64,000 nucleotides of DNA, taken from positions 1 through 64,000 of the forward strand of contig JAJRWR010000026.1 of the NCBI GenBank assembly GCA_024276695.1, read 5' to 3'. The stretch comes from an archaeon. GTDB taxonomy: Archaea; Thermoproteota; Nitrososphaeria; Nitrososphaerales; Nitrosopumilaceae. A program made the position numbers and the translations under genes. Shown piece by piece: positions 1-64,000 of the stretch; the first letter of the stretch is position 1, and each line of letters begins with the position of its first letter. The notes under the pieces are model-generated. The model made no database searches and was not told the origin of the DNA. It saw nothing but the letters and a program-made list of their open reading frames with translations.

Positions 1-891
1 TCAAATGTAACTGACTATCACTATATCTATCCTAGAGTAAAATTTCACACATCAGTAAAAGTAATTGCAACTGATTCAGAAGGATACAGAAATCAAATAC
101 CTGTTTCAATTGTAATGAATCCTCAATTTGAAAAAGGAGCAGAATACACTCAAGACTATATCTGCAAAAAAATACTTCATGATACACAAGATGATGGATT
201 TTCTGATATTGTACTTGATGACATGTATGTAAAAGATGTAAACAAAAAGAATGGAACAGGATATGTTAATCTAAAGACCAGTCTTACCTCTACATGGTTT
301 CCAAACTATACAGAAACATTTTTTGCAAATTCAAACTATACATTTGAAAACAATTCTACTTTTGATCAAAGCATATACGAGAATGAGCTTGACATACCAC
401 TAAACTTTGGATTGGGAGCCCTCTCGCCATATGACATTACAATTACAGCTGACAACAAATCTTATACCTTTGATACTCAAACATTCCAGTTTTACTCTAA
501 TCATTTGTTTGTTGTAAATCTTGATCAAGACAACATTCTAAATGTAACAAGAAATGAGAACAACCGCAATCTAGTTACCATTAATTATGACGAAAACTTT
601 GGTCCAATTGAGCAGGTGCTGGTTGACGGTAACGAGTATGAAAGAAGATGCAAGACTGGCTGCAGCGTGATTATCTCTTCGAACAATGAAACGGTTACTC
701 TGGAGGCCTACAACGTCTGGGGAGGAAGAGCAGCTACCTTTTTGGATTCTGTTGAATCAGAAAAAGAGGATGCCCAGTTTGATGAATCTTACATAATCTG
801 GTATGCAATATTGGGGCTCATTGCAGCCATTATTCTCTGGAGGGAATCAAAAAGAATTCTCAGATGGCTGGGATTTTCTACCTCTGACTAA
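1..891 (+). CDS. C-terminal part of a surface/membrane-anchored protein (5' end outside window)
   Basis: Frame 1 is open from base 1 through the listed ORF at 115. C-terminal TM helix (YIIWYAILGLIAAIILW) with basic tail; several N-x-S/T sequons. Confidence 0.7.
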   Translation, partial: SNVTDYHYIYPRVKFHTSVKVIATDSEGYRNQIPVSIVMNPQFEKGAEYTQDYICKKILHDTQDDGFSDIVLDDMYVKDVNKKNGTGYVNLKTSLTSTWFPNYTETFFANSNYTFENNSTFDQSIYENELDIPLNFGLGALSPYDITITADNKSYTFDTQTFQFYSNHLFVVNLDQDNILNVTRNENNRNLVTINYDENFGPIEQVLVDGNEYERRCKTGCSVIISSNNETVTLEAYNVWGGRAATFLDSVESEKEDAQFDESYIIWYAILGLIAAIILWRESKRILRWLGFSTSD

Positions 892-955
892 CGACACCTC
901 CTCCACCCCTAAATATGGTACCTATAGGAACCTGTATATTTCATGTAACCAAAGT

Positions 956-1044
956 ATCTTGTGAAGATAGGATAGTAGCATAAAATATATATAATTTGTG
1001 TATACATACTATCTGTGAAAGATAGGATGGTTACACAAAATATA
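956..1044. repeat. Imperfect direct repeat with nested inverted repeats around the start of the AbiEi-like gene; putative operator
   Basis: Copy 1 about 960-989 (TGTGAAGATAGGATaGTagCAtAAAATATA); copy 2 about 1014-1044 (TGTGAAAGATAGGATgGTTACAcAAAATATA). Inverted repeats GATAGTA(971-977)/TACTATC(1007-1013) and CTATCT(1009-1014)/AGATAG(1020-1025). Confidence 0.6.
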
Positions 1045-1851
1045 AACCTTGGACCTCAGGAGACCCGCCTTTTGTTCAGCCTGGAAGAGAAGGGAACGAG
1101 CATCTTTACTGCAGAAGATGCCAAAAAAATACTCGGTTCAGGATCAGCCTCAGCTTGGCTGGTAATTAGCGGCCTTAAGAAAAAAGGCAGAATCAGGCAA
1201 ATCGAGAAGGGAAAATACCTGCTTGTTCCAGCAAGGGCAGGGATAGAGGGTTACTGGGCCGAAGAAGCTTGGGTCATAGTGCCTTATCTGATTGATGAGT
1301 ATTATGTTGGCTTTTGGACTGCGATGAACTTCTGGGGGATGACAGAGCAGATCCCAAATACAGTTTTTGTTGTAACGCCAAAAAGGAAAAAGAAAAGGAT
1401 CATAAAATTTGGAAATCAAAGATACGAATTTGTCACTTTATCAAGAAAAAAATTCTTTGGATTTTTAGAAGAGAAAACAGGTAAAACAACATTCAACATT
1501 TCAAGTAAAGAAAAAACAATAGTAGATGGATTGATGCATCCACAATATTGTGGAGGTATTCCTGAAGTGACTAAAGCAATGTGGAATGCAAGAAAAGATG
1601 TGGAATGGAAAAAAGTATTGGACCTTGCAGAACAGACAGGCATAAATGTTGTTTTAAGAAGGCTGGGATATCTATTAGATGTTCTTAAAATACAAAGTGA
1701 TATTTCAAAGACAATCTTGACAAACTTGAAACGATATCCGTATCAATATCTGGATCCCAATGCGCTAAAAGAGAAGATAGAATATTCAAAAGAATATGGA
1801 TTGATTATAAACTTGACAAAAAATGAGTTGCTAGGATGGAGGGGTCATTAA
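1015..1851 (+). CDS. AbiEi-type antitoxin / wHTH transcriptional regulator (type IV TA)
   Basis: N-terminal wHTH (ETRLLFSLEEKGTSIFTAEDAKKILG...WLVISGLKKKGRIRQIEKGKYLLVPA), followed by an overlapping AbiEii-like nucleotidyltransferase ORF. Start could be GTG 1015 or ATG 1027. Confidence 0.8.
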   Translation: MKDRMVTQNINLGPQETRLLFSLEEKGTSIFTAEDAKKILGSGSASAWLVISGLKKKGRIRQIEKGKYLLVPARAGIEGYWAEEAWVIVPYLIDEYYVGFWTAMNFWGMTEQIPNTVFVVTPKRKKKRIIKFGNQRYEFVTLSRKKFFGFLEEKTGKTTFNISSKEKTIVDGLMHPQYCGGIPEVTKAMWNARKDVEWKKVLDLAEQTGINVVLRRLGYLLDVLKIQSDISKTILTNLKRYPYQYLDPNALKEKIEYSKEYGLIINLTKNELLGWRGH

Positions 1852-2612
1852 TGGATGATGAAAAATTACGTAAACTAGCTGAGAAAGAAGATGTCCCTAT
1901 CGGAACAATAGAAAAAGATTATGCCATTACAAACATTCTCTCTTTGATATCGCGTTTTTCTAGATTGGACAAAATGGTATTCAAAGGAGGAACCGCCATC
2001 AAAAAAATTCATTTTGCTGATTTCAGGTTTTCAGAGGATATTGATTTTACGTGTTCTGAAGATATTTCTACAGACTTTGGAGCCCTATTGAATGATGGCA
2101 TTGGTGATATGGATGTTGATGTTACGGGTATAGAACAAGGAGAAACTGCAGTTGAACAAAGTCGACAGTTTATTGTAAAATACAAAGGATATAACAACTA
2201 TCCAAACAGTGTAAAGATTGATTTGAGTTTACGTGAAAGCGTTCAAGACGGCTCAAGCAATCTTGACGTCTTACATGGTTACGATGAGCTACCAAAATTC
2301 AAAATTCCTGCAATGACACTTGAAGAAATTTTGGCAGAAAAAGTGAGGGCTATAATTTATTCACCGGCTCCAAGACATCTATATGATCTGAATTTCCTTT
2401 TTGGAAAACGAATACAGCTAAAACCAGCCCTGGTAAGAGAGAAGATCAGCCTTTATGGCGACGAGTTTAGTCTAGACAGATTCAAGCAAAGTATTTCAAG
2501 AATGGAGAGACGATGGAAAACAGATTTAGAAAGACTAATGCCCCAAGAGCCACCCCAATTCAATGAGATTTCTGCAAGTGTTTTACAAAAAATATCGGAT
2601 ATAATGCAATAA
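1836..2612 (+). CDS. AbiEii/AbiGii-type nucleotidyltransferase toxin
   Basis: FKGGTAIKKIHF....FSEDIDFT matches the GG(T/S)..D-x-D core of AbiEii. Overlaps the upstream antitoxin; true start may be ATG 1851. Confidence 0.85.
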   Translation: MEGSLMDDEKLRKLAEKEDVPIGTIEKDYAITNILSLISRFSRLDKMVFKGGTAIKKIHFADFRFSEDIDFTCSEDISTDFGALLNDGIGDMDVDVTGIEQGETAVEQSRQFIVKYKGYNNYPNSVKIDLSLRESVQDGSSNLDVLHGYDELPKFKIPAMTLEEILAEKVRAIIYSPAPRHLYDLNFLFGKRIQLKPALVREKISLYGDEFSLDRFKQSISRMERRWKTDLERLMPQEPPQFNEISASVLQKISDIMQ

Positions 2613-2617
2613 TATAT

Positions 2618-2878
2618 TCAAGACTCTGTTACGTTTTGATTGTCAATTATTATTGAATCTGTTTCATTAAGAAAATCAAGAAAAACTGTAAAGTTGATAA
2701 TTTGCTCATCGAGATTATCATCACCAAAGTGCTCGTTTAGAAACATTTCAAATAACTCTTCCAGATTTATTGCATCTAAATAATTGGTATCTGCAGAGCC
2801 TGAATTGTCTTCAATACTTGTTGTCATGTTTAGTTCATTACTGTCTATAATGTAATTAGCATTAGTGTTTTCATCCAT
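2618..2878 (-). CDS. Very acidic small protein (86 aa, 21 D/E, no K/R)
   Basis: Internal ATG start within ORF 2618..3109, chosen to avoid the opposite-strand gene at 3018. Sequence MDENTNANYIIDSNELN...NVTES. Confidence 0.4.
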   Translation of the reverse strand: MDENTNANYIIDSNELNMTTSIEDNSGSADTNYLDAINLEELFEMFLNEHFGDDNLDEQIINFTVFLDFLNETDSIIIDNQNVTES

Positions 2879-3017
2879 GATAATACCATCTTCAAAATCA
2901 TTTAGTGATTCAGAGAATTCATTTTGAAAGAAGAAATTAAAAAAATAAAAGGCGTGTAAAACAATTCGGAAAATTACAGACGCAACGAAGTTTCTATTGG
3001 AAAACAGTATCGATGTA

Positions 3018-3143
3018 ATGAGAGGATTCTGTACACGTTGCAAGGAATATCGAGGAGACAGAGAGGCGTACGGAATACATTTCTGGGATTGTTTTCCGAT
3101 GTGTGACAAGTGTAACTCGTTCGTGGTTTTAGAGGATGATTAA
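3018..3143 (+). CDS. Cys-rich mini-protein (41 aa), zinc-ribbon-like
   Basis: Not in ORF track. Manual translation: MRGFCTRCKEYRGDREAYGIHFWDCFPMCDKCNSFVVLEDD*. CxxC...CxxC; stop is immediately followed by the next ATG. Confidence 0.5.
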   Translation: MRGFCTRCKEYRGDREAYGIHFWDCFPMCDKCNSFVVLEDD

Positions 3144-3320
3144 ATGGAAGAAGAATTTGAAATGATCACGCTTCACTGCGGACACACGGTAAATTTCTAC
3201 AATAGTCCAGGAGTTTGTTACAAGTGCAGAAACAAGTCATGCGAAAGATGTCTGCAACTACTCGACACAGAATTGCTATGTCCGAAATGTTTCAAAGAAA
3301 AAATGGAGGTACAACAGTGA
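3144..3320 (+). CDS. Cys-rich mini-protein (58 aa)
   Basis: Not in ORF track. Manual translation: MEEEFEMITLHCGHTVNFYNSPGVCYKCRNKSCERCLQLLDTELLCPKCFKEKMEVQQ*. Overlaps the next GTG by 4 nt (GTGA). Confidence 0.55.
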   Translation: MEEEFEMITLHCGHTVNFYNSPGVCYKCRNKSCERCLQLLDTELLCPKCFKEKMEVQQ

Positions 3321-3541
3321 AACAACTCATAAGATGTAAAGTCTGTAATTCATTAGTTATTTCAGAACACATCAACGGAGCATGCAGGATATGCAAAAAG
3401 CTGACGTGTCCTAACTGCAAAAGAGAATGCGATAAATGTCATGAAATTATTTGCATGTTTCACATAGAAACAAAAGTCGTGATGAGGCAGCAAAAGCCGA
3501 ACTTGCACAAGCTCTGCCAGTACTGTTCGGAGGTCTGGTAG
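3317..3541 (+). CDS. Cys-rich mini-protein (74 aa)
   Basis: Shortened version of ORF 3215..3541, from GTG 3317: MKQLIRCKVCNSLVISEHINGACRICKKLTCPNCKRECDKCHEIICMFHIETKVVMRQQKPNLHKLCQYCSEVW. Many CxxC pairs. Confidence 0.6.
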   Translation: MKQLIRCKVCNSLVISEHINGACRICKKLTCPNCKRECDKCHEIICMFHIETKVVMRQQKPNLHKLCQYCSEVW

Positions 3542-5292
3542 TGAACTGGTACTGTCTATGTGGGAATTATGTGCAAGGAAAAAGGTTCTGCCCAAGATGC
3601 AAACTAGTAAGATTTAGGCTCGAAAACAGCCCTATTTTGGACTATTGGGGCATGAAACTAGGCACTACGGCAGAAGGCATTCCTTTCAATCTTCCAAGCG
3701 ACCTTTTGACAAAACATACAATGATCTCAGGACAAACGGGTTCTGGCAAGACAAGGTTTGCAATGAATCTTGTAACAAAGGTTGAGAAATCAGGATCTAG
3801 GATTTTGATAATAGACGTCGAGGGAGAATGGAAAAACATTATCCCAGGTTTGCAAAAGGAAACAAAGTATTGCGCAGTCGGGAAAAATCTCAGAATCAAT
3901 CCGTTTGACTTGAACGACCCCGGTCTGATCAAAGAACTTCTGAGAGAAACCGTCTTCAAAGGAATTGAAAAAGAATACTCTGACCTGTCAGCCCAGATGA
4001 ATTTTGTATTGCAAGAAACAATCAACGAAAGCAGAACAATCGAAGAACTAGTCTACAACATAAAGTCATACAACAGAGAAAAACTTACCGCACTGCAAAA
4101 AACAAAGACCGCTCTTCTTGTAAGGTTGGATCCTTTTCTAAGAAGTCCGTTGAAGGAAATCTTTCTGTGCACAAAATCAAATCCAGATTTTACAACAATT
4201 GACGAGAAAAACATTATCATTGATCTTCACGAGCTAGACTCGCTTGTTGCATACAACTCTGAGCTGAGATTGATTTACAACATCATAACGATTTATTTTC
4301 TAAGAAAGATGCTGAGAAAAGAATCTACAAACAACCTGACCAACGTCTTTGTTGCAGACGAAGCGCAGTTGCTAGTTCCAAAAATACTTCACAAATTAAT
4401 TGTAACAGAGTCTTGGCCTGCGACAGAGTTTGCAACAAGACTAAGAAAAAGAGGATGCGGAATAATATTGATAACGCAATCACCGAGCAATCTGGAAAAA
4501 GACATCTTCAAAAACACCGGAACAAAGATATCATTTCGACTTCAGCACCAGGAAGACATCAAGTTGATTGCAGAGTCTGTAGGATTCATTGATCCAGTGG
4601 AGATAGAATATCTGTCAAACTATTTTGTAAAACTGCCAAACAAAAACGCGATAGTTTGCACGATAGGACACGACCCATTTCTGATAACATCTGACGATTT
4701 CCAGCCGTCTTCTCATGAACCTGAAATTCCTGATGACTTGGTAACTGAAGCAGCCGTTTTACCCGATCCTGACGAAAAATTGTTTCTAGAGACTCTAGAA
4801 ACACAGCCTTTCGTGCCTGTACGCCAAAGAAGAAAATTCCTCGGATGGAACGACAAAAAGTATGCCTCAGTCGTGGATTCATTGTTAAATCAAAAGAGGG
4901 TTGAGGTGCAGAAGGTAAAGCTGGGAAGAGGTGCGCCTATGGTTCTGTATCAAAAGCCTCGAAAGATACCGAGCGTAAGACACCAGTTCTATGTCGAATG
5001 GATCTCACAGAAATTGGAAAATTCTGGATTCAAGATTATAAAAAACCTCAAAGACGGGCCGGACATTGTGATTCCAAAAATTAATTCTGTTATCGAAGTA
5101 GAACTTGGCAGTTCAGATGTGCACTACAACATTGCACGAAATTCTAAAAAGTTTGATACGGTTGTTGTTGCATCAGACGAAAAGAAACTGTTAGAATATT
5201 TCAAACAGCAAAACAAAGCAAACAACGTTTTGTTTTTGCAAATACAATTTGTGCCGGCGTTCTTTGAAAAAATGAAAAGTAAAACTAATTGA
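3541..5292 (+). CDS. HerA/VirB4-like (DUF87-type) P-loop ATPase with N-terminal zinc ribbon and C-terminal nuclease-like domain
   Basis: GTG 3541 chosen instead of 3451 because it overlaps the upstream stop by 1 nt. CLCGN...CPRC ribbon; Walker A GQTGSGKT; Walker B-like NVFVADEAQ; ITQSP; C-terminal GPDIVIPKINSVIEVELG. Confidence 0.8.
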   Translation: MNWYCLCGNYVQGKRFCPRCKLVRFRLENSPILDYWGMKLGTTAEGIPFNLPSDLLTKHTMISGQTGSGKTRFAMNLVTKVEKSGSRILIIDVEGEWKNIIPGLQKETKYCAVGKNLRINPFDLNDPGLIKELLRETVFKGIEKEYSDLSAQMNFVLQETINESRTIEELVYNIKSYNREKLTALQKTKTALLVRLDPFLRSPLKEIFLCTKSNPDFTTIDEKNIIIDLHELDSLVAYNSELRLIYNIITIYFLRKMLRKESTNNLTNVFVADEAQLLVPKILHKLIVTESWPATEFATRLRKRGCGIILITQSPSNLEKDIFKNTGTKISFRLQHQEDIKLIAESVGFIDPVEIEYLSNYFVKLPNKNAIVCTIGHDPFLITSDDFQPSSHEPEIPDDLVTEAAVLPDPDEKLFLETLETQPFVPVRQRRKFLGWNDKKYASVVDSLLNQKRVEVQKVKLGRGAPMVLYQKPRKIPSVRHQFYVEWISQKLENSGFKIIKNLKDGPDIVIPKINSVIEVELGSSDVHYNIARNSKKFDTVVVASDEKKLLEYFKQQNKANNVLFLQIQFVPAFFEKMKSKTN

Positions 5293-5330
5293 TTGATTAA
5301 ATGGTAATGAAGTAAAACTAAATTTTATTT

Positions 5331-7289
5331 TTGTTCGAAAAGATTTGTTATGACATAATCTCAAAGCAGCCTGAATTTAATCTAGCATCAATAGAGTCCA
5401 AAATATTGGAGCAGATACAAACCAACATCCGAATCAAGAACATCGTTGCATTTGCACTAGAGGCACGAAACAACCCAATTCAGCAAAAAATCAGACTAGA
5501 TTACTTTGACAAGATTCTATTTAGTGGCAATAATTTAGAAAATGACATTTGTGAAGGACTTGGCAACAAAACTGGCATCAAAAAAGAGATTATCCTTCTT
5601 TTTTACTATGATTACATTCAATCACGAACCGATAGAAAGACCATGTACAAAAACATCAAAGACAACAACTTCGTTTTGGACCTTTCAGAGATTCTGATAG
5701 AAGATTCTGCCTCTGTTTTTAACAACATAACACCCGACCAAAAAGATCTTCTTGTAAAGTTAATGAATTCAAAAAAAGACTTTTTGTTAGATGATTTGTC
5801 TTCGTCCTTTGATTTTCACAAAAGAATAATAGAAGACATGAACAAGTTTGTTGGTTTTCTAGATGACCAAAATATAAAAAACAACCAAACAATTTCAACC
5901 GAGAATATCATAGATATCTTTCAAAATGAAAACAACAAATCTAGATTCCAATCAATGTTGTTATTGTCAAAACACATCATTGCAAATCAACAATGGAAAG
6001 TGTTAACCGAAAATGAAATGGATGCAGTTGTCTTTTCGTCACTGGTGTTGTTCTTTTCACAGTATTTTGATAGTGCAAGAGAAGAATCATGTAGAGCAGC
6101 ATCGATTCATGATTTGTCCACAAAAACACTCTATGCGTGGATGGAACAAAATGGATTTGAAAAACAATTTGGACATGGAAAGACAACTTTGAGTAAAATT
6201 TGCATGCAAGTATTTTCAGGAGAGATTACCAAATTTAATGGGCTAGTAGACTTCAAAGCAGAGTTACAAAAAGGAGTTCTTTTTGCAAGTACAAAGGAGC
6301 TTGCCGGAGTAAGATTTGATAAAATTGATTCCAAACTAGAGGACATTTCCACTGGAGAAAAATATCACAAGTTATTCAAAAGAACTCAGACTGCTCTTGC
6401 CAATGTGATGAGTACTCAAATCAGTATAGGGTTTATCGAGCATGCCCTAACGTCTCAAATGATTTCTGCATACATGATTACACGTACTGATGGTAAGGTA
6501 ATGGAAGTGATTGATAATTATATGAACAAAGCATGTGATGAATTAGCACAAATTAACAAAGATGACCGATACAAGGACATGTTAATTCTAGACAAGTCTT
6601 CAGGAGCATCAACAAGAATCGGCATAATTCCTATGAATATCAAAGAATTTGGAGACTTTACCACATTGTTTCATCATGCATTTAGACATGCAGAAAAAAA
6701 GTTTGAGAAAGACAATCCAAATAGAACAAATCTACAGTTCACATACAATATGATACGTGTCATACCCTCGGATCTGACATTTAAGCATCTAGAGATAGGA
6801 GGTGCAGAAAGCAGAGAAAACCCAGTAAAAACAATTTCTGAGTTAGTCAAGACCAGACTTGGAGTGTTAGATAGAATCAAGATTGCAGCATCAGCAAAAG
6901 AAGACAAGAGCCCAACTGTTGCATTACAAGACATCATCACAATGCTGTTTGATAAAAATACCAACATTACATCATTAGTGGGAGATTCCATTTCTGACAT
7001 TGTTTCATCGGAAAAGACATTTCAAAAGATATCTGATAACGGTGAGTTTGACAGAACACTGAAGATCCATTACAATGTTTCAGAAAACACGGAACTTGCA
7101 AAAGTCCTTTACACAAAAAATCAAAGCAACGACCAAGGAACTCTTGTAGAATTAATTGACATTGTAAGTTCTATCTTGCACAAAAATAAAATCTCAATTT
7201 CTGAAAAAGAGATCAATACATTTTGCAATTCTGTACTTGATGGAATGCTAGACATTGCAAACATACTATATTCAAGCTCATCAGACTAG
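5331..7289 (+). CDS. Uncharacterised 652-aa protein
   Basis: Long ORF 38 nt downstream of the ATPase, TTG start. No family recognised. Confidence 0.75.
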   Translation: MFEKICYDIISKQPEFNLASIESKILEQIQTNIRIKNIVAFALEARNNPIQQKIRLDYFDKILFSGNNLENDICEGLGNKTGIKKEIILLFYYDYIQSRTDRKTMYKNIKDNNFVLDLSEILIEDSASVFNNITPDQKDLLVKLMNSKKDFLLDDLSSSFDFHKRIIEDMNKFVGFLDDQNIKNNQTISTENIIDIFQNENNKSRFQSMLLLSKHIIANQQWKVLTENEMDAVVFSSLVLFFSQYFDSAREESCRAASIHDLSTKTLYAWMEQNGFEKQFGHGKTTLSKICMQVFSGEITKFNGLVDFKAELQKGVLFASTKELAGVRFDKIDSKLEDISTGEKYHKLFKRTQTALANVMSTQISIGFIEHALTSQMISAYMITRTDGKVMEVIDNYMNKACDELAQINKDDRYKDMLILDKSSGASTRIGIIPMNIKEFGDFTTLFHHAFRHAEKKFEKDNPNRTNLQFTYNMIRVIPSDLTFKHLEIGGAESRENPVKTISELVKTRLGVLDRIKIAASAKEDKSPTVALQDIITMLFDKNTNITSLVGDSISDIVSSEKTFQKISDNGEFDRTLKIHYNVSENTELAKVLYTKNQSNDQGTLVELIDIVSSILHKNKISISEKEINTFCNSVLDGMLDIANILYSSSSD

Positions 7290-7308
7290 GGAAAATATTT
7301 CACTATAT

Positions 7309-7524
7309 CTATAACAGTTCTAAAAATTCTTCTTTGGTAAGACCGCAATCATTTATTATTGACAAGAGCAATCCCTTTCCAAGTTCATCTTTTCGTGGAA
7401 CTGAAGACCAAAGACCTTGACCATTTTCAACTATGATGTGACTTCCTCTTTGACGTGATGGATAAAATCCCTTTTTCTTCAGCGCTCCTAGCACTTCGCG
7501 CCAACCCAAAACAGGAAGGCTCAA
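7309..7524 (-). CDS. hicA: HicA-family mRNA interferase toxin
   Basis: WREVLGALKKKGFYPSRQRGSHIIVENGQG...VPRKDELGKGLLLSIINDCGLTKEEFLELL matches the HicA dsRBD-like fold. Overlaps hicB by 4 nt. Confidence 0.88.
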   Translation of the reverse strand: MSLPVLGWREVLGALKKKGFYPSRQRGSHIIVENGQGLWSSVPRKDELGKGLLLSIINDCGLTKEEFLELL

Positions 7525-7718
7525 ATCGTAACGGTAACTGCTTTAGTGGTTTTTCTTTTAGAATCTAAGTATGATTTACAGATTTTTATGGCTTCTTTAG
7601 TATCTGCAATTGCTTCAGTTTTGGTATTGCCTTGACCTCTTGCTTGTGGAATTTCGATACAATAACCCACATAGAATTTACCATCCTTTTTTATATCAAT
7701 GCTGTACTTTGTTGCCAT
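7521..7718 (-). CDS. hicB: HicB-family antitoxin
   Basis: YSIDIKKDGKFYVGYCIEIPQARGQGNTKTEAIADTKEAI is the HicB motif. Confidence 0.88.
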   Translation of the reverse strand: MATKYSIDIKKDGKFYVGYCIEIPQARGQGNTKTEAIADTKEAIKICKSYLDSKRKTTKAVTVTI

Positions 7719-7784
7719 ACTGAGAGATACTGTTTTTTCTATATAAAATTAGACGTTATTCGTAAGATATTTGATTTCGGTAGT

Positions 7785-8705
7785 ATGAATCAGAACATGT
7801 ATACAGATGATGCCTATATTTTGGCCTTTGTAGATAAATTTGGAGACACTCATGATATGCACATAACCGATGAGTTGAATTCTGGCGGCACATGGGAATA
7901 CATAGATTTCAAGTTTACACTGCCTCATTCTTGTTACATTTTGATTTGGAGAAGGGATCGAAAAAAGATTGACAGGAAAAATGCACAAGATGTTGCAAAA
8001 TACACACGTGATGATCTCAAAGATTTTGTAGATGAAGGAAAGTTTAGTGGATCGTTGTGGCATCAAAAAATCAGACAAAAAATAGTAGATTGCAACAACT
8101 GCCTTGTACTTGCGTGGGATGAAATGATTCTGCCAGAATTTTATGACACATGGGAAGAATTTGTAAACGAAGTGTTCGAAATGGTTAAAGAAAAATCCAG
8201 AGAGATTACAAAACCAGGATCAAGACATGATCAAGAACTTGCTATTTATGAAGGAAAAATAGATTTTGATAAACAAGATAATCCAATACTCAAGTCATAC
8301 AGTGTTAGAACAAACAAATTTGCAGGATATAAGATTCCATCAGATGAGATAATTAAAAAATACGTTACAGAGATGATGCTTGAAAACTATAATGACGCAA
8401 ACATTATTCTCTCAGAACATTATGGTATTTTTCCAGCAGAGATTGAAACAGAAGAAGTAGGGGAGACAATTATTGAATATGATTTTGTTAATCACAAAAT
8501 ATTACTTAATTTGGAAACGATTTCAGAATTTGAGTTAAAAATTCCAGCGTTGTTTTTGGGATTTTTCAAACATTTGTCATGTGTAAAAGATTGGAGATTT
8601 GATGATGATCCATACACAAGTATTACACTAGAAAAAACAGAAGCCGAGAAATTTTCTCACTCTACAATTCAACGAATGCTTGAGATAGGAATTGATCCAC
8701 GATAG
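7785..8705 (+). CDS. Uncharacterised 306-aa protein
   Basis: In-frame ATG 7785 (MNQNMYTDDAYILAFV) preferred over 7632, which would overlap hicB. Convergent with the RM gene. Confidence 0.65.
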   Translation: MNQNMYTDDAYILAFVDKFGDTHDMHITDELNSGGTWEYIDFKFTLPHSCYILIWRRDRKKIDRKNAQDVAKYTRDDLKDFVDEGKFSGSLWHQKIRQKIVDCNNCLVLAWDEMILPEFYDTWEEFVNEVFEMVKEKSREITKPGSRHDQELAIYEGKIDFDKQDNPILKSYSVRTNKFAGYKIPSDEIIKKYVTEMMLENYNDANIILSEHYGIFPAEIETEEVGETIIEYDFVNHKILLNLETISEFELKIPALFLGFFKHLSCVKDWRFDDDPYTSITLEKTEAEKFSHSTIQRMLEIGIDPR

Positions 8706-8706
8706 A

Positions 8707-11700
8707 TTATTTTGATAACGACTGAATGATTTTTTGTTGTTGGTCTTTATTGATATTATAAAGTCTAAACACCATTGTATCCATTTCGTAAATAATTTTT
8801 TCATTTTCTTTTAAAAGAAGATTAATTGATTTTTTGTATGAATTAAAGTAATCTTCCCATTCATCCGTTTCAGCAAGAGATAATTTTGATGATAATTTTT
8901 TTGAAATTTCCTTGAGAAATTCTGAAAATTCTAATGTGTAAAATTTTTCTAATTTCTTGGATATTGATTGTTCTGAACATCTCTCTAAAACCCGATTTTT
9001 GAATTTGATTTTTTTATTTTCAATCTCTTCCGTATTTGTTTCTACTTTTTGTGCATTTTTAACGAATGCGTGTTGACTTTTCTCATCAATATTTACAATT
9101 GGTATTTGGGACAAAAAGGTATTGAGATATGAATAATATCCTCCTTGTTTTTTTGTGGAGATTGCATGAAGAAAATATTCAATTAATTTGGAATTCAGTA
9201 TGGCGATCAAATAATGATTATCAAATTTATTTTGAACAAATGCGAATACTCCTGCTCCTCCGGTAAGAAATGCACTACCGCCTCCATCAAATGCAAAACT
9301 GTTGTATTTTGTAAGTGCTGGAGTTACAATTTTTTTAGAATTGAATGTATTTAGTTTTCCTTTTCTGATCAAACCAAACCATTCTTTGTTTTCAGCAACT
9401 GTTTTTCTAGAATCTTTTCTATTTTGCAAGTCTTTCTTATTTTCTGTCAGATAAGCATATGTTTTAGGAAATTTTTGTTTCAGAACCTTTTCATCAAGCA
9501 ATTCTGTTTTGTCCTCTACTAGCCTATATGGATAAATGGCATAATCAAAAGGGCCTTTAATATTCCAAGGATCAATATTTCTTCCTCTGAGAACTTTAAT
9601 TAACAAATCTTTTTCTAATTTTTTATTTGAAATTGTATTTTCATTCAAAAGTAAAATTTTGTCTGCACCTGTTGTTAAACCTGTAGATGGATTGGCAAAA
9701 ATTCCAAGAGTTTCATGATTCTTTACATTTCGAATTGAAGTCAGGATATCATTTTCTTCTGAAATTCCAAAATTCCAAATTTCTTCACCAATGTTTTTCT
9801 TTTCAATTCCAACTTTTGTAACATTTTCTTGAGTATTATTTTCTAGATTTATTGTAAGATTGTTAATTAGACTGCTTTCGAGTTTTTCAATTTTGAAATA
9901 ATTGAAAGGTTTTGGTGTGTCATTGGAATAAATTATGATAGCAGGGTATGTAATTGCGTCTTCAAATACAGGCAATGAACCAAAATCAACAAATTTTTTG
10001 ATTTGTAAATTGGATAATAATTTTCTGAGATTTCGTCCATATTCTGCAGTCATAAATTGTGATGAAGAGATAAACCCAATCTGCCCTTCTTTTTTAATTA
10101 ATTTTGATGCTAGTTCAAAGAATATCATAGATATGTCAATTCGTTTGTGTGCTACTGAGTATTTTGATTTGAAATAATCAATGTCGTCATAGTTTAATTC
10201 TTGTACTCTTACATATGGGGGATTTCCAACTATTATGTCAAATCCTCCATCATTAAGAATATTCTTGAATTCTTTTTCCCAATGAAATGCTTTGTTAGGT
10301 GCAATTTTGTCATCTGAAATTAAACTATTCCCTACACAGATATTTTCTGACAAATCAATGAGTTTTCTATTTCCTGTAGCGATTTTTAGAAAAAGACTTA
10401 ATTTGGTAATCTCTGTAGACTCTTCATTAATATCCACACCAAAAATGTTACTCTCGATTATTTTCTTAGCTTCTGACTCTTCATTCCATTTTGCAAGGGT
10501 AAATTGTTCAGTGACTTTTTTATGTTTTTTACCCTTCAACGAAATACTATATTGCCCCTTAAACTCTTTGAAGGTTTGAATTTCTTTGTGTATTTCTAGT
10601 AATACATCTACTGCTTTTAGTAAAAATGCCCCACTGCCACAAGCAGGATCTAGAATTTTTAAGTTCTTGAATCGCTCTTCCAATTTTTCGATGTCATTTG
10701 AATATTCTTTGATTAGTTCTTCTGGGGTTGTAACATTTTTCTTTGATAGATATGGTATGATGGTATTTCTGCAAATAAAATCTGTGATGTATTCAGGAGT
10801 GTAAAAAATCCCCTCTTTCTTACGTTTTGATGTTTTATTTTCTTGTAAATCTTCTAAATCATTAAGAGATTGTTCAAAAATATGTCCTAAAATATTTACG
10901 TTAAGTTCAGTATTGAAATCAAACGAGGACATGTAAAGTAAATTAGTGATGATTGGGTTGATTCTGTTTTTATATTTCTTTATTATTTTCTCTGCAAACT
11001 CGTCTAGCTTTACTTTCTTTTTAAGTTCTGAATTCTGATATTCTTTCTTAAAGAATTCTGGTTCTGTTAAATCTTTGAAGAAGAAACGTGGAGGTATCTT
11101 GTTTTGAAAAAGACCACCATTGAAACCAAATATTTCAACAGGCGTGCTTGCTCCTTTGTCAAGACCTTCGAAAAGAGAGTATATCGTATCGCAAGCATAT
11201 CTTGAATGTTCAGATACTGGAACTGCATCCAATACTTTGAGCATTTGATCTCTGATTAATCTCTGCGGAACTTTTCCTGTATCTTCTGCAAAGAAGATGA
11301 AAATCATACGATTCAAAAACAACTGTGCATAGTGAATCGCCTCGTCTCTGTCAATTTCGCCATTACTTTGAAATTCTTTTATCAACATCAAACGAGTTTC
11401 ATGGAAAAGTTTGTAGAACTGTTTTGTGAATTCTTTTTCTTCTATGACTGATTGATCATAAAGAGTACTGACGAATTTATTGTCAATGATACTGTTCCTG
11501 GAAAAAATTGCTATGAATTCTTTTAACTTTTCATCGTTGCTTCTTACGTCTTTAAAATCAAAGATGTGATATTTTGAAGTTCCTTTGCTTTTGTCTATTA
11601 ACACAAATTGTTCATAATTAGTTGCAACGCCATAATCTAGATTCAAAGTTCCCATGTAGTCCCATGTCTGTTTTACAGGCGTGGAATGCTCTTTTTTGTC

Positions 11701-12021
11701 TCTATGTTGAGGTGCAAAAAGATCTTTTGTTTTTGTTCCCTTGGCCTCAAAGCAGACTATCTTTTTACCTTCTTTGTTTGCAAATGTGAATTCAACGTTA
11801 CCTTCTTCATATCCCATTTCTTCCTTAACAGGATATCCGAGTAGATCTTTTAGGATGATTAATCCAAATTTAAAATAATTCTGTTTTTCTTTTTCTAATT
11901 GTCCACTTTCTAAAAGTTTCAACCATTCTTTGGCGGCCTTGTTCTGAGCAGTTGATATTTTTACATCCGAACATAGGCGTTTGATTGTTTTTGGATTGAA
12001 GAGATCATTTTTGATTGCCAT
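8707..12021 (-). CDS. Fused type IIG (Eco57I-like) restriction endonuclease-methyltransferase
   Basis: Nuclease-like VEFTFANKEGKKIVCFEAKGTK; N6-adenine MTase motifs ILDPACGSGAFL and GNPPYV; TaqI-like specificity C-terminus. Confidence 0.88.
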   Translation of the reverse strand: MAIKNDLFNPKTIKRLCSDVKISTAQNKAAKEWLKLLESGQLEKEKQNYFKFGLIILKDLLGYPVKEEMGYEEGNVEFTFANKEGKKIVCFEAKGTKTKDLFAPQHRDKKEHSTPVKQTWDYMGTLNLDYGVATNYEQFVLIDKSKGTSKYHIFDFKDVRSNDEKLKEFIAIFSRNSIIDNKFVSTLYDQSVIEEKEFTKQFYKLFHETRLMLIKEFQSNGEIDRDEAIHYAQLFLNRMIFIFFAEDTGKVPQRLIRDQMLKVLDAVPVSEHSRYACDTIYSLFEGLDKGASTPVEIFGFNGGLFQNKIPPRFFFKDLTEPEFFKKEYQNSELKKKVKLDEFAEKIIKKYKNRINPIITNLLYMSSFDFNTELNVNILGHIFEQSLNDLEDLQENKTSKRKKEGIFYTPEYITDFICRNTIIPYLSKKNVTTPEELIKEYSNDIEKLEERFKNLKILDPACGSGAFLLKAVDVLLEIHKEIQTFKEFKGQYSISLKGKKHKKVTEQFTLAKWNEESEAKKIIESNIFGVDINEESTEITKLSLFLKIATGNRKLIDLSENICVGNSLISDDKIAPNKAFHWEKEFKNILNDGGFDIIVGNPPYVRVQELNYDDIDYFKSKYSVAHKRIDISMIFFELASKLIKKEGQIGFISSSQFMTAEYGRNLRKLLSNLQIKKFVDFGSLPVFEDAITYPAIIIYSNDTPKPFNYFKIEKLESSLINNLTINLENNTQENVTKVGIEKKNIGEEIWNFGISEENDILTSIRNVKNHETLGIFANPSTGLTTGADKILLLNENTISNKKLEKDLLIKVLRGRNIDPWNIKGPFDYAIYPYRLVEDKTELLDEKVLKQKFPKTYAYLTENKKDLQNRKDSRKTVAENKEWFGLIRKGKLNTFNSKKIVTPALTKYNSFAFDGGGSAFLTGGAGVFAFVQNKFDNHYLIAILNSKLIEYFLHAISTKKQGGYYSYLNTFLSQIPIVNIDEKSQHAFVKNAQKVETNTEEIENKKIKFKNRVLERCSEQSISKKLEKFYTLEFSEFLKEISKKLSSKLSLAETDEWEDYFNSYKKSINLLLKENEKIIYEMDTMVFRLYNINKDQQQKIIQSLSK

Positions 12022-12093
12022 ATAATCAAAATTAAGTTCATGAGCAGATATAGATAATTATTCTTCAAAATTCGGAGTATTGAGTAAAAATAA

Positions 12094-15057
12094 TTACTCC
12101 TCGCTTTCTTTCTTGTCGCATATGCTCCAATATTCGCAGTTTCTGCATGTTTGATAGCTTGGGGTTGCCTCAAAGTCTTCATTTAAAATTGATTTTACAG
12201 TATTTCCGATCTCTTCTTTGACTGATTTTACTTGAGTCACATCAATTGGATTGTCTACTATCTTGTCATGCTTTAGATAAAAGAGTGAAGCGTTTACAGG
12301 AAATTCACCATATTGTTTCTCAACACCTAATGCATAGATATTCATTTGAGGATCTACCTTGATTGATTTGCTTGTCTCATACACTCCACCCGTTTTGAAA
12401 TCAACAACTGCAAACTTTTCATCAGGGGTTTTTTCTACTCTGTCAATAAACCCATTGAACGGTACACCTTCGATTTCAATTCTAAATGGCTGTTCTACTG
12501 CAACCGGCGAATTCTTGTTTTCAGATATCCATTTCAGATATGTCTTGATCATTGTCTTTGCTTTTTCCTTGGCCTGATTTTCTTGAGTTTCGGACTGGAA
12601 AGAAGTTGCATTCCATTCTTTTTCCAAAATCTCAAATGCCAACTCTTCAGTGGGTTCAGTTCCATCCATCTGAAGTTTTGTAAGATGCTCTGCTACAGCA
12701 TGCACAGCCGTACCCAGTTCAAAGTAGGACCTTGCTTTAGTTGGAGCCTGAAGCACATAGGAGAACTTGAATTTTAGAGGGCAATCTCTGTATGTCTTTA
12801 TCTTTGATGCACTGAGTCTCAGTTTGTCCTTGTTTAGAAGAGGAATCTTCTTTCCTTCCAGGTCTGCTTTCAGATTGTCTTCGCCATCCTCAAAACTAAG
12901 TATCTCTTCTGGTTTGAATCCATCAAAACTTCCGTGTTTTTCGTAGTGCTTTACTTTTGCAAGTTCAACAATTCTCTGGATTGCAGTTTTCAAATGCATT
13001 TGATTAAGTGAACTGGCTGCTTTTGTTTGCAAATCTTGTTTTACTTTCTCAACTCTTCTTTCTTCTTCAAGCAACACTTCTCCGCTTTGTCCGTCATATT
13101 TTACTAGGTTTATCAAAGGATTGTCTTCGAATTTAATTTCATCAAGAAATCTAGATGGTTTTGTTTCTCTTACATTCTGTCCATATCGTTTTGCATATGT
13201 GATGTACAACAAGTTCTGAGCCCTGGTCATGGCGACATAAAACAATCTTCTTTCTTCTTTAACATACAATTCTTTTTCATCATCGGACTGTGTCATTCCT
13301 TTTGAGAGTTCATTTGGAACGTAGAACTTTTTTGCTCTATATCTTAGAGGAAGTTTGTTTTGTGCAACGTCTACAATAAACACAACAGGAAACTCTCTTC
13401 CCTTGCTCTGGTGTATTGTAGTTACTTGTACAGAGTTGTCAAGACCTGAACCTTCTTTTAGTTCTACGTCAAACTGTCCCATCAAGTTTAGATAATTAAT
13501 GAAGTCATCTAACGTTCCTTGCGGATTGAGAGACTCGTATTCGTTTGCAATGTTGTAGAATTCTTTTAGAATGAGTTGGTTTCTTCGATTTTCAGGTGTG
13601 TCAGACTGAATCGATCTCTTGTAGAGATCAGAGATTGACATGATTATTTCATATATCGTCTCGCTGACTGTCATCTTTGATTCAAGTTCTATTATTTTTT
13701 GAATCTGTTCTGCCAGTTCTTTGACCTGTTCTTTTTGGGTAATGTCTAGTTCATTACAATCTTTGATTGTGTCAAATACAAAATCAATGTCGGTAGGGTC
13801 TGCGCGGGCCTTCTTCTTTGCCACATGGTTGATTCTTGCTATGTTTATCTCGTTTAGGCCGTGATTCTTCATGAGCCTGTTGATTTCTATGCCTGATATG
13901 GTAGGTTTGTTGGAAATTTCCAAAAATGCCATTAGATCTCTGACTATAGGAGACGAGAAAATGTTGGATTCTCCGACAAATGTGGTTGGAATGCCGTGTG
14001 CTTTTAGCGCCTTTGCGAACTTTTTCCCTTCGGCCTTTCTTCTGGACAGCACCACAAAATCTCTGTAAGTTAAAGAATCAGATGTGCCGTCTCTTCTCTT
14101 AATTTTTTTATCCAAAAGTTCCTTTATGGTCTTTACTACAAATTCTACTTCTGATGACTCGTTTGAACATTGAGCAACAGTTACCTTCTCTCCTTCCTCA
14201 TGTTCTAATTTGAGTTTCTTTGCATGTCTTTCTGGAACTCCTTCAAGTGATTGGCTTGCAAGGTTCACTATGTTCTGCGGACTACGGTAGTTTCTGTTTA
14301 ACACAACTACTGTAGTGTCTGGAAAATAAGATTGAAAGTCTTTAAAGTTTGTAAGATATGCTCCTTGGAATCTGTATATGCTCTGGTCATCATCACCTAC
14401 CACTGTCACGTTTCCGTCTTTTGCAATTAATTTCACAAGCTCAAGTTGTGCAAAGTTGTTGTCTTGAAACTCATCTACCAAAACATGTTTGAATTTTTTC
14501 TGATATTTTGAAAGGACATTTTCTTTTTTCTTGAAAAGTTCTATGGTCAGAACAACCATGTCATCAAAATCTATAACTGCTTTGCTTCTTTGAAACTCTT
14601 GATATTTAAAATAGATTTTGCAAAGGTCTGAGAGTTTTAGCAGAAAGTCTCTTTCAGTGTCCTCTAATTCTTTTTTTAATTTTGTGTCGATGTATTTTTG
14701 TAATTCTTCTGGGGAAATCAGTTCGTCTTTGAAAGTACTGATTCCATCAATTACAGATTCAATGATTTCAACTGCGTTGTTTCCAATTTCCAAATGCTCA
14801 AGTTTAAAGTTGTCAATGTTTTTCAAACCCCAAACCAACTGAGCTGATCTTTTGATAACACCTGACGACATTCCGATTCCAGAATCCAGTACGTTGTCTT
14901 CCAGTGCGTCTTTTGCAAACGAATGAAATGTACTTATCTCCATTTCAGTCACGTCAATTAATTTTTCAAGGCGCTGTTTCATCTCGTCGGCTGCCTTTTC
15001 TGAAAAAGTAAGACAGAGAATTTCTGAAGGCTTGATTCCTGAACGCACCAGATGCAT
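12094..15057 (-). pseudogene. UvrD/RecB-like superfamily 1 helicase with C-terminal PD-(D/E)XK Fe-S nuclease, missing its N-terminal Walker A
   Basis: Begins at motif Ia (ILCLTFSEKAADEMKQRL). DEFQDNN, VVGDDDQSIYRFQGA, QSKGREFPVVF, VAMTRAQNLLYI, VDFKTG, C-x2-C-x5-C present. Motif I absent; in-frame stop immediately upstream of the Met. Confidence 0.8.
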
Positions 15058-15230
15058 TTACTCGTTCAGAAGAATTTCTTGATCTTGAAATTACCAACGA
15101 AGACCCGATTCTAAAACAAAAAGAAGAGATGCAAGACACAATTCAAAAGGCAACTCCTGAGGAACTTGGTCAGATGCTAGAGATGTTTCAGAAACTGAAC
15201 ATCGGCAAGACAGACCAAGTCAAAGGATAG
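15036..15230 (+). pseudogene. C-terminal fragment, tyrosine recombinase/integrase-like (first reading-frame part)
   Basis: Open + frame FLNAPDAFTRSEEFLDLEITNEDPILKQKEEMQDTIQKATPEELGQMLEMFQKLNIGKTDQVKG*. NAPDAF...LDLEI resembles the zinc-ribbon tail of archaeal integrases (family memory, unverified). Confidence 0.45.
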
Positions 15231-15332
15231 CGACAAGCGAAGAAGCCGAAGAATTCATCTTAAAGGGTTGGGGATTCGTTGGAATATTGCCAAACGGCAA
15301 AGTTGTTTTAGAAAATTTTCGGAAGGGGATTT
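15225..15332 (+). pseudogene. Continuation of the integrase-like tail in a shifted frame
   Basis: Frame-shifted (relative to 15036-15230) RIATSEEAEEFILKGWGFVGILPNGKVVLENFRKGI*. Resembles the A-T/S-x-EEA-x-x-x-I-x-x-G-(F/W)-x-(F/Y)-V tail of thaumarchaeal integrases (unverified). Confidence 0.4.
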
Positions 15333-15373
15333 GAACCCACAGAGGGGATGGACCGGATGGGATTTGAACCCAC
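15326..15373. repeat. 15-bp direct repeat gggatttgaacccac (15326-15340 and 15359-15373); second copy is the tRNA-Val T-arm
   Basis: Exact repeat read directly. First copy lies just outside the tRNA and looks like a T-arm relic. Confidence 0.75.
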
Positions 15374-15444
15374 GACCTTTGCGGGAAATAAATTTCCTTA
15401 CGCAGTGTGAGTGCGTCATCCAAACCAAACTAGACGACCGGTCC
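15349..15444 (-). tRNA. tRNA-Val(CAC) with a putative ~21-nt non-canonical intron in the variable region (about 15379-15399)
   Basis: Acceptor GGACCGG/CCGGTCC, D-arm GTCT/GGAT, anticodon arm ACGCA-CTCACAC-TGCGT, T-arm GTGGG-TTCAAAT-CCCAT. Extra AAGGAAATTTATTTCCCGCAA with a GGAAA/TTTCC hairpin between TGCGT and AGGTC. Confidence 0.85.
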
Positions 15445-15537
15445 AACAATTCTCTTTATGGGTGGTTTTTTGTCTTTGCTATGTGATTATGTCATAATTA
15501 CCTTGGTCTTTTTTAGTAACTCTGAAAAACAATCTTT

Positions 15538-15786
15538 ATGTCTTTACAAGAGTTTGATGCTTTAATTGATAGGATGAAATTAGCTTTTGAATATGCTGAC
15601 AATTTAGGACAATATGTGGAGGCAGCTAAAGTTTTGTATCAAATGAATGATCAATTGCCTGATGATTTACAACTAATCTTTGAAGAACTAGATGATCCTG
15701 AAGCTGCAAAATCATTTGTTAAACAATACTATACTGAATTAAAATCTGCAATTGTAGACTATAGACAAAGATTGATGATTGTCTAA
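15538..15786 (+). CDS. Conserved-looking hypothetical protein (82 aa)
   Basis: Clean intergenic ORF with ATG. Confidence 0.6.
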   Translation: MSLQEFDALIDRMKLAFEYADNLGQYVEAAKVLYQMNDQLPDDLQLIFEELDDPEAAKSFVKQYYTELKSAIVDYRQRLMIV

Positions 15787-15788
15787 TC

Positions 15789-15956
15789 CTATTTCTTGAC
15801 ACCGAGATTTCTGTTCTTTAATCTCAAGTATGGGTTTCTACATTTTCTGCATCGTGTGGCATTAATGTCATTTCTGCATCCACATTTGAAACAAATTCTC
15901 ATTACAAGACGTGCTTGTTGAGCGATTCTTTTCTTCTCGGGGTCTGTAACTGGCAT
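15789..15956 (-). CDS. rpl40e: 50S ribosomal protein L40e
   Basis: Below ORF-track cutoff. Manual translation: MPVTDPEKKRIAQQARLVMRICFKCGCRNDINATRCRKCRNPYLRLKNRNLGVKK*, the L40e zinc-finger signature. Confidence 0.92.
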   Translation of the reverse strand: MPVTDPEKKRIAQQARLVMRICFKCGCRNDINATRCRKCRNPYLRLKNRNLGVKK

Positions 15957-15987
15957 TCAACTGTCTCCTTAATTCCTCTCTTTTAAT

Positions 15988-16905
15988 CTAATCGGATTTT
16001 TCCATCTTGCCTGCTAGTAATACTGGTACTTCTGCAGGTCTTTTTGCTACTGGGATGTTTGCTTTGTTAAACATGGATACCTTAGATTCGGCTGAACCAT
16101 ATGTTCCCATCACAATTGCTCCTGCATGACCCATTCTTTTTTCTTTAGGTGCTGCACGTCCTGCAATGTATGCTACTGTTGGTTTGTTAAATCCGCTATC
16201 AATAATTTTTTGAGCCAAGATTTCTTCAGAATCCCCGCCAATTTCGCCCACTACTACAAGTCCTTCTAAATCTGGAATATCTTTTATCATCTCAAATGCA
16301 TCAATGAGTCTCGTACCGTTAACTGGATCTCCTCCAATTCCAATTGTAATCGATTGTCCAAATCCTGAATTTGTAAGAGCGTCTGAAATCTCATAAAGTA
16401 ACGTTCCACTTTTTGATAGCACTGCAATCTTTCCTATTTTGAAAGGCATTGGTGGCATAATTCCAACTTTGATTAACTCTGGAATCATAATTCCTGGTGT
16501 GTTTGGTCCAATGACTATTGCACCTTTTTGTTTTGCAAGATCTATTGTTTCCATTGTGTCTCTAATTGGAACATGTTCTGGAATTGCAACTAGTAATTTG
16601 ATTCCTGCATTTAATGCATCTTTGGCAGCTCCTAGAAAGAATTTTGCTGGAACAAAAATAATTGAAATCTTTGCATTGGTAGCATCCACTGCTTCTTGCA
16701 TTGTATTGTAAATTGGGACAGTTCCCTCAAATTTTTCTCCTCCTTTACCTGGAGTTACTCCTGCAACTACATTAGTTCCATATGATATCATATTTTTTGC
16801 GTGTAGGGAACCATACGCACCTGTAATTCCTTGAACAATTACCCCTTTCTTTTCATAATCGGCGTCTTCTGGTTTTCCTTTTAGTAATCCAAAAATGTCC
16901 GTCAA
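15988..16905 (-). CDS. sucD: Succinyl-CoA synthetase/ligase alpha subunit
   Basis: VIVQGITGAYGSLHAKNMISYGTNVVAGVTPGKGG; active-site region MGHAGAIV. Confidence 0.92.
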   Translation of the reverse strand: MTDIFGLLKGKPEDADYEKKGVIVQGITGAYGSLHAKNMISYGTNVVAGVTPGKGGEKFEGTVPIYNTMQEAVDATNAKISIIFVPAKFFLGAAKDALNAGIKLLVAIPEHVPIRDTMETIDLAKQKGAIVIGPNTPGIMIPELIKVGIMPPMPFKIGKIAVLSKSGTLLYEISDALTNSGFGQSITIGIGGDPVNGTRLIDAFEMIKDIPDLEGLVVVGEIGGDSEEILAQKIIDSGFNKPTVAYIAGRAAPKEKRMGHAGAIVMGTYGSAESKVSMFNKANIPVAKRPAEVPVLLAGKMEKSD

Positions 16906-18008
16906 TTTTTTACTCCCATTACTGCTGCATTGATTGCTTCCTCTACAGAACTAAATATTTTGGTTCTAGACCCTTGGAGCATTTTAGTTGCTTTTTCTGA
17001 TTCAGTTCCTTTCAGTCTTGAAAATACTGGCAAGTCAATAAGATTATCTTCATATGCTTTGAGAAATGCTTCTGCAACAACAGTTGTCTTTACAATTCCA
17101 CCATAGAGGTTTACGAGAATTCCTTTGACTCTGTCTAATTTACTAATTAAAGTTAATGCTTCATACACTGACTCTGTAGTTGCACCGCCTCCTACATCTA
17201 AGAAACATGCTGGCTTTCCACCGTTATCTGCTAACATGTCCAGTGTTGACATTACTAGTCCTGCTCCGTTTCCAACTACTGCTATGTCTCCATCTAACTC
17301 GACTAAAGAGAATCCACTCTTCTCAGCTTGTTCTTCAATATCTGTTTTCTCTTGATATTTTTGTAATTCAGGATGTCTGAAATTACTATTATCATCTGTC
17401 ACAAATTTCCCATCCAGTGCCATAATTGTATCATCTTGCATGATTGCCAGTGGATTGATTTCTACGAGCTCTGCTTCTTTTTCAATTGTAAGTTTTGATA
17501 ATTTTTTTAATGTGTCTACGAATTGTTCAGCTGTTTTTCCTTCCAACTCCATTTCTTCTGCAACTTCTTTTGCAAGATCATCTGAAATTTCTCCTAATCC
17601 CACTTCTTTGATAATTTGATTTTTAACTGATTCAATTTCAACTCCTCCTTCAGCTGATGCAATAATGGTATAGCATCTTTTTGAACGATTCAAAAATAAT
17701 GAAAGATATAATTCTTTTTTGATATCTGCCATTTTTTCAAGTAAAATTGCTCTTGCTTTTTCACCCTTGATGGTCAAATCCATTACTTGTGGGTATTTTA
17801 GCTCAAATTCATCATCATTTTGACATTTTTGAATTCCTCCTGCTTTCCCTCTGCCTCCTACTGGGACTTGGATTTTAATTACAAATGGATATCCTAATTT
17901 TTTTGCATGTTTTCGACCTTCTTCAATATTGGTAGATGATATGCTATCTAGAAGATTAATTCCGTATTCTCGAAATAATTCCTTTGCTTGAAATTCTAAT
18001 AATTGCAT
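16902..18008 (-). CDS. sucC: Succinyl-CoA synthetase/ligase beta subunit (ATP-grasp)
   Basis: MQLLEFQAKELFREYGI; PFVIKIQVPVGGRGKAGGI; FLDVGGGAT; overlaps sucD by 4 nt. Confidence 0.92.
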   Translation of the reverse strand: MQLLEFQAKELFREYGINLLDSISSTNIEEGRKHAKKLGYPFVIKIQVPVGGRGKAGGIQKCQNDDEFELKYPQVMDLTIKGEKARAILLEKMADIKKELYLSLFLNRSKRCYTIIASAEGGVEIESVKNQIIKEVGLGEISDDLAKEVAEEMELEGKTAEQFVDTLKKLSKLTIEKEAELVEINPLAIMQDDTIMALDGKFVTDDNSNFRHPELQKYQEKTDIEEQAEKSGFSLVELDGDIAVVGNGAGLVMSTLDMLADNGGKPACFLDVGGGATTESVYEALTLISKLDRVKGILVNLYGGIVKTTVVAEAFLKAYEDNLIDLPVFSRLKGTESEKATKMLQGSRTKIFSSVEEAINAAVMGVKN

Positions 18009-18048
18009 GCAAAAATCATGAATTTTACGGTCTTTATTAACTATGATA

Positions 18049-18378
18049 CTATTTTAATTGTTCATCAAGAAAATCAATCATTTCTAAAAAGCGATCTTTA
18101 CTTTTTCTCAATAATTCTTGAGGATATTCCTCAATTGTAAATACAAATTGTTGATGAAAACTTGGAACTAGTATTCCTCCTGAAGTGACCATTTGCTCAA
18201 TTACATATCCTTTGGTAAGGGTGCAAACAATTTCTTCATATGATTCTTCTTCTTCTTCTAGGGTTTGTCTATACAGAACAATTGGCCTGTTTGTTTTTGT
18301 TACAATGCTTGAGCCTTTTTCTAACAGATCTGACAAATGCTGAATTTGCCATGTATCTAGGCTGATCTGTTTTACCAT
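18049..18378 (-). CDS. Hypothetical protein (109 aa)
   Basis: ORF with plausible spacing. Confidence 0.6.
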   Translation of the reverse strand: MVKQISLDTWQIQHLSDLLEKGSSIVTKTNRPIVLYRQTLEEEEESYEEIVCTLTKGYVIEQMVTSGGILVPSFHQQFVFTIEEYPQELLRKSKDRFLEMIDFLDEQLK

Positions 18379-18492
18379 AATGATAATAGGTGATTTTTCT
18401 ATTTAACCGTGATAAAACAACGTATCTTCACAATTTGTCGTCAATAAAGTCACCATAATTGAGAATTTAAAATAAAGAAAATGATTTGGCAC

Positions 18493-19077
18493 TTATGCCA
18501 TATCTAATGCTCTAGAATGTTTTCTCGTATGTGGTCTTTCACCTGCATACTTTCGTCTCATGTGTCCTGATGGTCTTCCATAGATTAGCTCTAAGAACCA
18601 AGACTCATGTTCAATCTCTTCAGCAAGAATATCTTTTGCAATATCGTATGTTGCAGGATCTTTGCCTAATGTCATTTTGCAAATTTTATCCCAGTTGACA
18701 ATTGCGCCTTGTTCTGCTTTAAGACACTTTTCTAGAATTGCTTTATGATCAGTTGGATTTGGTGGAAGTTGTAAGAATTCGCAACCAGAAATTTTGATAA
18801 ATTCTGTTGCATCATTTGGAAGAGATCCGCCTAATTGGTAGATTCTTTCAAGACATGATTCAAAGTGGCTAAGATCTTCTAGTCTTGCATCTTCGATAAT
18901 TCCTTTTAGTCCTTCTCCTTCCATGCCTGTACAATGTGCTCTAAGGTTGGTAAAGTAATAGTATGCAGTAAATTCTACTGCCGCATTTTTGATTAACTCT
19001 TTTACCAATTCATCGACATCAAGGCCATTTTGTTTTAGAATATTAATTCCAACTACATTTGGTTTTGATTCGGACAT
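18493..19077 (-). CDS. Dps-like / ferritin-like DNA protection protein
   Basis: Start chosen at MSESKPNVVG. ELIKNAAVEFTAYYYFTNLRAHCTGMEGEGLKGIIEDARLEDLSHFE and DILAEEIEHESWFLELI diiron motifs. Confidence 0.85.
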   Translation of the reverse strand: MSESKPNVVGINILKQNGLDVDELVKELIKNAAVEFTAYYYFTNLRAHCTGMEGEGLKGIIEDARLEDLSHFESCLERIYQLGGSLPNDATEFIKISGCEFLQLPPNPTDHKAILEKCLKAEQGAIVNWDKICKMTLGKDPATYDIAKDILAEEIEHESWFLELIYGRPSGHMRRKYAGERPHTRKHSRALDMA

Positions 19078-19267
19078 TTGATAATACACTTTTTGATTGT
19101 AATAAAAATATTTCATAAAATATCAGAAATTGATTTCTCGAGGAGGTGTGGGAAAATATGGGTTGGGAGTCTGATGTTTTACTCCTCTGGAACTTGAATC
19201 TATTTTGCAATTATCATAAATAAAAAATATGTTTGCAATGCACTTGTTCTTAATCTTTGGAAAATAA

Positions 19268-22200
19268 CTATTCAACTGAAATTCTAATTTTTTGTCCGTC
19301 AATATCATCTTCTTTGTATTCTTTACAAGAATCTGTAAAGTTGACCTGTTTTACTCTAACTAAAAATGCCAATTCATCTGCTTTCTCTTTCATCATTTTA
19401 AGTGATTCTTCATCCAATTCCAAAATTGATGCTACATCTAAAACATCAGTTGGTGTATACCCTCTTTCTTTTCTCAAAGTCTGTAGTCTTCTGGCAATAT
19501 CTTTGACCAGCCCTTTTGACATCATCTCTTTGTTTCTAGATGTTGAAATTAATACAATGTAATTGTCTCTTTTTGCAACTGCAAAATTTTCACTTGCATC
19601 AAAACCTATAATGAAATCTTCATTGTCTAATGAAATAATTTCACCATCAATATCAAAATCATATTTTGATTCTTTTTGCAATGATGAAATTATTTTTTCT
19701 GGGTCTGTTTCATTAAAAGATGAAATCAATTTCCCCATGTGCTGTTTTGCTTTTGGTCCGATTCTTTTTCTCTCTAATTCGACAATTCCTTTAACTGGCA
19801 ATCCCAATTGTTTTAATTCTAAAATCTGTTCTAATCCAGATTCTTTCTCAGTTTCTGTGATGCTGAATTTCTCTACATTAAGTTGTGATTGTAATAGCTC
19901 TGATAATGATTCTAGTTTTATTTTTTGACCTTTTTTCACACAAATCTGAGCCTCAGTTAATGGCCATCTTCTCTTTAGTTTTCCTTTCATCCTTGCTGCA
20001 GATGATATGGATACTACATCTTTCATTATATCAAATGATTCTTCAATCTCTTCATTGACTAGTGATTCTTGATATGAAGGCCATTTGTCAAGTAGGATGC
20101 TTTGTTTTCCTGTAAATACATTTTGATAGAGATACTCACTTGTAAATGGGCAAAATGGATGAATCAAAATATCTAATGTTTTGAGTACTTCGCTGAGAAC
20201 TGCATATATTGATAATCTTCTGTTTTTCTTTTCTTCATCCTCGTCCCATAACTCTCCCCTTGTAATTGGAATGTATATCTGACTTAGATTGTTAATTATG
20301 AAATCGTCAATTGCTTTTGCTCCTTCATGGAATTTGCATGATTCATTTTTTTCAGTCAATATCTGAATTAATTTTTGAAGTTTGGACAATAACCAAATGT
20401 CTGGTGATGTTAACAGTTGGTTTTGCTTTGCCCATTCTATTGTATTTGTTTGGTCAAAATTGTCATATTGACTATTCTGTTGAAAGTATAGGTGTAGGTT
20501 GAATAGAGTATTGATTACTTGATATGGTCTCGACATTAATTCATCTGTGCTGAAACTTAGTGGCTCAATTGGATTTGCTTTCCACATGAAATAGAATCTT
20601 ATCAGATCTGCTGGATATTTTTGAAGTAATTCTGTTCCTTCTAGAACGTTGCCTTTGCTTTTACTCATTTTACCTCCTTTCTCATCTAAAACATGTCCTT
20701 GAAACAAGAATGCTTTGTATGGTGGTATGGGGGCATTGTTCAAAATTACATTTTCAATTAGTAGTGTATAAGCCCATCCTCTAGTTTGATCAATCCCTTC
20801 TGTAAAAAATGGTGCTGGAATTTCTTTATTGTATTCTTCATCAGTCAATGATGAATATGGTGCAGACCCACTGTTGTGCCATGTATCTAGCACATACTCT
20901 TCTCTTTTTGTATTGACACTGCTACATTTTTTACATTTTATTGTAATGTTATCAATCCATGGTCTGTGTAATTCAAAATCTGGACCATCTGGTAGTTTGT
21001 ATGCAGATTCTACAATGTCTTTTCTTGTAAAGAACCAATTCTTTTCCCCGCAATCTTCACAATTCCAAACTGGTAGTGGGCAGCCCCAAATTCTTTCTCT
21101 AGAGATACACCAAGGATGTCTTTCTTTGATTATTCCAAGAAATCTATTTTTTGGCTGCTCAAAAAAGTATTCTACACTTTCTGCCGCATCAATTGCTTTG
21201 TTTTCTAGTCTGTCTAATTTGTAAAACCACCCTCTCCTAGCAAGCCAAACAATTGGATGGTGTGATCTCCAACAAAGTGGGTATTTGTGTTTAATTTTTC
21301 CAATTTTTACTAGGGCATTACACTCTTTTAGATCCTCAACTATTGGTCTATCTGCATCTCTGACAAACATTCCTTGATATTTTCCTGCCTCGTTTGTGAA
21401 TTTTACTTCATCATCAATGGGGTTGAAAATTTTGACTTTACGTTTATTTGCAATTTTGATATCCTCTTCACCATTTGCAGGGGATAGATGAACTAGCCCA
21501 CTTCCTGTACTGGCATCAACAAATGTTTCAGACACTGCCACATGATAATTATCTAATTTTGAAATTTCATTTAATTCTGGAACTAAATCTAATAATGGGT
21601 GGATGTATTTTTTCCCTTCAAATTCAGATCCCTTTACAGATTTTATAATTTCATATTCTTCAATTTTTACTTCTATCATGAATTCTTCTAATCTGGTTTT
21701 TCCAACTACCCATGTCTCATTTTCTACTTTTACATATGTATAATCTTCTTCAGGTTGTAATCCTACCATTGCATCTGTAACAAGTGTAAATGGCATTGTA
21801 GTCCATACAATTAGAAATGCATCTTCGTTGACTAGTTTGACCTTGTAGTATAGTGATGGATCTTTGACTTCTTCATATCCTTGATTTACTTCTGCATGAC
21901 TAAGTGATGTTTGACAACTTGGGCAATATGCAATTACTGTAAAATCTTCTTCTAGAATTTTATTGTCATGTGCTTTTTTGAGTACTTGCCATTCCCTTTC
22001 AATAAATTCATCTCTAAAAGTCCAATATGCTTTTTCATGATTAAATGACATTCCAAGTAAATCATCAACTTCTACCCATATCTTGTTGAATTTCTCAACA
22101 ACTTTTTTACACTCTGATACTATTCTTTCAACTCCGAATTCTTTGATAGCTTCTGTCTTACCTCCTGAAACCCCCAACTCTTTTTCAACTTGTAACTCTA

Positions 22201-22465
22201 CGGGAAGTCCTTGCGTATCCCATCCTCCGTTGAATTCAATTTTTTTTCCCTGCAGTGTATTGAATCTGTACCACAAATCTTTGATCACCCTACCTCTGAG
22301 ATGACCTGCATGTGGAACTCCGTTCATTGTAGGCGGCCCTTCAATGAATCGAATTTTCTCAGGTTTGTCTGATGCAAAAATCTGTTTTTCTAAATTTATG
22401 GATTTGATGTAATCTCTCATTTGAGATTCTATTGCTTTTGCATCAAATTTGGTGGAAAGCTCCAT
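19268..22465 (-). CDS. ileS: Isoleucyl-tRNA synthetase
   Basis: HIGH-like GVPHAGHLRGR; KMSKSKGNV; CPSCQTSLSHAEV; full-length class I aaRS. Confidence 0.93.
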   Translation of the reverse strand: MELSTKFDAKAIESQMRDYIKSINLEKQIFASDKPEKIRFIEGPPTMNGVPHAGHLRGRVIKDLWYRFNTLQGKKIEFNGGWDTQGLPVELQVEKELGVSGGKTEAIKEFGVERIVSECKKVVEKFNKIWVEVDDLLGMSFNHEKAYWTFRDEFIEREWQVLKKAHDNKILEEDFTVIAYCPSCQTSLSHAEVNQGYEEVKDPSLYYKVKLVNEDAFLIVWTTMPFTLVTDAMVGLQPEEDYTYVKVENETWVVGKTRLEEFMIEVKIEEYEIIKSVKGSEFEGKKYIHPLLDLVPELNEISKLDNYHVAVSETFVDASTGSGLVHLSPANGEEDIKIANKRKVKIFNPIDDEVKFTNEAGKYQGMFVRDADRPIVEDLKECNALVKIGKIKHKYPLCWRSHHPIVWLARRGWFYKLDRLENKAIDAAESVEYFFEQPKNRFLGIIKERHPWCISRERIWGCPLPVWNCEDCGEKNWFFTRKDIVESAYKLPDGPDFELHRPWIDNITIKCKKCSSVNTKREEYVLDTWHNSGSAPYSSLTDEEYNKEIPAPFFTEGIDQTRGWAYTLLIENVILNNAPIPPYKAFLFQGHVLDEKGGKMSKSKGNVLEGTELLQKYPADLIRFYFMWKANPIEPLSFSTDELMSRPYQVINTLFNLHLYFQQNSQYDNFDQTNTIEWAKQNQLLTSPDIWLLSKLQKLIQILTEKNESCKFHEGAKAIDDFIINNLSQIYIPITRGELWDEDEEKKNRRLSIYAVLSEVLKTLDILIHPFCPFTSEYLYQNVFTGKQSILLDKWPSYQESLVNEEIEESFDIMKDVVSISSAARMKGKLKRRWPLTEAQICVKKGQKIKLESLSELLQSQLNVEKFSITETEKESGLEQILELKQLGLPVKGIVELERKRIGPKAKQHMGKLISSFNETDPEKIISSLQKESKYDFDIDGEIISLDNEDFIIGFDASENFAVAKRDNYIVLISTSRNKEMMSKGLVKDIARRLQTLRKERGYTPTDVLDVASILELDEESLKMMKEKADELAFLVRVKQVNFTDSCKEYKEDDIDGQKIRISVE

Positions 22466-22548
22466 CTGGATTTTGGTATGTTTGTGCCATTATAAAGCTA
22501 AATTGATTTTTTGAGACTTGGATTATATAATTGGGTAAAAGATAATTC

Positions 22549-23814
22549 TTGTTGGTAAATGTCTTAGTGATAGGTTCTGGTGGACGAGAACATGCATTGT
22601 CGTGGAAACTATCTCAAAGTAGTAAAGTTGATACTGTTTTTACTGCACCTGGAAACGGAGGTACCAAAAATAATGTTTCCCTTGATGTAAATGATTTGGA
22701 TGGTTTGGCAGATTTTGCCCAAAAAAATAATTGTTTCACTGTGGTAGGACCCGAAGATCCACTTGCTGCGGGAATTGTTGATCACTTTAACAAACTCAAT
22801 CTCAAAATTTTTGGACCTTCTCAAAAAGCAGCTCAACTTGAATCTAGCAAGATTTGGGCAAAAGACTTCATGAAACGAAATGAAATTCCAACTGCATGCT
22901 TTGAAATCTTTGATGATGCTCAAAAAGCTCAAGAATATGTGAAATCCCTTGATTATAATGTGGTTGTAAAGGCCGATGGCCTTGCAGCTGGAAAAGGAGT
23001 AATTGTCTGTGATAGTAATGATGAGGCAGTATCTGCCATCCAAACAATACTTGTCAATAAGACATTTGGTGATGCTGGAAATCGAATAATTATTGAAGAA
23101 AGAATTGACGGCGTTGAGGCATCTTACATTGCACTATCTGATGGTGGTGTTGCAATTCCTATGGCTTCAAGTCAGGATCATAAGAGAATTTTTGATAATG
23201 ACGAGGGCCCTAATACTGGTGGAATGGGTGCATATTCACCAACTTCTATAATAGATGATGATTTGGCAAAAATGATTCAAGAAGATATAATTGAAAAAAC
23301 AATACTTGCAATGAAAAATGAAGGCATTTTGTTCAAGGGATTTTTGTATGCTGGTATAATGATTAGAGATGGCAAACCATACGTTTTAGAATATAATGTA
23401 CGAATGGGTGATCCTGAATGTCAACCAATTACAATGAGAATGGATTTTGATTTGTATGATTACTTTGTTGCAAGTGTTGATGGTAACTTGTCTTCTTTAC
23501 CTCCAGCTTCTTGGAAACCTCAATCTGCAGTGTGTGTAGTTTTGGCATCAAAGGGATATCCCGAGTCTTATTCCAAAGATGATGAAATAACAGGATTTGA
23601 TTCTGTTACTAACGATGCAATGGTTTTCCATGCTGGTACAAAAAAATCTGATGGCAAAGTTCTTTCAAATGGTGGACGCGTATTGGGTGTTACTGCATTA
23701 GGTGATACACTAGAATCTGCAATTACAAATGCATATGCTGCAACTGAAAAAATAGATTGGTCTCAGAAATTTAATCGCAAGGACATTGGTCAAAAAGGTC
23801 TTTCTTATCTTTAA
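22549..23814 (+). CDS. purD: Phosphoribosylamine--glycine ligase
   Basis: VLVIGSGGREHALSWKLSQS; FGPSQKAAQLESSK; TGGMGAYSP. Confidence 0.95.
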   Translation: MLVNVLVIGSGGREHALSWKLSQSSKVDTVFTAPGNGGTKNNVSLDVNDLDGLADFAQKNNCFTVVGPEDPLAAGIVDHFNKLNLKIFGPSQKAAQLESSKIWAKDFMKRNEIPTACFEIFDDAQKAQEYVKSLDYNVVVKADGLAAGKGVIVCDSNDEAVSAIQTILVNKTFGDAGNRIIIEERIDGVEASYIALSDGGVAIPMASSQDHKRIFDNDEGPNTGGMGAYSPTSIIDDDLAKMIQEDIIEKTILAMKNEGILFKGFLYAGIMIRDGKPYVLEYNVRMGDPECQPITMRMDFDLYDYFVASVDGNLSSLPPASWKPQSAVCVVLASKGYPESYSKDDEITGFDSVTNDAMVFHAGTKKSDGKVLSNGGRVLGVTALGDTLESAITNAYAATEKIDWSQKFNRKDIGQKGLSYL

Positions 23815-24368
23815 GTTTGTATTATTTTATCTTCAGTAACAATCCAATCAATTAAGACATCGTGTTCTGATTTTGGAATTTTTTTAATGATTTGTTTTTC
23901 CAATATAGGTGAAATTGTTATTGTTTTATTTTCTACCAAAAATTTGTCATAGAATCCATGTCCATAACCCAATCTGACCCCACTAGGATCTATCCCGACT
24001 GTTGGCACTAAAATAACATCCAGATTGTTATCCGTTGGGCAATTTTCTTTAGGCTCCATAATGTCAAAACTACCTTGTTCTAGGCTTGAAAAATCACAGA
24101 TTTTTCTAAATTCCATGGTTTCACCCATGACCTTGGGCAAGAAAACCTCTTTTCCTTGACTGAGTAATTCTTGAATTATGTCTTGAGTAAATATTTCACT
24201 TCCTATCGGATAGTATGCACCAATTTTTTGAGCATTTTTAAAAGCATAAATTTTCTTCAATTTCTTTTGAATATCTCTACTTGCAATTTTCAATAAATCA
24301 AAAGATGTGTTGTCTCTTGTTTCCAAAAGACGGTTTCGAAGTGACTCTTTTTCTGGATTATTGTCCAA
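23811..24368 (-). CDS. 5-formyltetrahydrofolate cyclo-ligase family protein
   Basis: KIGAYYPIGSEI; LVPTVGIDPSGVRLGYGHGFYDKFL. Confidence 0.9.
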   Translation of the reverse strand: MDNNPEKESLRNRLLETRDNTSFDLLKIASRDIQKKLKKIYAFKNAQKIGAYYPIGSEIFTQDIIQELLSQGKEVFLPKVMGETMEFRKICDFSSLEQGSFDIMEPKENCPTDNNLDVILVPTVGIDPSGVRLGYGHGFYDKFLVENKTITISPILEKQIIKKIPKSEHDVLIDWIVTEDKIIQT

Positions 24369-25221
24369 TCTGACTACTCAATGATGCTGCAGTTATTGTA
24401 TTTTTTAATAACATTGCAACTGTCATGGGTCCTACCCCTCCTGGAACCGGTGTTGCAAAAGATGCTTTTTTAATAATCTCATCATAATCTGAATCTCCTA
24501 CTAGTTTTTCTTGGAATCTTGAAATTGCAACATCAATTACAATTGCTCCATCTTTGATCATTTCTGGTGTTAGTGTGAATTTGTTTCTGTCACCCACTGC
24601 TGTGATGATGATATCTGCATTTTTACACAATTCCGTTAAATTTTTGGTTTTAGAATGACAAGTAAGTACTGTGGCATTTTTTTCTAACAATAAATGATAT
24701 AGTGGTTTTCCTACTAGGTTACTTCTATTGATTAGTACCACGTTTTTCCCTTCCAAATCAATATCATGATAATCAAACATCTCCATAACTCCTGACGGTG
24801 TACATGCTACCAATGCTGCTTTTTTCATAACAAGTAATCCTGCATTATGTGGAGTTAAACCATCTACGTCTTTTAGCGGTGATATTCTTGATGTTGTGGT
24901 AAATTCATCTAATTGTTTTGGTAATGGAAGTTGTACTAGAATTCCATGAACAGAACTATCTGAATTTAATTTATCGATAATTTTTATTAATTCTAATTGT
25001 GTGATATTCACATCTAGTTTGTGGTCTTTGGTTGCAATTCCAACCTCTTCACATGCTTTGTGCTTATTTCTTACATATGTGGCAGAAGCTGGGTCATCTC
25101 CAATTAGAATTGTGGCTAAACATGGGGAAATTCCCTGCTTTTTCAACTCTTCAACTGCTTTTTTGACTCTGTCCTTGACTGATTGAGCAATAAGTTTACC
25201 ATTAATTCTAACTCCTACCAT
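24358..25221 (-). CDS. folD: Bifunctional methylene-THF dehydrogenase/cyclohydrolase
   Basis: VGDDPASATYVRNKHKAC; GILVQLPLP; INRSNLVGKPL; TPVPGGVGPMT. Confidence 0.95.
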   Translation of the reverse strand: MVGVRINGKLIAQSVKDRVKKAVEELKKQGISPCLATILIGDDPASATYVRNKHKACEEVGIATKDHKLDVNITQLELIKIIDKLNSDSSVHGILVQLPLPKQLDEFTTTSRISPLKDVDGLTPHNAGLLVMKKAALVACTPSGVMEMFDYHDIDLEGKNVVLINRSNLVGKPLYHLLLEKNATVLTCHSKTKNLTELCKNADIIITAVGDRNKFTLTPEMIKDGAIVIDVAISRFQEKLVGDSDYDEIIKKASFATPVPGGVGPMTVAMLLKNTITAASLSSQIGQ

Positions 25222-25312
25222 GATCTGTTTTTGATTTGTAGATATTTAATTCTTGGAATTTAAGTTGAAAATCTAGGAAAAGAAATTAAATGGTTGTTTT
25301 CCTAGCCATATC

Positions 25313-25597
25313 ATGTTTGTAATGATAGCCGACATCCAACTCAAAGATGGCGTTGAAGAAGATTTCAAAAGCTGGTTTGCAGAATCAAACAAAGTATTAT
25401 GTAACTTTCCTGGATTTATTTCAAGACGATTCTTGAAATCTTCTGATGGAAGCTATAGAATTCTTGTAGAACATGAGAGCAAGGAGACTTTTATCAAAAT
25501 GCATCAAAGTCCCGAACATGACAAAATTCATCCAACTGGCCATTCTTTCATGAGTGCAGATCCTCAAAGAAAAACATACACTGTAGCTGCTGAGTAA
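25313..25597 (+). CDS. Antibiotic biosynthesis monooxygenase (ABM)-like small protein
   Basis: FKSWFAESNKVLCNFPGFISRRFLKSSDGSYRILVEHESKE is a dimeric alpha-beta barrel pattern. Confidence 0.75.
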   Translation: MFVMIADIQLKDGVEEDFKSWFAESNKVLCNFPGFISRRFLKSSDGSYRILVEHESKETFIKMHQSPEHDKIHPTGHSFMSADPQRKTYTVAAE

Positions 25598-25599
25598 AA

Positions 25600-25920
25600 T
25601 TGAAGATAGAGTATGATTTAGATACATACCTTGAAAAAATAAAAAACCATAATTCTTACTTTGATACTTTTATCAACAAATCTAGTTTAGCTGTTGGCGT
25701 ACTAATTCTGAAGCCTGGTGAGGAAGATACTCAAACCCCTCATGATAGTGATGAGGTATATTTTGTCATATCTGGTAATGGTTTCTTGAAAATCAAAGAC
25801 AAAGATTACAAAGTCACAAAAAACAAATTATTTTTTGTTGCAAAAGATGTGGAACATTATTTTCATGGAAATACAAAAGATCTAAAAGTATTGTACTTTT
25901 TTGGTGGACCTGACTCTTAG
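25600..25920 (+). CDS. Cupin-fold protein
   Basis: PHDSDEVYFVISGNGFLKIKDKDYKVTKNKLFFVAKDVEHYFHG; TTG start just after the preceding stop. Confidence 0.8.
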   Translation: MKIEYDLDTYLEKIKNHNSYFDTFINKSSLAVGVLILKPGEEDTQTPHDSDEVYFVISGNGFLKIKDKDYKVTKNKLFFVAKDVEHYFHGNTKDLKVLYFFGGPDS

Positions 25921-26534
25921 CCGATTACTGTTCTTCTTCCAGACACTTTGATTTTCTTTCTGGCAAAAAGATTGACTGCTTCTGGATAAATCCTATGTTC
26001 TTCTTTTAAAATTCTTTTTGAAAGAGATTCTTCTGTATCTTTTTCATCAACTTTAACTACTGCTTGAATAATTACAGGCCCTGTATCCATTCCTGCATCC
26101 ACAAAATGTACTGAACATCCGGAGATTTTGGTCCCATATTCCAATGCCTGTTTTTGAGAATCCAACCCTGGAAATGCAGGTAACAATGCTGGATGAATGT
26201 TGATTATTCTATTCTTGTATTTTTTTACAAACTCTGGACTAATGATTCTCATAAATCCTGCAAGGCATACTAGACCATTTTTTGGAGTAACTCCATACTT
26301 TGTTAATATGGAAATAATTTTTTTATCATATTCTGTTCTGCTGCCTTTGAATCCTTTACTTTCAATTACTTCTATATTGACACCTAGTTTTTGAGCAATT
26401 TTCAGTCCTTTAGCATCTGGTTTGTTAGAAATGACTACTGCTGGGTTGATTGGGATCTTTTTTTTCTTAATTGCTTTTAAGATGGATTCCATGTTGCTCC
26501 CGCGACCTGAGATTAGAATTCCTAGATTTAGCAA
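25917..26534 (-). CDS. purN: Phosphoribosylglycinamide formyltransferase
   Basis: LGILISGRGSNMESIL; NIHPALLPAFPGLDSQKQAL; GCSVHFVDAGMDTGPVI. Confidence 0.93.
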   Translation of the reverse strand: MLNLGILISGRGSNMESILKAIKKKKIPINPAVVISNKPDAKGLKIAQKLGVNIEVIESKGFKGSRTEYDKKIISILTKYGVTPKNGLVCLAGFMRIISPEFVKKYKNRIINIHPALLPAFPGLDSQKQALEYGTKISGCSVHFVDAGMDTGPVIIQAVVKVDEKDTEESLSKRILKEEHRIYPEAVNLFARKKIKVSGRRTVIG

Positions 26535-26577
26535 CTAGTCAATAATAGATCAAACCTGCAATTTATATCAAATCCAC

Positions 26578-27573
26578 ATGATTTCATTTTCATTGCCTAG
26601 AAAAGTCAGGATGACAAAAAATGGAATCATGTGTGAGGTTGATGATAAGCGAGTTTGCTTGGATCCAAAAAATGGCGATGCCACTGGAATTAATTTTGTA
26701 TCTCATGCACATTCTGATCATCTTCCATCAAAAAACGGTGGTACAATTCTATCTTCAATTGAAACAAATGAAATAGCCAACTTACGTGGCTTTAAGATGG
26801 AAAATCACGTGGATTCTCTTGATGATTTTTCTTTAGTTGACAGTGGTCATATTCTAGGTGCTAAAGGATTGCTTTTTGATGATGTTTTTTATACTGGAGA
26901 TATTTGCACTAGGGACCGTGGTTTTCTAAAAGGTGCAAAAATTCCAAAATGCAAAACTTTGATTACTGAATGCACTTTTGGTTTGGCTGAATTTGTTTTC
27001 CCTAAACTTGAAGATACCATTAAACAAGTAAATGAATTAATCTCTGAACTTTATGGAAAAGGCGTACCCGTAATTTTAATGGGATATCAATTGGGTAAGG
27101 CTCAAACAATTACACAATTCTTTGGTCATTGGGGCCCATTATATCTTCATGATTCTGTAAAAGATATGAATTTGCTTCATCAAAAATTTGGAGTTACTTT
27201 AACTGATGGAATTGGTCATACTGAAGCTGAAAAAAAGGGATTGCTAGAAAAAAAGCCATGGATAATGGTTGCTCCAATGTTATCTGGCAAAAATAAATTT
27301 GTTCAATATATGAAATCAAAATATGGTGCTGTAACCATTGGATTTAGCGGATGGGCACAATCAACAAAATTTTCTTTTGGACGACGAACTGATTATTCTA
27401 TTTCAATGAGTGATCACTGCGACTACAACGAATTAATCGATATGGTGATACAATCCGAAGCAGAACAGGTTTACACTATACATGGATTTGTAACTGAGTT
27501 TGCTGAAGATTTGAGGAACAGGGGCATCTGTGCACAACCTCTATTAGAAAACTCATTAGATGATTTTATTTAG
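26578..27573 (+). CDS. Metallo-beta-lactamase-fold exonuclease (mRNA 3'-end processing factor / ligase-associated exonuclease-like)
   Basis: NFVSHAHSDHLPSKNGG; DSGHILGAKGLLFDDVFYTGDICTRDRG; beta-CASP-like C-terminus. Confidence 0.85.
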   Translation: MISFSLPRKVRMTKNGIMCEVDDKRVCLDPKNGDATGINFVSHAHSDHLPSKNGGTILSSIETNEIANLRGFKMENHVDSLDDFSLVDSGHILGAKGLLFDDVFYTGDICTRDRGFLKGAKIPKCKTLITECTFGLAEFVFPKLEDTIKQVNELISELYGKGVPVILMGYQLGKAQTITQFFGHWGPLYLHDSVKDMNLLHQKFGVTLTDGIGHTEAEKKGLLEKKPWIMVAPMLSGKNKFVQYMKSKYGAVTIGFSGWAQSTKFSFGRRTDYSISMSDHCDYNELIDMVIQSEAEQVYTIHGFVTEFAEDLRNRGICAQPLLENSLDDFI

Positions 27574-27802
27574 AAAATTCATTGCACTCACAATTTTCAA
27601 CTAGACACGTTTCTGCATTTCTAATATGATCATGAGAGAAATGTTTGCAATTTTTATTTTTACATGTTCTTCTTTGAGCTTCTTTTTGTACTACTGATTG
27701 GGCAATTTGATTTGCTTTGTCCTTGGTGTATCCTTTTTTGTCAATATAGAAATGAACAACTCTATTGTATAGCATTTCTGGATTGAATTGTTTCTCTAAC
27801 AA
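27566..27802 (-). CDS. Hypothetical protein with Cys/His-rich C-terminus (78 aa)
   Basis: CKNKNCKHFSHDHIRNAETCLVENCECNEF. Confidence 0.65.
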   Translation of the reverse strand: MLEKQFNPEMLYNRVVHFYIDKKGYTKDKANQIAQSVVQKEAQRRTCKNKNCKHFSHDHIRNAETCLVENCECNEFSK

Positions 27803-27900
27803 TATTGTCTCTTCCTATTTCCTCTTCTAAAACTTGATCCTTTGTGACAGTCACATTTACAAGATTCATCATTACAAAATCCATGATTATTTTTTATCAT
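27796..27900 (-). CDS. Possible Cys-rich micro-protein (34 aa)
   Basis: Manual translation: MIKNNHGFCNDESCKCDCHKGSSFRRGNRKRQYC*. Confidence 0.35.
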   Translation of the reverse strand: MIKNNHGFCNDESCKCDCHKGSSFRRGNRKRQYC

Positions 27901-28007
27901 ATTCTGATTGGACGATTATGATATTTGAAGGACTCTTCTTTTTGAGTAATCATTTGTTTGATTAAATCCGAAAATTTTGATAATTTTTTGCCATAATTTG
28001 TGAAAAA

Positions 28008-29294
28008 TTATTTCAAAATCACGCCTACATCCATCAGATTTGTGTGGGTGGCATTGGTAATGATATTGCCTTTTTGCTTTTGAAAGAATCGTCCTGAATC
28101 ACTGTTTTTGAGAAACTCTTTCATTACATCCAAATCTATTTTGATATTTTCTGTAATTGCTCCTGCAAAAACTGAATTCCCATCAATCCCATCTGTCCCA
28201 ATTGAAGCAATGACCATTTTTTTTAATTTTTGAGTATTTTTTAATAATCGTAAAACTAGTTCTTGATTTCGTCCTCCCATTCCTTTTCCTAGAACTTTAA
28301 CTGTGGTCTCCCCTCCAAAAATTATACATGTTTTTTCATCTTCTGAAATTTTTTCAAGAATTTTAGTAACTGCTTCTTTTATGTCTCCAAAAAGATGTAT
28401 AGTGCTTACTTTGTAACCTGTGTTTTCAGCTTTTTCTTTCATAGCTTCTAAACAATCATTATTATTTGCAATTACAAAATTTTCAATTTTAGCTTTTTTT
28501 GGAGTTTCCATGCTTTCATTTTTCCCTTTTTCTAAAAGATCTAAAACTTCTTGTGGCATTTTCCAACGAATTTTATATTTATCTATAATTTTCAATGCAT
28601 CTACATATGTAGTATCATCCATGTATGTAGTTCCTGAGGCAATGGATGAAAGATCATCTCCTTCTACATCTGACATCACTAAACTTACTCCATGGCATTT
28701 CATGTTTTCTACTAGTTTTCCTCCCTTGATTTTTGATAGATGTTTTCGTATACAGTTAAACTCTTGAATTGTAGCTCCTGACTTTAGCAATACATTTGTC
28801 ACATGAACTTTATCATCTAAAGTAATGTTATCGGGCATTGCAAGTAATGATGAGCCTCCTCCCGATACTAGGAAAATAACCAATTCATCACTTCGCTTAT
28901 TTTGAACAAATTTCATGACTTCTTTAGCTGCCTTTACGCTTGTTTGGTCTGGTTTGGGATGTCTGGAATTAAAAATCTGAAATTTTTTACCTTTGATTAT
29001 TGATTTTGAGCCTTTGGGGATTACTATAATTCCACTTTTTATAGAAACTATGGCATTTAATGCTCTTGTCATAGAATCTCCTGCTTTTCCAAAAGCTACT
29101 GAATAGATGCTTGAATATTTCTCAAGATTGAATGATTTGTCACTAATTTTGATTTCATTAGGTGTCACAAATTTTGGAATTATGTTTTCTGGATTTGCTG
29201 CTTGAAGCCCCGCCTCTAAAATTTCTAAACAATCTCTCTTCTTATCCGTAGTTGCCAAGTCATCAAAATTTTGTATAATCACACTGTCAGTCAA
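28008..29294 (-). CDS. Glycerate 2-kinase (MOFRL/GckA family)
   Basis: VAFGKAGDSMTRAL; FLVSGGGSSLLAMP; GGETTVKVLGKGMGGRNQELVL. Confidence 0.9.
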   Translation of the reverse strand: MTDSVIIQNFDDLATTDKKRDCLEILEAGLQAANPENIIPKFVTPNEIKISDKSFNLEKYSSIYSVAFGKAGDSMTRALNAIVSIKSGIIVIPKGSKSIIKGKKFQIFNSRHPKPDQTSVKAAKEVMKFVQNKRSDELVIFLVSGGGSSLLAMPDNITLDDKVHVTNVLLKSGATIQEFNCIRKHLSKIKGGKLVENMKCHGVSLVMSDVEGDDLSSIASGTTYMDDTTYVDALKIIDKYKIRWKMPQEVLDLLEKGKNESMETPKKAKIENFVIANNNDCLEAMKEKAENTGYKVSTIHLFGDIKEAVTKILEKISEDEKTCIIFGGETTVKVLGKGMGGRNQELVLRLLKNTQKLKKMVIASIGTDGIDGNSVFAGAITENIKIDLDVMKEFLKNSDSGRFFQKQKGNIITNATHTNLMDVGVILK

Positions 29295-29334
29295 TAATGC
29301 AAGATATAATAATAATCAATGATGCCTTTGATTT

Positions 29335-30279
29335 ATGCAAACAGTACGCATTCCAAAAGTTATCAACTTTGGAGAAAATGCACTTGGTGAAACAGAGTAT
29401 CCAAAAAATGCCCTAGTTGTCACAACCGTTCCGCCAGCACTATCTGACAAATGGTTGGCAAGAATGGGTATACAAGATTACATGTTATATGACCAAGTAA
29501 AACCTGAACCATCAATTGACGATGTCAATACTGTTATTTCACAATTCAAAGACAAAGATCCATCATGTCTAATTGGACTTGGTGGTGGAAGTTCAATGGA
29601 TGTAGTAAAATATGCTGCACCTGAGATGAAAAAAGAAAAAATCTTAATTCCAACAACATTTGGAACTGGAGCTGAAATGACAACTTATTGTGTTCTGAAA
29701 TTTGACGGTAAAAAGAAATTGTTACGTGAAGACAAATTTTTGGCTGACATGGCTGTGGTAGATTCATATTTTATGGATGGCACTCCAGAACAAGTTCTAA
29801 AAAATTCTGTCTGTGATGCATGTGCTCAAGCAACCGAAGGTTATGATAGTAAACTAGGTAATGACTTGACAAGAACTCTATGTAAACAGGCATTTGAGAT
29901 TCTCTATGATGCAATTATGAATGACAAACCAGAAAACTATCCTTATGGATCAATGTTGTCTGGAATGGGATTTGGTAATTGCTCTACGACTCTTGGACAT
30001 GCTTTGTCCTACGTGTTCTCAAATGAGGGTGTACCCCATGGATATTCATTATCCTCTTGTACTACCGTTGCACACAAGCATAACAAGTCAATCTTCTATG
30101 ATAGATTTAAAGAGGCTATGAATAAACTTGGCTTTGATAAACTAGAACTCAAAGCTGACATTTCAGAAGCTGCAGACACCGTAATGACAGATAAAGGACA
30201 TTTGGATCCAAATCCAATTCCAATAGTCAAAGACGATGTTGTAAAATGTCTTGAAGATATCAACGCAGGTAACTTATAA
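29335..30279 (+). CDS. Iron-containing alcohol dehydrogenase; candidate semialdehyde reductase of the HP/HB cycle
   Basis: LIGLGGGSSMDVVKYAA; PTTFGTGAEMTTYCVL; GHALSYVFSNEGVPHGYSLS. Confidence 0.85.
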   Translation: MQTVRIPKVINFGENALGETEYPKNALVVTTVPPALSDKWLARMGIQDYMLYDQVKPEPSIDDVNTVISQFKDKDPSCLIGLGGGSSMDVVKYAAPEMKKEKILIPTTFGTGAEMTTYCVLKFDGKKKLLREDKFLADMAVVDSYFMDGTPEQVLKNSVCDACAQATEGYDSKLGNDLTRTLCKQAFEILYDAIMNDKPENYPYGSMLSGMGFGNCSTTLGHALSYVFSNEGVPHGYSLSSCTTVAHKHNKSIFYDRFKEAMNKLGFDKLELKADISEAADTVMTDKGHLDPNPIPIVKDDVVKCLEDINAGNL

Positions 30280-30372
30280 AAAATTCAATATTTTTTACTT
30301 TTTTTATATTTTATTAATAAACTGTGAAATTGGTAGCTTGATGAAACTTTTTATTCTAATACTCTAACGTAG

Positions 30373-31479
30373 ATGTGCTTGACTGATAAAAAATTAAAAT
30401 TTGGTATACAAAACGGCCTAAATGTTGCAAGAGCTGGATACACTGAAGACCAAATCTTAACTGCGTGTATGCTTGCCGATAAAACCGGCTATGATTCAAT
30501 TTTCTATATGGATCACACTAATGTCCCACAATGGAAAAATGCTACTGTTCTTGATCCTTGGGTTATGTTGTCTGCAATTGCTGCAGTTACAAATAATGTT
30601 GAATTAGGAACATGTGTTACTGACGCAATTAGAAGACATCCTTCTAACATTGCACTAGCTGCAATTACTCTTGATAGAGTTTCAAAAGGTAGAGCTATCT
30701 TGGGAATTGGTGCAGGTGAAGCACAGAACTTGAAAGAATTTTGTATCCCATTTGAAAAACCTGTTTCTAAATGGGCAGAACAAATTGAAACTATTCATAA
30801 ATTATACCAATCAACTCCTGATAACACTGTAGATTATAACGGAAAATATTATCAACTTGAAGGTGCGTGTTTACAAGCACCGCCAATTAGAAAACCACAT
30901 CCACCAACTTACATGGCATCTGGTGGTAAACGTACACTTGCATTAACTGGAAAACTTGGTGATGGGTGGTTGCCAATCGGTTATACTCCAGAACTTTTTG
31001 AAGATCATGCTGCACAAATCAAAGTATCCATGGATGCAAATAATAGAACTCAAGAAGAGAAAGATAATTTCCAATATGCTTTGGATATTGATGTCTATTT
31101 CTCTGACGATGCCGAAGCATCTTGGGCACGTATGAAAGAGGCTGTGAAAGTTAGTCTGTTCAAGCCTGAAATTTTGAGAGTACATGGATTAAAAGAAATT
31201 GAAGGATTTGATTTCGTAAAATACTTTACAGAATATTCAATGTCTGATCAAAGTTGGATTGTAAAGATGAGGGAAGCCGCAACAAAAATTCCTGATGCTG
31301 TTGCACGTTCATCTACTGCTGTTGGCACTCCTGAAGATATGATTCCAACCTTTGAGAGATTTATGGATGCTGGGGTAAATCACTTTGTAATTAGATTCTG
31401 GGGTAAGAACTACTTTGGCTCTATTGACAAGTTTGCAAGTCATGTAATACCTGCATTGCGTGCTAAAGCCAAACAATAA
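30373..31479 (+). CDS. LLM-class F420-dependent oxidoreductase, methylenetetrahydromethanopterin reductase-like
   Basis: YDSIFYMDHTNV; LGTCVTDAIRRHPSNIALAAITLDRVSKGRAILGIGAGE; YMASGGKRTLALTGKLGDGWLP. Confidence 0.85.
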   Translation: MCLTDKKLKFGIQNGLNVARAGYTEDQILTACMLADKTGYDSIFYMDHTNVPQWKNATVLDPWVMLSAIAAVTNNVELGTCVTDAIRRHPSNIALAAITLDRVSKGRAILGIGAGEAQNLKEFCIPFEKPVSKWAEQIETIHKLYQSTPDNTVDYNGKYYQLEGACLQAPPIRKPHPPTYMASGGKRTLALTGKLGDGWLPIGYTPELFEDHAAQIKVSMDANNRTQEEKDNFQYALDIDVYFSDDAEASWARMKEAVKVSLFKPEILRVHGLKEIEGFDFVKYFTEYSMSDQSWIVKMREAATKIPDAVARSSTAVGTPEDMIPTFERFMDAGVNHFVIRFWGKNYFGSIDKFASHVIPALRAKAKQ

Positions 31480-31538
31480 GATGTTCTTTACTATGACACA
31501 CAGCAAATCATTTAGTTTACTATCTATCACACGTTATC

Positions 31539-31769
31539 ATGGATGAAGATCTTCCTGAATCAGTGAAAAAATGCCTTGACATTTTAGAAGAAAATGTGGA
31601 AATTTCAGCTAATTTTGAATATGATTTGGATGATGAAAAGGAAGATGAATTGACTACTGATATGGAACTCCACAATTTGTATGATATGACTGAAGATGTT
31701 GCAGAGTCTGCAAAACTAAAACGTGCAGAATCTAATTTTGCAAGACGTCAATCTGAAGATTCTTTATGA
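31539..31769 (+). CDS. Hypothetical acidic protein (76 aa)
   Basis: Clean intergenic ORF. Confidence 0.6.
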   Translation: MDEDLPESVKKCLDILEENVEISANFEYDLDDEKEDELTTDMELHNLYDMTEDVAESAKLKRAESNFARRQSEDSL

Positions 31770-31770
31770 T

Positions 31771-32214
31771 TTAATGTCTACTGCTCTTTGTTTTTGTAAG
31801 TGATTTTGCTTTGCGTTTGTTTTTCTGTTTCTCTAATCTTTTTCTAGTTCGTTCAGTTGCATTTGTTGAGCCTTGAATGATCTTTGTTTTACTTCCGTCT
31901 CTTAGCATTATTTCTTTGCCTTTGAATCGAAATTCAACATCTCTGCATTTGATGTAATATCTTTTGAGACAAAAAAATATCCTATTATTAGTGCCATGCA
32001 TTTCTTTGACTTCTTTGGTTTTTTTTAGTTCATTGAGAATATTTCGTAATAATCCTTTATCGATGTCTGTAATTCGATGTAGTTCTCTAAACCAGATGAA
32101 TCTTGAATTTGAACCCCATTCTTCTAAAAGTTTTAGAGTTATCTTGGTAGCCTCTTCTCGTTCCTCATTAATTTCGTTCATTTTCTTCTCCTGAATCCAT
32201 CCTAAATTTAGCAA
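31771..32214 (-). CDS. Hypothetical protein, wHTH-like
   Basis: Likely start at internal MNEINEEREE. Basic C-terminus RTRKRLEKQKNKRKAKSLTKTK. Confidence 0.6.
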   Translation of the reverse strand: MLNLGWIQEKKMNEINEEREEATKITLKLLEEWGSNSRFIWFRELHRITDIDKGLLRNILNELKKTKEVKEMHGTNNRIFFCLKRYYIKCRDVEFRFKGKEIMLRDGSKTKIIQGSTNATERTRKRLEKQKNKRKAKSLTKTKSSRH

Positions 32215-32296
32215 TTTACATTAATGAAGAATTTGGATGAAAAAAGTCAAGTTTTAGAATGTTCTTTGGTTTTGATTATTTTTGTAATTCTATTCT

Positions 32297-32389
32297 ATGC
32301 GCACAGAATTTAAAACTGAATGTAATGCATTAGAATGCAGAATTTTAGAAATAAAGGCGATGGCCAAAGAATTAGATGAAGAGGAATAA
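32297..32389 (+). CDS. Possible micro-protein (30 aa)
   Basis: Manual translation: MRTEFKTECNALECRILEIKAMAKELDEEE*; otherwise unexplained intergenic space. Confidence 0.3.
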   Translation: MRTEFKTECNALECRILEIKAMAKELDEEE

Positions 32390-32391
32390 TT

Positions 32392-32628
32392 CTATTTCTT
32401 TGATTTTGCTTTTCTCTCCTTGATTCTGGATTTTATTACCTTCACTGATTGCTTTTGATTATTTTCCATCTTATTTGCTATTGAATCGATTTGTTTGATT
32501 ATTTTTGCTTGCGCTTCTGAAGAACTTGTTTTTAGTAATTTCTTTTTTAATTTTTTTAATTGGTTTGAATATCCTTGAAAATTATCTCTTAATTCATTTA
32601 GATAGGGATCATCCATGATAATTTTCAA
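32392..32628 (-). CDS. Hypothetical coiled-coil protein (78 aa)
   Basis: ORF; basic C-terminus. Confidence 0.55.
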   Translation of the reverse strand: MKIIMDDPYLNELRDNFQGYSNQLKKLKKKLLKTSSSEAQAKIIKQIDSIANKMENNQKQSVKVIKSRIKERKAKSKK

Positions 32629-32693
32629 TTTATCTTCTATTTTAGGAATTTCAATACCTCTGGATTTATAATATTATTTAATTAAATTGCTTT

Positions 32694-33326
32694 ATGCAAT
32701 TAACTGGAATTCTCCAAATCAGGTCATATGAGAAAATAAAAGAATTTTTGAATAATGGACATGTTGGACGAATTGCTAGTATTGACACAAATGGATTTCC
32801 TCAGATCATTCCTATGAATTTTGTATTTCGTAATGATGCAGTTTATATGCATTCTCATGTAAAGGGTGAAAAATTAGATAATATTTCTAGAAACGACAAA
32901 GTGGGATTTGAATCTGACCGCGAACTGGAATTTCTGCCTTCGTATTTTGAAGATCCACATAATGCAGCTTTAGCTGATACCCTATACATTAGCATAGTAA
33001 TCAAAGGAATAGCTTCTTTCGTGTCTGATAGGGAAGAAAAAACGCTTGCACTAAATGGATTAATGGAAAAATATCAGCCTGAAGGACAGTATGATCCAAT
33101 TCAATCTGATATGGGAGTTTTAGATGCTGTTAGTGTAATCAAAATAACTCCTCAAACACTTCACGGAAAATACAAAATTGGCCAACACATGAGGTCTGAT
33201 GACAGGGCAAATCTAGCTCAAAAAATTCTAAAGAAAAATTCCCCCTCTGCTCTTGAAACTTTGAAAATTATGGGGTTTGAGGTGACTGATACAGGTTTGA
33301 AAATGATTGATGAACCTGTATGGTAA
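32694..33326 (+). CDS. Pyridoxamine 5'-phosphate oxidase-related FMN-binding protein
   Basis: NGHVGRIASIDTNGFPQIIPMNFVFRNDAVYMHSHVKGEKLDNI. Confidence 0.8.
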   Translation: MQLTGILQIRSYEKIKEFLNNGHVGRIASIDTNGFPQIIPMNFVFRNDAVYMHSHVKGEKLDNISRNDKVGFESDRELEFLPSYFEDPHNAALADTLYISIVIKGIASFVSDREEKTLALNGLMEKYQPEGQYDPIQSDMGVLDAVSVIKITPQTLHGKYKIGQHMRSDDRANLAQKILKKNSPSALETLKIMGFEVTDTGLKMIDEPVW

Positions 33327-33370
33327 TTTTATCTTGATATCACCATTGCTTTAAATTCAGTTTTTAGAGA

Positions 33371-35332
33371 TTGTATCTGTTGGAACAACTATCTCAATTT
33401 GAATTAATATCTGATTATGCCCCTACGGGTGATCAACCTCAAGCAATTGATGCCTTAGTCGAGGGTGTAAAGAAAGGAATCGTTCAAACTCTGCTTGGGG
33501 TGACTGGAAGTGGCAAAACATTTTCTGTTGCAAATGTGATTGCAAGGACAGGAAAGAACACGCTAGTGATTTCTCACAACAAAACTCTTGCAGCACAACT
33601 TTATTCGGAACTAAAACAATTTTTTCCAAAAAATAATGTTGGATATTTTGTATCGTACTATGACTATTATCAACCTGAAAGTTATCTTCCACAAACTGAT
33701 ACGTACATTGAACAAGATACTCAGATAAATGAAAAAATTGAAAAGTTAAGACTGGAAGCCACTGCAATGCTGCTTTCAGGAGAGCCTACAATCATTATAT
33801 CAACCGTATCTTGTATCTACTCTCTAGGAAATCCACGTGATTGGGAAGATTTAGCTATCACAATTAACGTTGGAGATGAAATTAAGAGAAATGAGATAAT
33901 ACGACGATTTGTAGATGCCAGATATGAAAGAAATGATGCTGAAGTGGCTCCTGGAAACTTTAGGGTAAAAGGAGATACTATTGATATCATCCCTGCATAT
34001 TCTGAAGATTTAGTTAGAATTTCCATGTTAGGCGACGAGGTAGAAAAAATTTCCATTTTGGATCATGTATCCCTTAAAGAAAAAAAGAAAATCCAACAAA
34101 TGAAAATTTTTCCTGCTAAACACTATCTTATTGCAAAAGATGTTAGAGAAAAAGCTGTAACATCAATTAGGGACGAATTAAAATCCAGACTATCTGAATT
34201 AAACGAATTAGAAAAACAAAGACTAGAGATGAGAACAAAATATGATCTAGAAATGATTGAGGAATTGGGATATTGTTCTGGAATTGAAAATTATTCTAGA
34301 CATTTTGATGGAAGAAAAGCTGGAGAAAAAGCATTTTGTTTAATGGATTTTTTTGGTGATGACTATCTGATGGTGATTGATGAATCACATGTTACTTTGC
34401 CACAACTTCATGGAATGTACAAAGGCGATCATTCTAGAAAAAACGAATTGATAACATATGGATTTAGGTTGCCAAGTGCATTTGATAATCGTCCATTGAA
34501 ATTTGAAGAATTTGAAAAATACATTCAAAATACCATCTTTGTTTCAGCAACTCCCTCTGAATATGAAAAAAAAATATCCTCTCATATTACTGAACAACTT
34601 GTTAGGCCAACTGGTTTACTTGACCCTCAAGTTGAAACCAGGCCTATAAAAGACCAAATGGATGATTTGATCAAAGAAATCAACAAAAGATCTGCTAATT
34701 CCGAGCATGTTTTAGTTACAACTCTTACAAAACGTATGGCTGAAGATTTGGCAGAATACCTTTCAAAAAAACAAGTCAGGGTGAGATACATGCATTCTGA
34801 AATTGAAGGATTGCAGAGAACTGAGATTATTAGGCAACTACGTCTTGGTGAATTTGATGTTCTTATAGGGATTAATCTTCTAAGAGAAGGGTTGGATATT
34901 CCAGAAGTTTCTTTAGTTGCTATATTAGATGCTGATAAGGAAGGGTTTTTGAGAAATTTCACAAGTCTGATTCAGACATGTGGTAGAGCTGCAAGAAATG
35001 TGAATGGAACTGTCATAATGTATGCTGATAATAATACTAAATCCATGAAAAATGCCATGATTGAAACTAAGCGTCGTAGAGAAAAACAAATGCAATATAA
35101 CAAAGAACATAATATTGTCCCTAGAACAATTATCAAATCGATTCCAAACCAAGAAGTCGCTTTAGACGATTCAAAACTAAAATCAATACATGATCTATCT
35201 GCTGAAATAATTGATTTAGATGCACAAATGAAAAAATATTCTGAAGAATTAGATTTTGAACATGCAATTGAATGTAGGGATAGGATAAAACGAATAGAAA
35301 AGGAGATTGAATTTAAAAATGGTAGAAAATAA
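33371..35332 (+). CDS. uvrB: Excinuclease ABC subunit B
   Basis: YAPTGDQPQAIDALVEGV; GVTGSGKTFSVANV; YYDYYQPESYLP; GINLLREGLDIPEVSLVAILDADKEGFLR; UVR domain at the C-terminus. Confidence 0.97.
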   Translation: MYLLEQLSQFELISDYAPTGDQPQAIDALVEGVKKGIVQTLLGVTGSGKTFSVANVIARTGKNTLVISHNKTLAAQLYSELKQFFPKNNVGYFVSYYDYYQPESYLPQTDTYIEQDTQINEKIEKLRLEATAMLLSGEPTIIISTVSCIYSLGNPRDWEDLAITINVGDEIKRNEIIRRFVDARYERNDAEVAPGNFRVKGDTIDIIPAYSEDLVRISMLGDEVEKISILDHVSLKEKKKIQQMKIFPAKHYLIAKDVREKAVTSIRDELKSRLSELNELEKQRLEMRTKYDLEMIEELGYCSGIENYSRHFDGRKAGEKAFCLMDFFGDDYLMVIDESHVTLPQLHGMYKGDHSRKNELITYGFRLPSAFDNRPLKFEEFEKYIQNTIFVSATPSEYEKKISSHITEQLVRPTGLLDPQVETRPIKDQMDDLIKEINKRSANSEHVLVTTLTKRMAEDLAEYLSKKQVRVRYMHSEIEGLQRTEIIRQLRLGEFDVLIGINLLREGLDIPEVSLVAILDADKEGFLRNFTSLIQTCGRAARNVNGTVIMYADNNTKSMKNAMIETKRRREKQMQYNKEHNIVPRTIIKSIPNQEVALDDSKLKSIHDLSAEIIDLDAQMKKYSEELDFEHAIECRDRIKRIEKEIEFKNGRK

Positions 35333-38138
35333 ACTGAAAATTAGAGGTGCACGTCATCACAATCTAAAGAATTTGGATATTGATATTCCAAAAAATAACT
35401 TAATTGTAATAAGTGGTTTGTCTGGTTCTGGTAAATCTACATTAGCATTTGATACCATTTATGCTGAAGGCCAGAGGAGATATGTTGAATCGCTTTCATC
35501 TTATGCTCGTCAATTTTTAGAAATGATGGATAAACCTGATGTTGATTCTATTGAAGGTCTCTCTCCTGCAATTTCCATACAACAAAAAACTACGAGTAAA
35601 AACCCCCGTTCTACTGTTGGAACTACCACTGAAATTTATGATTACATGAGATTATTGTTTGCAAGAATTGGTACTCCTTACTGTACAAATTGTGGGCGTA
35701 AAGTTTCAACACAATCCATTGAACAAATATGTGATTCTGTACTCAAAGATTTTTCAGGAAAAAAAATTCTCATTTTAGCTCCAATTATTCAGAGAAAAAA
35801 AGGAACATATGAAAAATTATTTGAACAAATCAAAAAAGATGGATACTCTAGAATACGCCTAAATGGTGAGATTTTGAGCCTAGACGATGAAATTCCTCTT
35901 CTCGATAGGCAAAAATGGCACAATATTGAGATTGTAGTTGATAGAATTACTACTGAAAAATCTGAAAGATCTAGACTTTTTGAAGCCATACAAACTGCAA
36001 TCAAGGCATCCAAAGGCGATGTTATGATTACTGTTGAAAAATCAGAAAAAATTTTCTCACAAAATAATGCGTGTCCTTATTGTGGATTGACAGTAGGCGA
36101 ATTAGAACCTCGTTCTTTTTCATTTAACTCTCCTTTCGGTATGTGTAAAACATGTAATGGTTTGGGGGTGAAGATGGAATTTGATGCAGATTTAGTTGTG
36201 CCTGATAAAACAAAATCCATTTTAGACGGTGCAATAGTGCCTTGGAGTGGACGGTTCTCTGCATTTAGACGTCAAGCATTAAGGGCAGTAGGGAAAAAGT
36301 TTGGTTTTGATTTGATGACTCCTTTTGATAAAATCAAACCTAAACATCTCAAAATAATTTTACATGGCACGGATGATTTGATAGATTTTACATATCGTTC
36401 AAAATCTGGAGATTCATCTTGGCAATCTACAAATGCGTTTGAAGGTGTTTTGTCTAATTTACAACGTATATTTATGGAAACTGATTCTGAATCGAAACGA
36501 GAATGGTTAAAACAATTCATGAGGGACACTCCTTGTAACATATGTCATGGCAAAAAATTAAAACCGGAATCACTTGCAGTAAAGATTAATGAAAAAGGAA
36601 TAATGGATGTTTGTGATATGTCTATTGATCATTGCTATGATTTTTTCTCTTCATTGAAGTTAACTGAAAATGAACAATACATTGCAAGAGATATTCTAAA
36701 AGAGATAAGGGAACGCCTTGAATTTTTAATGAATGTGGGATTGAATTATCTGACATTAAACAGATTAAGTTCAACGTTGTCTGGCGGTGAATCTCAACGA
36801 ATTAGGTTGGCAACTCAAATTGGTTCTAATTTAACTGGAGTATTGTATGTACTTGATGAACCTACAATCGGTTTACATCAACGAGATAACACCCGACTCA
36901 TTAAAACGCTAAATAAGCTACGAAATCTGGGAAATACTGTAATTGTTGTAGAGCATGACGAAGAAGTCATCCGAAATTCAGATTGGATAATAGATTTAGG
37001 TCCTGGGGCTGGTGTTCATGGAGGAAATATTGTTTTTGAAGGAACTGTAAATCAGATTTTAAAGGATAACAAGTCTATAACTGGTGCATACCTTAAAAAT
37101 AATTCTTTGATAAATTTGGAAAATAAAATTCGTAATCGTTCTGGTTCATTGTTTGTAAAGAAAGCATCTGAAAATAATCTTAAAGATATAGATATTGAAA
37201 TCCCTCTGGGTCTTTTTGTTTCTGTAACTGGTGTTTCTGGTTCTGGAAAATCTACATTGATCAACGATATTTTATTAAAATCATTAGAAAATCATTTTTA
37301 TAAATCAAATGTACGACCAGGCACTCACAAAGAAATTACTGGATTGGAAAACATCGATAAAGTAATTGCTATTGATCAGTCTCCAATTGGCAGGACTCCG
37401 CGTTCAAATCCTGCAACTTACATCGGAGCATTTACTCCGATTAGAGAACTTTATGCAAATACTGCACTATCCAAAGAACGTGGATATGCCCCTGGACAAT
37501 TCTCGTTTAATGTAGCTGATGGTAGATGTTTTGCATGTGATGGAGATGGAGTAAAACAAATTGAAATGCAGTTTCTATCTGATGTTTATGTAAAGTGTGA
37601 TGAGTGTAAAGGAAAAAGATACAACACTGAAACCCTATCTGTATTGTATAAGGGTAAAAATATTTCAGATATTTTGAACATGACTGTCTATGAAGCACTA
37701 AATTTCTTTGAAAACATTCCTGCAATTAAACGAAAATTACAAACAGTATATGATGTTGGTTTGGGTTATGTCCAACTAGGACAGTCTTCTACTACTTTAT
37801 CTGGTGGTGAGGCCCAAAGAGTTAAACTTTCATCTGAATTATCCAAACGAGGAACTGGAAAAACACTTTACATCTTAGATGAGCCTACGACAGGCTTGCA
37901 TTTTGCAGATGTTCAAAAATTATTAGATGTTCTCAACCGCCTTGTGAATCTTGGAAATACTGTTGTGGTAATTGAGCATAATATGGATGTGATCAAAAAT
38001 TCTGATTGGCTAATTGATCTTGGACCTGAAGGTGGTGATGAAGGCGGAAAAGTTGTAGCAATTGGTACTCCTAAAGATATTTCAAAAGCACCTGGAAGTT
38101 ATACTGGAAAGTATTTGAAGAAAATATTAAAAAAATGA
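35319..38138 (+). CDS. uvrA: Excinuclease ABC subunit A
   Basis: GARHHNLKNLDIDIPKNNLIVISGLSGSGKSTLAFDTIYAEGQRRYVESLSSYARQFL; two ABC domains; LSGGESQRIRLA / LSGGEAQRVKL. ATG 35319 preferred to 35307. Confidence 0.97.
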   Translation: MVENKLKIRGARHHNLKNLDIDIPKNNLIVISGLSGSGKSTLAFDTIYAEGQRRYVESLSSYARQFLEMMDKPDVDSIEGLSPAISIQQKTTSKNPRSTVGTTTEIYDYMRLLFARIGTPYCTNCGRKVSTQSIEQICDSVLKDFSGKKILILAPIIQRKKGTYEKLFEQIKKDGYSRIRLNGEILSLDDEIPLLDRQKWHNIEIVVDRITTEKSERSRLFEAIQTAIKASKGDVMITVEKSEKIFSQNNACPYCGLTVGELEPRSFSFNSPFGMCKTCNGLGVKMEFDADLVVPDKTKSILDGAIVPWSGRFSAFRRQALRAVGKKFGFDLMTPFDKIKPKHLKIILHGTDDLIDFTYRSKSGDSSWQSTNAFEGVLSNLQRIFMETDSESKREWLKQFMRDTPCNICHGKKLKPESLAVKINEKGIMDVCDMSIDHCYDFFSSLKLTENEQYIARDILKEIRERLEFLMNVGLNYLTLNRLSSTLSGGESQRIRLATQIGSNLTGVLYVLDEPTIGLHQRDNTRLIKTLNKLRNLGNTVIVVEHDEEVIRNSDWIIDLGPGAGVHGGNIVFEGTVNQILKDNKSITGAYLKNNSLINLENKIRNRSGSLFVKKASENNLKDIDIEIPLGLFVSVTGVSGSGKSTLINDILLKSLENHFYKSNVRPGTHKEITGLENIDKVIAIDQSPIGRTPRSNPATYIGAFTPIRELYANTALSKERGYAPGQFSFNVADGRCFACDGDGVKQIEMQFLSDVYVKCDECKGKRYNTETLSVLYKGKNISDILNMTVYEALNFFENIPAIKRKLQTVYDVGLGYVQLGQSSTTLSGGEAQRVKLSSELSKRGTGKTLYILDEPTTGLHFADVQKLLDVLNRLVNLGNTVVVIEHNMDVIKNSDWLIDLGPEGGDEGGKVVAIGTPKDISKAPGSYTGKYLKKILKK

Positions 38139-39721
38139 CTTTTGATATTTCTAAAATTGTTATTCCTACGGATCCTGGAATTTATTTGATGAGAGACAAT
38201 GATGGAATAATTATCTATATTGGTAAGGCAAAAAATTTGAAAAATAGGGTGAAATCATATTTTAACAAAAATCAAAATTATAAAACACAAAAACTAGTTG
38301 AAAATATTTCTGCTATTGAATTTATTTTAACTGATAATGAAAGTGAAGCCTTTCTTTTAGAATCAAATATGATCAAAAAATATCGTCCTCGATTTAATAT
38401 TGAATTAAAAGATCAACAAAGATACACCTATCTTAGAATCTCTGATGAAAAATATCCTAGATTGTTAGTTTCAAGAAGAACTAGAGATGGAAAATTTCTA
38501 GGTAAAGGCAAAACTTTTGGACCGTTCACTCAAGGTAGTTCCAAACTACTTACAATTGGCACATTACGAAAGGCATTTCAAATTAGAATTTGTAAAACTC
38601 TTCCAAAGAAAGTCTGCTTGGAATATCATTTGGGAAATTGTGAAGGTCCGTGTGAATTCGAAGATGCTCAGGAAAGATATCCTAAACATGTAAAAGCATT
38701 ACATGATGTTCTAAAAGGGAAAAATCAAACCAAAATTTTTACAAAAAAATTAGAAGAGGAAATGCAACAAGCCGCAGAATTACAACAATTTGAGCGTGCA
38801 AAGGATATTCGTGATACTTTGATTCGGCTTGGAAGCCTTCAAACAAAACAAAAAATGGAATATGTTGAAAATTCTGATGAAGAGTATTTTGGTATAGAAA
38901 TTCAAGAACAATCTGCAATTGTGATGAATTTTAGAATGATTAATGGTGTGATCCGAGATAGTGACAAATTCTTTTATGATTTGGTATGTGATAATTCATT
39001 TTCAAATTTTTTGTATCAATATTATTCAACACACAAAATTCCAAAACTCATCATAGTTAGTGAACTTCCTGAAAATCAAAAATTGCTGGAATCTTTATTT
39101 TCAGAACAATCTGGGTTTGATGTAAAAATCTCAATCCCTACTAGAGGAAAGAAAAAAGATATCATTGATCTAATTTTAAAAAATATAAAATTAATTCATT
39201 CTAAAGGCGGCGATCCTGGTTTAGTTGAACTAAAAGAAATTCTTAATCTTCATGTTATTCCAAATATCATTGAATGCTTTGATATTTCTAATCATGGGGG
39301 GGATTTTGCTGTAGGTTCTATGTCTAGATTTGTTGGAGGGATTCCTAACAAGGCTGGATATAGAAAATTCAAAATCAAAACTGTTTCAGGAAGGGATGAC
39401 TTTGCAATGATTGGCGAAATAATTAAAAGGAGGTACTATAGATTACTTGAAGAAAATTCTGAACTTCCTGATTTGGTTGTAATTGATGGTGGCAAAGGAC
39501 AACTTGGATCTGCTATGAAATCTTTAGAATCTCTTGGTTTGAATTTACCTTGCATATCTTTGGCAAAAGAAAATGAAGAAGTCTATCTCCCTAAACATAA
39601 AAATCCAATCATAATTCCAAAATACAAATCATCACTAAAAATTTTACAGTATGCCCGAGATGAGACTCACAGATTTGGTGTGATGTATAATCGAACGATA
39701 AGGAAAAACCAAATAAAATAA
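38135..39721 (+). CDS. uvrC: Excinuclease ABC subunit C
   Basis: GIYLMRDNDGIIIYIGKAKNLKNRVKSYF GIY-YIG; ECFDISNHGGDFAVGSMSRFVGG; ATGA overlap with uvrA. Confidence 0.95.
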   Translation: MTFDISKIVIPTDPGIYLMRDNDGIIIYIGKAKNLKNRVKSYFNKNQNYKTQKLVENISAIEFILTDNESEAFLLESNMIKKYRPRFNIELKDQQRYTYLRISDEKYPRLLVSRRTRDGKFLGKGKTFGPFTQGSSKLLTIGTLRKAFQIRICKTLPKKVCLEYHLGNCEGPCEFEDAQERYPKHVKALHDVLKGKNQTKIFTKKLEEEMQQAAELQQFERAKDIRDTLIRLGSLQTKQKMEYVENSDEEYFGIEIQEQSAIVMNFRMINGVIRDSDKFFYDLVCDNSFSNFLYQYYSTHKIPKLIIVSELPENQKLLESLFSEQSGFDVKISIPTRGKKKDIIDLILKNIKLIHSKGGDPGLVELKEILNLHVIPNIIECFDISNHGGDFAVGSMSRFVGGIPNKAGYRKFKIKTVSGRDDFAMIGEIIKRRYYRLLEENSELPDLVVIDGGKGQLGSAMKSLESLGLNLPCISLAKENEEVYLPKHKNPIIIPKYKSSLKILQYARDETHRFGVMYNRTIRKNQIK

Positions 39722-39743
39722 GAAAAAAGGAAAAAGTTTTTGG

Positions 39744-40334
39744 TTAGTTCACTGTGACACTGCCGACCATCCATGGGTGTACCATACAGAAGTAATTGTA
39801 GCTGCCTGGGTCATTAAATTCAAACGCATAAGATGCATCTGCCATGACTAGACTACTATCAAATACGCCCGATGGGCCATCAGCTGGATTGCCACCCGTG
39901 ACTGTGTGTGCTGCCGTATCTGTATTAATCCATTCCACTGTATCTCCAACATTGATTGTGATATCTGCTGGTGAGTAGCATGCATTACTTTCTTCACATC
40001 CTGGAACTGAAGTGCCTGCTGGAATATCCACATTGTATGTAGTTGGTCCTACTGGTGTATCCTTCATGGATTCATTCATGATGATCTCTTCTTCTAGTTC
40101 TACAGTTTTTTCTGCAGATTTTATTGGAGCTTCATTTTTTACCTTATCTGCAATATCTGCAAATGGATCTGTTTGAGTTTTTTCCTCAACAGTATTTGAA
40201 ACTATTGGAGATGAAACAACAGGATCTGCACTTTGAACCCCATCCAAATATAATGCGGTTCCTACACCTACGACAATAATTGCAATTGTAAATACAATTG
40301 CTACTGTATCTATACCTGCCATAATTGATTTCAA
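39744..40334 (-). CDS. Membrane-anchored cupredoxin (plastocyanin/halocyanin-like)
   Basis: N-terminal TM; INVGDTVEWINTDTAAHTVTGG...YNYFCMVHPWMVGSVTV type 1 Cu motif. Confidence 0.92.
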   Translation of the reverse strand: MKSIMAGIDTVAIVFTIAIIVVGVGTALYLDGVQSADPVVSSPIVSNTVEEKTQTDPFADIADKVKNEAPIKSAEKTVELEEEIIMNESMKDTPVGPTTYNVDIPAGTSVPGCEESNACYSPADITINVGDTVEWINTDTAAHTVTGGNPADGPSGVFDSSLVMADASYAFEFNDPGSYNYFCMVHPWMVGSVTVN

Positions 40335-40577
40335 ACTTTATCTATGCTAAATAAATCTAATCTTCATTATCCTCTTCATATTTTTAAGACTCTGGAATCT
40401 TACTATTTATCAAATTTTTACATGAATTTAAAAATTTCTTGAAGATTTTATAGGATCACTTTAATTGAAGTTATATTTTGTCAATGAATTTTAACAACTT
40501 TTTCTTTTATCAATCTACTATGTAGTGCATTATAGACTACAAATGATCTTTCACCAAACAACTAATCATTTTTGGCT

Positions 40578-40973
40578 CTAATCTTTTTTTGTATTAAGTA
40601 TTTCTTTTGCTAGATTTGTATTTTGCATGATTAACCCATATTCAATTTTTAATTTTCTTTGAGCAATTAGTTGATTAATGAATTTCATTCTTTTTTGAAT
40701 AAATTCATCATCAATCATCAAACCTTCAGTTAATTGTTCATACATCATTTTTTCATCAATTTTTATTTTGACATTGTCTCCATTTTTTATTCTAAAAACT
40801 CCTATACTCCAAAACAAACCAATATGTAGTGCCACATATTTTGATTGTAGATCTGTGATTTCATTTTTGTAAATTTTTACATGTTCTCTACTTTGCTCAA
40901 CAGATGAATCATCTGTTTGAATAATCCATGATATCTTTGTCTCGTTTCCATACGAATAAAAAACATGGTTCAA
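40578..40973 (-). CDS. Hypothetical protein (131 aa)
   Basis: Intergenic ORF. Confidence 0.55.
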   Translation of the reverse strand: MNHVFYSYGNETKISWIIQTDDSSVEQSREHVKIYKNEITDLQSKYVALHIGLFWSIGVFRIKNGDNVKIKIDEKMMYEQLTEGLMIDDEFIQKRMKFINQLIAQRKLKIEYGLIMQNTNLAKEILNTKKD

Positions 40974-41049
40974 TTGTCAATCAAAAAGTGGTCTTTTGTT
41001 AATATATTTTGAATCCCTTACTTATGATCATAGATGAAAAGGTGTACAT

Positions 41050-41256
41050 ATGCTTGAGTCACACGCTTTTTTCTCTAGAATGGTTGACGAATTAGTTGAA
41101 TTCTCAGAATATGATCCAGAATTAGCAGATGGAATCAAATGGTTAGATGATCAGGCTCAAAAAAAAGGTATCACATTTTATGATATGGTTTTTGAAGTGT
41201 TATACAAACACGATGTAAACTCTAAAGCCAAAGATTGGTTAAGCACAAGAAATTAA
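41050..41256 (+). CDS. Hypothetical protein (68 aa)
   Basis: Clean ORF; resembles the small ORF at 42541 in domain feel (GITFYDMVFEVL / GLSLYDVYLDS). Confidence 0.6.
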   Translation: MLESHAFFSRMVDELVEFSEYDPELADGIKWLDDQAQKKGITFYDMVFEVLYKHDVNSKAKDWLSTRN

Positions 41257-41258
41257 AT

Positions 41259-42422
41259 TCATTTTCTCAAGTCTAATGTTTGATATTCACAACCTTGGGG
41301 ACCGCAATATTTTCCAACGTATGTGGCTTTTGGTCTGTATAATGCTGGCTTTGGTGCTGCCTCTGCAAATTTTTCTTCAATAATATGAGCTGCCCATCCT
41401 ACAACTCTTGAAATTGCAAAGATTGGTGTATTGAGATCCATTGGAATTTTTAACATGTAATATAGCGATGCACTGTACAAGTCCACATTTGGATAAATGT
41501 CTCTATCTTTCTGGGACTTCATTTCTGAAATAGTTGTAATCTCCACTTTTTCTGTGATATCGAACCATGGATCTTTGGTTTTTTTTGCAAGCTTTCTTGA
41601 TAATTCTTTTAACACTTGTGCTCTGGGATCATATGTTTTGTAAACTGCATGTCCCATGCCCATAATTCTGTCGCCAATGCTCATTTTTTCTTTAATCCAT
41701 CCTTCAACTTTATCTACTTCCGCAATTTCTAAGAGCATTTTCATTACTTCGGTATTGGCTCCTCCATGTAGTTCTCCACTTAGTGCTCCTATTGCGGCAC
41801 TTGCAGCTGAATACATGTGTGCCCTAGTTGATGCAACTTGTCTTGCTGTAAAAGTTGATGCATTGAAAGTATGGTCTGCATGAAGAATTAAACAGACGTC
41901 AAAGATTTTTTCAACTTCGGAGTCTGGTTTTTCTCCAAACATCATGTATAGAAAATTAGCAGCATGACTTAGTGATGAATCTGGTTCCACTGGTTCTAAT
42001 CCATTTCTTATTCTGTGCCAACTAGCAACAATTGTGGGAACTTTTGCAATGAGATTTATGGCTTTATCGTAACTAGCATCTTTATTTGAAAATTCTTCAT
42101 CATAGTATCCTGCAAGTGCAGATACAAATGCTTGAAGCATATCCATCGGATCTGCATCTTTTCTCCAATTCCTCATGTTTTTTTGCATTTGTTTTGGAAT
42201 GTATCTGGCATCAATCAGTTTTCCATTAAATTCATCTAATTGTTGTTTAGTTGGTAAACTGTCATAAAGTAATAGATATGCTGTTTCTTCAAATGTTGAA
42301 TTTTTTGTAAGATCTAAAATATCAAATCCACGATAAATGAGCTTGCCTTTTTCCCCATCTATGTTTGAAATCCTTGTATCTGCAACTTCAATTCCACGTA
42401 AACCTATATTTTTTGTTTCCAT
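41259..42422 (-). CDS. gltA: Citrate synthase
   Basis: GLRGIEVADTRISNIDGEKGKLIYRGFDI; LHADHTFNASTFTARQVASTRAHMYSAASAAIGALSGELHGGAN; MGMGHAVYKTYDPRA. Confidence 0.95.
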   Translation of the reverse strand: METKNIGLRGIEVADTRISNIDGEKGKLIYRGFDILDLTKNSTFEETAYLLLYDSLPTKQQLDEFNGKLIDARYIPKQMQKNMRNWRKDADPMDMLQAFVSALAGYYDEEFSNKDASYDKAINLIAKVPTIVASWHRIRNGLEPVEPDSSLSHAANFLYMMFGEKPDSEVEKIFDVCLILHADHTFNASTFTARQVASTRAHMYSAASAAIGALSGELHGGANTEVMKMLLEIAEVDKVEGWIKEKMSIGDRIMGMGHAVYKTYDPRAQVLKELSRKLAKKTKDPWFDITEKVEITTISEMKSQKDRDIYPNVDLYSASLYYMLKIPMDLNTPIFAISRVVGWAAHIIEEKFAEAAPKPALYRPKATYVGKYCGPQGCEYQTLDLRK

Positions 42423-42540
42423 ATTGAGCCTACTGAAATTCTTCTATTATATTTTCGCTAAAATCTTGTCTATGAAGTTTAGTGATTAGTCTAATATGAC
42501 AACTTTTGGTCATAAATGAGGATTTTTAATCAAAAATTAA

Positions 42541-42732
42541 ATGACTCCTAAAGAGCGTGAACATTTGAAAAAACTCGATGATATGGTACTAAATGCATCA
42601 TCAGATGAATTGAAAAAAATTCAAGAAATAGATCAACAAACTCAGCTGGATGGATTGTCCCTTTATGATGTCTATCTTGATTCAAGCTCCTTGGTCAACC
42701 AAAGCATGAAAAAACCTTCTAGAGAATCTTAA
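42541..42732 (+). CDS. Hypothetical protein (63 aa)
   Basis: Clean intergenic ORF. Confidence 0.55.
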   Translation: MTPKEREHLKKLDDMVLNASSDELKKIQEIDQQTQLDGLSLYDVYLDSSSLVNQSMKKPSRES

Positions 42733-42779
42733 TTTTACATTCTTCATTTAAATGAGGGTTTGTGATTTTTTAATCTGTA

Positions 42780-43967
42780 TTGGCTGTATCTAAAACCAAA
42801 AAATCCACAAATAAAAAAACTTCAAAGTCTAATGTTGCTAAAAAAACAACATCTAAAAAAGTAAATAAAAAAACAACATCTAAAAAAGTAAATAAAAAAA
42901 CAACATCTAAAAAAGTAAATAAAAAAACAACATCTAAAAAAGTAAATAAAAAACCTTCAAAATCTATAGCAAAAAAACCAACTAAACAACAACGAACAAA
43001 AGTTATCTGTATTTCTCATAAAGAAGACTGTGATGGAATTAGTTCTGCAGCATTAATCCGACAAGCCTTTGGTGGTGATGCCATTCTTGTAGATTATCCT
43101 GGACAGATGGAAGCAATAAATCAAGTTGTTTTAGATAAAAAATTAAAATCATTGTTTATTTGTGACTTGGGATTAAGCAAAAAGACCCAAGATGAATTTA
43201 TAGACATTATGACCCGACTAAGAAAAAATAAAGTTTCAGTTACTTATATTGATCATCATGATATTGATCCCACCGTTGTAAAGGCATTAATCAAAATCAA
43301 AGTCAAGGTAATCCATGATATCAATGAATGTACTGCAGTTTTAGCTTATACTGCATTCAAATCAAAACTCAATGATCATGCATCCTTTGTAGCAGCATGT
43401 GCTGCTATCACTGATTATATGGAAACCCGGCCGCTTGGTGCAAAATTACTGCAAATCTATGACCGACAGTTTGCATTGATTAGTGCAACTGTAATGACTT
43501 ACAATATTGTGGGTCACCAAAGAGAACCTGACTATTTACAATATTTAGTTGAAGAATTAGCAGACTCTAAATTCCCTCATGATATCCCAAACACCTACGA
43601 ATTTGCACAAATCCAAGTAGAAAAATTATCTCAAATGATTGCAAAAGTAAAGGCAGGATTGAAAACAATGACTAATCTTGGTCATATGGAAATCTTAGAT
43701 GCTGGTGCAAGTGGTGCAGTTAATTTTGTAATGGGATTATCTGGAAAAGATGTCGGCGTTGCATACAAAGAACGAGTTGATCATGGCATTTACGCTGTTT
43801 CGGTTAGGGGCTCAAAGAATTGTAATGTTCACTTGGGCAAAATTGTAAATCTTTTAGCTACTAGTCTTGGCGGTTCTGGCGGTGGTCATGATAAAGCATG
43901 TGGCGCTGTAGTTCCAAAACCTAAAATAAAAAAATTCATCACAGAATTAAATAAAAAGATAAAATAA
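42780..43967 (+). CDS. DHH-superfamily phosphoesterase with Lys-rich repetitive N-terminus
   Basis: ISHKEDCDGISSAALIR; DHHDID; C-terminal GGSGGGHDKACGA (DHHA1-like). N-terminal (KKTTSKKVN)x4; TTG start. Confidence 0.88.
   Translation: MAVSKTKKSTNKKTSKSNVAKKTTSKKVNKKTTSKKVNKKTTSKKVNKKTTSKKVNKKPSKSIAKKPTKQQRTKVICISHKEDCDGISSAALIRQAFGGDAILVDYPGQMEAINQVVLDKKLKSLFICDLGLSKKTQDEFIDIMTRLRKNKVSVTYIDHHDIDPTVVKALIKIKVKVIHDINECTAVLAYTAFKSKLNDHASFVAACAAITDYMETRPLGAKLLQIYDRQFALISATVMTYNIVGHQREPDYLQYLVEELADSKFPHDIPNTYEFAQIQVEKLSQMIAKVKAGLKTMTNLGHMEILDAGASGAVNFVMGLSGKDVGVAYKERVDHGIYAVSVRGSKNCNVHLGKIVNLLATSLGGSGGGHDKACGAVVPKPKIKKFITELNKKIK
42840..42947 (+). repeat. Four near-identical 27-bp tandem units inside the DHH gene
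   Basis: aaaaaaacaacatctaaaaaagtaaat x4, encoding KKTTSKKVN. Confidence 0.9.
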
Positions 43968-44435
43968 TTACTGTAAGAATTTAGGAATTTTTTTAACTAA
44001 ATATGATATTGATATTCTTCCTGATCCTATGGCGATTATTAAGAGAATCATGGATAGCATTGCCAAATCCCATTCCCATCCTCCTTCCGCCACCAAAAAT
44101 CCATTTTCCCATTTGATGTAAAAGATTGCTCCTAATACAATCACTGCAAAAATAGCACCTGTGATTCTAGTTAATATCCCGACAAGTAGGAAAATGCCTC
44201 CAATGAGTTCTGCTAGTGCAATTGGTAATTGCATTTCTGGTGGAATTCCAATACTGATTAGCCATTCTTGCCAACTAGGATTGAATTTCTTTATGCTGTG
44301 TACGATGAAGGTAGATCCAATTACTGCTCTGATCCCCCAATAAGTGATGTCTTGCAATACATTTTCTTTTAGGGTTGTCTCTGTAATCATATGTGTGATA
44401 TTTTGAATGTCATTAAAAGGATTTGTCCAAATCAA
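43968..44435 (-). CDS. DoxX-family membrane protein
   Basis: WGIRAVIGSTFIVHSIKKFNPSWQEWL; IALAELIGGIFLLVGILTRITGAIFAVIVLGAIF. Confidence 0.8.
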   Translation of the reverse strand: MIWTNPFNDIQNITHMITETTLKENVLQDITYWGIRAVIGSTFIVHSIKKFNPSWQEWLISIGIPPEMQLPIALAELIGGIFLLVGILTRITGAIFAVIVLGAIFYIKWENGFLVAEGGWEWDLAMLSMILLIIAIGSGRISISYLVKKIPKFLQ

Positions 44436-44487
44436 AAACCAAGTTGGGATAATTTTTTAATATTTAGTTAACCAAAATTACTCGAAA

Positions 44488-45597
44488 TTGAACCTAAAAT
44501 TTCTTGTGTCTATAATTATAACTTGTATCACAATTATCGCATTATTTGTTTCATTTCAAATTACACCTACTGAAATTACTAATCCCTCCACTATTGCAGT
44601 TGATTCTTTGTCTACAGGTATTACTATAATGGAAACAAATGGTGTAAAACACAGTATTCCTCTTGATAAGATTAAAAGTGGAGGCCCTCCAAAGGATGGA
44701 ATTCCATCAATTGATAAGCCTGTGTTTACAGATATTTCAGGTTCTCAGTTTATGTCTGACTCTGATACTGTTGTTGGGTTGGATGTTAACGGGGAATCAA
44801 AAGCTTATCCTCTCTCTATTTTGGTTTGGCATGAAATTGTTAATGATAATGTAGGCGGTATCCCTGTTTCCATTACCTATTGTCCACTTTGTTATACCAA
44901 TCAAGTCTTTGAGAGAATAATTGATGGGCAAGAAGTGGAGTTTGGAACTTCGGGAAAATTGTACAATAGTAATTTGGTAATGTATGATAGATTAACTCAA
45001 TCCTATTGGAGTCAAGCTCTTGGAACTGCAGTTAAAGGTGAGTTGACAGGATATCAACTGAATCTGATCCCATTTGATGTAATTACTTGGGGTGATTGGA
45101 AGAAACTTCATCCAGACACTGTGGTGTTGACAACTGATACTGGTTACATTCGTTCATACGCAACTGATCCGTATGGAAGTTATTATGTGGAACCACGTAT
45201 AATGTTTCCAGTAGAACATCTAGATGATCGAATGTATCCAAAAGAAATTATTATTGGTTTTAATCAAGACGATATCTACAAAGCTTACAAACAAAATGAC
45301 ATTGAATCAAATGTAGTAATTAATGATTCAATTGGGAATACTGCTATAATGCTAGTATCATTATTTTCTGAAAACTCTCGTGCATATGATAGAACAATTG
45401 ATAATTCTACCTTAAACTTTGTATATGTTAATGGAAAAATTTTTGATACTGAGACTAATTCTGAATGGAACTATGATGGATTGTCCATATCTGGTGAATT
45501 TGAAGGAGAACAGTTGGAACGAATGGCAATTGAGCCTGGATTTTGGTTTGAGTGGGTTGCATTTCATCCTGAAACTCTAGTTTATGGTGATGAATGA
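44488..45597 (+). CDS. DUF3179-type secreted protein
   Basis: Signal/TM N-terminus; ESKAYPLSILVWHEIVNDNVGGIPVSITYCPLCYTNQVFER; FGTSGKLYNSNLVMYDRLTQSYWSQ. Confidence 0.85.
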   Translation: MNLKFLVSIIITCITIIALFVSFQITPTEITNPSTIAVDSLSTGITIMETNGVKHSIPLDKIKSGGPPKDGIPSIDKPVFTDISGSQFMSDSDTVVGLDVNGESKAYPLSILVWHEIVNDNVGGIPVSITYCPLCYTNQVFERIIDGQEVEFGTSGKLYNSNLVMYDRLTQSYWSQALGTAVKGELTGYQLNLIPFDVITWGDWKKLHPDTVVLTTDTGYIRSYATDPYGSYYVEPRIMFPVEHLDDRMYPKEIIIGFNQDDIYKAYKQNDIESNVVINDSIGNTAIMLVSLFSENSRAYDRTIDNSTLNFVYVNGKIFDTETNSEWNYDGLSISGEFEGEQLERMAIEPGFWFEWVAFHPETLVYGDE

Positions 45598-46085
45598 TGA
45601 AACCAATTCGAAAAGCAACCATTGTTGGAGTAATCACTGTTGTTGTGTATCTTTCAGTAGTTGTAATTACCACTCCTGGATTAGAACCATTGTATGCAAT
45701 AAGTGCTGCATTTCAACTAAATTCTATTGTGATAATTGGAATGGGGATTGGAATTGGATTCCAAGTATTTCTTTCTGAGAAAAGTAAATCCTTGGGATGC
45801 ACATTTTCAGTAAAGAAAAAAGCATTTGGAGGAAATACAAGCAGTACTGCTGCAACATCCTTTTTTTCATTTTTTTCTCTAGTCCCTCTTGGTTGCTGTG
45901 GTTGGTGGCTCTATGTATTATCTTTACTTCCAGGCATTGTGGGGACTGGAGTTTCCGCAGTGTTGATACAGTATAGTCAAGTTTTATCTTATGTCGGATT
46001 GGCAATAATTTTCGGATTTGCAGGATTAACCGCTTACAAACTAAAACGTGAAATGAAATTACAACAATCTGTTAATCTATCTTAA
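45594..46085 (+). CDS. Multi-pass membrane protein
   Basis: Hydrophobic ORF; ATGA overlap with the upstream gene. Confidence 0.7.
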   Translation: MMKPIRKATIVGVITVVVYLSVVVITTPGLEPLYAISAAFQLNSIVIIGMGIGIGFQVFLSEKSKSLGCTFSVKKKAFGGNTSSTAATSFFSFFSLVPLGCCGWWLYVLSLLPGIVGTGVSAVLIQYSQVLSYVGLAIIFGFAGLTAYKLKREMKLQQSVNLS

Positions 46086-46440
46086 TCGTAAATACAAAAA
46101 ATTCTCCTTTACTTTTGCTCAAGAATTTTGCAATCTTTGCTATAAATCCATATTTTTTGTCTCTCATTTTTATTACCTCTTTGATTTTATTCTTATCTAG
46201 AATTTTTGCAGTACCTGAAACCCATTCTCCTGTAACTTTTCCTTTAATCGTGCATAATGCAAATCTTACTTGTAAATTATTTTTTAGACGTTTTGCCTTA
46301 CCTGTTTGACTACGTGTTACAACATAAACCAAATTGTCTTTGACTACAAACCAAACTGGAGTTTTAACTGATCGGTTATCTTTTCTATATGTTTCAAGCA
46401 AGATGTATTTTTGGTTTTTTATACCCTCTAAATTTATCAT
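46072..46440 (-). CDS. PPOX-class (F420/FMN-split-barrel) protein
   Basis: YRKDNRSVKTPVWFVVKDNLVYVVTRSQTGKAKRLKNNLQVRFALCTIKGKVTGEWV. Confidence 0.8.
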   Translation of the reverse strand: MINLEGIKNQKYILLETYRKDNRSVKTPVWFVVKDNLVYVVTRSQTGKAKRLKNNLQVRFALCTIKGKVTGEWVSGTAKILDKNKIKEVIKMRDKKYGFIAKIAKFLSKSKGEFFVFTIKID

Positions 46441-46463
46441 GATGGTCTTGATATGTTCTGGAA

Positions 46464-47282
46464 TTAATATCTAGGTACTATGGTAAGTTTTGATTTTGCA
46501 GAAATGACAATTACTGAAATTATTGATATTGCTAAAACTAATGATGCCACCACTTCAAATTCTGGAATTACTACTCCGTCTTTGATTTCAACTTTAATTG
46601 ATTCTTTGTACTCTGATGAAATTCCTTGGTTTGCAGTTATTGTGTACATTCCATCTTCTTTCCACATTGGACCTCCAACTTTGATTTTCACTTCAAAATT
46701 CCCATATATTCCCGGTGTCACTTGATCAATTGTTATCAAGTTTCCAGCTGGCGATTTTACAATTAGCGTGATATCCGTATCTCTATAACTTGTATTTCCT
46801 TTAATTTTGATAATATCTGAACCATTTTCTGCCTCTGCTTGTATTGATATGCCATTTGTAATTTCTGGCCTTTTTTCTATATCTACTGCAGGTTCTGTAG
46901 TTTGTGCATCTGGATTTCTTGGAATTTTTTGTGAAATCACTGTGAATTGAGTTTGGGCAACTACTTTTGTATCTTCATGGCTTGCAGTAACAATGTATTC
47001 TCCTATATCAAAACTTGGAATTGGTGGATTTAGTAATTTTTTAAATTTTCCGTTGTCTTCAATTGCTATTTGTGGGGCAAACACTATGGCCCCATCAGGG
47101 CCTATTATTCTTAATTTTACTGGCTTGTATTGTGATACATCGGTAATTTTTCCTGTAATCCAAATTGATTCTAAAGCTTTGATTTCATTCTCTGACGTTT
47201 CTATTTGTATGGCTGATTCAGCAAAAGCTAGAGTTGATATCATTGATACTGTAAATAACACAAACAATGAAATCTTTAGCAT
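46464..47282 (-). CDS. Secreted protein with PEFG-CTERM-like C-terminal sorting signal
   Basis: Signal peptide; C-terminus VIPEFEVVASLVLAISIISVIVISAKSKLTIVPRY. Confidence 0.8.
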   Translation of the reverse strand: MLKISLFVLFTVSMISTLAFAESAIQIETSENEIKALESIWITGKITDVSQYKPVKLRIIGPDGAIVFAPQIAIEDNGKFKKLLNPPIPSFDIGEYIVTASHEDTKVVAQTQFTVISQKIPRNPDAQTTEPAVDIEKRPEITNGISIQAEAENGSDIIKIKGNTSYRDTDITLIVKSPAGNLITIDQVTPGIYGNFEVKIKVGGPMWKEDGMYTITANQGISSEYKESIKVEIKDGVVIPEFEVVASLVLAISIISVIVISAKSKLTIVPRY

Positions 47283-47393
47283 TTTTTCACTAGTTTTTTA
47301 GGATATGTGAATCGTTTCCACAAATGTGTAGTAATGTTATTATCTTTGAATTCAATTTTTTGTGATTTTTCTTTTTCTTAAAATTTTTCTAAT

Positions 47394-47507
47394 TTATCTA
47401 TATCCCAAAACTGGAAGTATACAATATATGTATCCTATTTTTGAAATTGAGCAGCAACATAGACAGTCACATTTTCCTTTTTCATGATTACATTCTTGGC
47501 AATTCAT
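47394..47507 (-). CDS. Possible Cys-rich micro-protein (37 aa)
   Basis: Manual translation: MNCQECNHEKGKCDCLCCCSISKIGYIYCILPVLGYR*. Confidence 0.3.
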   Translation of the reverse strand: MNCQECNHEKGKCDCLCCCSISKIGYIYCILPVLGYR

Positions 47508-47685
47508 ATTTTTTACTCCTTGCTTTTGTCCTTAGTCTTGTTTTACAACATGGACATGTATTTTTTTCAGTAAATAAAAACAATGCACATAATGAACACC
47601 ATTTTTGACCAATTTTGTAACGTAAATTATTCGTAAAGGAAACTGATTTTCGACGTTCACATAATCCTTTACATACCTGTGCCAT
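47488..47685 (-). CDS. Small zinc-ribbon protein (65 aa)
   Basis: WCSLCALFLFTEKNTCPCCKTRLRTKARSKKY. Confidence 0.65.
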   Translation of the reverse strand: MAQVCKGLCERRKSVSFTNNLRYKIGQKWCSLCALFLFTEKNTCPCCKTRLRTKARSKKYELPRM

Positions 47686-47730
47686 GAATATATACGTAAA
47701 AAAATCTATTTAAGAAAATTTCCAAATTGA

Positions 47731-48186
47731 CTATTCTGAAAATTCAACTATTGCATCAATCTCAGTCATTGAATTTAGTGGCAAACATGCAACTCCTACT
47801 GCAATTCGAGAATGTTTTCCCTTGTCTCCAAATACTTCAAAGAACAGATCTGATGCTGGATTGATTACTTTGGGATGTTGATAAAATTCTGTATCTGAAT
47901 TTACAAATCCTGATATTTTTACAATTTTTGTCACTTTGTCCAAACTGCCAAGCTCTCTTTTAATTTGAGCCAAAAGATTGATTGCACACATTCTAGCTGA
48001 TTTTTGAGCAGTCTCGAGATTGTCGTCTGTGACTTTACCTGTGAATAGTATTTTGCCTTCCTCCATTGGAATTTGACCTGAGATGAATAGTAAATTTCCA
48101 GTCTTTATTGCTGGAACATATGATCCTGCAGGTGTAGGTGGGTTTGGAAGTTTAATTCCTAGTGATTCAAGTTTTTCTTCAATCAT
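47731..48186 (-). CDS. RidA/YjgF/YER057c family protein
   Basis: GNLLFISGQIPMEEGKILFTGKV; VGVACLPLNSMTEIDAIVEF. Confidence 0.88.
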   Translation of the reverse strand: MIEEKLESLGIKLPNPPTPAGSYVPAIKTGNLLFISGQIPMEEGKILFTGKVTDDNLETAQKSARMCAINLLAQIKRELGSLDKVTKIVKISGFVNSDTEFYQHPKVINPASDLFFEVFGDKGKHSRIAVGVACLPLNSMTEIDAIVEFSE

Positions 48187-48363
48187 ATTATGTTGCTAAA
48201 TTTTTGCCTGATTTTAGTTTTTACAACTATACCTTGTGAATTTCTTGTCTGAGTTTTAGAATAATTGTGGATTGCTGTATGTGTGAAAAAATTTAACATT
48301 TTCTGTTACTGGAGGTATTTTATGATGATCTAGTAAATGTCTCTAGTAACACTTGCAATTTTT

Positions 48364-48969
48364 CTAAATCTTGAGGTATCCTGCTTTTGGAATTTTATTG
48401 CTAAAGTCTTTTTGTAACAATATTCGCTCATTTGTTTTTCTACTTTCTAATAATCTTTGATTTGTCTCATCCGTGAATTCACTGATTTGTTTGAAACAAT
48501 TTTTCAACTCTTTTTTTAATTCAACATCATCGCTATTTTCTTTTGTCCATAAGATTGATGATGCTAATTCAAACATTCTTTCCATACTTGTCAGTAATGA
48601 CTCATAATCTGTTTTGGTATGCTTGCTAAATTTATGGGAAATGAGATCTTTGGATATGTCTGAAAATATCTTTCTGCTCCCTATATTCCTTAATGCGGAA
48701 TTTATTTTAGATTCATATGTAAAAATTATGTTGTTGATAAAACCAATATGTTCTTCAAGTGAATAGTGATGGTATTTTTTATAATATGCCTCATTTTTGT
48801 AACCATATTTTTTGATGTGACCCAACGCTTCCATTTTTTTTAATATTTCTTTTAATTTTGTTCTCTTGAATCTTTTCTTATCATTCAAACAGTTTTCCCA
48901 AATATCTCCAAAATAATTCTTCTCATCATTCATGCATTCTAAAATATAATCTATTGAAATCATCTGCAT
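48364..48969 (-). CDS. Hypothetical helical protein with wHTH-like N-terminus
   Basis: KRTKLKEILKKMEALGHIKKYGYKNEAYYKKYHHYSLEEH. Confidence 0.55.
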   Translation of the reverse strand: MQMISIDYILECMNDEKNYFGDIWENCLNDKKRFKRTKLKEILKKMEALGHIKKYGYKNEAYYKKYHHYSLEEHIGFINNIIFTYESKINSALRNIGSRKIFSDISKDLISHKFSKHTKTDYESLLTSMERMFELASSILWTKENSDDVELKKELKNCFKQISEFTDETNQRLLESRKTNERILLQKDFSNKIPKAGYLKI

Positions 48970-49133
48970 GGCCAGTCTCTTATATGGAATTATTTATTGG
49001 TGATGTTCCTAGATGATAATTTACCATTGATTTATCTAAATTCATTCCTGCTCTCTAAAACTATCATATTTTGAGTATTTTGTACATGTTTCTTACCTGC
49101 TAATGTAATGAGTATAAAATATCTAATTAGAAT

Positions 49134-49241
49134 ATGTTATTTCATGATGAGGAACTAAACGAGGAAGAATTGACAAAGTGTTTTGAAAAGTTGGACCCTA
49201 AAACCCTTGAATTGATTCAACAGGAATATGGAAATGACTGA
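49134..49241 (+). CDS. Possible micro-protein (35 aa)
   Basis: Manual translation: MLFHDEELNEEELTKCFEKLDPKTLELIQQEYGND*. An ATG at 49234 overlaps its stop and opens a further 28-aa ORF to 49320. Confidence 0.3.
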   Translation: MLFHDEELNEEELTKCFEKLDPKTLELIQQEYGND

Positions 49242-49410
49242 TAGTGAAAAATTAGCAAAAAAGTTTTTGCTCACATTGAGAAAAATCTTAAAGGAAAACT
49301 CCTTTTCGAAGCACTTCTGACTTGATTTCATACATTGTTTATAAGGAAAATCAGAAAAAATCTGAAAATAAATCTGAATAAGTTTACCTATTTTCTCTTT
49401 TTGAGAAATC

Positions 49411-50571
49411 TTAATTTTTATTTATTTTGATGAACACTTTTTCACCTTTGTTTGAATTATTCTGATATATTGTTCTGGTCTTGTATCCTTGTTTTTGAAG
49501 GCATCCATCCAAAATTGATACCCATGGTAATGAATGTCCACTGTTCAATTTTGATTCCACTGTGATGTTTTTGGTATTTGCCTCAAAATTAACATGGCCT
49601 GAACATGTGATTTGCATTACCGCATCCATTATCTCAATTATGTCATCAAGTGTTTTTGATTTTAGAGAAATTCCATTTTTTTCTAATAACTTGAACATAT
49701 CTGCATCTGATTTTTTAGATATCATTGAAGAGTTTAGAAGAAACATCAAGCCTGTCTCATTAACTGTTTTGATTATTTTGCAAATCTCTTGTGCCTCTGT
49801 TTTTGTCATATCTGCAAGAGCTTTAGTTCTAGTAGCATTTTTCCAAATATTTGAAAATATTTTTTCTTGATTTGCCCCTAAAATTTCTGTAGATGAAAAA
49901 ATTGCTCCTTTGCCGTTGTCGTTATTTATCATTAGCAATTCTGTTTCATCAAAAATGAAACAATTTTGTGTAATCTCTGTTGCTCTAATTTCAACTCCGT
50001 CCGGAATAGTTCTGTATGATTCAGAACAAATTTGTGATGGCGAAACTAGTACTTTGACATCCAAATTTCTACGCAATACTGATAACAATTGTTCTCTACA
50101 TTCAGCCAATAATCCCAAACCCCACTGATCTGTCATAATTTTAATTGATGATTTTGAACCATCAATCATTGTTTGGAGTTGAGATAATACGTTATTTGCA
50201 CTCAAATGGAAATATCTTTTTTCTTCAGACCCTCTTGTTTTTCTGCTTTCTTCACTTGCCCTTTTTAAATTTGAAATTAGAGTATTCATTGCATTTACTT
50301 TATTGATTTGTTCATGAATGATTCCATCAAAAGCATCTTCTGGAGCAATTGCTGTACACATTATGGGTTTACTTTTTGAAATAATGACTAGTTTCTTATT
50401 TTCTAATTTTAGTAATGTTGGGTAAATCTTTGTTCTGGGTATTTCAGAATAATATGCCAATTCACTTGCAGAAATAGTTCCTTTTGCTATTAGAGATACA
50501 TATGCCTGGGCTTCATACTTGCTTAATCCAAATTCTTCTAAACTGACTGTCAATATGTGTTCATTTACCAT
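49411..50571 (-). CDS. TrmB-family transcriptional regulator
   Basis: EFGLSKYEAQAYVSLIAKGTISASELAYYSEIPRTKIYPTLLKLENKKLV. Confidence 0.88.
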   Translation of the reverse strand: MVNEHILTVSLEEFGLSKYEAQAYVSLIAKGTISASELAYYSEIPRTKIYPTLLKLENKKLVIISKSKPIMCTAIAPEDAFDGIIHEQINKVNAMNTLISNLKRASEESRKTRGSEEKRYFHLSANNVLSQLQTMIDGSKSSIKIMTDQWGLGLLAECREQLLSVLRRNLDVKVLVSPSQICSESYRTIPDGVEIRATEITQNCFIFDETELLMINNDNGKGAIFSSTEILGANQEKIFSNIWKNATRTKALADMTKTEAQEICKIIKTVNETGLMFLLNSSMISKKSDADMFKLLEKNGISLKSKTLDDIIEIMDAVMQITCSGHVNFEANTKNITVESKLNSGHSLPWVSILDGCLQKQGYKTRTIYQNNSNKGEKVFIKINKN

Positions 50572-50685
50572 GATTATCTTTGATTTGTTATTAGGTAAAA
50601 TTGAGAGCTAAATTCCTTTACACAAACACTCAAAAAAAATCAAAATTGTATCTGCAGATATGTGTAACTGTGGTTACTAAATTAT

Positions 50686-51294
50686 TTGATACACTGTCCT
50701 GATATACCAAATCTAGAAGTGCTAATTGGTATGTTGGTAAAGTGCAGTGTAGATTCATTAGAATTTGAAAATATCTCTCATTCTGTAACTCTAGTTCCTA
50801 GATTAGAATATTCTATGAATCTATTGAATGAAATAATAGATGTTCTTAATGATAAACAATCTGAGTTAAAAGAAACAAACAAAGATTTAGTTCATGATTT
50901 TGATGAATCAAATAAAATTCATGTTGATGCACTAACTCTAGAACATCTTGTGATGTATTGTTTGGAAATTTTACTCCAAGTAAAAAAAAGTGCGAGACAA
51001 ATTTCTAATGTTGGTAGCATTCCTGAAATTTTGCCTTCTTCTATTCCCATGATTCGAACTGTTAGTGCTCAACTGTTTGGCATAATTCCAAATTGCAGTC
51101 AAAAATTATCTGAAATATCTGTTCACTTGGGCAGTATCGTGCTTGATTCTGCTGCTCTCACTACAGCAAGATTTGATTTTAGTCAATCAAACACAGAGTC
51201 ATCTACTTTACTTAATGAAGTAAAATTGATGGTCGGCTCTAAATTAAGTAAGCGGTATCCTAATCTTGATTTTTTTAAATTATCCAATACTTGA
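50686..51294 (+). CDS. CdvB/ESCRT-III-like protein (divergent)
   Basis: ILPSSIPMIRTVSAQLFGIIPNCSQKLSEISVHLGSIVLDS...LLNEVKLMVGSKLSKRYPNLD resembles the CdvB core (IRxISxQL..hhPExxxxLxEIxxxL ... EAxxhAexkhKEkFP). Upstream of cdvC; TTG start. Confidence 0.6.
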   Translation: MIHCPDIPNLEVLIGMLVKCSVDSLEFENISHSVTLVPRLEYSMNLLNEIIDVLNDKQSELKETNKDLVHDFDESNKIHVDALTLEHLVMYCLEILLQVKKSARQISNVGSIPEILPSSIPMIRTVSAQLFGIIPNCSQKLSEISVHLGSIVLDSAALTTARFDFSQSNTESSTLLNEVKLMVGSKLSKRYPNLDFFKLSNT

Positions 51295-51295
51295 C

Positions 51296-51781
51296 ATGTT
51301 AAATCAAAAACGAGATTTTTCAAAGGATGTAGCACGTATTAGATCAATTTCTTCCAAAATTGACAAAAAATTAACTGAAATGAAATCTACTGATGATTCT
51401 AAAATTGACAAACTTTCTTTAGAGGAATTGCAGGATTTGGATAAAATTGTTGGAATTGCTGATTTCATGATGTGTAAATATATAGATAAAAAAGAAATGC
51501 GTTCAATTTTAAAATATTTTACATCAATAATTAGTGAGACTGCAAGTTCTTTGGTGGATTTGGACGATGAGGTATCTGAATTGATACTTTCAGCTGAGGA
51601 TTCAATAAACAAGGTCAAAGACATGCATGTTCATATTTCTGAAAAGTCTGATTTTAAAAAAAAATATCATGATGGGCCTGACTACAATAAACATGAAACA
51701 AGTGCAATTAATTTAACCAATTTTGCTACTGAGATTCACACCGTAGAATACCAACAAAATCCTTCAGGAGATACTGCGTAG
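51296..51781 (+). CDS. Uncharacterised helical protein between CdvB-like and CdvC
   Basis: Likely start MLNQKRDF (internal ATG of ORF 51266..51781); follows the previous stop directly. Confidence 0.65.
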   Translation: MLNQKRDFSKDVARIRSISSKIDKKLTEMKSTDDSKIDKLSLEELQDLDKIVGIADFMMCKYIDKKEMRSILKYFTSIISETASSLVDLDDEVSELILSAEDSINKVKDMHVHISEKSDFKKKYHDGPDYNKHETSAINLTNFATEIHTVEYQQNPSGDTA

Positions 51782-51790
51782 GTAATTAAG

Positions 51791-52984
51791 ATGAGTTTGG
51801 CCCCACAAGAATTAGAAAACACAGCAAGCAAATATGCTTCTGAAGCTATCAAATTTGACTCTCAAGGTGCACGTGGTATGGCAATCACCAATTATCAACA
51901 AGCAATTGATGCCCTTGTGAAATTATTACAGCTTTATCCTAATAGTAAACTGAACCAAATCTATAAAGAACGATGTAATTCTTACCATGGTAGAATTAAT
52001 GCATTACAACAGGCTCATGGTGTTGAACCTGTAGTTGATCCTAAAGCTTCTGATGCAGATCAAAAGAAATCTGTTCAGAGACAAGAAAATGAAAATGATT
52101 TTGAAGAATTAATCATGAAAGAAAAACCTGATATTACTTGGGATCAAGTAATTGGTTTAGATGATGCAAAAAGTGCATTACGTGAATCAATAGTATATCC
52201 TACGAAAAGACCTGATCTGTTTCCACTTGGATGGCCAAAAGGAATGTTACTGTATGGTCCACCAGGAACCGGAAAAACTATGCTTGCGGCAGCAACTGCA
52301 AATGAGATGGATGGTTATTTCATAAATGTGGATGCATCATCTATGATGAGTAAATGGTTGGGAGAGGCAGAAAAGAATGTTTCAAAATTATTTGCGATGG
52401 CAAGACAATATGCTGAGAAAGAAGGTAAACCTGTAATTTTATTTGTAGATGAAGTAGATTCTCTGTTAGGTTCTAGAAATAGTGAGGTCGGGGGGGAAGT
52501 TAGAACTAAAAATCAATTTCTAACTGAGATGGATGGTGTTAATGGTAAAGGTAAACAATTGATGCTTTATGTAATTGGGGCAACAAACAAACCATGGAGT
52601 CTTGATTGGCCATTCCTTAGAAGATTCCAAAAGAGAATTTATGTTTCCCTGCCCACGCAAGCTGCGAGAGAAAATCTCTTTGATCAATATACTGCTAAAT
52701 TAAATAAAAATATGAGTGTGAACAATAAAGATTTAGCAAAACTATTTGATGGATACAGTGCAAGTGATATCAAAGATGTCTGCCAAGCAGCCCAAATCAA
52801 AACAGTCCATGAAATTTTTAACGCTCCTGATTATCACGAACCAATTGAAGGTGAGGAACCAGTTCAACCAAGAGACCTTACAACAGCTGATTTCAAAAAT
52901 ATCATGGAGAGAAGAAAACCAAGTGTTTCAACTGAAATGGTTCACGCTTATCACAAGTGGAGCGCAGAGTTCCAAGCACTCTAA
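51791..52984 (+). CDS. cdvC: CdvC / Vps4-like AAA ATPase with N-terminal MIT domain
   Basis: MIT-like KYASEAIKFDSQGARGMAITNYQQAIDALVKLLQLYP; GPPGTGKTMLAAATANEM; FVDEVDSLLGSR; Vps4-type C-terminus. Confidence 0.93.
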   Translation: MSLAPQELENTASKYASEAIKFDSQGARGMAITNYQQAIDALVKLLQLYPNSKLNQIYKERCNSYHGRINALQQAHGVEPVVDPKASDADQKKSVQRQENENDFEELIMKEKPDITWDQVIGLDDAKSALRESIVYPTKRPDLFPLGWPKGMLLYGPPGTGKTMLAAATANEMDGYFINVDASSMMSKWLGEAEKNVSKLFAMARQYAEKEGKPVILFVDEVDSLLGSRNSEVGGEVRTKNQFLTEMDGVNGKGKQLMLYVIGATNKPWSLDWPFLRRFQKRIYVSLPTQAARENLFDQYTAKLNKNMSVNNKDLAKLFDGYSASDIKDVCQAAQIKTVHEIFNAPDYHEPIEGEEPVQPRDLTTADFKNIMERRKPSVSTEMVHAYHKWSAEFQAL

Positions 52985-53052
52985 TCGAACTTCATTCTTT
53001 GCGATCAACTTTTTGAATCTTCATTGCACACAAAACTTAAATTCATAGTAAC

Positions 53053-54213
53053 TTGGACTTTACGAGGGTCACAATTACTACAAAGAAATCAAACCACGCA
53101 AACAAGTTTGGGAAACTGATTTTTGATGATGGCACTGTTCTTGATGGTCAAGGTTTTGGTTATTCTACAACTGTTTTTGGAGAAATTGTCTTTAATACTG
53201 GAATGGTGGGTTATACTGAGGCCCTCACTGATCCATCATACAATGGCCAAATTCTCACTTTGACATATCCTCTAATTGGAAATTACGGGGTTCCTGATCC
53301 ATCCATCACAGATGATGACGGAATACCAAAATTCTTTGAATCTAACAAAATACAAATTCGTGGTTTAGTGGTACATGAATTATCATTAACTGCAAGTCAT
53401 TGGAATCTTACTATGACCCTAGATGAATGGATGAATAATGAAAAGGTGCCAGGAATTTCCGGCATTGATACTCGAGAGTTGACAAAAAAACTTCGAACTA
53501 GTGGTGTTATGATGGCAGCACTTGTCGTATCTGAGACTGAGATTGACGTTGAATCAGTAAAAAAACAACTAAAATCCGCAAAGCATTATGATTCTGAACA
53601 ATTTATGGATGTGGTATCTACAAAAGAAGAACAAGTATTTGGAAATGATGAAAAATCTGTCGTAGTGATTGATACAGGTGCCAAAAATGCAATTTTAAGA
53701 AATGTTAGAGAACTTGGTTATAAAGTCATTCTAGTTCCATGGAATACTTCTTATGAAAAAATAGTATCTTACAACCCCCGAGGTGTAGTTCTAAGTAGTG
53801 GTCCAGGTGATCCTCAAAAGTGTCCTGATACAATTGATACTGCTAAAAAATTAATTGAAAACAATGTACCTACATTAGGTATTTGTTTAGGTGCACAAAT
53901 AATTGGGATTGCAGGGAATACTGAAACTTATAAACTAAAGTATGGGCATCGTGGGCAAAACAAACCTTGTATCAATTTAGAAGATAATCAAGTATATGTC
54001 ACAAGTCAAAATCATGGATATGGAATTACTCCGGAATCTATTGAAAAATCTGATTTTAAATTATGGTTTACAAATGCAGACGACAAAACAGTAGAAGGCA
54101 TAAAACACAAAAAACAAAATTGTGTTGCAGTACAGTTTCATCCCGAAGCTGCTCCTGGCCCTTTTGATTGCAAATTTGTCTTTGAAGAACTAAAAAAGTT
54201 TATGGAGAAATAA
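53053..54213 (+). CDS. carA: Carbamoyl-phosphate synthase small subunit
   Basis: FGEIVFNTGMVGYTEALTDPSYNGQILTLTYPLIGNYG; PTLGICLGAQIIGIAG; TTG start. Confidence 0.95.
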   Translation: MDFTRVTITTKKSNHANKFGKLIFDDGTVLDGQGFGYSTTVFGEIVFNTGMVGYTEALTDPSYNGQILTLTYPLIGNYGVPDPSITDDDGIPKFFESNKIQIRGLVVHELSLTASHWNLTMTLDEWMNNEKVPGISGIDTRELTKKLRTSGVMMAALVVSETEIDVESVKKQLKSAKHYDSEQFMDVVSTKEEQVFGNDEKSVVVIDTGAKNAILRNVRELGYKVILVPWNTSYEKIVSYNPRGVVLSSGPGDPQKCPDTIDTAKKLIENNVPTLGICLGAQIIGIAGNTETYKLKYGHRGQNKPCINLEDNQVYVTSQNHGYGITPESIEKSDFKLWFTNADDKTVEGIKHKKQNCVAVQFHPEAAPGPFDCKFVFEELKKFMEK

Positions 54214-54216
54214 AAA

Positions 54217-57200
54217 TTGCCAAAAAATGAATCGTTAAAGAAAATTCTTGTACTGGGAAGCGGTGCTATTAAAATTGGAGAAGCTGGAGAATTTGATTAT
54301 TCTGGAAGTCAGTGTCTTAAAGCAATTCGTGAAGATGGGCTGAACAGTGTTTTAATTAATCCCAACATTGCAACAATTCAGACTGATACAAGATTTGCTG
54401 ATCAAGTGTATTTACTTCCAGTAAATGCTGAATATGTTGAATCAATTATTGAAAAAGAAAGACCTGATGGAATCATGCTGGCATACGGTGGGCAAACTGC
54501 TCTAAATTGTGGAGTAAATCTAGATGAGGTTGGGATTCTCAAAAAATATGGAGTAAATGTGCTTGGTACTCAGATTCAGGGTATTAAGAAAACCGAAGAT
54601 AGACAACTATTCAAAGATTCAATGAATGAATCAGGCGTTCCTGTGCTGAAAAGTAAGACTGTGAATAATTTTGAGGATGCTAAAAAGGCCGCAGAAGAAC
54701 TATGCTACCCTGTAATTATTCGAGTTGCATATACACTTGGAGGTCGAGGTGGTGGTGTTGCGTATAATGAAATTGAATTACATGAAATTGTAGAACGTGG
54801 TCTTAAAGCGAGCCTTGTCAAACAAGTTCTTGTTGAGGAATACATTGGTCATTGGAAACAAATTGAATATGAAGTAATGCAAGATTATGATGGAAATAAT
54901 GTAATTATTTGCAATATGGAAAATGTTCTATCTATGAAAGCACATACTGGTGATAACATTGTAGTTGCCCCATCTCAAACAATAGATAATCATGAATACC
55001 ACATGTTACGTTCTGCCGCATTACGTGCAACAAAACATGTTGGAATTGTAGGTGAATGTAATATACAATATGCACTTGCCCCTGATTCTGACAAATATGT
55101 TGCAATTGAAATCAACCCAAGACTTTCACGTTCATCTGCATTAGCAAGTAAAGCCACGGGATATCCTTTAGCATACATGTCTGCAAAAATTGGATTAGGT
55201 TATAATTTATCAGAACTAGTTAATAGAATCACAAAAAATACCACTGCATGTTTTGAACCATCCCTTGATTATATTGTATGTAAGCATCCTCGATGGGACT
55301 TTGACAAATTTGAATTGGTAAATAGAAGACTTGGACCTACAATGAAATCTGTTGGGGAGGTAATGGCAGTTGGTAGAACATTTGAAGAATCATTTCAAAA
55401 AGCGATTAGAATGTTGGATATTGGAAATGATGGATTAGTTTTGAATCGTTCTAACGGTGAAAAGTATACTGAAGAAGATATTGAATATAAACTATCTCAT
55501 CATGATGATCAAATTCTTTATCACGTTGCAATTGCATTAAAGATGGGAATTTCAGTTGAACGAATTTACAAATTATCCACTGTTGATCCTTGGTTTGTAG
55601 AAAAAATAAAAAATATTGTAAATATTGAAGAAAAACTCAAAAAATCAGAACTTGATAAATCTCTGATGTGGGATGCCAAAAAAACTGGCTTTTCTGATAA
55701 GCAAATTGCTCGTGCTAAAGACAAAACTCCTGACGAAATACGTAATCTGAGAAAGAAATTAGGTGTAATTCCATCTGTAAAACAAATTGATACTCTTGCT
55801 GCTGAATGGCCTGCCGTTACTAACTACTTGTATCTGACCTATGGAGGGTATTCTAATGATGTTATGATTCCTAAAGACGAACATGGAATTGTTGTACTTG
55901 GCGCAGGCCCTTATAGAATTGGTAGTAGTGTTGAATTTGATTGGGGTACTGTTAACATGGTTTGGGGTCTTCAGGAAAATGGCGAGAAAAGTGTTTCAGT
56001 AGTTAATTGTAATCCTGAAACTGTCTCAACTGATTATGATATTTGTACCAGATTGTATTTTGAGGAATTAACTCAAGAAAGAATTTTGGATATTACCGAA
56101 TTTGAAAATCCTAAAGGAATCATTACCTGCGTTGGTGGACAAACTGCAAATAACTTGACTCTTGGCCTTGCACAACATGGAGTGAATATTCTAGGTACCA
56201 GTGCATATGATGTTGATAAGGCAGAAGACCGTTCTAAATTCAGTGCCGAACTTGATAAACTTCATATTCAGCAACCACGATGGCAAGCATTTTCAAATCT
56301 TAATGAGGCAAAATCTTTTGCACAAGAAGTAGAATTCCCTGTAATTGTAAGGCCTTCATATGTTTTATCCGGAGCTGCAATGAAAGTTGTTTGGTCTCAA
56401 GAAGAACTAAAAACGTATATCAAAGAAGCAACAGATGTATCTCCTGATCATCCTGTTGTAATTTCAAAATTCATGTTACACTCACTTGAAGTTGATGTAG
56501 ATGGAATTAGTAATGGTAAAGAAGTTGTGATTGGTGCAATTGTTGAACATATTGACAGTGCGGGTGTTCACTCTGGAGATGCTATGATGGTAATTCCACC
56601 GTGGCGTCTAAGTAACAAAACTATTGAAACAATTAATGAATATTCTAAAAAGATTGCTTTAACATTTAATGTCAAAGGACCATTCAACCTGCAATTTTTA
56701 GTTCATGATGATCATGTGTATGTAATAGAGCTAAACATCAGGGCCTCCCGTTCTATGCCGTTTGTTTCAAAATTAGTAAAAACAAACCTGATTTCTCTTG
56801 CTGCAAAAGCAATATTGGATAAACCCCTGCCTAAAATCCCTGGAAACAAATGGCAAAAAATACGCAACTATGGGATTAAGGTGCCTCAGTTCTCCTTTAT
56901 GCAATTAGAGGGCGCAGACATTGCACTTGGTGTTGAAATGCAGTCCACTGGTGAAGCAGCGTGTTTTGGAAATAGTTTCTATGATGCATTATCTAAAGGA
57001 TTGACTTCTGTTGGATATAATTTACCTGACAAGGGATCTGCATTAGTAACAGTTGGCGGTGCTCAGAACAAAGAAAAATTAATTCCAACAATCGCAAAAC
57101 TAAAACAGTTGGGATTCAAAATTTTAGCAACCGAGCACACTGCAGAATTTTTTGAAGGAAAAATTGGTCAAGTTGAAATTGTACACAAAATTTCAGAACC

Positions 57201-57459
57201 TGAAAGAAAACCAAATATTTCTGATTTATTGTATGAAAGAAAAATTGATTTTATCATAAATATTCCAAATACGTCTACATTAGAAAAATACGTTGGAATG
57301 CTTGATGATGAATATCAGATTAGACGTAAATCTCTTGAATTGGGAATTCCTGTACTCACTACTATTGAATTGGCTGACTCATTTGTAAAAACATTGGAGT
57401 GGTTACGTGATAATGAGACTACCAAAGATCCTATTGAGCCTTATGATGAGTATGAATAA
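54217..57459 (+). CDS. carB: Carbamoyl-phosphate synthase large subunit
   Basis: VLGSGAIKIGEAGEFDYSGSQCLKAIREDG; VVLGAGPYRIGSSVEFDW; duplicated ATP-grasp architecture. Confidence 0.96.
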   Translation: MPKNESLKKILVLGSGAIKIGEAGEFDYSGSQCLKAIREDGLNSVLINPNIATIQTDTRFADQVYLLPVNAEYVESIIEKERPDGIMLAYGGQTALNCGVNLDEVGILKKYGVNVLGTQIQGIKKTEDRQLFKDSMNESGVPVLKSKTVNNFEDAKKAAEELCYPVIIRVAYTLGGRGGGVAYNEIELHEIVERGLKASLVKQVLVEEYIGHWKQIEYEVMQDYDGNNVIICNMENVLSMKAHTGDNIVVAPSQTIDNHEYHMLRSAALRATKHVGIVGECNIQYALAPDSDKYVAIEINPRLSRSSALASKATGYPLAYMSAKIGLGYNLSELVNRITKNTTACFEPSLDYIVCKHPRWDFDKFELVNRRLGPTMKSVGEVMAVGRTFEESFQKAIRMLDIGNDGLVLNRSNGEKYTEEDIEYKLSHHDDQILYHVAIALKMGISVERIYKLSTVDPWFVEKIKNIVNIEEKLKKSELDKSLMWDAKKTGFSDKQIARAKDKTPDEIRNLRKKLGVIPSVKQIDTLAAEWPAVTNYLYLTYGGYSNDVMIPKDEHGIVVLGAGPYRIGSSVEFDWGTVNMVWGLQENGEKSVSVVNCNPETVSTDYDICTRLYFEELTQERILDITEFENPKGIITCVGGQTANNLTLGLAQHGVNILGTSAYDVDKAEDRSKFSAELDKLHIQQPRWQAFSNLNEAKSFAQEVEFPVIVRPSYVLSGAAMKVVWSQEELKTYIKEATDVSPDHPVVISKFMLHSLEVDVDGISNGKEVVIGAIVEHIDSAGVHSGDAMMVIPPWRLSNKTIETINEYSKKIALTFNVKGPFNLQFLVHDDHVYVIELNIRASRSMPFVSKLVKTNLISLAAKAILDKPLPKIPGNKWQKIRNYGIKVPQFSFMQLEGADIALGVEMQSTGEAACFGNSFYDALSKGLTSVGYNLPDKGSALVTVGGAQNKEKLIPTIAKLKQLGFKILATEHTAEFFEGKIGQVEIVHKISEPERKPNISDLLYERKIDFIINIPNTSTLEKYVGMLDDEYQIRRKSLELGIPVLTTIELADSFVKTLEWLRDNETTKDPIEPYDEYE

Positions 57460-57497
57460 TTTTTAAAAACATACCACTAAGTATTCTACAAAATAGT

Positions 57498-57695
57498 ATG
57501 CCAAAAATTCTCTGATGACGAACTTGATGAAGTAAAATTAAGAAATTTGATACTGATGGAATCCAATTTGTTTATTTAAAAAATGATGCAAAGAAAAATT
57601 TTGTAAAAATAAAGATTGCAGAATTCAAATTCAAAGATATTTTGGTTTTTCTTGATGAACATGGACTTGTACAAAGAACTACGTTTGATGATTAA
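57498..57695 (+). pseudogene. Frameshifted small ORF (about 65 codons)
   Basis: MPKIL* / SDDELDEVKLRN... / ...KFDTDGIQFVYLKNDAKKNFVKIKIAEFKFKDILVFLDEHGLVQRTTFDD* in alternating frames; two 1-nt indels would restore one ORF. Confidence 0.45.
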
Positions 57696-57744
57696 ACCTA
57701 TATTTCATGATCTTACGTTTTATCGTATTTCTGAAAAAAAGATT

Positions 57745-57933
57745 TGGTTGCTAATTTACGCTTAAACCAAATGATGATTGGAACAAGAACAGTCATACAT
57801 CAAATGTCGCATGCCAAAACTGCGGCTATTTTTATGAAATTCGTGTTGGATGCTGTGAAACTGTCAAACATGGGCAAAATCGAAAAGATGTCCTAACTGT
57901 GTTGAAAAAGGAATGTTTCTAGCAAAATTTACC
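57745..57933 (+). pseudogene. Frameshifted small zinc-ribbon gene
   Basis: NDDWNKNSHTSNVACQNCGYFYEIRVGCCETVKHG in one frame, KSKRCPNCVEKGMFLAKFT* in another; together CxxC...CxxC. Confidence 0.5.
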
Positions 57934-57936
57934 TGA

Positions 57937-58689
57937 TCAAATCACTTGTTTGATATTTGATTCGTTTCCGATAATTGTTCCATCCAATGTTATGATTCTT
58001 GCTTTTGATATTTCCTTTATCTTGTTGATGATCGGTGAGATGGATTTTTTGTATTGTTTTCTATGGGTCGCGTAAAAATATTTGTTAAATGATGGGATTA
58101 TTGTAATTTCAATCTCACCTGATTTATTTGGAAATATGTTTTCTTTCTCTGTTTTAATTGAAACCCATACCATTTGACCATTTATTATTGAATCCTCTTG
58201 GAAAAAAACTGGATGAATGTGGCCCATGATGATTTTATCCACGTGAGAAAAATTCTCTGATGGCATTATGTGCCCATGTGTTAATAAAATATTTTCTTCT
58301 ACCATTCCAGTTGAACTAATCATTGAAATATTATCTGGTATCAGTCTCTGAATATCTGTATCATGATTTCCTGGAATTAATATCACGTCACACTTTTCTC
58401 TTATTTTTTTGAAAAATAATGGAACTTCATCCCATTCATTTTTTGATATATTTTTGATACTTGATTTGATGTCTCCTAACAAAATTACTGAATCTGGTTT
58501 TTCTGAATCAATAATTTTGGATAATTCCTGAATTGACTCATTTATTGTTGAATTTTTACCTATGAAAATTTTATTTGATGCCATGCTGTTTTCAAATCCT
58601 ATGTGAATATCTGTAACTACCAGACTCTTTTTTTTACCTTCTAAAATCAGAACAGGTTTAGATGGAACTATTCTAGTTTGCAACATCAA
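57937..58689 (-). CDS. Calcineurin-like metallophosphoesterase
   Basis: VVTDIHIGFE; VILLGDIKSS; LIPGNHDTDI; LTHGHIMPSENFSHVDKIIMGHIHP. Confidence 0.9.
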   Translation of the reverse strand: MMLQTRIVPSKPVLILEGKKKSLVVTDIHIGFENSMASNKIFIGKNSTINESIQELSKIIDSEKPDSVILLGDIKSSIKNISKNEWDEVPLFFKKIREKCDVILIPGNHDTDIQRLIPDNISMISSTGMVEENILLTHGHIMPSENFSHVDKIIMGHIHPVFFQEDSIINGQMVWVSIKTEKENIFPNKSGEIEITIIPSFNKYFYATHRKQYKKSISPIINKIKEISKARIITLDGTIIGNESNIKQVI

Positions 58690-58720
58690 AGTTATACTGT
58701 AGATATATGATTAAATCCTT

Positions 58721-59023
58721 ATGAACAAAGACGTGGATCGAATCCAATGTGTTGTTTCTGAAAAACGTGTAAAGTTGCATGTTTTTGAGCCCACCCAAAG
58801 AAAGATCTGGACTGTAGTTGGAAAAGGTAAGGAGCACTGGATTGATCCTGATAGTAATTATTGTTCTTGTCCTGGATTTTATTTTGGCAAATTAAATGGG
58901 AAAACTACTTGCTATCATTTAGAATCTGCACATCTTGCTAGGAGTGAAAACAAAGTAGAGAAAATTACCTTTTCTGATGATGAATTTGCTGATTTTCTTT
59001 CAGGACTGATTTCTGATTTGTAA
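58721..59023 (+). CDS. SWIM-type zinc finger protein
   Basis: HWIDPDSNYCSCPGFYFGKLNGKTTCYHLESAHLA (CxCx(n)CxH). Confidence 0.8.
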   Translation: MNKDVDRIQCVVSEKRVKLHVFEPTQRKIWTVVGKGKEHWIDPDSNYCSCPGFYFGKLNGKTTCYHLESAHLARSENKVEKITFSDDEFADFLSGLISDL

Positions 59024-59071
59024 TAATTATTTATTCGAACTTGTTAATAACTAGAAATTTCTAACAAATTC

Positions 59072-59323
59072 ATGGATGAAGAACAACAAAATTCTGAAAT
59101 AGAGAAAATTGCAAATCTTATGCTTCATGATGATATTTCACCTGACGAACAAGATGTTGCCAAACTAGAAAAATACAAAAATCAGATCAAAGAAGATTGT
59201 GATCTTGATGATGAAGAATCTATGAAAATAGTTTATGAGTCATTACTTTATAGAAAATTAAAAAATTCTGATTCAAGTGATATTTTAGAAAAAGGTACTG
59301 ATTTTGGAGCGGGATTCAGTTAA
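59072..59323 (+). CDS. Hypothetical acidic protein (83 aa)
   Basis: Clean ORF. Confidence 0.55.
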   Translation: MDEEQQNSEIEKIANLMLHDDISPDEQDVAKLEKYKNQIKEDCDLDDEESMKIVYESLLYRKLKNSDSSDILEKGTDFGAGFS

Positions 59324-59324
59324 T

Positions 59325-59624
59325 CTATTTTAATGGTATAGAATCTATATCATTTTTTGAAGCCCCTTTCCAAAGACCAATCATTCCTTCTGGCTCTACT
59401 TCTTCAACTTTGGTAATTTGTTGAATCTTTATGTGATCTGGGTTTGGAGGCATCCATAGCATTGCCATGTAATCGCCTACATTTCCAACTTTAGTTGGTG
59501 AGGCCATGACGACTTTATCTGCTGAAAATCCTTTCGCAGTTAATGCGTTTGTTGCTTTTTCTTTAAGATCCACTCTTCCGTGTAGGAACAAATAGACATC
59601 TTTCTGAGTATCAATTTCTGCCAT
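59325..59624 (-). CDS. Hypothetical protein (99 aa)
   Basis: ORF with ATG; convergent neighbour. Confidence 0.6.
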   Translation of the reverse strand: MAEIDTQKDVYLFLHGRVDLKEKATNALTAKGFSADKVVMASPTKVGNVGDYMAMLWMPPNPDHIKIQQITKVEEVEPEGMIGLWKGASKNDIDSIPLK

Positions 59625-59667
59625 GAATTAACTGGTTTTTCAAACTAAATCAATCTTTCCTGATCTA

Positions 59668-60006
59668 ATGCGCCCAAAAAGGGTTAAATTAGAACAGTCC
59701 AAATTATCAGCTGTGAAAATCTTTACTGTTGGAAGCAAATCCTTTGTAACTAGTTTCCAACTGGCTGGAATTCCGGGTAAAATTTCTGAAAACCCTCAAA
59801 AGGCCCTAGATGAAATTAAAACACTTACTGATGATTCTGATGTTGGTCTTGTTTTAGTCAGTGATGATATTACAGAATCTATTAACGATGAATTAACTAC
59901 ACTTCGAGCTGAAAAATCAACTCTTGTGTTTGCATTGCCTGCAGCTGGAAGTGAAAAAACTGAAGTTGATTACAGAGTAATGCTAAAGAAGATTCTAGGC
60001 GTATAA
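59668..60006 (+). CDS. A/V-type ATP synthase subunit F-like
   Basis: VKIFTVGSKSFVTSFQLAGIPGKISENPQKALDEIKTLTDDSDVGLVLVSDDITESINDELTTLRAEKSTLVFALPAAGSE. Confidence 0.85.
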   Translation: MRPKRVKLEQSKLSAVKIFTVGSKSFVTSFQLAGIPGKISENPQKALDEIKTLTDDSDVGLVLVSDDITESINDELTTLRAEKSTLVFALPAAGSEKTEVDYRVMLKKILGV

Positions 60007-60038
60007 TCTACTTATAATCAAATCTCTAATGTTCAACC

Positions 60039-61067
60039 ATGAAAACTGCATATGTTAAAGAACCATGTGTTATTTCTGTAGATGAAACTGAAAAACCTCC
60101 GTTGGAATCTGGTGAAATTCTAGTACAGATGCAAGCTTGTGGAATTTGTGGTTCTGATTTGGAAAAAGTTTTTGGTCAATATGGACAACCATCAATGCGT
60201 TTGGGACATGAACCATCTGGAATTGTATTAGATGTAAGTCCTGATGTAACTGATTTCAAAAAGGGTGATAGAGTATTTACGCATCATCATGTGCCTTGCT
60301 ATGATTGCCATTTTTGCAATCATGGATATGAAACAATGTGTCAAAAATATTATGAAACTAATCTTTCTCCGTGTGGTTTATCAGAAGAATATGTAGTCCC
60401 AGCATGGAACGTTTCTCATGGCGGTGTTTTGAAAATTTCTGATTCTCTTAGTTTTGAGGAAGCTGCAATGATTGAACCCTTAGCATGTTGTGTTAGGGAC
60501 TGGTCAAAATTTTCTTTTCATGAAGGCGATTCTGCAGCGATTTTTGGTGTAGGCCCAACTGGAATGATGCATGTGATGCTTGCTCATGCCAAAAAGTTTT
60601 CAAAAATTTTCTGTTTTGATATAAATAATTTTAGATTGGATTTTGCAAAAAAATTCAACATTACTAACTCGATAAACTCTACGGATGAAAATAGAAAACA
60701 AAAGATTCTGGATAACACTGATGATCGTGGCGTAGATGTGGCAATAGTTGCTACAAATAGTCTCAAAGCATTAGATGATGCGATAGATCTGATACGAAAA
60801 GGTGGTACTGTGATGATGTTTGGTGTCCCATCAAAAGATGCAAAACTAGATTTAGACATGAGCAAAATTTACGCAAAAGAGATTACATTGATTACTAGTT
60901 ATGCTGCATCTGATTCTGACACCAAAGAAGCACTTGATCTAATCGAATCTTCTCAAATTGATGTGAAACAATTAATCACCCATACATATACTATTTCTGA
61001 TTCTCAAAAAGCATTTGATCATGCACGTTCAGGTGAAAATGCTATGAAAATAATTATTACAAAATAA
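60039..61067 (+). CDS. Zinc-dependent medium-chain alcohol/sorbitol dehydrogenase-like
   Basis: MQACGICGSDLEKVFGQYGQPSMRLGHEPSGIV; FTHHHVPCYDCHFCNHGYETMC; FGVGPTGMMHVMLA. Confidence 0.9.
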   Translation: MKTAYVKEPCVISVDETEKPPLESGEILVQMQACGICGSDLEKVFGQYGQPSMRLGHEPSGIVLDVSPDVTDFKKGDRVFTHHHVPCYDCHFCNHGYETMCQKYYETNLSPCGLSEEYVVPAWNVSHGGVLKISDSLSFEEAAMIEPLACCVRDWSKFSFHEGDSAAIFGVGPTGMMHVMLAHAKKFSKIFCFDINNFRLDFAKKFNITNSINSTDENRKQKILDNTDDRGVDVAIVATNSLKALDDAIDLIRKGGTVMMFGVPSKDAKLDLDMSKIYAKEITLITSYAASDSDTKEALDLIESSQIDVKQLITHTYTISDSQKAFDHARSGENAMKIIITK

Positions 61068-61112
61068 GAAACGCTTAAGAAGGGATTTTCACTGCTTCAA
61101 AATCGAAGAGAC

Positions 61113-61973
61113 ATGGATTGGGGATTACAAAATAGAATTTCTAGTATAATTAAACCAAACAATAATCGTGCATTAATGTTGGCTGTTGACCATGGGTACT
61201 TTCTTGGTCCAACTGAAAAATTAGAAGATCCAAAAAAAGTCATTGCACCGCTTTTGAAACACTGTGACTCTCTTATGGTTACAAGAGGTGTCCAAAGAGC
61301 ATCCGTATCTGCAACAACTGATACTCCAATGGTGTTGAGAGTCTCTGGCGGTTCAAGTATTATCGGCGAGGATTTGTCTCAAGAAGACATCACTGTATCC
61401 ATTGAAGATGCAATTAGACTAAATGCCAGCGCACTTGCAATGTCTATCTTTGTTGGATCAAAATATGAATATCAAACCATTGTAAATCTTGGAAAATTAG
61501 TCAGTGAGGCTGAAAAATATGGTTTACCTGTATTGGCAGTAACTGCAGTTGGAAAAGAACTTGGAAAAGACGCTAGATATCTATCATTGGCATGCAGAGT
61601 AGCTGCCGAACAAGGGGCACATATTGTCAAAACTTACTATTGTGATAATTTTGAAAAAGTTGTTCAATCATGTCCTGTGCCAATTATTGTTGCAGGTGGA
61701 AAAAAGATTCCTGAACGTGATGCATTACAATTAACATACAATGCAATCAAAGGCGGAGCAGTCGGTGTTGATATGGGTAGAAACATCTGGCAATCAGAAC
61801 ATCCAGTTTCTATGATTAAAGCCGTTAGAGCCATTGTTCACGGAAATCTAAATGTTGAGCAAGCATTCAAACTATACAAAAAATTGGTTAGCGAAGAAGG
61901 AAAGAAAAAATCAAACAACCCTAATCAAAAGAAACCCAATCCTTCTAAAAAACAATCAAACATTAATTTTTGA
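61113..61973 (+). CDS. Class I aldolase of the LsrF/DhnA (DeoC-like) family
   Basis: MDWGLQNRISSIIKPNNNRALMLAVDHGYFLGPTEKLED; SLMVTRGVQRASV; AAEQGAHIVKTYYCDNFEKVVQSCPVPIIVAGGKK; GVDMGRNIWQSEHP. Confidence 0.88.
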   Translation: MDWGLQNRISSIIKPNNNRALMLAVDHGYFLGPTEKLEDPKKVIAPLLKHCDSLMVTRGVQRASVSATTDTPMVLRVSGGSSIIGEDLSQEDITVSIEDAIRLNASALAMSIFVGSKYEYQTIVNLGKLVSEAEKYGLPVLAVTAVGKELGKDARYLSLACRVAAEQGAHIVKTYYCDNFEKVVQSCPVPIIVAGGKKIPERDALQLTYNAIKGGAVGVDMGRNIWQSEHPVSMIKAVRAIVHGNLNVEQAFKLYKKLVSEEGKKKSNNPNQKKPNPSKKQSNINF

Positions 61974-62459
61974 TAGATGAATGTGTGCAATTTTCCATGT
62001 TGGTTGTTTTACCAGCACAAATGTTGCACGTCCATCAATTGACATGTGCTCACCTGTGTATGCTTTAGTATCTACTAACATTCCTTTCTGAATTAATTCT
62101 AACGCTACAATTGCAGTATCTCCAAACACACTAATTTTTGGATTTTTTATTTCATAGGAATAGTCTGTGATACTGATGAATTTTAGCTCCTCCAATTCAA
62201 TCGTATTTTGGTAATCTTTGAGATCATATGGGGGCAAATCACTAAAACTAGAAAATTTAGGATCGTTTAGATGAATGTCTCTAAGTTTAGATAGATTCTT
62301 CGTAATTCCTGCTTGAAACAATGTCTCTATTACTTTGATAATTTCTTCATTATCGCTCAAAACAACCAATTTCAGATATGGAAAATATCTGTTTAAGTCT
62401 TCTGTGTAATTACGAGTAAAATTTGGGGCATTCTTCAGAGAATCTTTATTAATTATCAA
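61956..62459 (-). CDS. NTF2/SnoaL-like hypothetical protein
   Basis: ORF; FGDTAIVALELIQKGMLVDTKAYTGEHMSIDGRATFVLVKQPTWKIAHIHLS. Confidence 0.65.
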   Translation of the reverse strand: MIINKDSLKNAPNFTRNYTEDLNRYFPYLKLVVLSDNEEIIKVIETLFQAGITKNLSKLRDIHLNDPKFSSFSDLPPYDLKDYQNTIELEELKFISITDYSYEIKNPKISVFGDTAIVALELIQKGMLVDTKAYTGEHMSIDGRATFVLVKQPTWKIAHIHLSKINV

Positions 62460-62568
62460 TTGATTATTTTTTTGATTTCGATGAGCACAAAATTAACTGG
62501 AACATTTGGCAAAGATTTGCCCATTGTTGTTCTACTATAGTGTGCCCAAAATTTACTAACTTAAAATT

Positions 62569-64000
62569 ATGGAGAGAAATTTAATGAATAAAATGGAAAC
62601 TATGACAGGTGCAAAGGCCTTGATGACGGCTATGGAAAAAGAAGGCGTCAAACAAGTATTTGGATTGCCTGGAGGTGCAAATCTTCCAATGTATGATGAA
62701 TTTGCTCGATGTGATATTAGACACATCTTGACGAGACATGAACAATCAGCAGCTCATATGGCTGACGGGTTTGGTAGAGTTAGTAGAAAGCCAGGTGTCT
62801 GCTTTGCAACATCTGGACCTGGTGCCACTAACATTTTAACTGGAATTGCAACTGCTCAAGCTGATTCTGCTCCAATGATTGCCGTAACTGGACAAGTACC
62901 TGTTGCAATGATTGGTAAAGATGCATTTCAAGAAAGTGATATTATTGGAATGGCAAATCCTGTTGTAAAATATGCTTTTCAACCTAGAAGTGCTGGAGAA
63001 ATTCCAGAAATCGTAAAAAAAGGATTTTTTATTGCAGGATCTGGCAGACCTGGACCTGTACTAATCGACATTCCAAAAGATGTACAAACAAATGAAGAAC
63101 CAATGAATTTCCCAGACGAATTTAAAATTCAAGGATACCATCCTTGGGCTGATCCAGATATTGTTAATGTTGAAAAAGCAATTGACATGTTACTTCATGC
63201 TGAAAAACCAATTATCTTAGCTGGCGGAGGAACTATTATCTCATCTGCATTTGCTGAATTGCAATCTGTTGCTGAAATTCTTATGCTTCCTGTAGTTACT
63301 ACTTTCAAAGGCAAGGGGGCATTTCCTGAAAATCATCCTTTATCTTTAGGACCCATTGGAATGCATGGACATGCAGAGGCAAATAAAATGATGTCTGAAG
63401 CTGATTGCGTATTGGCAATAGGGACTAGATTTTCTGATAGGTCTGTTGGAACATTTGAGGCTTTTGAGAAGAGATTAAAAATTATTCACATGGATGTTGA
63501 TCCTGCCGAAATTGGAAAGAATCAAACTGCACAAATTCCTGTAATCGGAGACGTACGTGTAAATCTTAGAGTAATGGTAAAATTACTTTTACAGCGAGTT
63601 ATCAAAAAATCTGAAGAAACTCCTTGGATTAAACATGTCAAAGAAACTAAATCTTACTGGAAAGAAAACTTGAAACTCCATCCTGGTGAAATGGGAGCTG
63701 CTAAAATTTTACGTAAACTTCGTGAATTGTTACCAAAAGAAGCTGTTGTTACAACTGAAGTAGGGCAACATCAAATGTGGGCATCCTTGTTCTACGATGT
63801 GATTCAACCTGGCACTTTCTTTAGTTCTACAGGCCTTGGCACTATGGGTTGGGGATTTCCAGCCGCAATTGGTGCCAAAGTTGCAAGACCTGATGTCCCT
63901 GTTGTAGATATTGCAGGTGATGGAAGTTTTGCAATGACTGAAAACTCTCTTGCAACTGCAGTGTTGGAAGATATTCCTGTAATCGTATTTGTCTTAAATA
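62569..64000 (+). CDS. ilvB: Acetolactate synthase large subunit (3' end outside window)
   Basis: Read manually: TMTGAKALMTAMEKEGVKQVFGLPGGANLPMYDEFA...GRVSRKPGVCFATSGPGATNILTGIATAQADSAPMIAVTGQV. Alternative start 62584. Confidence 0.95.
   Translation, partial: MERNLMNKMETMTGAKALMTAMEKEGVKQVFGLPGGANLPMYDEFARCDIRHILTRHEQSAAHMADGFGRVSRKPGVCFATSGPGATNILTGIATAQADSAPMIAVTGQVPVAMIGKDAFQESDIIGMANPVVKYAFQPRSAGEIPEIVKKGFFIAGSGRPGPVLIDIPKDVQTNEEPMNFPDEFKIQGYHPWADPDIVNVEKAIDMLLHAEKPIILAGGGTIISSAFAELQSVAEILMLPVVTTFKGKGAFPENHPLSLGPIGMHGHAEANKMMSEADCVLAIGTRFSDRSVGTFEAFEKRLKIIHMDVDPAEIGKNQTAQIPVIGDVRVNLRVMVKLLLQRVIKKSEETPWIKHVKETKSYWKENLKLHPGEMGAAKILRKLRELLPKEAVVTTEVGQHQMWASLFYDVIQPGTFFSSTGLGTMGWGFPAAIGAKVARPDVPVVDIAGDGSFAMTENSLATAVLEDIPVIVFVLN

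Follow-up and report, generated by a model that had tools for sequence, protein, structure and literature searches.

Does the tightly packed run of genes at positions 3018 to 7289 of a Nitrosopumilaceae contig form an undescribed system, and what would such a system do? We analyzed a stretch of 64,000 nt (GCA_024276695.1, contig JAJRWR010000026.1, positions 1 to 64,000), here called the window, in which an earlier note had read three Cys-rich mini-proteins, a HerA-like ATPase, and a 652-aa protein as a candidate new system.

Four coupled genes recur as a cassette

The first four genes lie end to end or overlap, and every coordinate that the earlier note had given for them was confirmed:

3018..3143, +, mini-1, zinc-ribbon-like protein, 41 aa (C5, C8, C29, and C32 invariant in 8 loci)
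3144..3320, +, mini-2, treble-clef/RING-like zinc protein, 58 aa (Cys/His pattern invariant in 9 loci)
3305..3319, +, Shine-Dalgarno GGAGG and GTG of mini-3 (GGAGG-N7-GTG, one of two in the window)
3317..3541, +, mini-3, FYVE-like double zinc finger, 74 aa, GTG start (10 invariant Cys in 9 loci)
3529..3543, +, Shine-Dalgarno GGAGG and GTG of the ATPase (GGAGG-N7-GTG, the other of the two)
3541..5292, +, FtsK-HerA-superfamily ATPase, 583 aa, GTG start (Pfam DUF87, AF2 and Foldseek, alignment)

The gap between mini-1 and mini-2 is 0 nt, mini-2 and mini-3 overlap by 4 nt (GTGA), and mini-3 and the ATPase gene overlap by 1 nt. The 64 kb contain two GGAGG-N7-GTG sites in all, and these coincide with the mini-3 and ATPase starts. 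Eleven archaeal genomes, from close relatives of the window genome to a Bathyarchaeota MAG (L048), carry the trio with the ATPase, at 12 loci altogether. The distribution is patchy: a class sample had the set in 11 of its 400 genomes and a phylum sample in 6 of 398. At every other locus examined, the ATPase gene is preceded by the same mini-genes, save that mini-1 was not seen in L048. The coupled chain first proposed from the window is real and exceeds chance, since its order is kept across loci, Cys, His, and Gly columns are invariant, and both GGAGG-N7-GTG sites fall at its starts. The three mini-genes and the ATPase are thus a genuine four-gene cassette, as the set recurs in 12 loci with zinc ligands as nearly the sole invariants.

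The CxxC pairs claimed for all the mini-proteins are present, as is an N-terminal zinc ribbon in the ATPase (C-x-C-G...C-x2-C). Nearly all invariant columns in the mini-protein alignments are Cys, His, or Gly; mini-2 keeps C-G-H, CxxC-x4-CxxC, and CxxC over 9 loci. The Cys spacing of mini-2 and the predicted fold of mini-3 are like those of FYVE/RING/B-box treble-clef fingers. The AF2 model of mini-3 (pLDDT, 92) had the FYVE structures 2yw8 and 1vfy as its top Foldseek matches (TM, 0.56 to 0.58; E, 0.03 to 0.05). Unlike those fingers, however, mini-2 and mini-3 are tiny free-standing archaeal proteins whose sequence matches lie under curated cutoffs: mini-2 gave one weak match to Prok-RING_4 (0.004), and mini-3 scored 13.4 bits against Pfam FYVE (PF01363; cutoff, 27.8), the best E value among nine mini-3 members being 0.0041, in one of the nine. 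The likeness of mini-3 to FYVE, as modeled, is a structural resemblance only.

The 652-aa ORF is a truncated cargo gene

The ORF that follows the cassette is real and begins 38 nt past the ATPase stop, close to where the earlier note had placed a gene (within 40 nt), but the gene is incomplete:

5309..5335, no strand, deletion junction (blastn: 3.1 kb of G031 missing in the window)
5331..7289, +, 5′-truncated cargo-protein remnant, 652 aa from TTG (residues 487 to 1137 of the intact protein; G031 comparison)

G031, a genome of the same genus as the window, has an intact gene for a 1,137-aa protein, the C terminus of which is 80% identical to the ORF; DNA similarity to this gene resumes at 5335, four bases past the TTG. 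The blastn blocks pair 2940 to 5309 with L025rc 5350 to 7706 and 5335 to 8721 with L025rc 10830 to 14218. The 3.1 kb that G031 has and the window lacks carries codons 1 to 486 of the 1,137-aa gene along with four small genes. A distant full-length homologue (G247; 1,124 aa) aligns over 262 to 1080, spanning the break point. Near its N terminus, the intact protein of ∼1,130 aa has a charged region resembling a coiled coil and also two TM segments, with windows at 108 and 145; the 652-aa ORF has no TM window. A PDB sequence search with the 1,137-aa protein gave no match. Judged by these comparisons, a deletion cut a membrane-anchored cargo protein and left its C-terminal 57% as the ORF. In the gene-neighborhood check, the cassette recurred in its 12 loci and the 652-aa protein did not co-occur with it, homologues being present in only two of them (G031 and the distant G247). 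A truncated accessory gene of this kind is, contrary to what had been supposed, not a member of the system, and its reading as a fifth cassette component was rejected.

The window probably holds a decaying integrated element

The genes and boundary around the cassette are as follows:

1015..1851, +, AbiEi antitoxin, cargo (Pfam AbiEi_1, 3.9e-12; PADLOC AbiEi, 1.1e-75)
1836..2612, +, AbiEii nucleotidyltransferase toxin, cargo (Pfam AbiEii, 2e-34)
7797..8705, +, 302-aa accessory protein, kept in G031 (dN, 0.119, and dS, 1.25, versus G031; no Pfam family)
8707..12021, −, type IIG restriction-modification enzyme, cargo (Eco57I, 2.8e-42; PADLOC IIG, 3.5e-91)
12094..15057, −, UvrD helicase/PD-(D/E)XK nuclease, 5′ truncated (Pfam UvrD and PDDEXK_1; G031 N-terminal comparison)
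15051..15224, +, second-integrase stub, 58 codons (tblastn, 76% identical to the C terminus of the 426-aa G031 integrase)
15346..15445, −, tRNA-Val(CAC), integration site (ARAGORN; island boundary at its 3′ end)

The island adjoins the 3′ end of tRNA-Val(CAC), where homology to four island-free relatives (G006, G007, G022, and G036) starts at 15346 to 15349; the site is empty in all four. In G031, the tRNA end recurs 35 kb away as an att-like sequence (83 to 85% over 48 bp). A pattern search of the window's own genome found no adjacent att copy; the contig starts at base 1, and the left end of the island lies outside it. Neither the element integrase nor Orc1 survives in the window copy, where only the second-integrase stub is left, and the best matches in the window's own genome are just 28 to 32% identical for the integrase and 25% for Orc1, i.e., there are no close copies. 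The UvrD/nuclease copy in the window is missing the GPGSGKT Walker A segment found at the N terminus of the G031 copy. The best reading of the window copy is a decaying remnant of an integrated mobile element.

An integrase and Orc1/Cdc6 lie near the cassette in 9 of the 9 loci with enough upstream sequence; around the Bathyarchaeota cassette (L048), neither was recognized within the 20 kb fetched. The G031 integrase matches Pfam Phage_integrase (4.8e-11). Integrase gene orientation varies between elements, and a search for inverted repeats that might explain this gave none that were convincing. Cargo also varies and is mostly defensive (AbiE, restriction-modification, E1/E2 plus TIR, and Piwi plus Schlafen). 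In L042, L043, and G085, an AbiEi family gene lies between mini-3 and the ATPase, and AbiEii homologues are found in the same three loci.

Placement of the ATPase and rival readings

The ATPase has a Walker A motif (GQTGSGKT, residues 64 to 71) and DEAQ at residues 273 to 276, and only ∼37 residues, including the zinc ribbon, lie ahead of the motor. The motor domain matches Pfam DUF87 (7.4e-16), the sole family above cutoff for the mini-genes and the ATPase in the libraries searched. An alignment of 10 homologues shows a C-terminal domain with a conserved GPD...VELG motif; we suspect a winged-helix-turn-helix-like segment followed by a GPD...VELG domain of nuclease-like fold. The ATPase is under purifying selection (dN/dS of about 0.10); dS is so close to saturation that no date can be set for selection acting since the deletions. 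By Foldseek, the AF2 model is nearest in fold to HerA, VirB4, and TrwB motors.

Could the cassette itself be an antiplasmid or antivirus defense that the islands carry as cargo, with zinc-finger proteins as the sensors of a HerA-like motor? The motor shares its RecA-like superfamily with HerA of HerA-NurA, HerA-SIR2, and HerA-DUF4297; HerA family motors serve known defense complexes, which appear among the Foldseek matches; the motor core gives a PADLOC mad8 match of 7.8e-21; and defense genes surround the cassette in most elements. Known HerA motors, however, dock effectors through the N-terminal HAS barrel, and this is absent here, residues 44 to 60 onward aligning at HerA profile positions 130 to 170. 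No nuclease, SIR2, or DUF4297 partner gene was found among the scanned neighbors (window, G031, G085, L041, and L043), and the cassette has no constant effector of the SIR2, DUF4297, or NurA type. Its motor, of FtsK-HerA type, begins with a zinc ribbon and lacks a HAS barrel, and so is not that of a HerA-SIR2 or HerA-DUF4297 system. A reading as a stand-alone antiphage system of this type is not supported: the set travels with the integrase and Orc1/Cdc6, and the defense genes are changing cargo. Because the cassette is constant while they vary, we dropped a stand-alone defense system as first choice and consider it unlikely.

The best named NCBIfam profiles, CedD (2.3e-25) and VirB4 (1e-17), might instead favor a reduced conjugation module (type IV secretion-like, of VirB4/CedD type) from an integrative-conjugative element, as might VirB4 4ag5, which best covers the ATPase model (TM, 0.71 by target length). 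Both profile matches are under cutoff, however, with only 89.2 bits against the CedD equivalog NF053655 (curated cutoff, 600 bits). CedD has a TM segment plus a VirB4-like N-terminal domain (PMC11868833), whereas the cassette ATPase has neither, no TM segment being predicted, and has instead the zinc ribbon, the zinc mini-proteins, and the extra C-terminal domain. Thaumarchaeal integrative-conjugative elements typically carry VirB4 and VirD4 pairs and VirB6 (PMC6563490), but a scan of cargo proteins, covering part of the ORFs of the window, G031, G085, L041, and L043, found no channel or pilus genes (VirB6, pilin, or pilus ATPase) and no second coupling ATPase. We regard this origin as improbable.

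Still less credible is a provirus genome-packaging module with an A32-like ATPase, for which one PHROG terminase profile on the ATPase core (4.4e-16) and the inclusion by Makarova (2014; PMC4158269) of HerA-like arCOG00280 as an ATPase that might pump viral DNA would speak. Against it, 50,697 phage records yielded nothing, nor did scans of 2.9 million viral contigs with the ATPase, P0005, and mini-3, and no capsid or tail gene was noticed in any island, although fast-evolving capsids could escape recognition. A plasmid search gave only 22 to 24% matches to unrelated bacterial ATPases. The conjugation and provirus readings were rejected because no supporting genes were recognized among the proteins scanned; no known conjugation or viral packaging module matched.

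A probable core of one family of cryptic elements

The cassette is probably part of the conserved core of a family of integrated mobile elements in ammonia-oxidizing archaea, where it stands alongside the Xer-type integrase and the Orc1/Cdc6 initiator. The idea of an undescribed system survives insofar as the set is conserved, coupled, and without a match above cutoff to any family but DUF87 in the libraries searched; it probably belongs to an element core, however, and does not stand alone. Krupovic et al. (2019) described thaumarchaeal cryptic integrated elements as a class without signature genes (PMC6563490). Compared by description, the present elements share tRNA gene integration, XerC/D-type integrases, restriction-modification cargo, the lack of a conjugation set, and Orc1/Cdc6, there in one element (NitAQ6f-E1), but differ in that the four-gene cassette defines one family. 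Nine loci have the tyrosine-recombinase integrase of this class intact close to their cassette, the window having only the stub of a second integrase, and tRNA insertion comes with absence from relatives.

Superfamily membership and gene neighborhood suggest a possible role in segregation, excision, or transfer. The ATPase would be a DNA motor in the form of a ring; the zinc proteins, presumably coproduced with it through translational coupling, may be its DNA-binding or loading subunits. Their likeliest job would be moving element DNA in replication or segregation, or in excision or resolution with the Xer-type integrase, a pairing analogous to FtsK serving XerCD. We give a specific motor role with zinc loaders roughly even chances. 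The neighboring defense genes are probably passengers that help the element be kept. A more speculative proposal, which we hold only tentatively, is a new DNA mobility machine in which a zinc-ribbon FtsK-HerA motor and three cotranslated zinc-finger loaders would segregate or transfer Orc1/Cdc6-replicating archaeal elements without type IV secretion, so spreading defense genes across ammonia-oxidizing archaea, E1/E2-TIR and Piwi-Schlafen sets included.

The cassette offers a marker for one family of cryptic elements, from close relatives to a Bathyarchaeota MAG, and links that family, in a group of archaea that is abundant, to the spread of defense systems. A further question is what an element that shows no transfer apparatus gains from a motor always accompanied by three zinc proteins. 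Its tiny genes are readily overlooked by gene callers.

Cassette genes and their conservation

The four cassette genes lie exactly where the earlier note had placed them, followed by a further open reading frame (ORF):

Features on the plus strand of the window
3018-3143, mini-1, Cys-rich zinc mini-protein, 41 residues
3144-3320, mini-2, Cys-rich zinc mini-protein, 58 residues
3317-3541, mini-3, Cys-rich zinc mini-protein, 74 residues
3541-5292, FtsK-HerA-type ATPase, 583 residues
5331-7289, ORF after the ATPase, 652 residues

Mini-1 and mini-2 abut (0 nt), mini-2 and mini-3 share 4 nt (GTGA), and mini-3 overlaps the ATPase gene by 1 nt. The window has just two GGAGG-N7-GTG motifs, at the mini-3 and ATPase starts (chance expectation, 0.52), and most relatives of the cassette have comparable gene overlaps (−1 to −17 nt), so translational coupling appears well supported. 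On the opposite strand, a 163-aa ORF with a TTG start (2618-3109) overlaps mini-1; a shorter, genuine gene may correspond to its acidic C-terminal half.

Of 61 near genomes, 15 had matches to the ATPase, mostly remote HerA-type proteins; the true orthologues were those of the same-genus genome G031 (79%) and G052 (43%). A scan of named genomes yielded eight cassette loci, L041 to L048 (Nitrosotenuis, other Thaumarchaeota, and one Bathyarchaeota MAG), and profile searches detected the cassette in 11/400 genomes of the class and 6/398 of the phylum. Its distribution is rare and patchy. Cys-rich mini-genes were upstream of the ATPase in all 12 loci examined (the window, G031, G085, G132, and L041 to L048), with mini-1 unrecognized only in L048. 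Nearly all invariant positions in the mini-protein alignments are Cys, His, or Gly, and none of the three has a Pfam match above the cutoff. The mini-3 model, a high-confidence prediction (pLDDT 92), is similar to double zinc fingers of the FYVE type in fold only (E = 0.03).

The best named matches of the ATPase were Pfam DUF87 (7.4e-16) and NCBIfam CedD (2.3e-25) and VirB4 (1e-17), the latter two far below their curated cutoffs. Its structure model (pLDDT 79) matched HerA, VirB4, TrwB, and DndH-C. Unlike HerA, which has an N-terminal HAS barrel, the cassette ATPase carries in that place a zinc ribbon whose four Cys are invariant. The segment after the motor reads like a winged helix. The final domain, with invariant H481, D508, V520, and E521, is suspected to have a nuclease-like fold, its activity being uncertain because no conserved Lys follows these residues.

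The 652-aa ORF had been counted as a member of the gene set, a position it does not hold. The G031 counterpart has 1,137 residues. DNA similarity to G031 runs from 2940 to 5309, breaks, and restarts at 5335, four bases downstream of the TTG start codon; the 3.1 kb of G031 skipped in between carries small genes along with codons 1 to 486 of the large gene. G247 encodes a distant homologue (1,124 residues) that aligns across the break (residues 262 to 1080). Two hydrophobic segments, located around residues 90 to 160 in each of the long proteins, are missing from the window version. The ORF is therefore a 5′-truncated remnant. Because the family occurs in 2/12 cassette loci, it is cargo rather than a cassette partner. 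The frame is intact, with a dN/dS near 0.09 versus G031; since dS is about 1.3, this reflects mostly pretruncation selection.

A constant core with changing cargo

The nine loci with enough flank all have, near the cassette, an Orc1/Cdc6 gene and a gene for a Xer-type integrase, which terminates in a zinc ribbon wherever this was checked. Two more small families of about 100 aa, one of them close to DUF2958, are often downstream of the ATPase. The integrase gene is directed towards the mini-genes in G031, G085, L043, L045, and L047 and away from them in G132, L041, L042, and L046, yet Orc1/Cdc6 orientation is constant across these nine elements. No convincing flanking inverted repeats that might account for the two orientations were found.

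The variable genes are defence cargoes. AbiE is present in four loci and separates mini-3 from the ATPase in three of these, and type IIG restriction-modification is present in the window and G031. L046 has, by sequence inspection, an apparent type I restriction-modification and cytosine methylase set. Downstream of the cassette, L041 (12942-16501) has consecutive Prok-E2 family E, ThiF (E1-like), and two TIR-domain genes; a G085 element gene (L064:2175-3569) matches ThiF weakly. In L043 (11201-14198), an AlbA/Schlafen gene overlaps a Piwi-domain gene, and the G132 element encodes a 529-aa relative of this Piwi protein (L065:3320-4909) with no Pfam match.

Island boundary and probable decay

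The left 15.3 kb of the window is an island whose right edge is the exact 3′ end of tRNA-Val(CAC). G006, G007, G022, and G036 lack it, and their homology to the window begins at 15346-15349. The equivalent foreign stretch in G031 also terminates at tRNA-Val, and 35 kb away the tRNA end recurs as an imperfect copy. In the window, a further partial copy of the tRNA T-arm (15310-15345; GTGGGTTCAAATCCCC) lies immediately beyond the tRNA-Val 3′ end and is possibly the trace of an earlier integration.

Of a second integrase, 426 aa long in G031, the window keeps just 58 codons (15051-15224), joined to a UvrD gene without its Walker A segment. On the other side of the island, the element integrase and Orc1/Cdc6 are absent, and the window's own genome (99.5% complete) has only 25 to 32% matches to them elsewhere. 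The window copy looks like an immobile remnant. As the contig begins at base 1, the island's left end is outside view.

Proposed working and relation to known elements

The ATPase may form a ring pumping double-stranded DNA, with the zinc proteins loading it or reading DNA sites. Such a motor could act in element replication, segregation, or Xer-type recombination, FtsK-XerCD being an analogue for the last. Cell-to-cell transfer is possible; nothing channel-like was found among the proteins scanned from the window, G031, G085, L041, and L043. VirB4, VirD4, and VirB6 are typical of thaumarchaeal ICEs (PMC6563490). CedD possesses a TM segment as well as a VirB4-like domain (PMC11868833); the cassette ATPase has neither.

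Thaumarchaeal cryptic integrated elements without discernible signature genes have been described, one of which, NitAQ6f-E1, carries Orc1/Cdc6 (Krupovic et al. 2019, PMC6563490), and HerA-like, Orc/Cdc6, and integrase families have been listed among those frequently found in dark-matter islands of archaea (Makarova et al. 2014, PMC4158269). In the open-access literature, we found no description of the zinc trio with the ATPase. The finding therefore amounts to a definable new family belonging to an element type already known, and not to a categorically new system.

A second conserved module comprises a 178- to 235-aa protein, a 704- to 729-aa HerA-like ATPase, a 182- to 187-aa protein, and a different integrase, and it shares an island with the cassette in two genomes:

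Locations of the second module
G031, contig C3, ~51400-55100 (L030/L019), beside tRNA-Val; 729-aa ATPase and 426-aa integrase
G132, reverse complement, 19333-23948 (L065/L067)

L048 also has one relative of the module's first protein.
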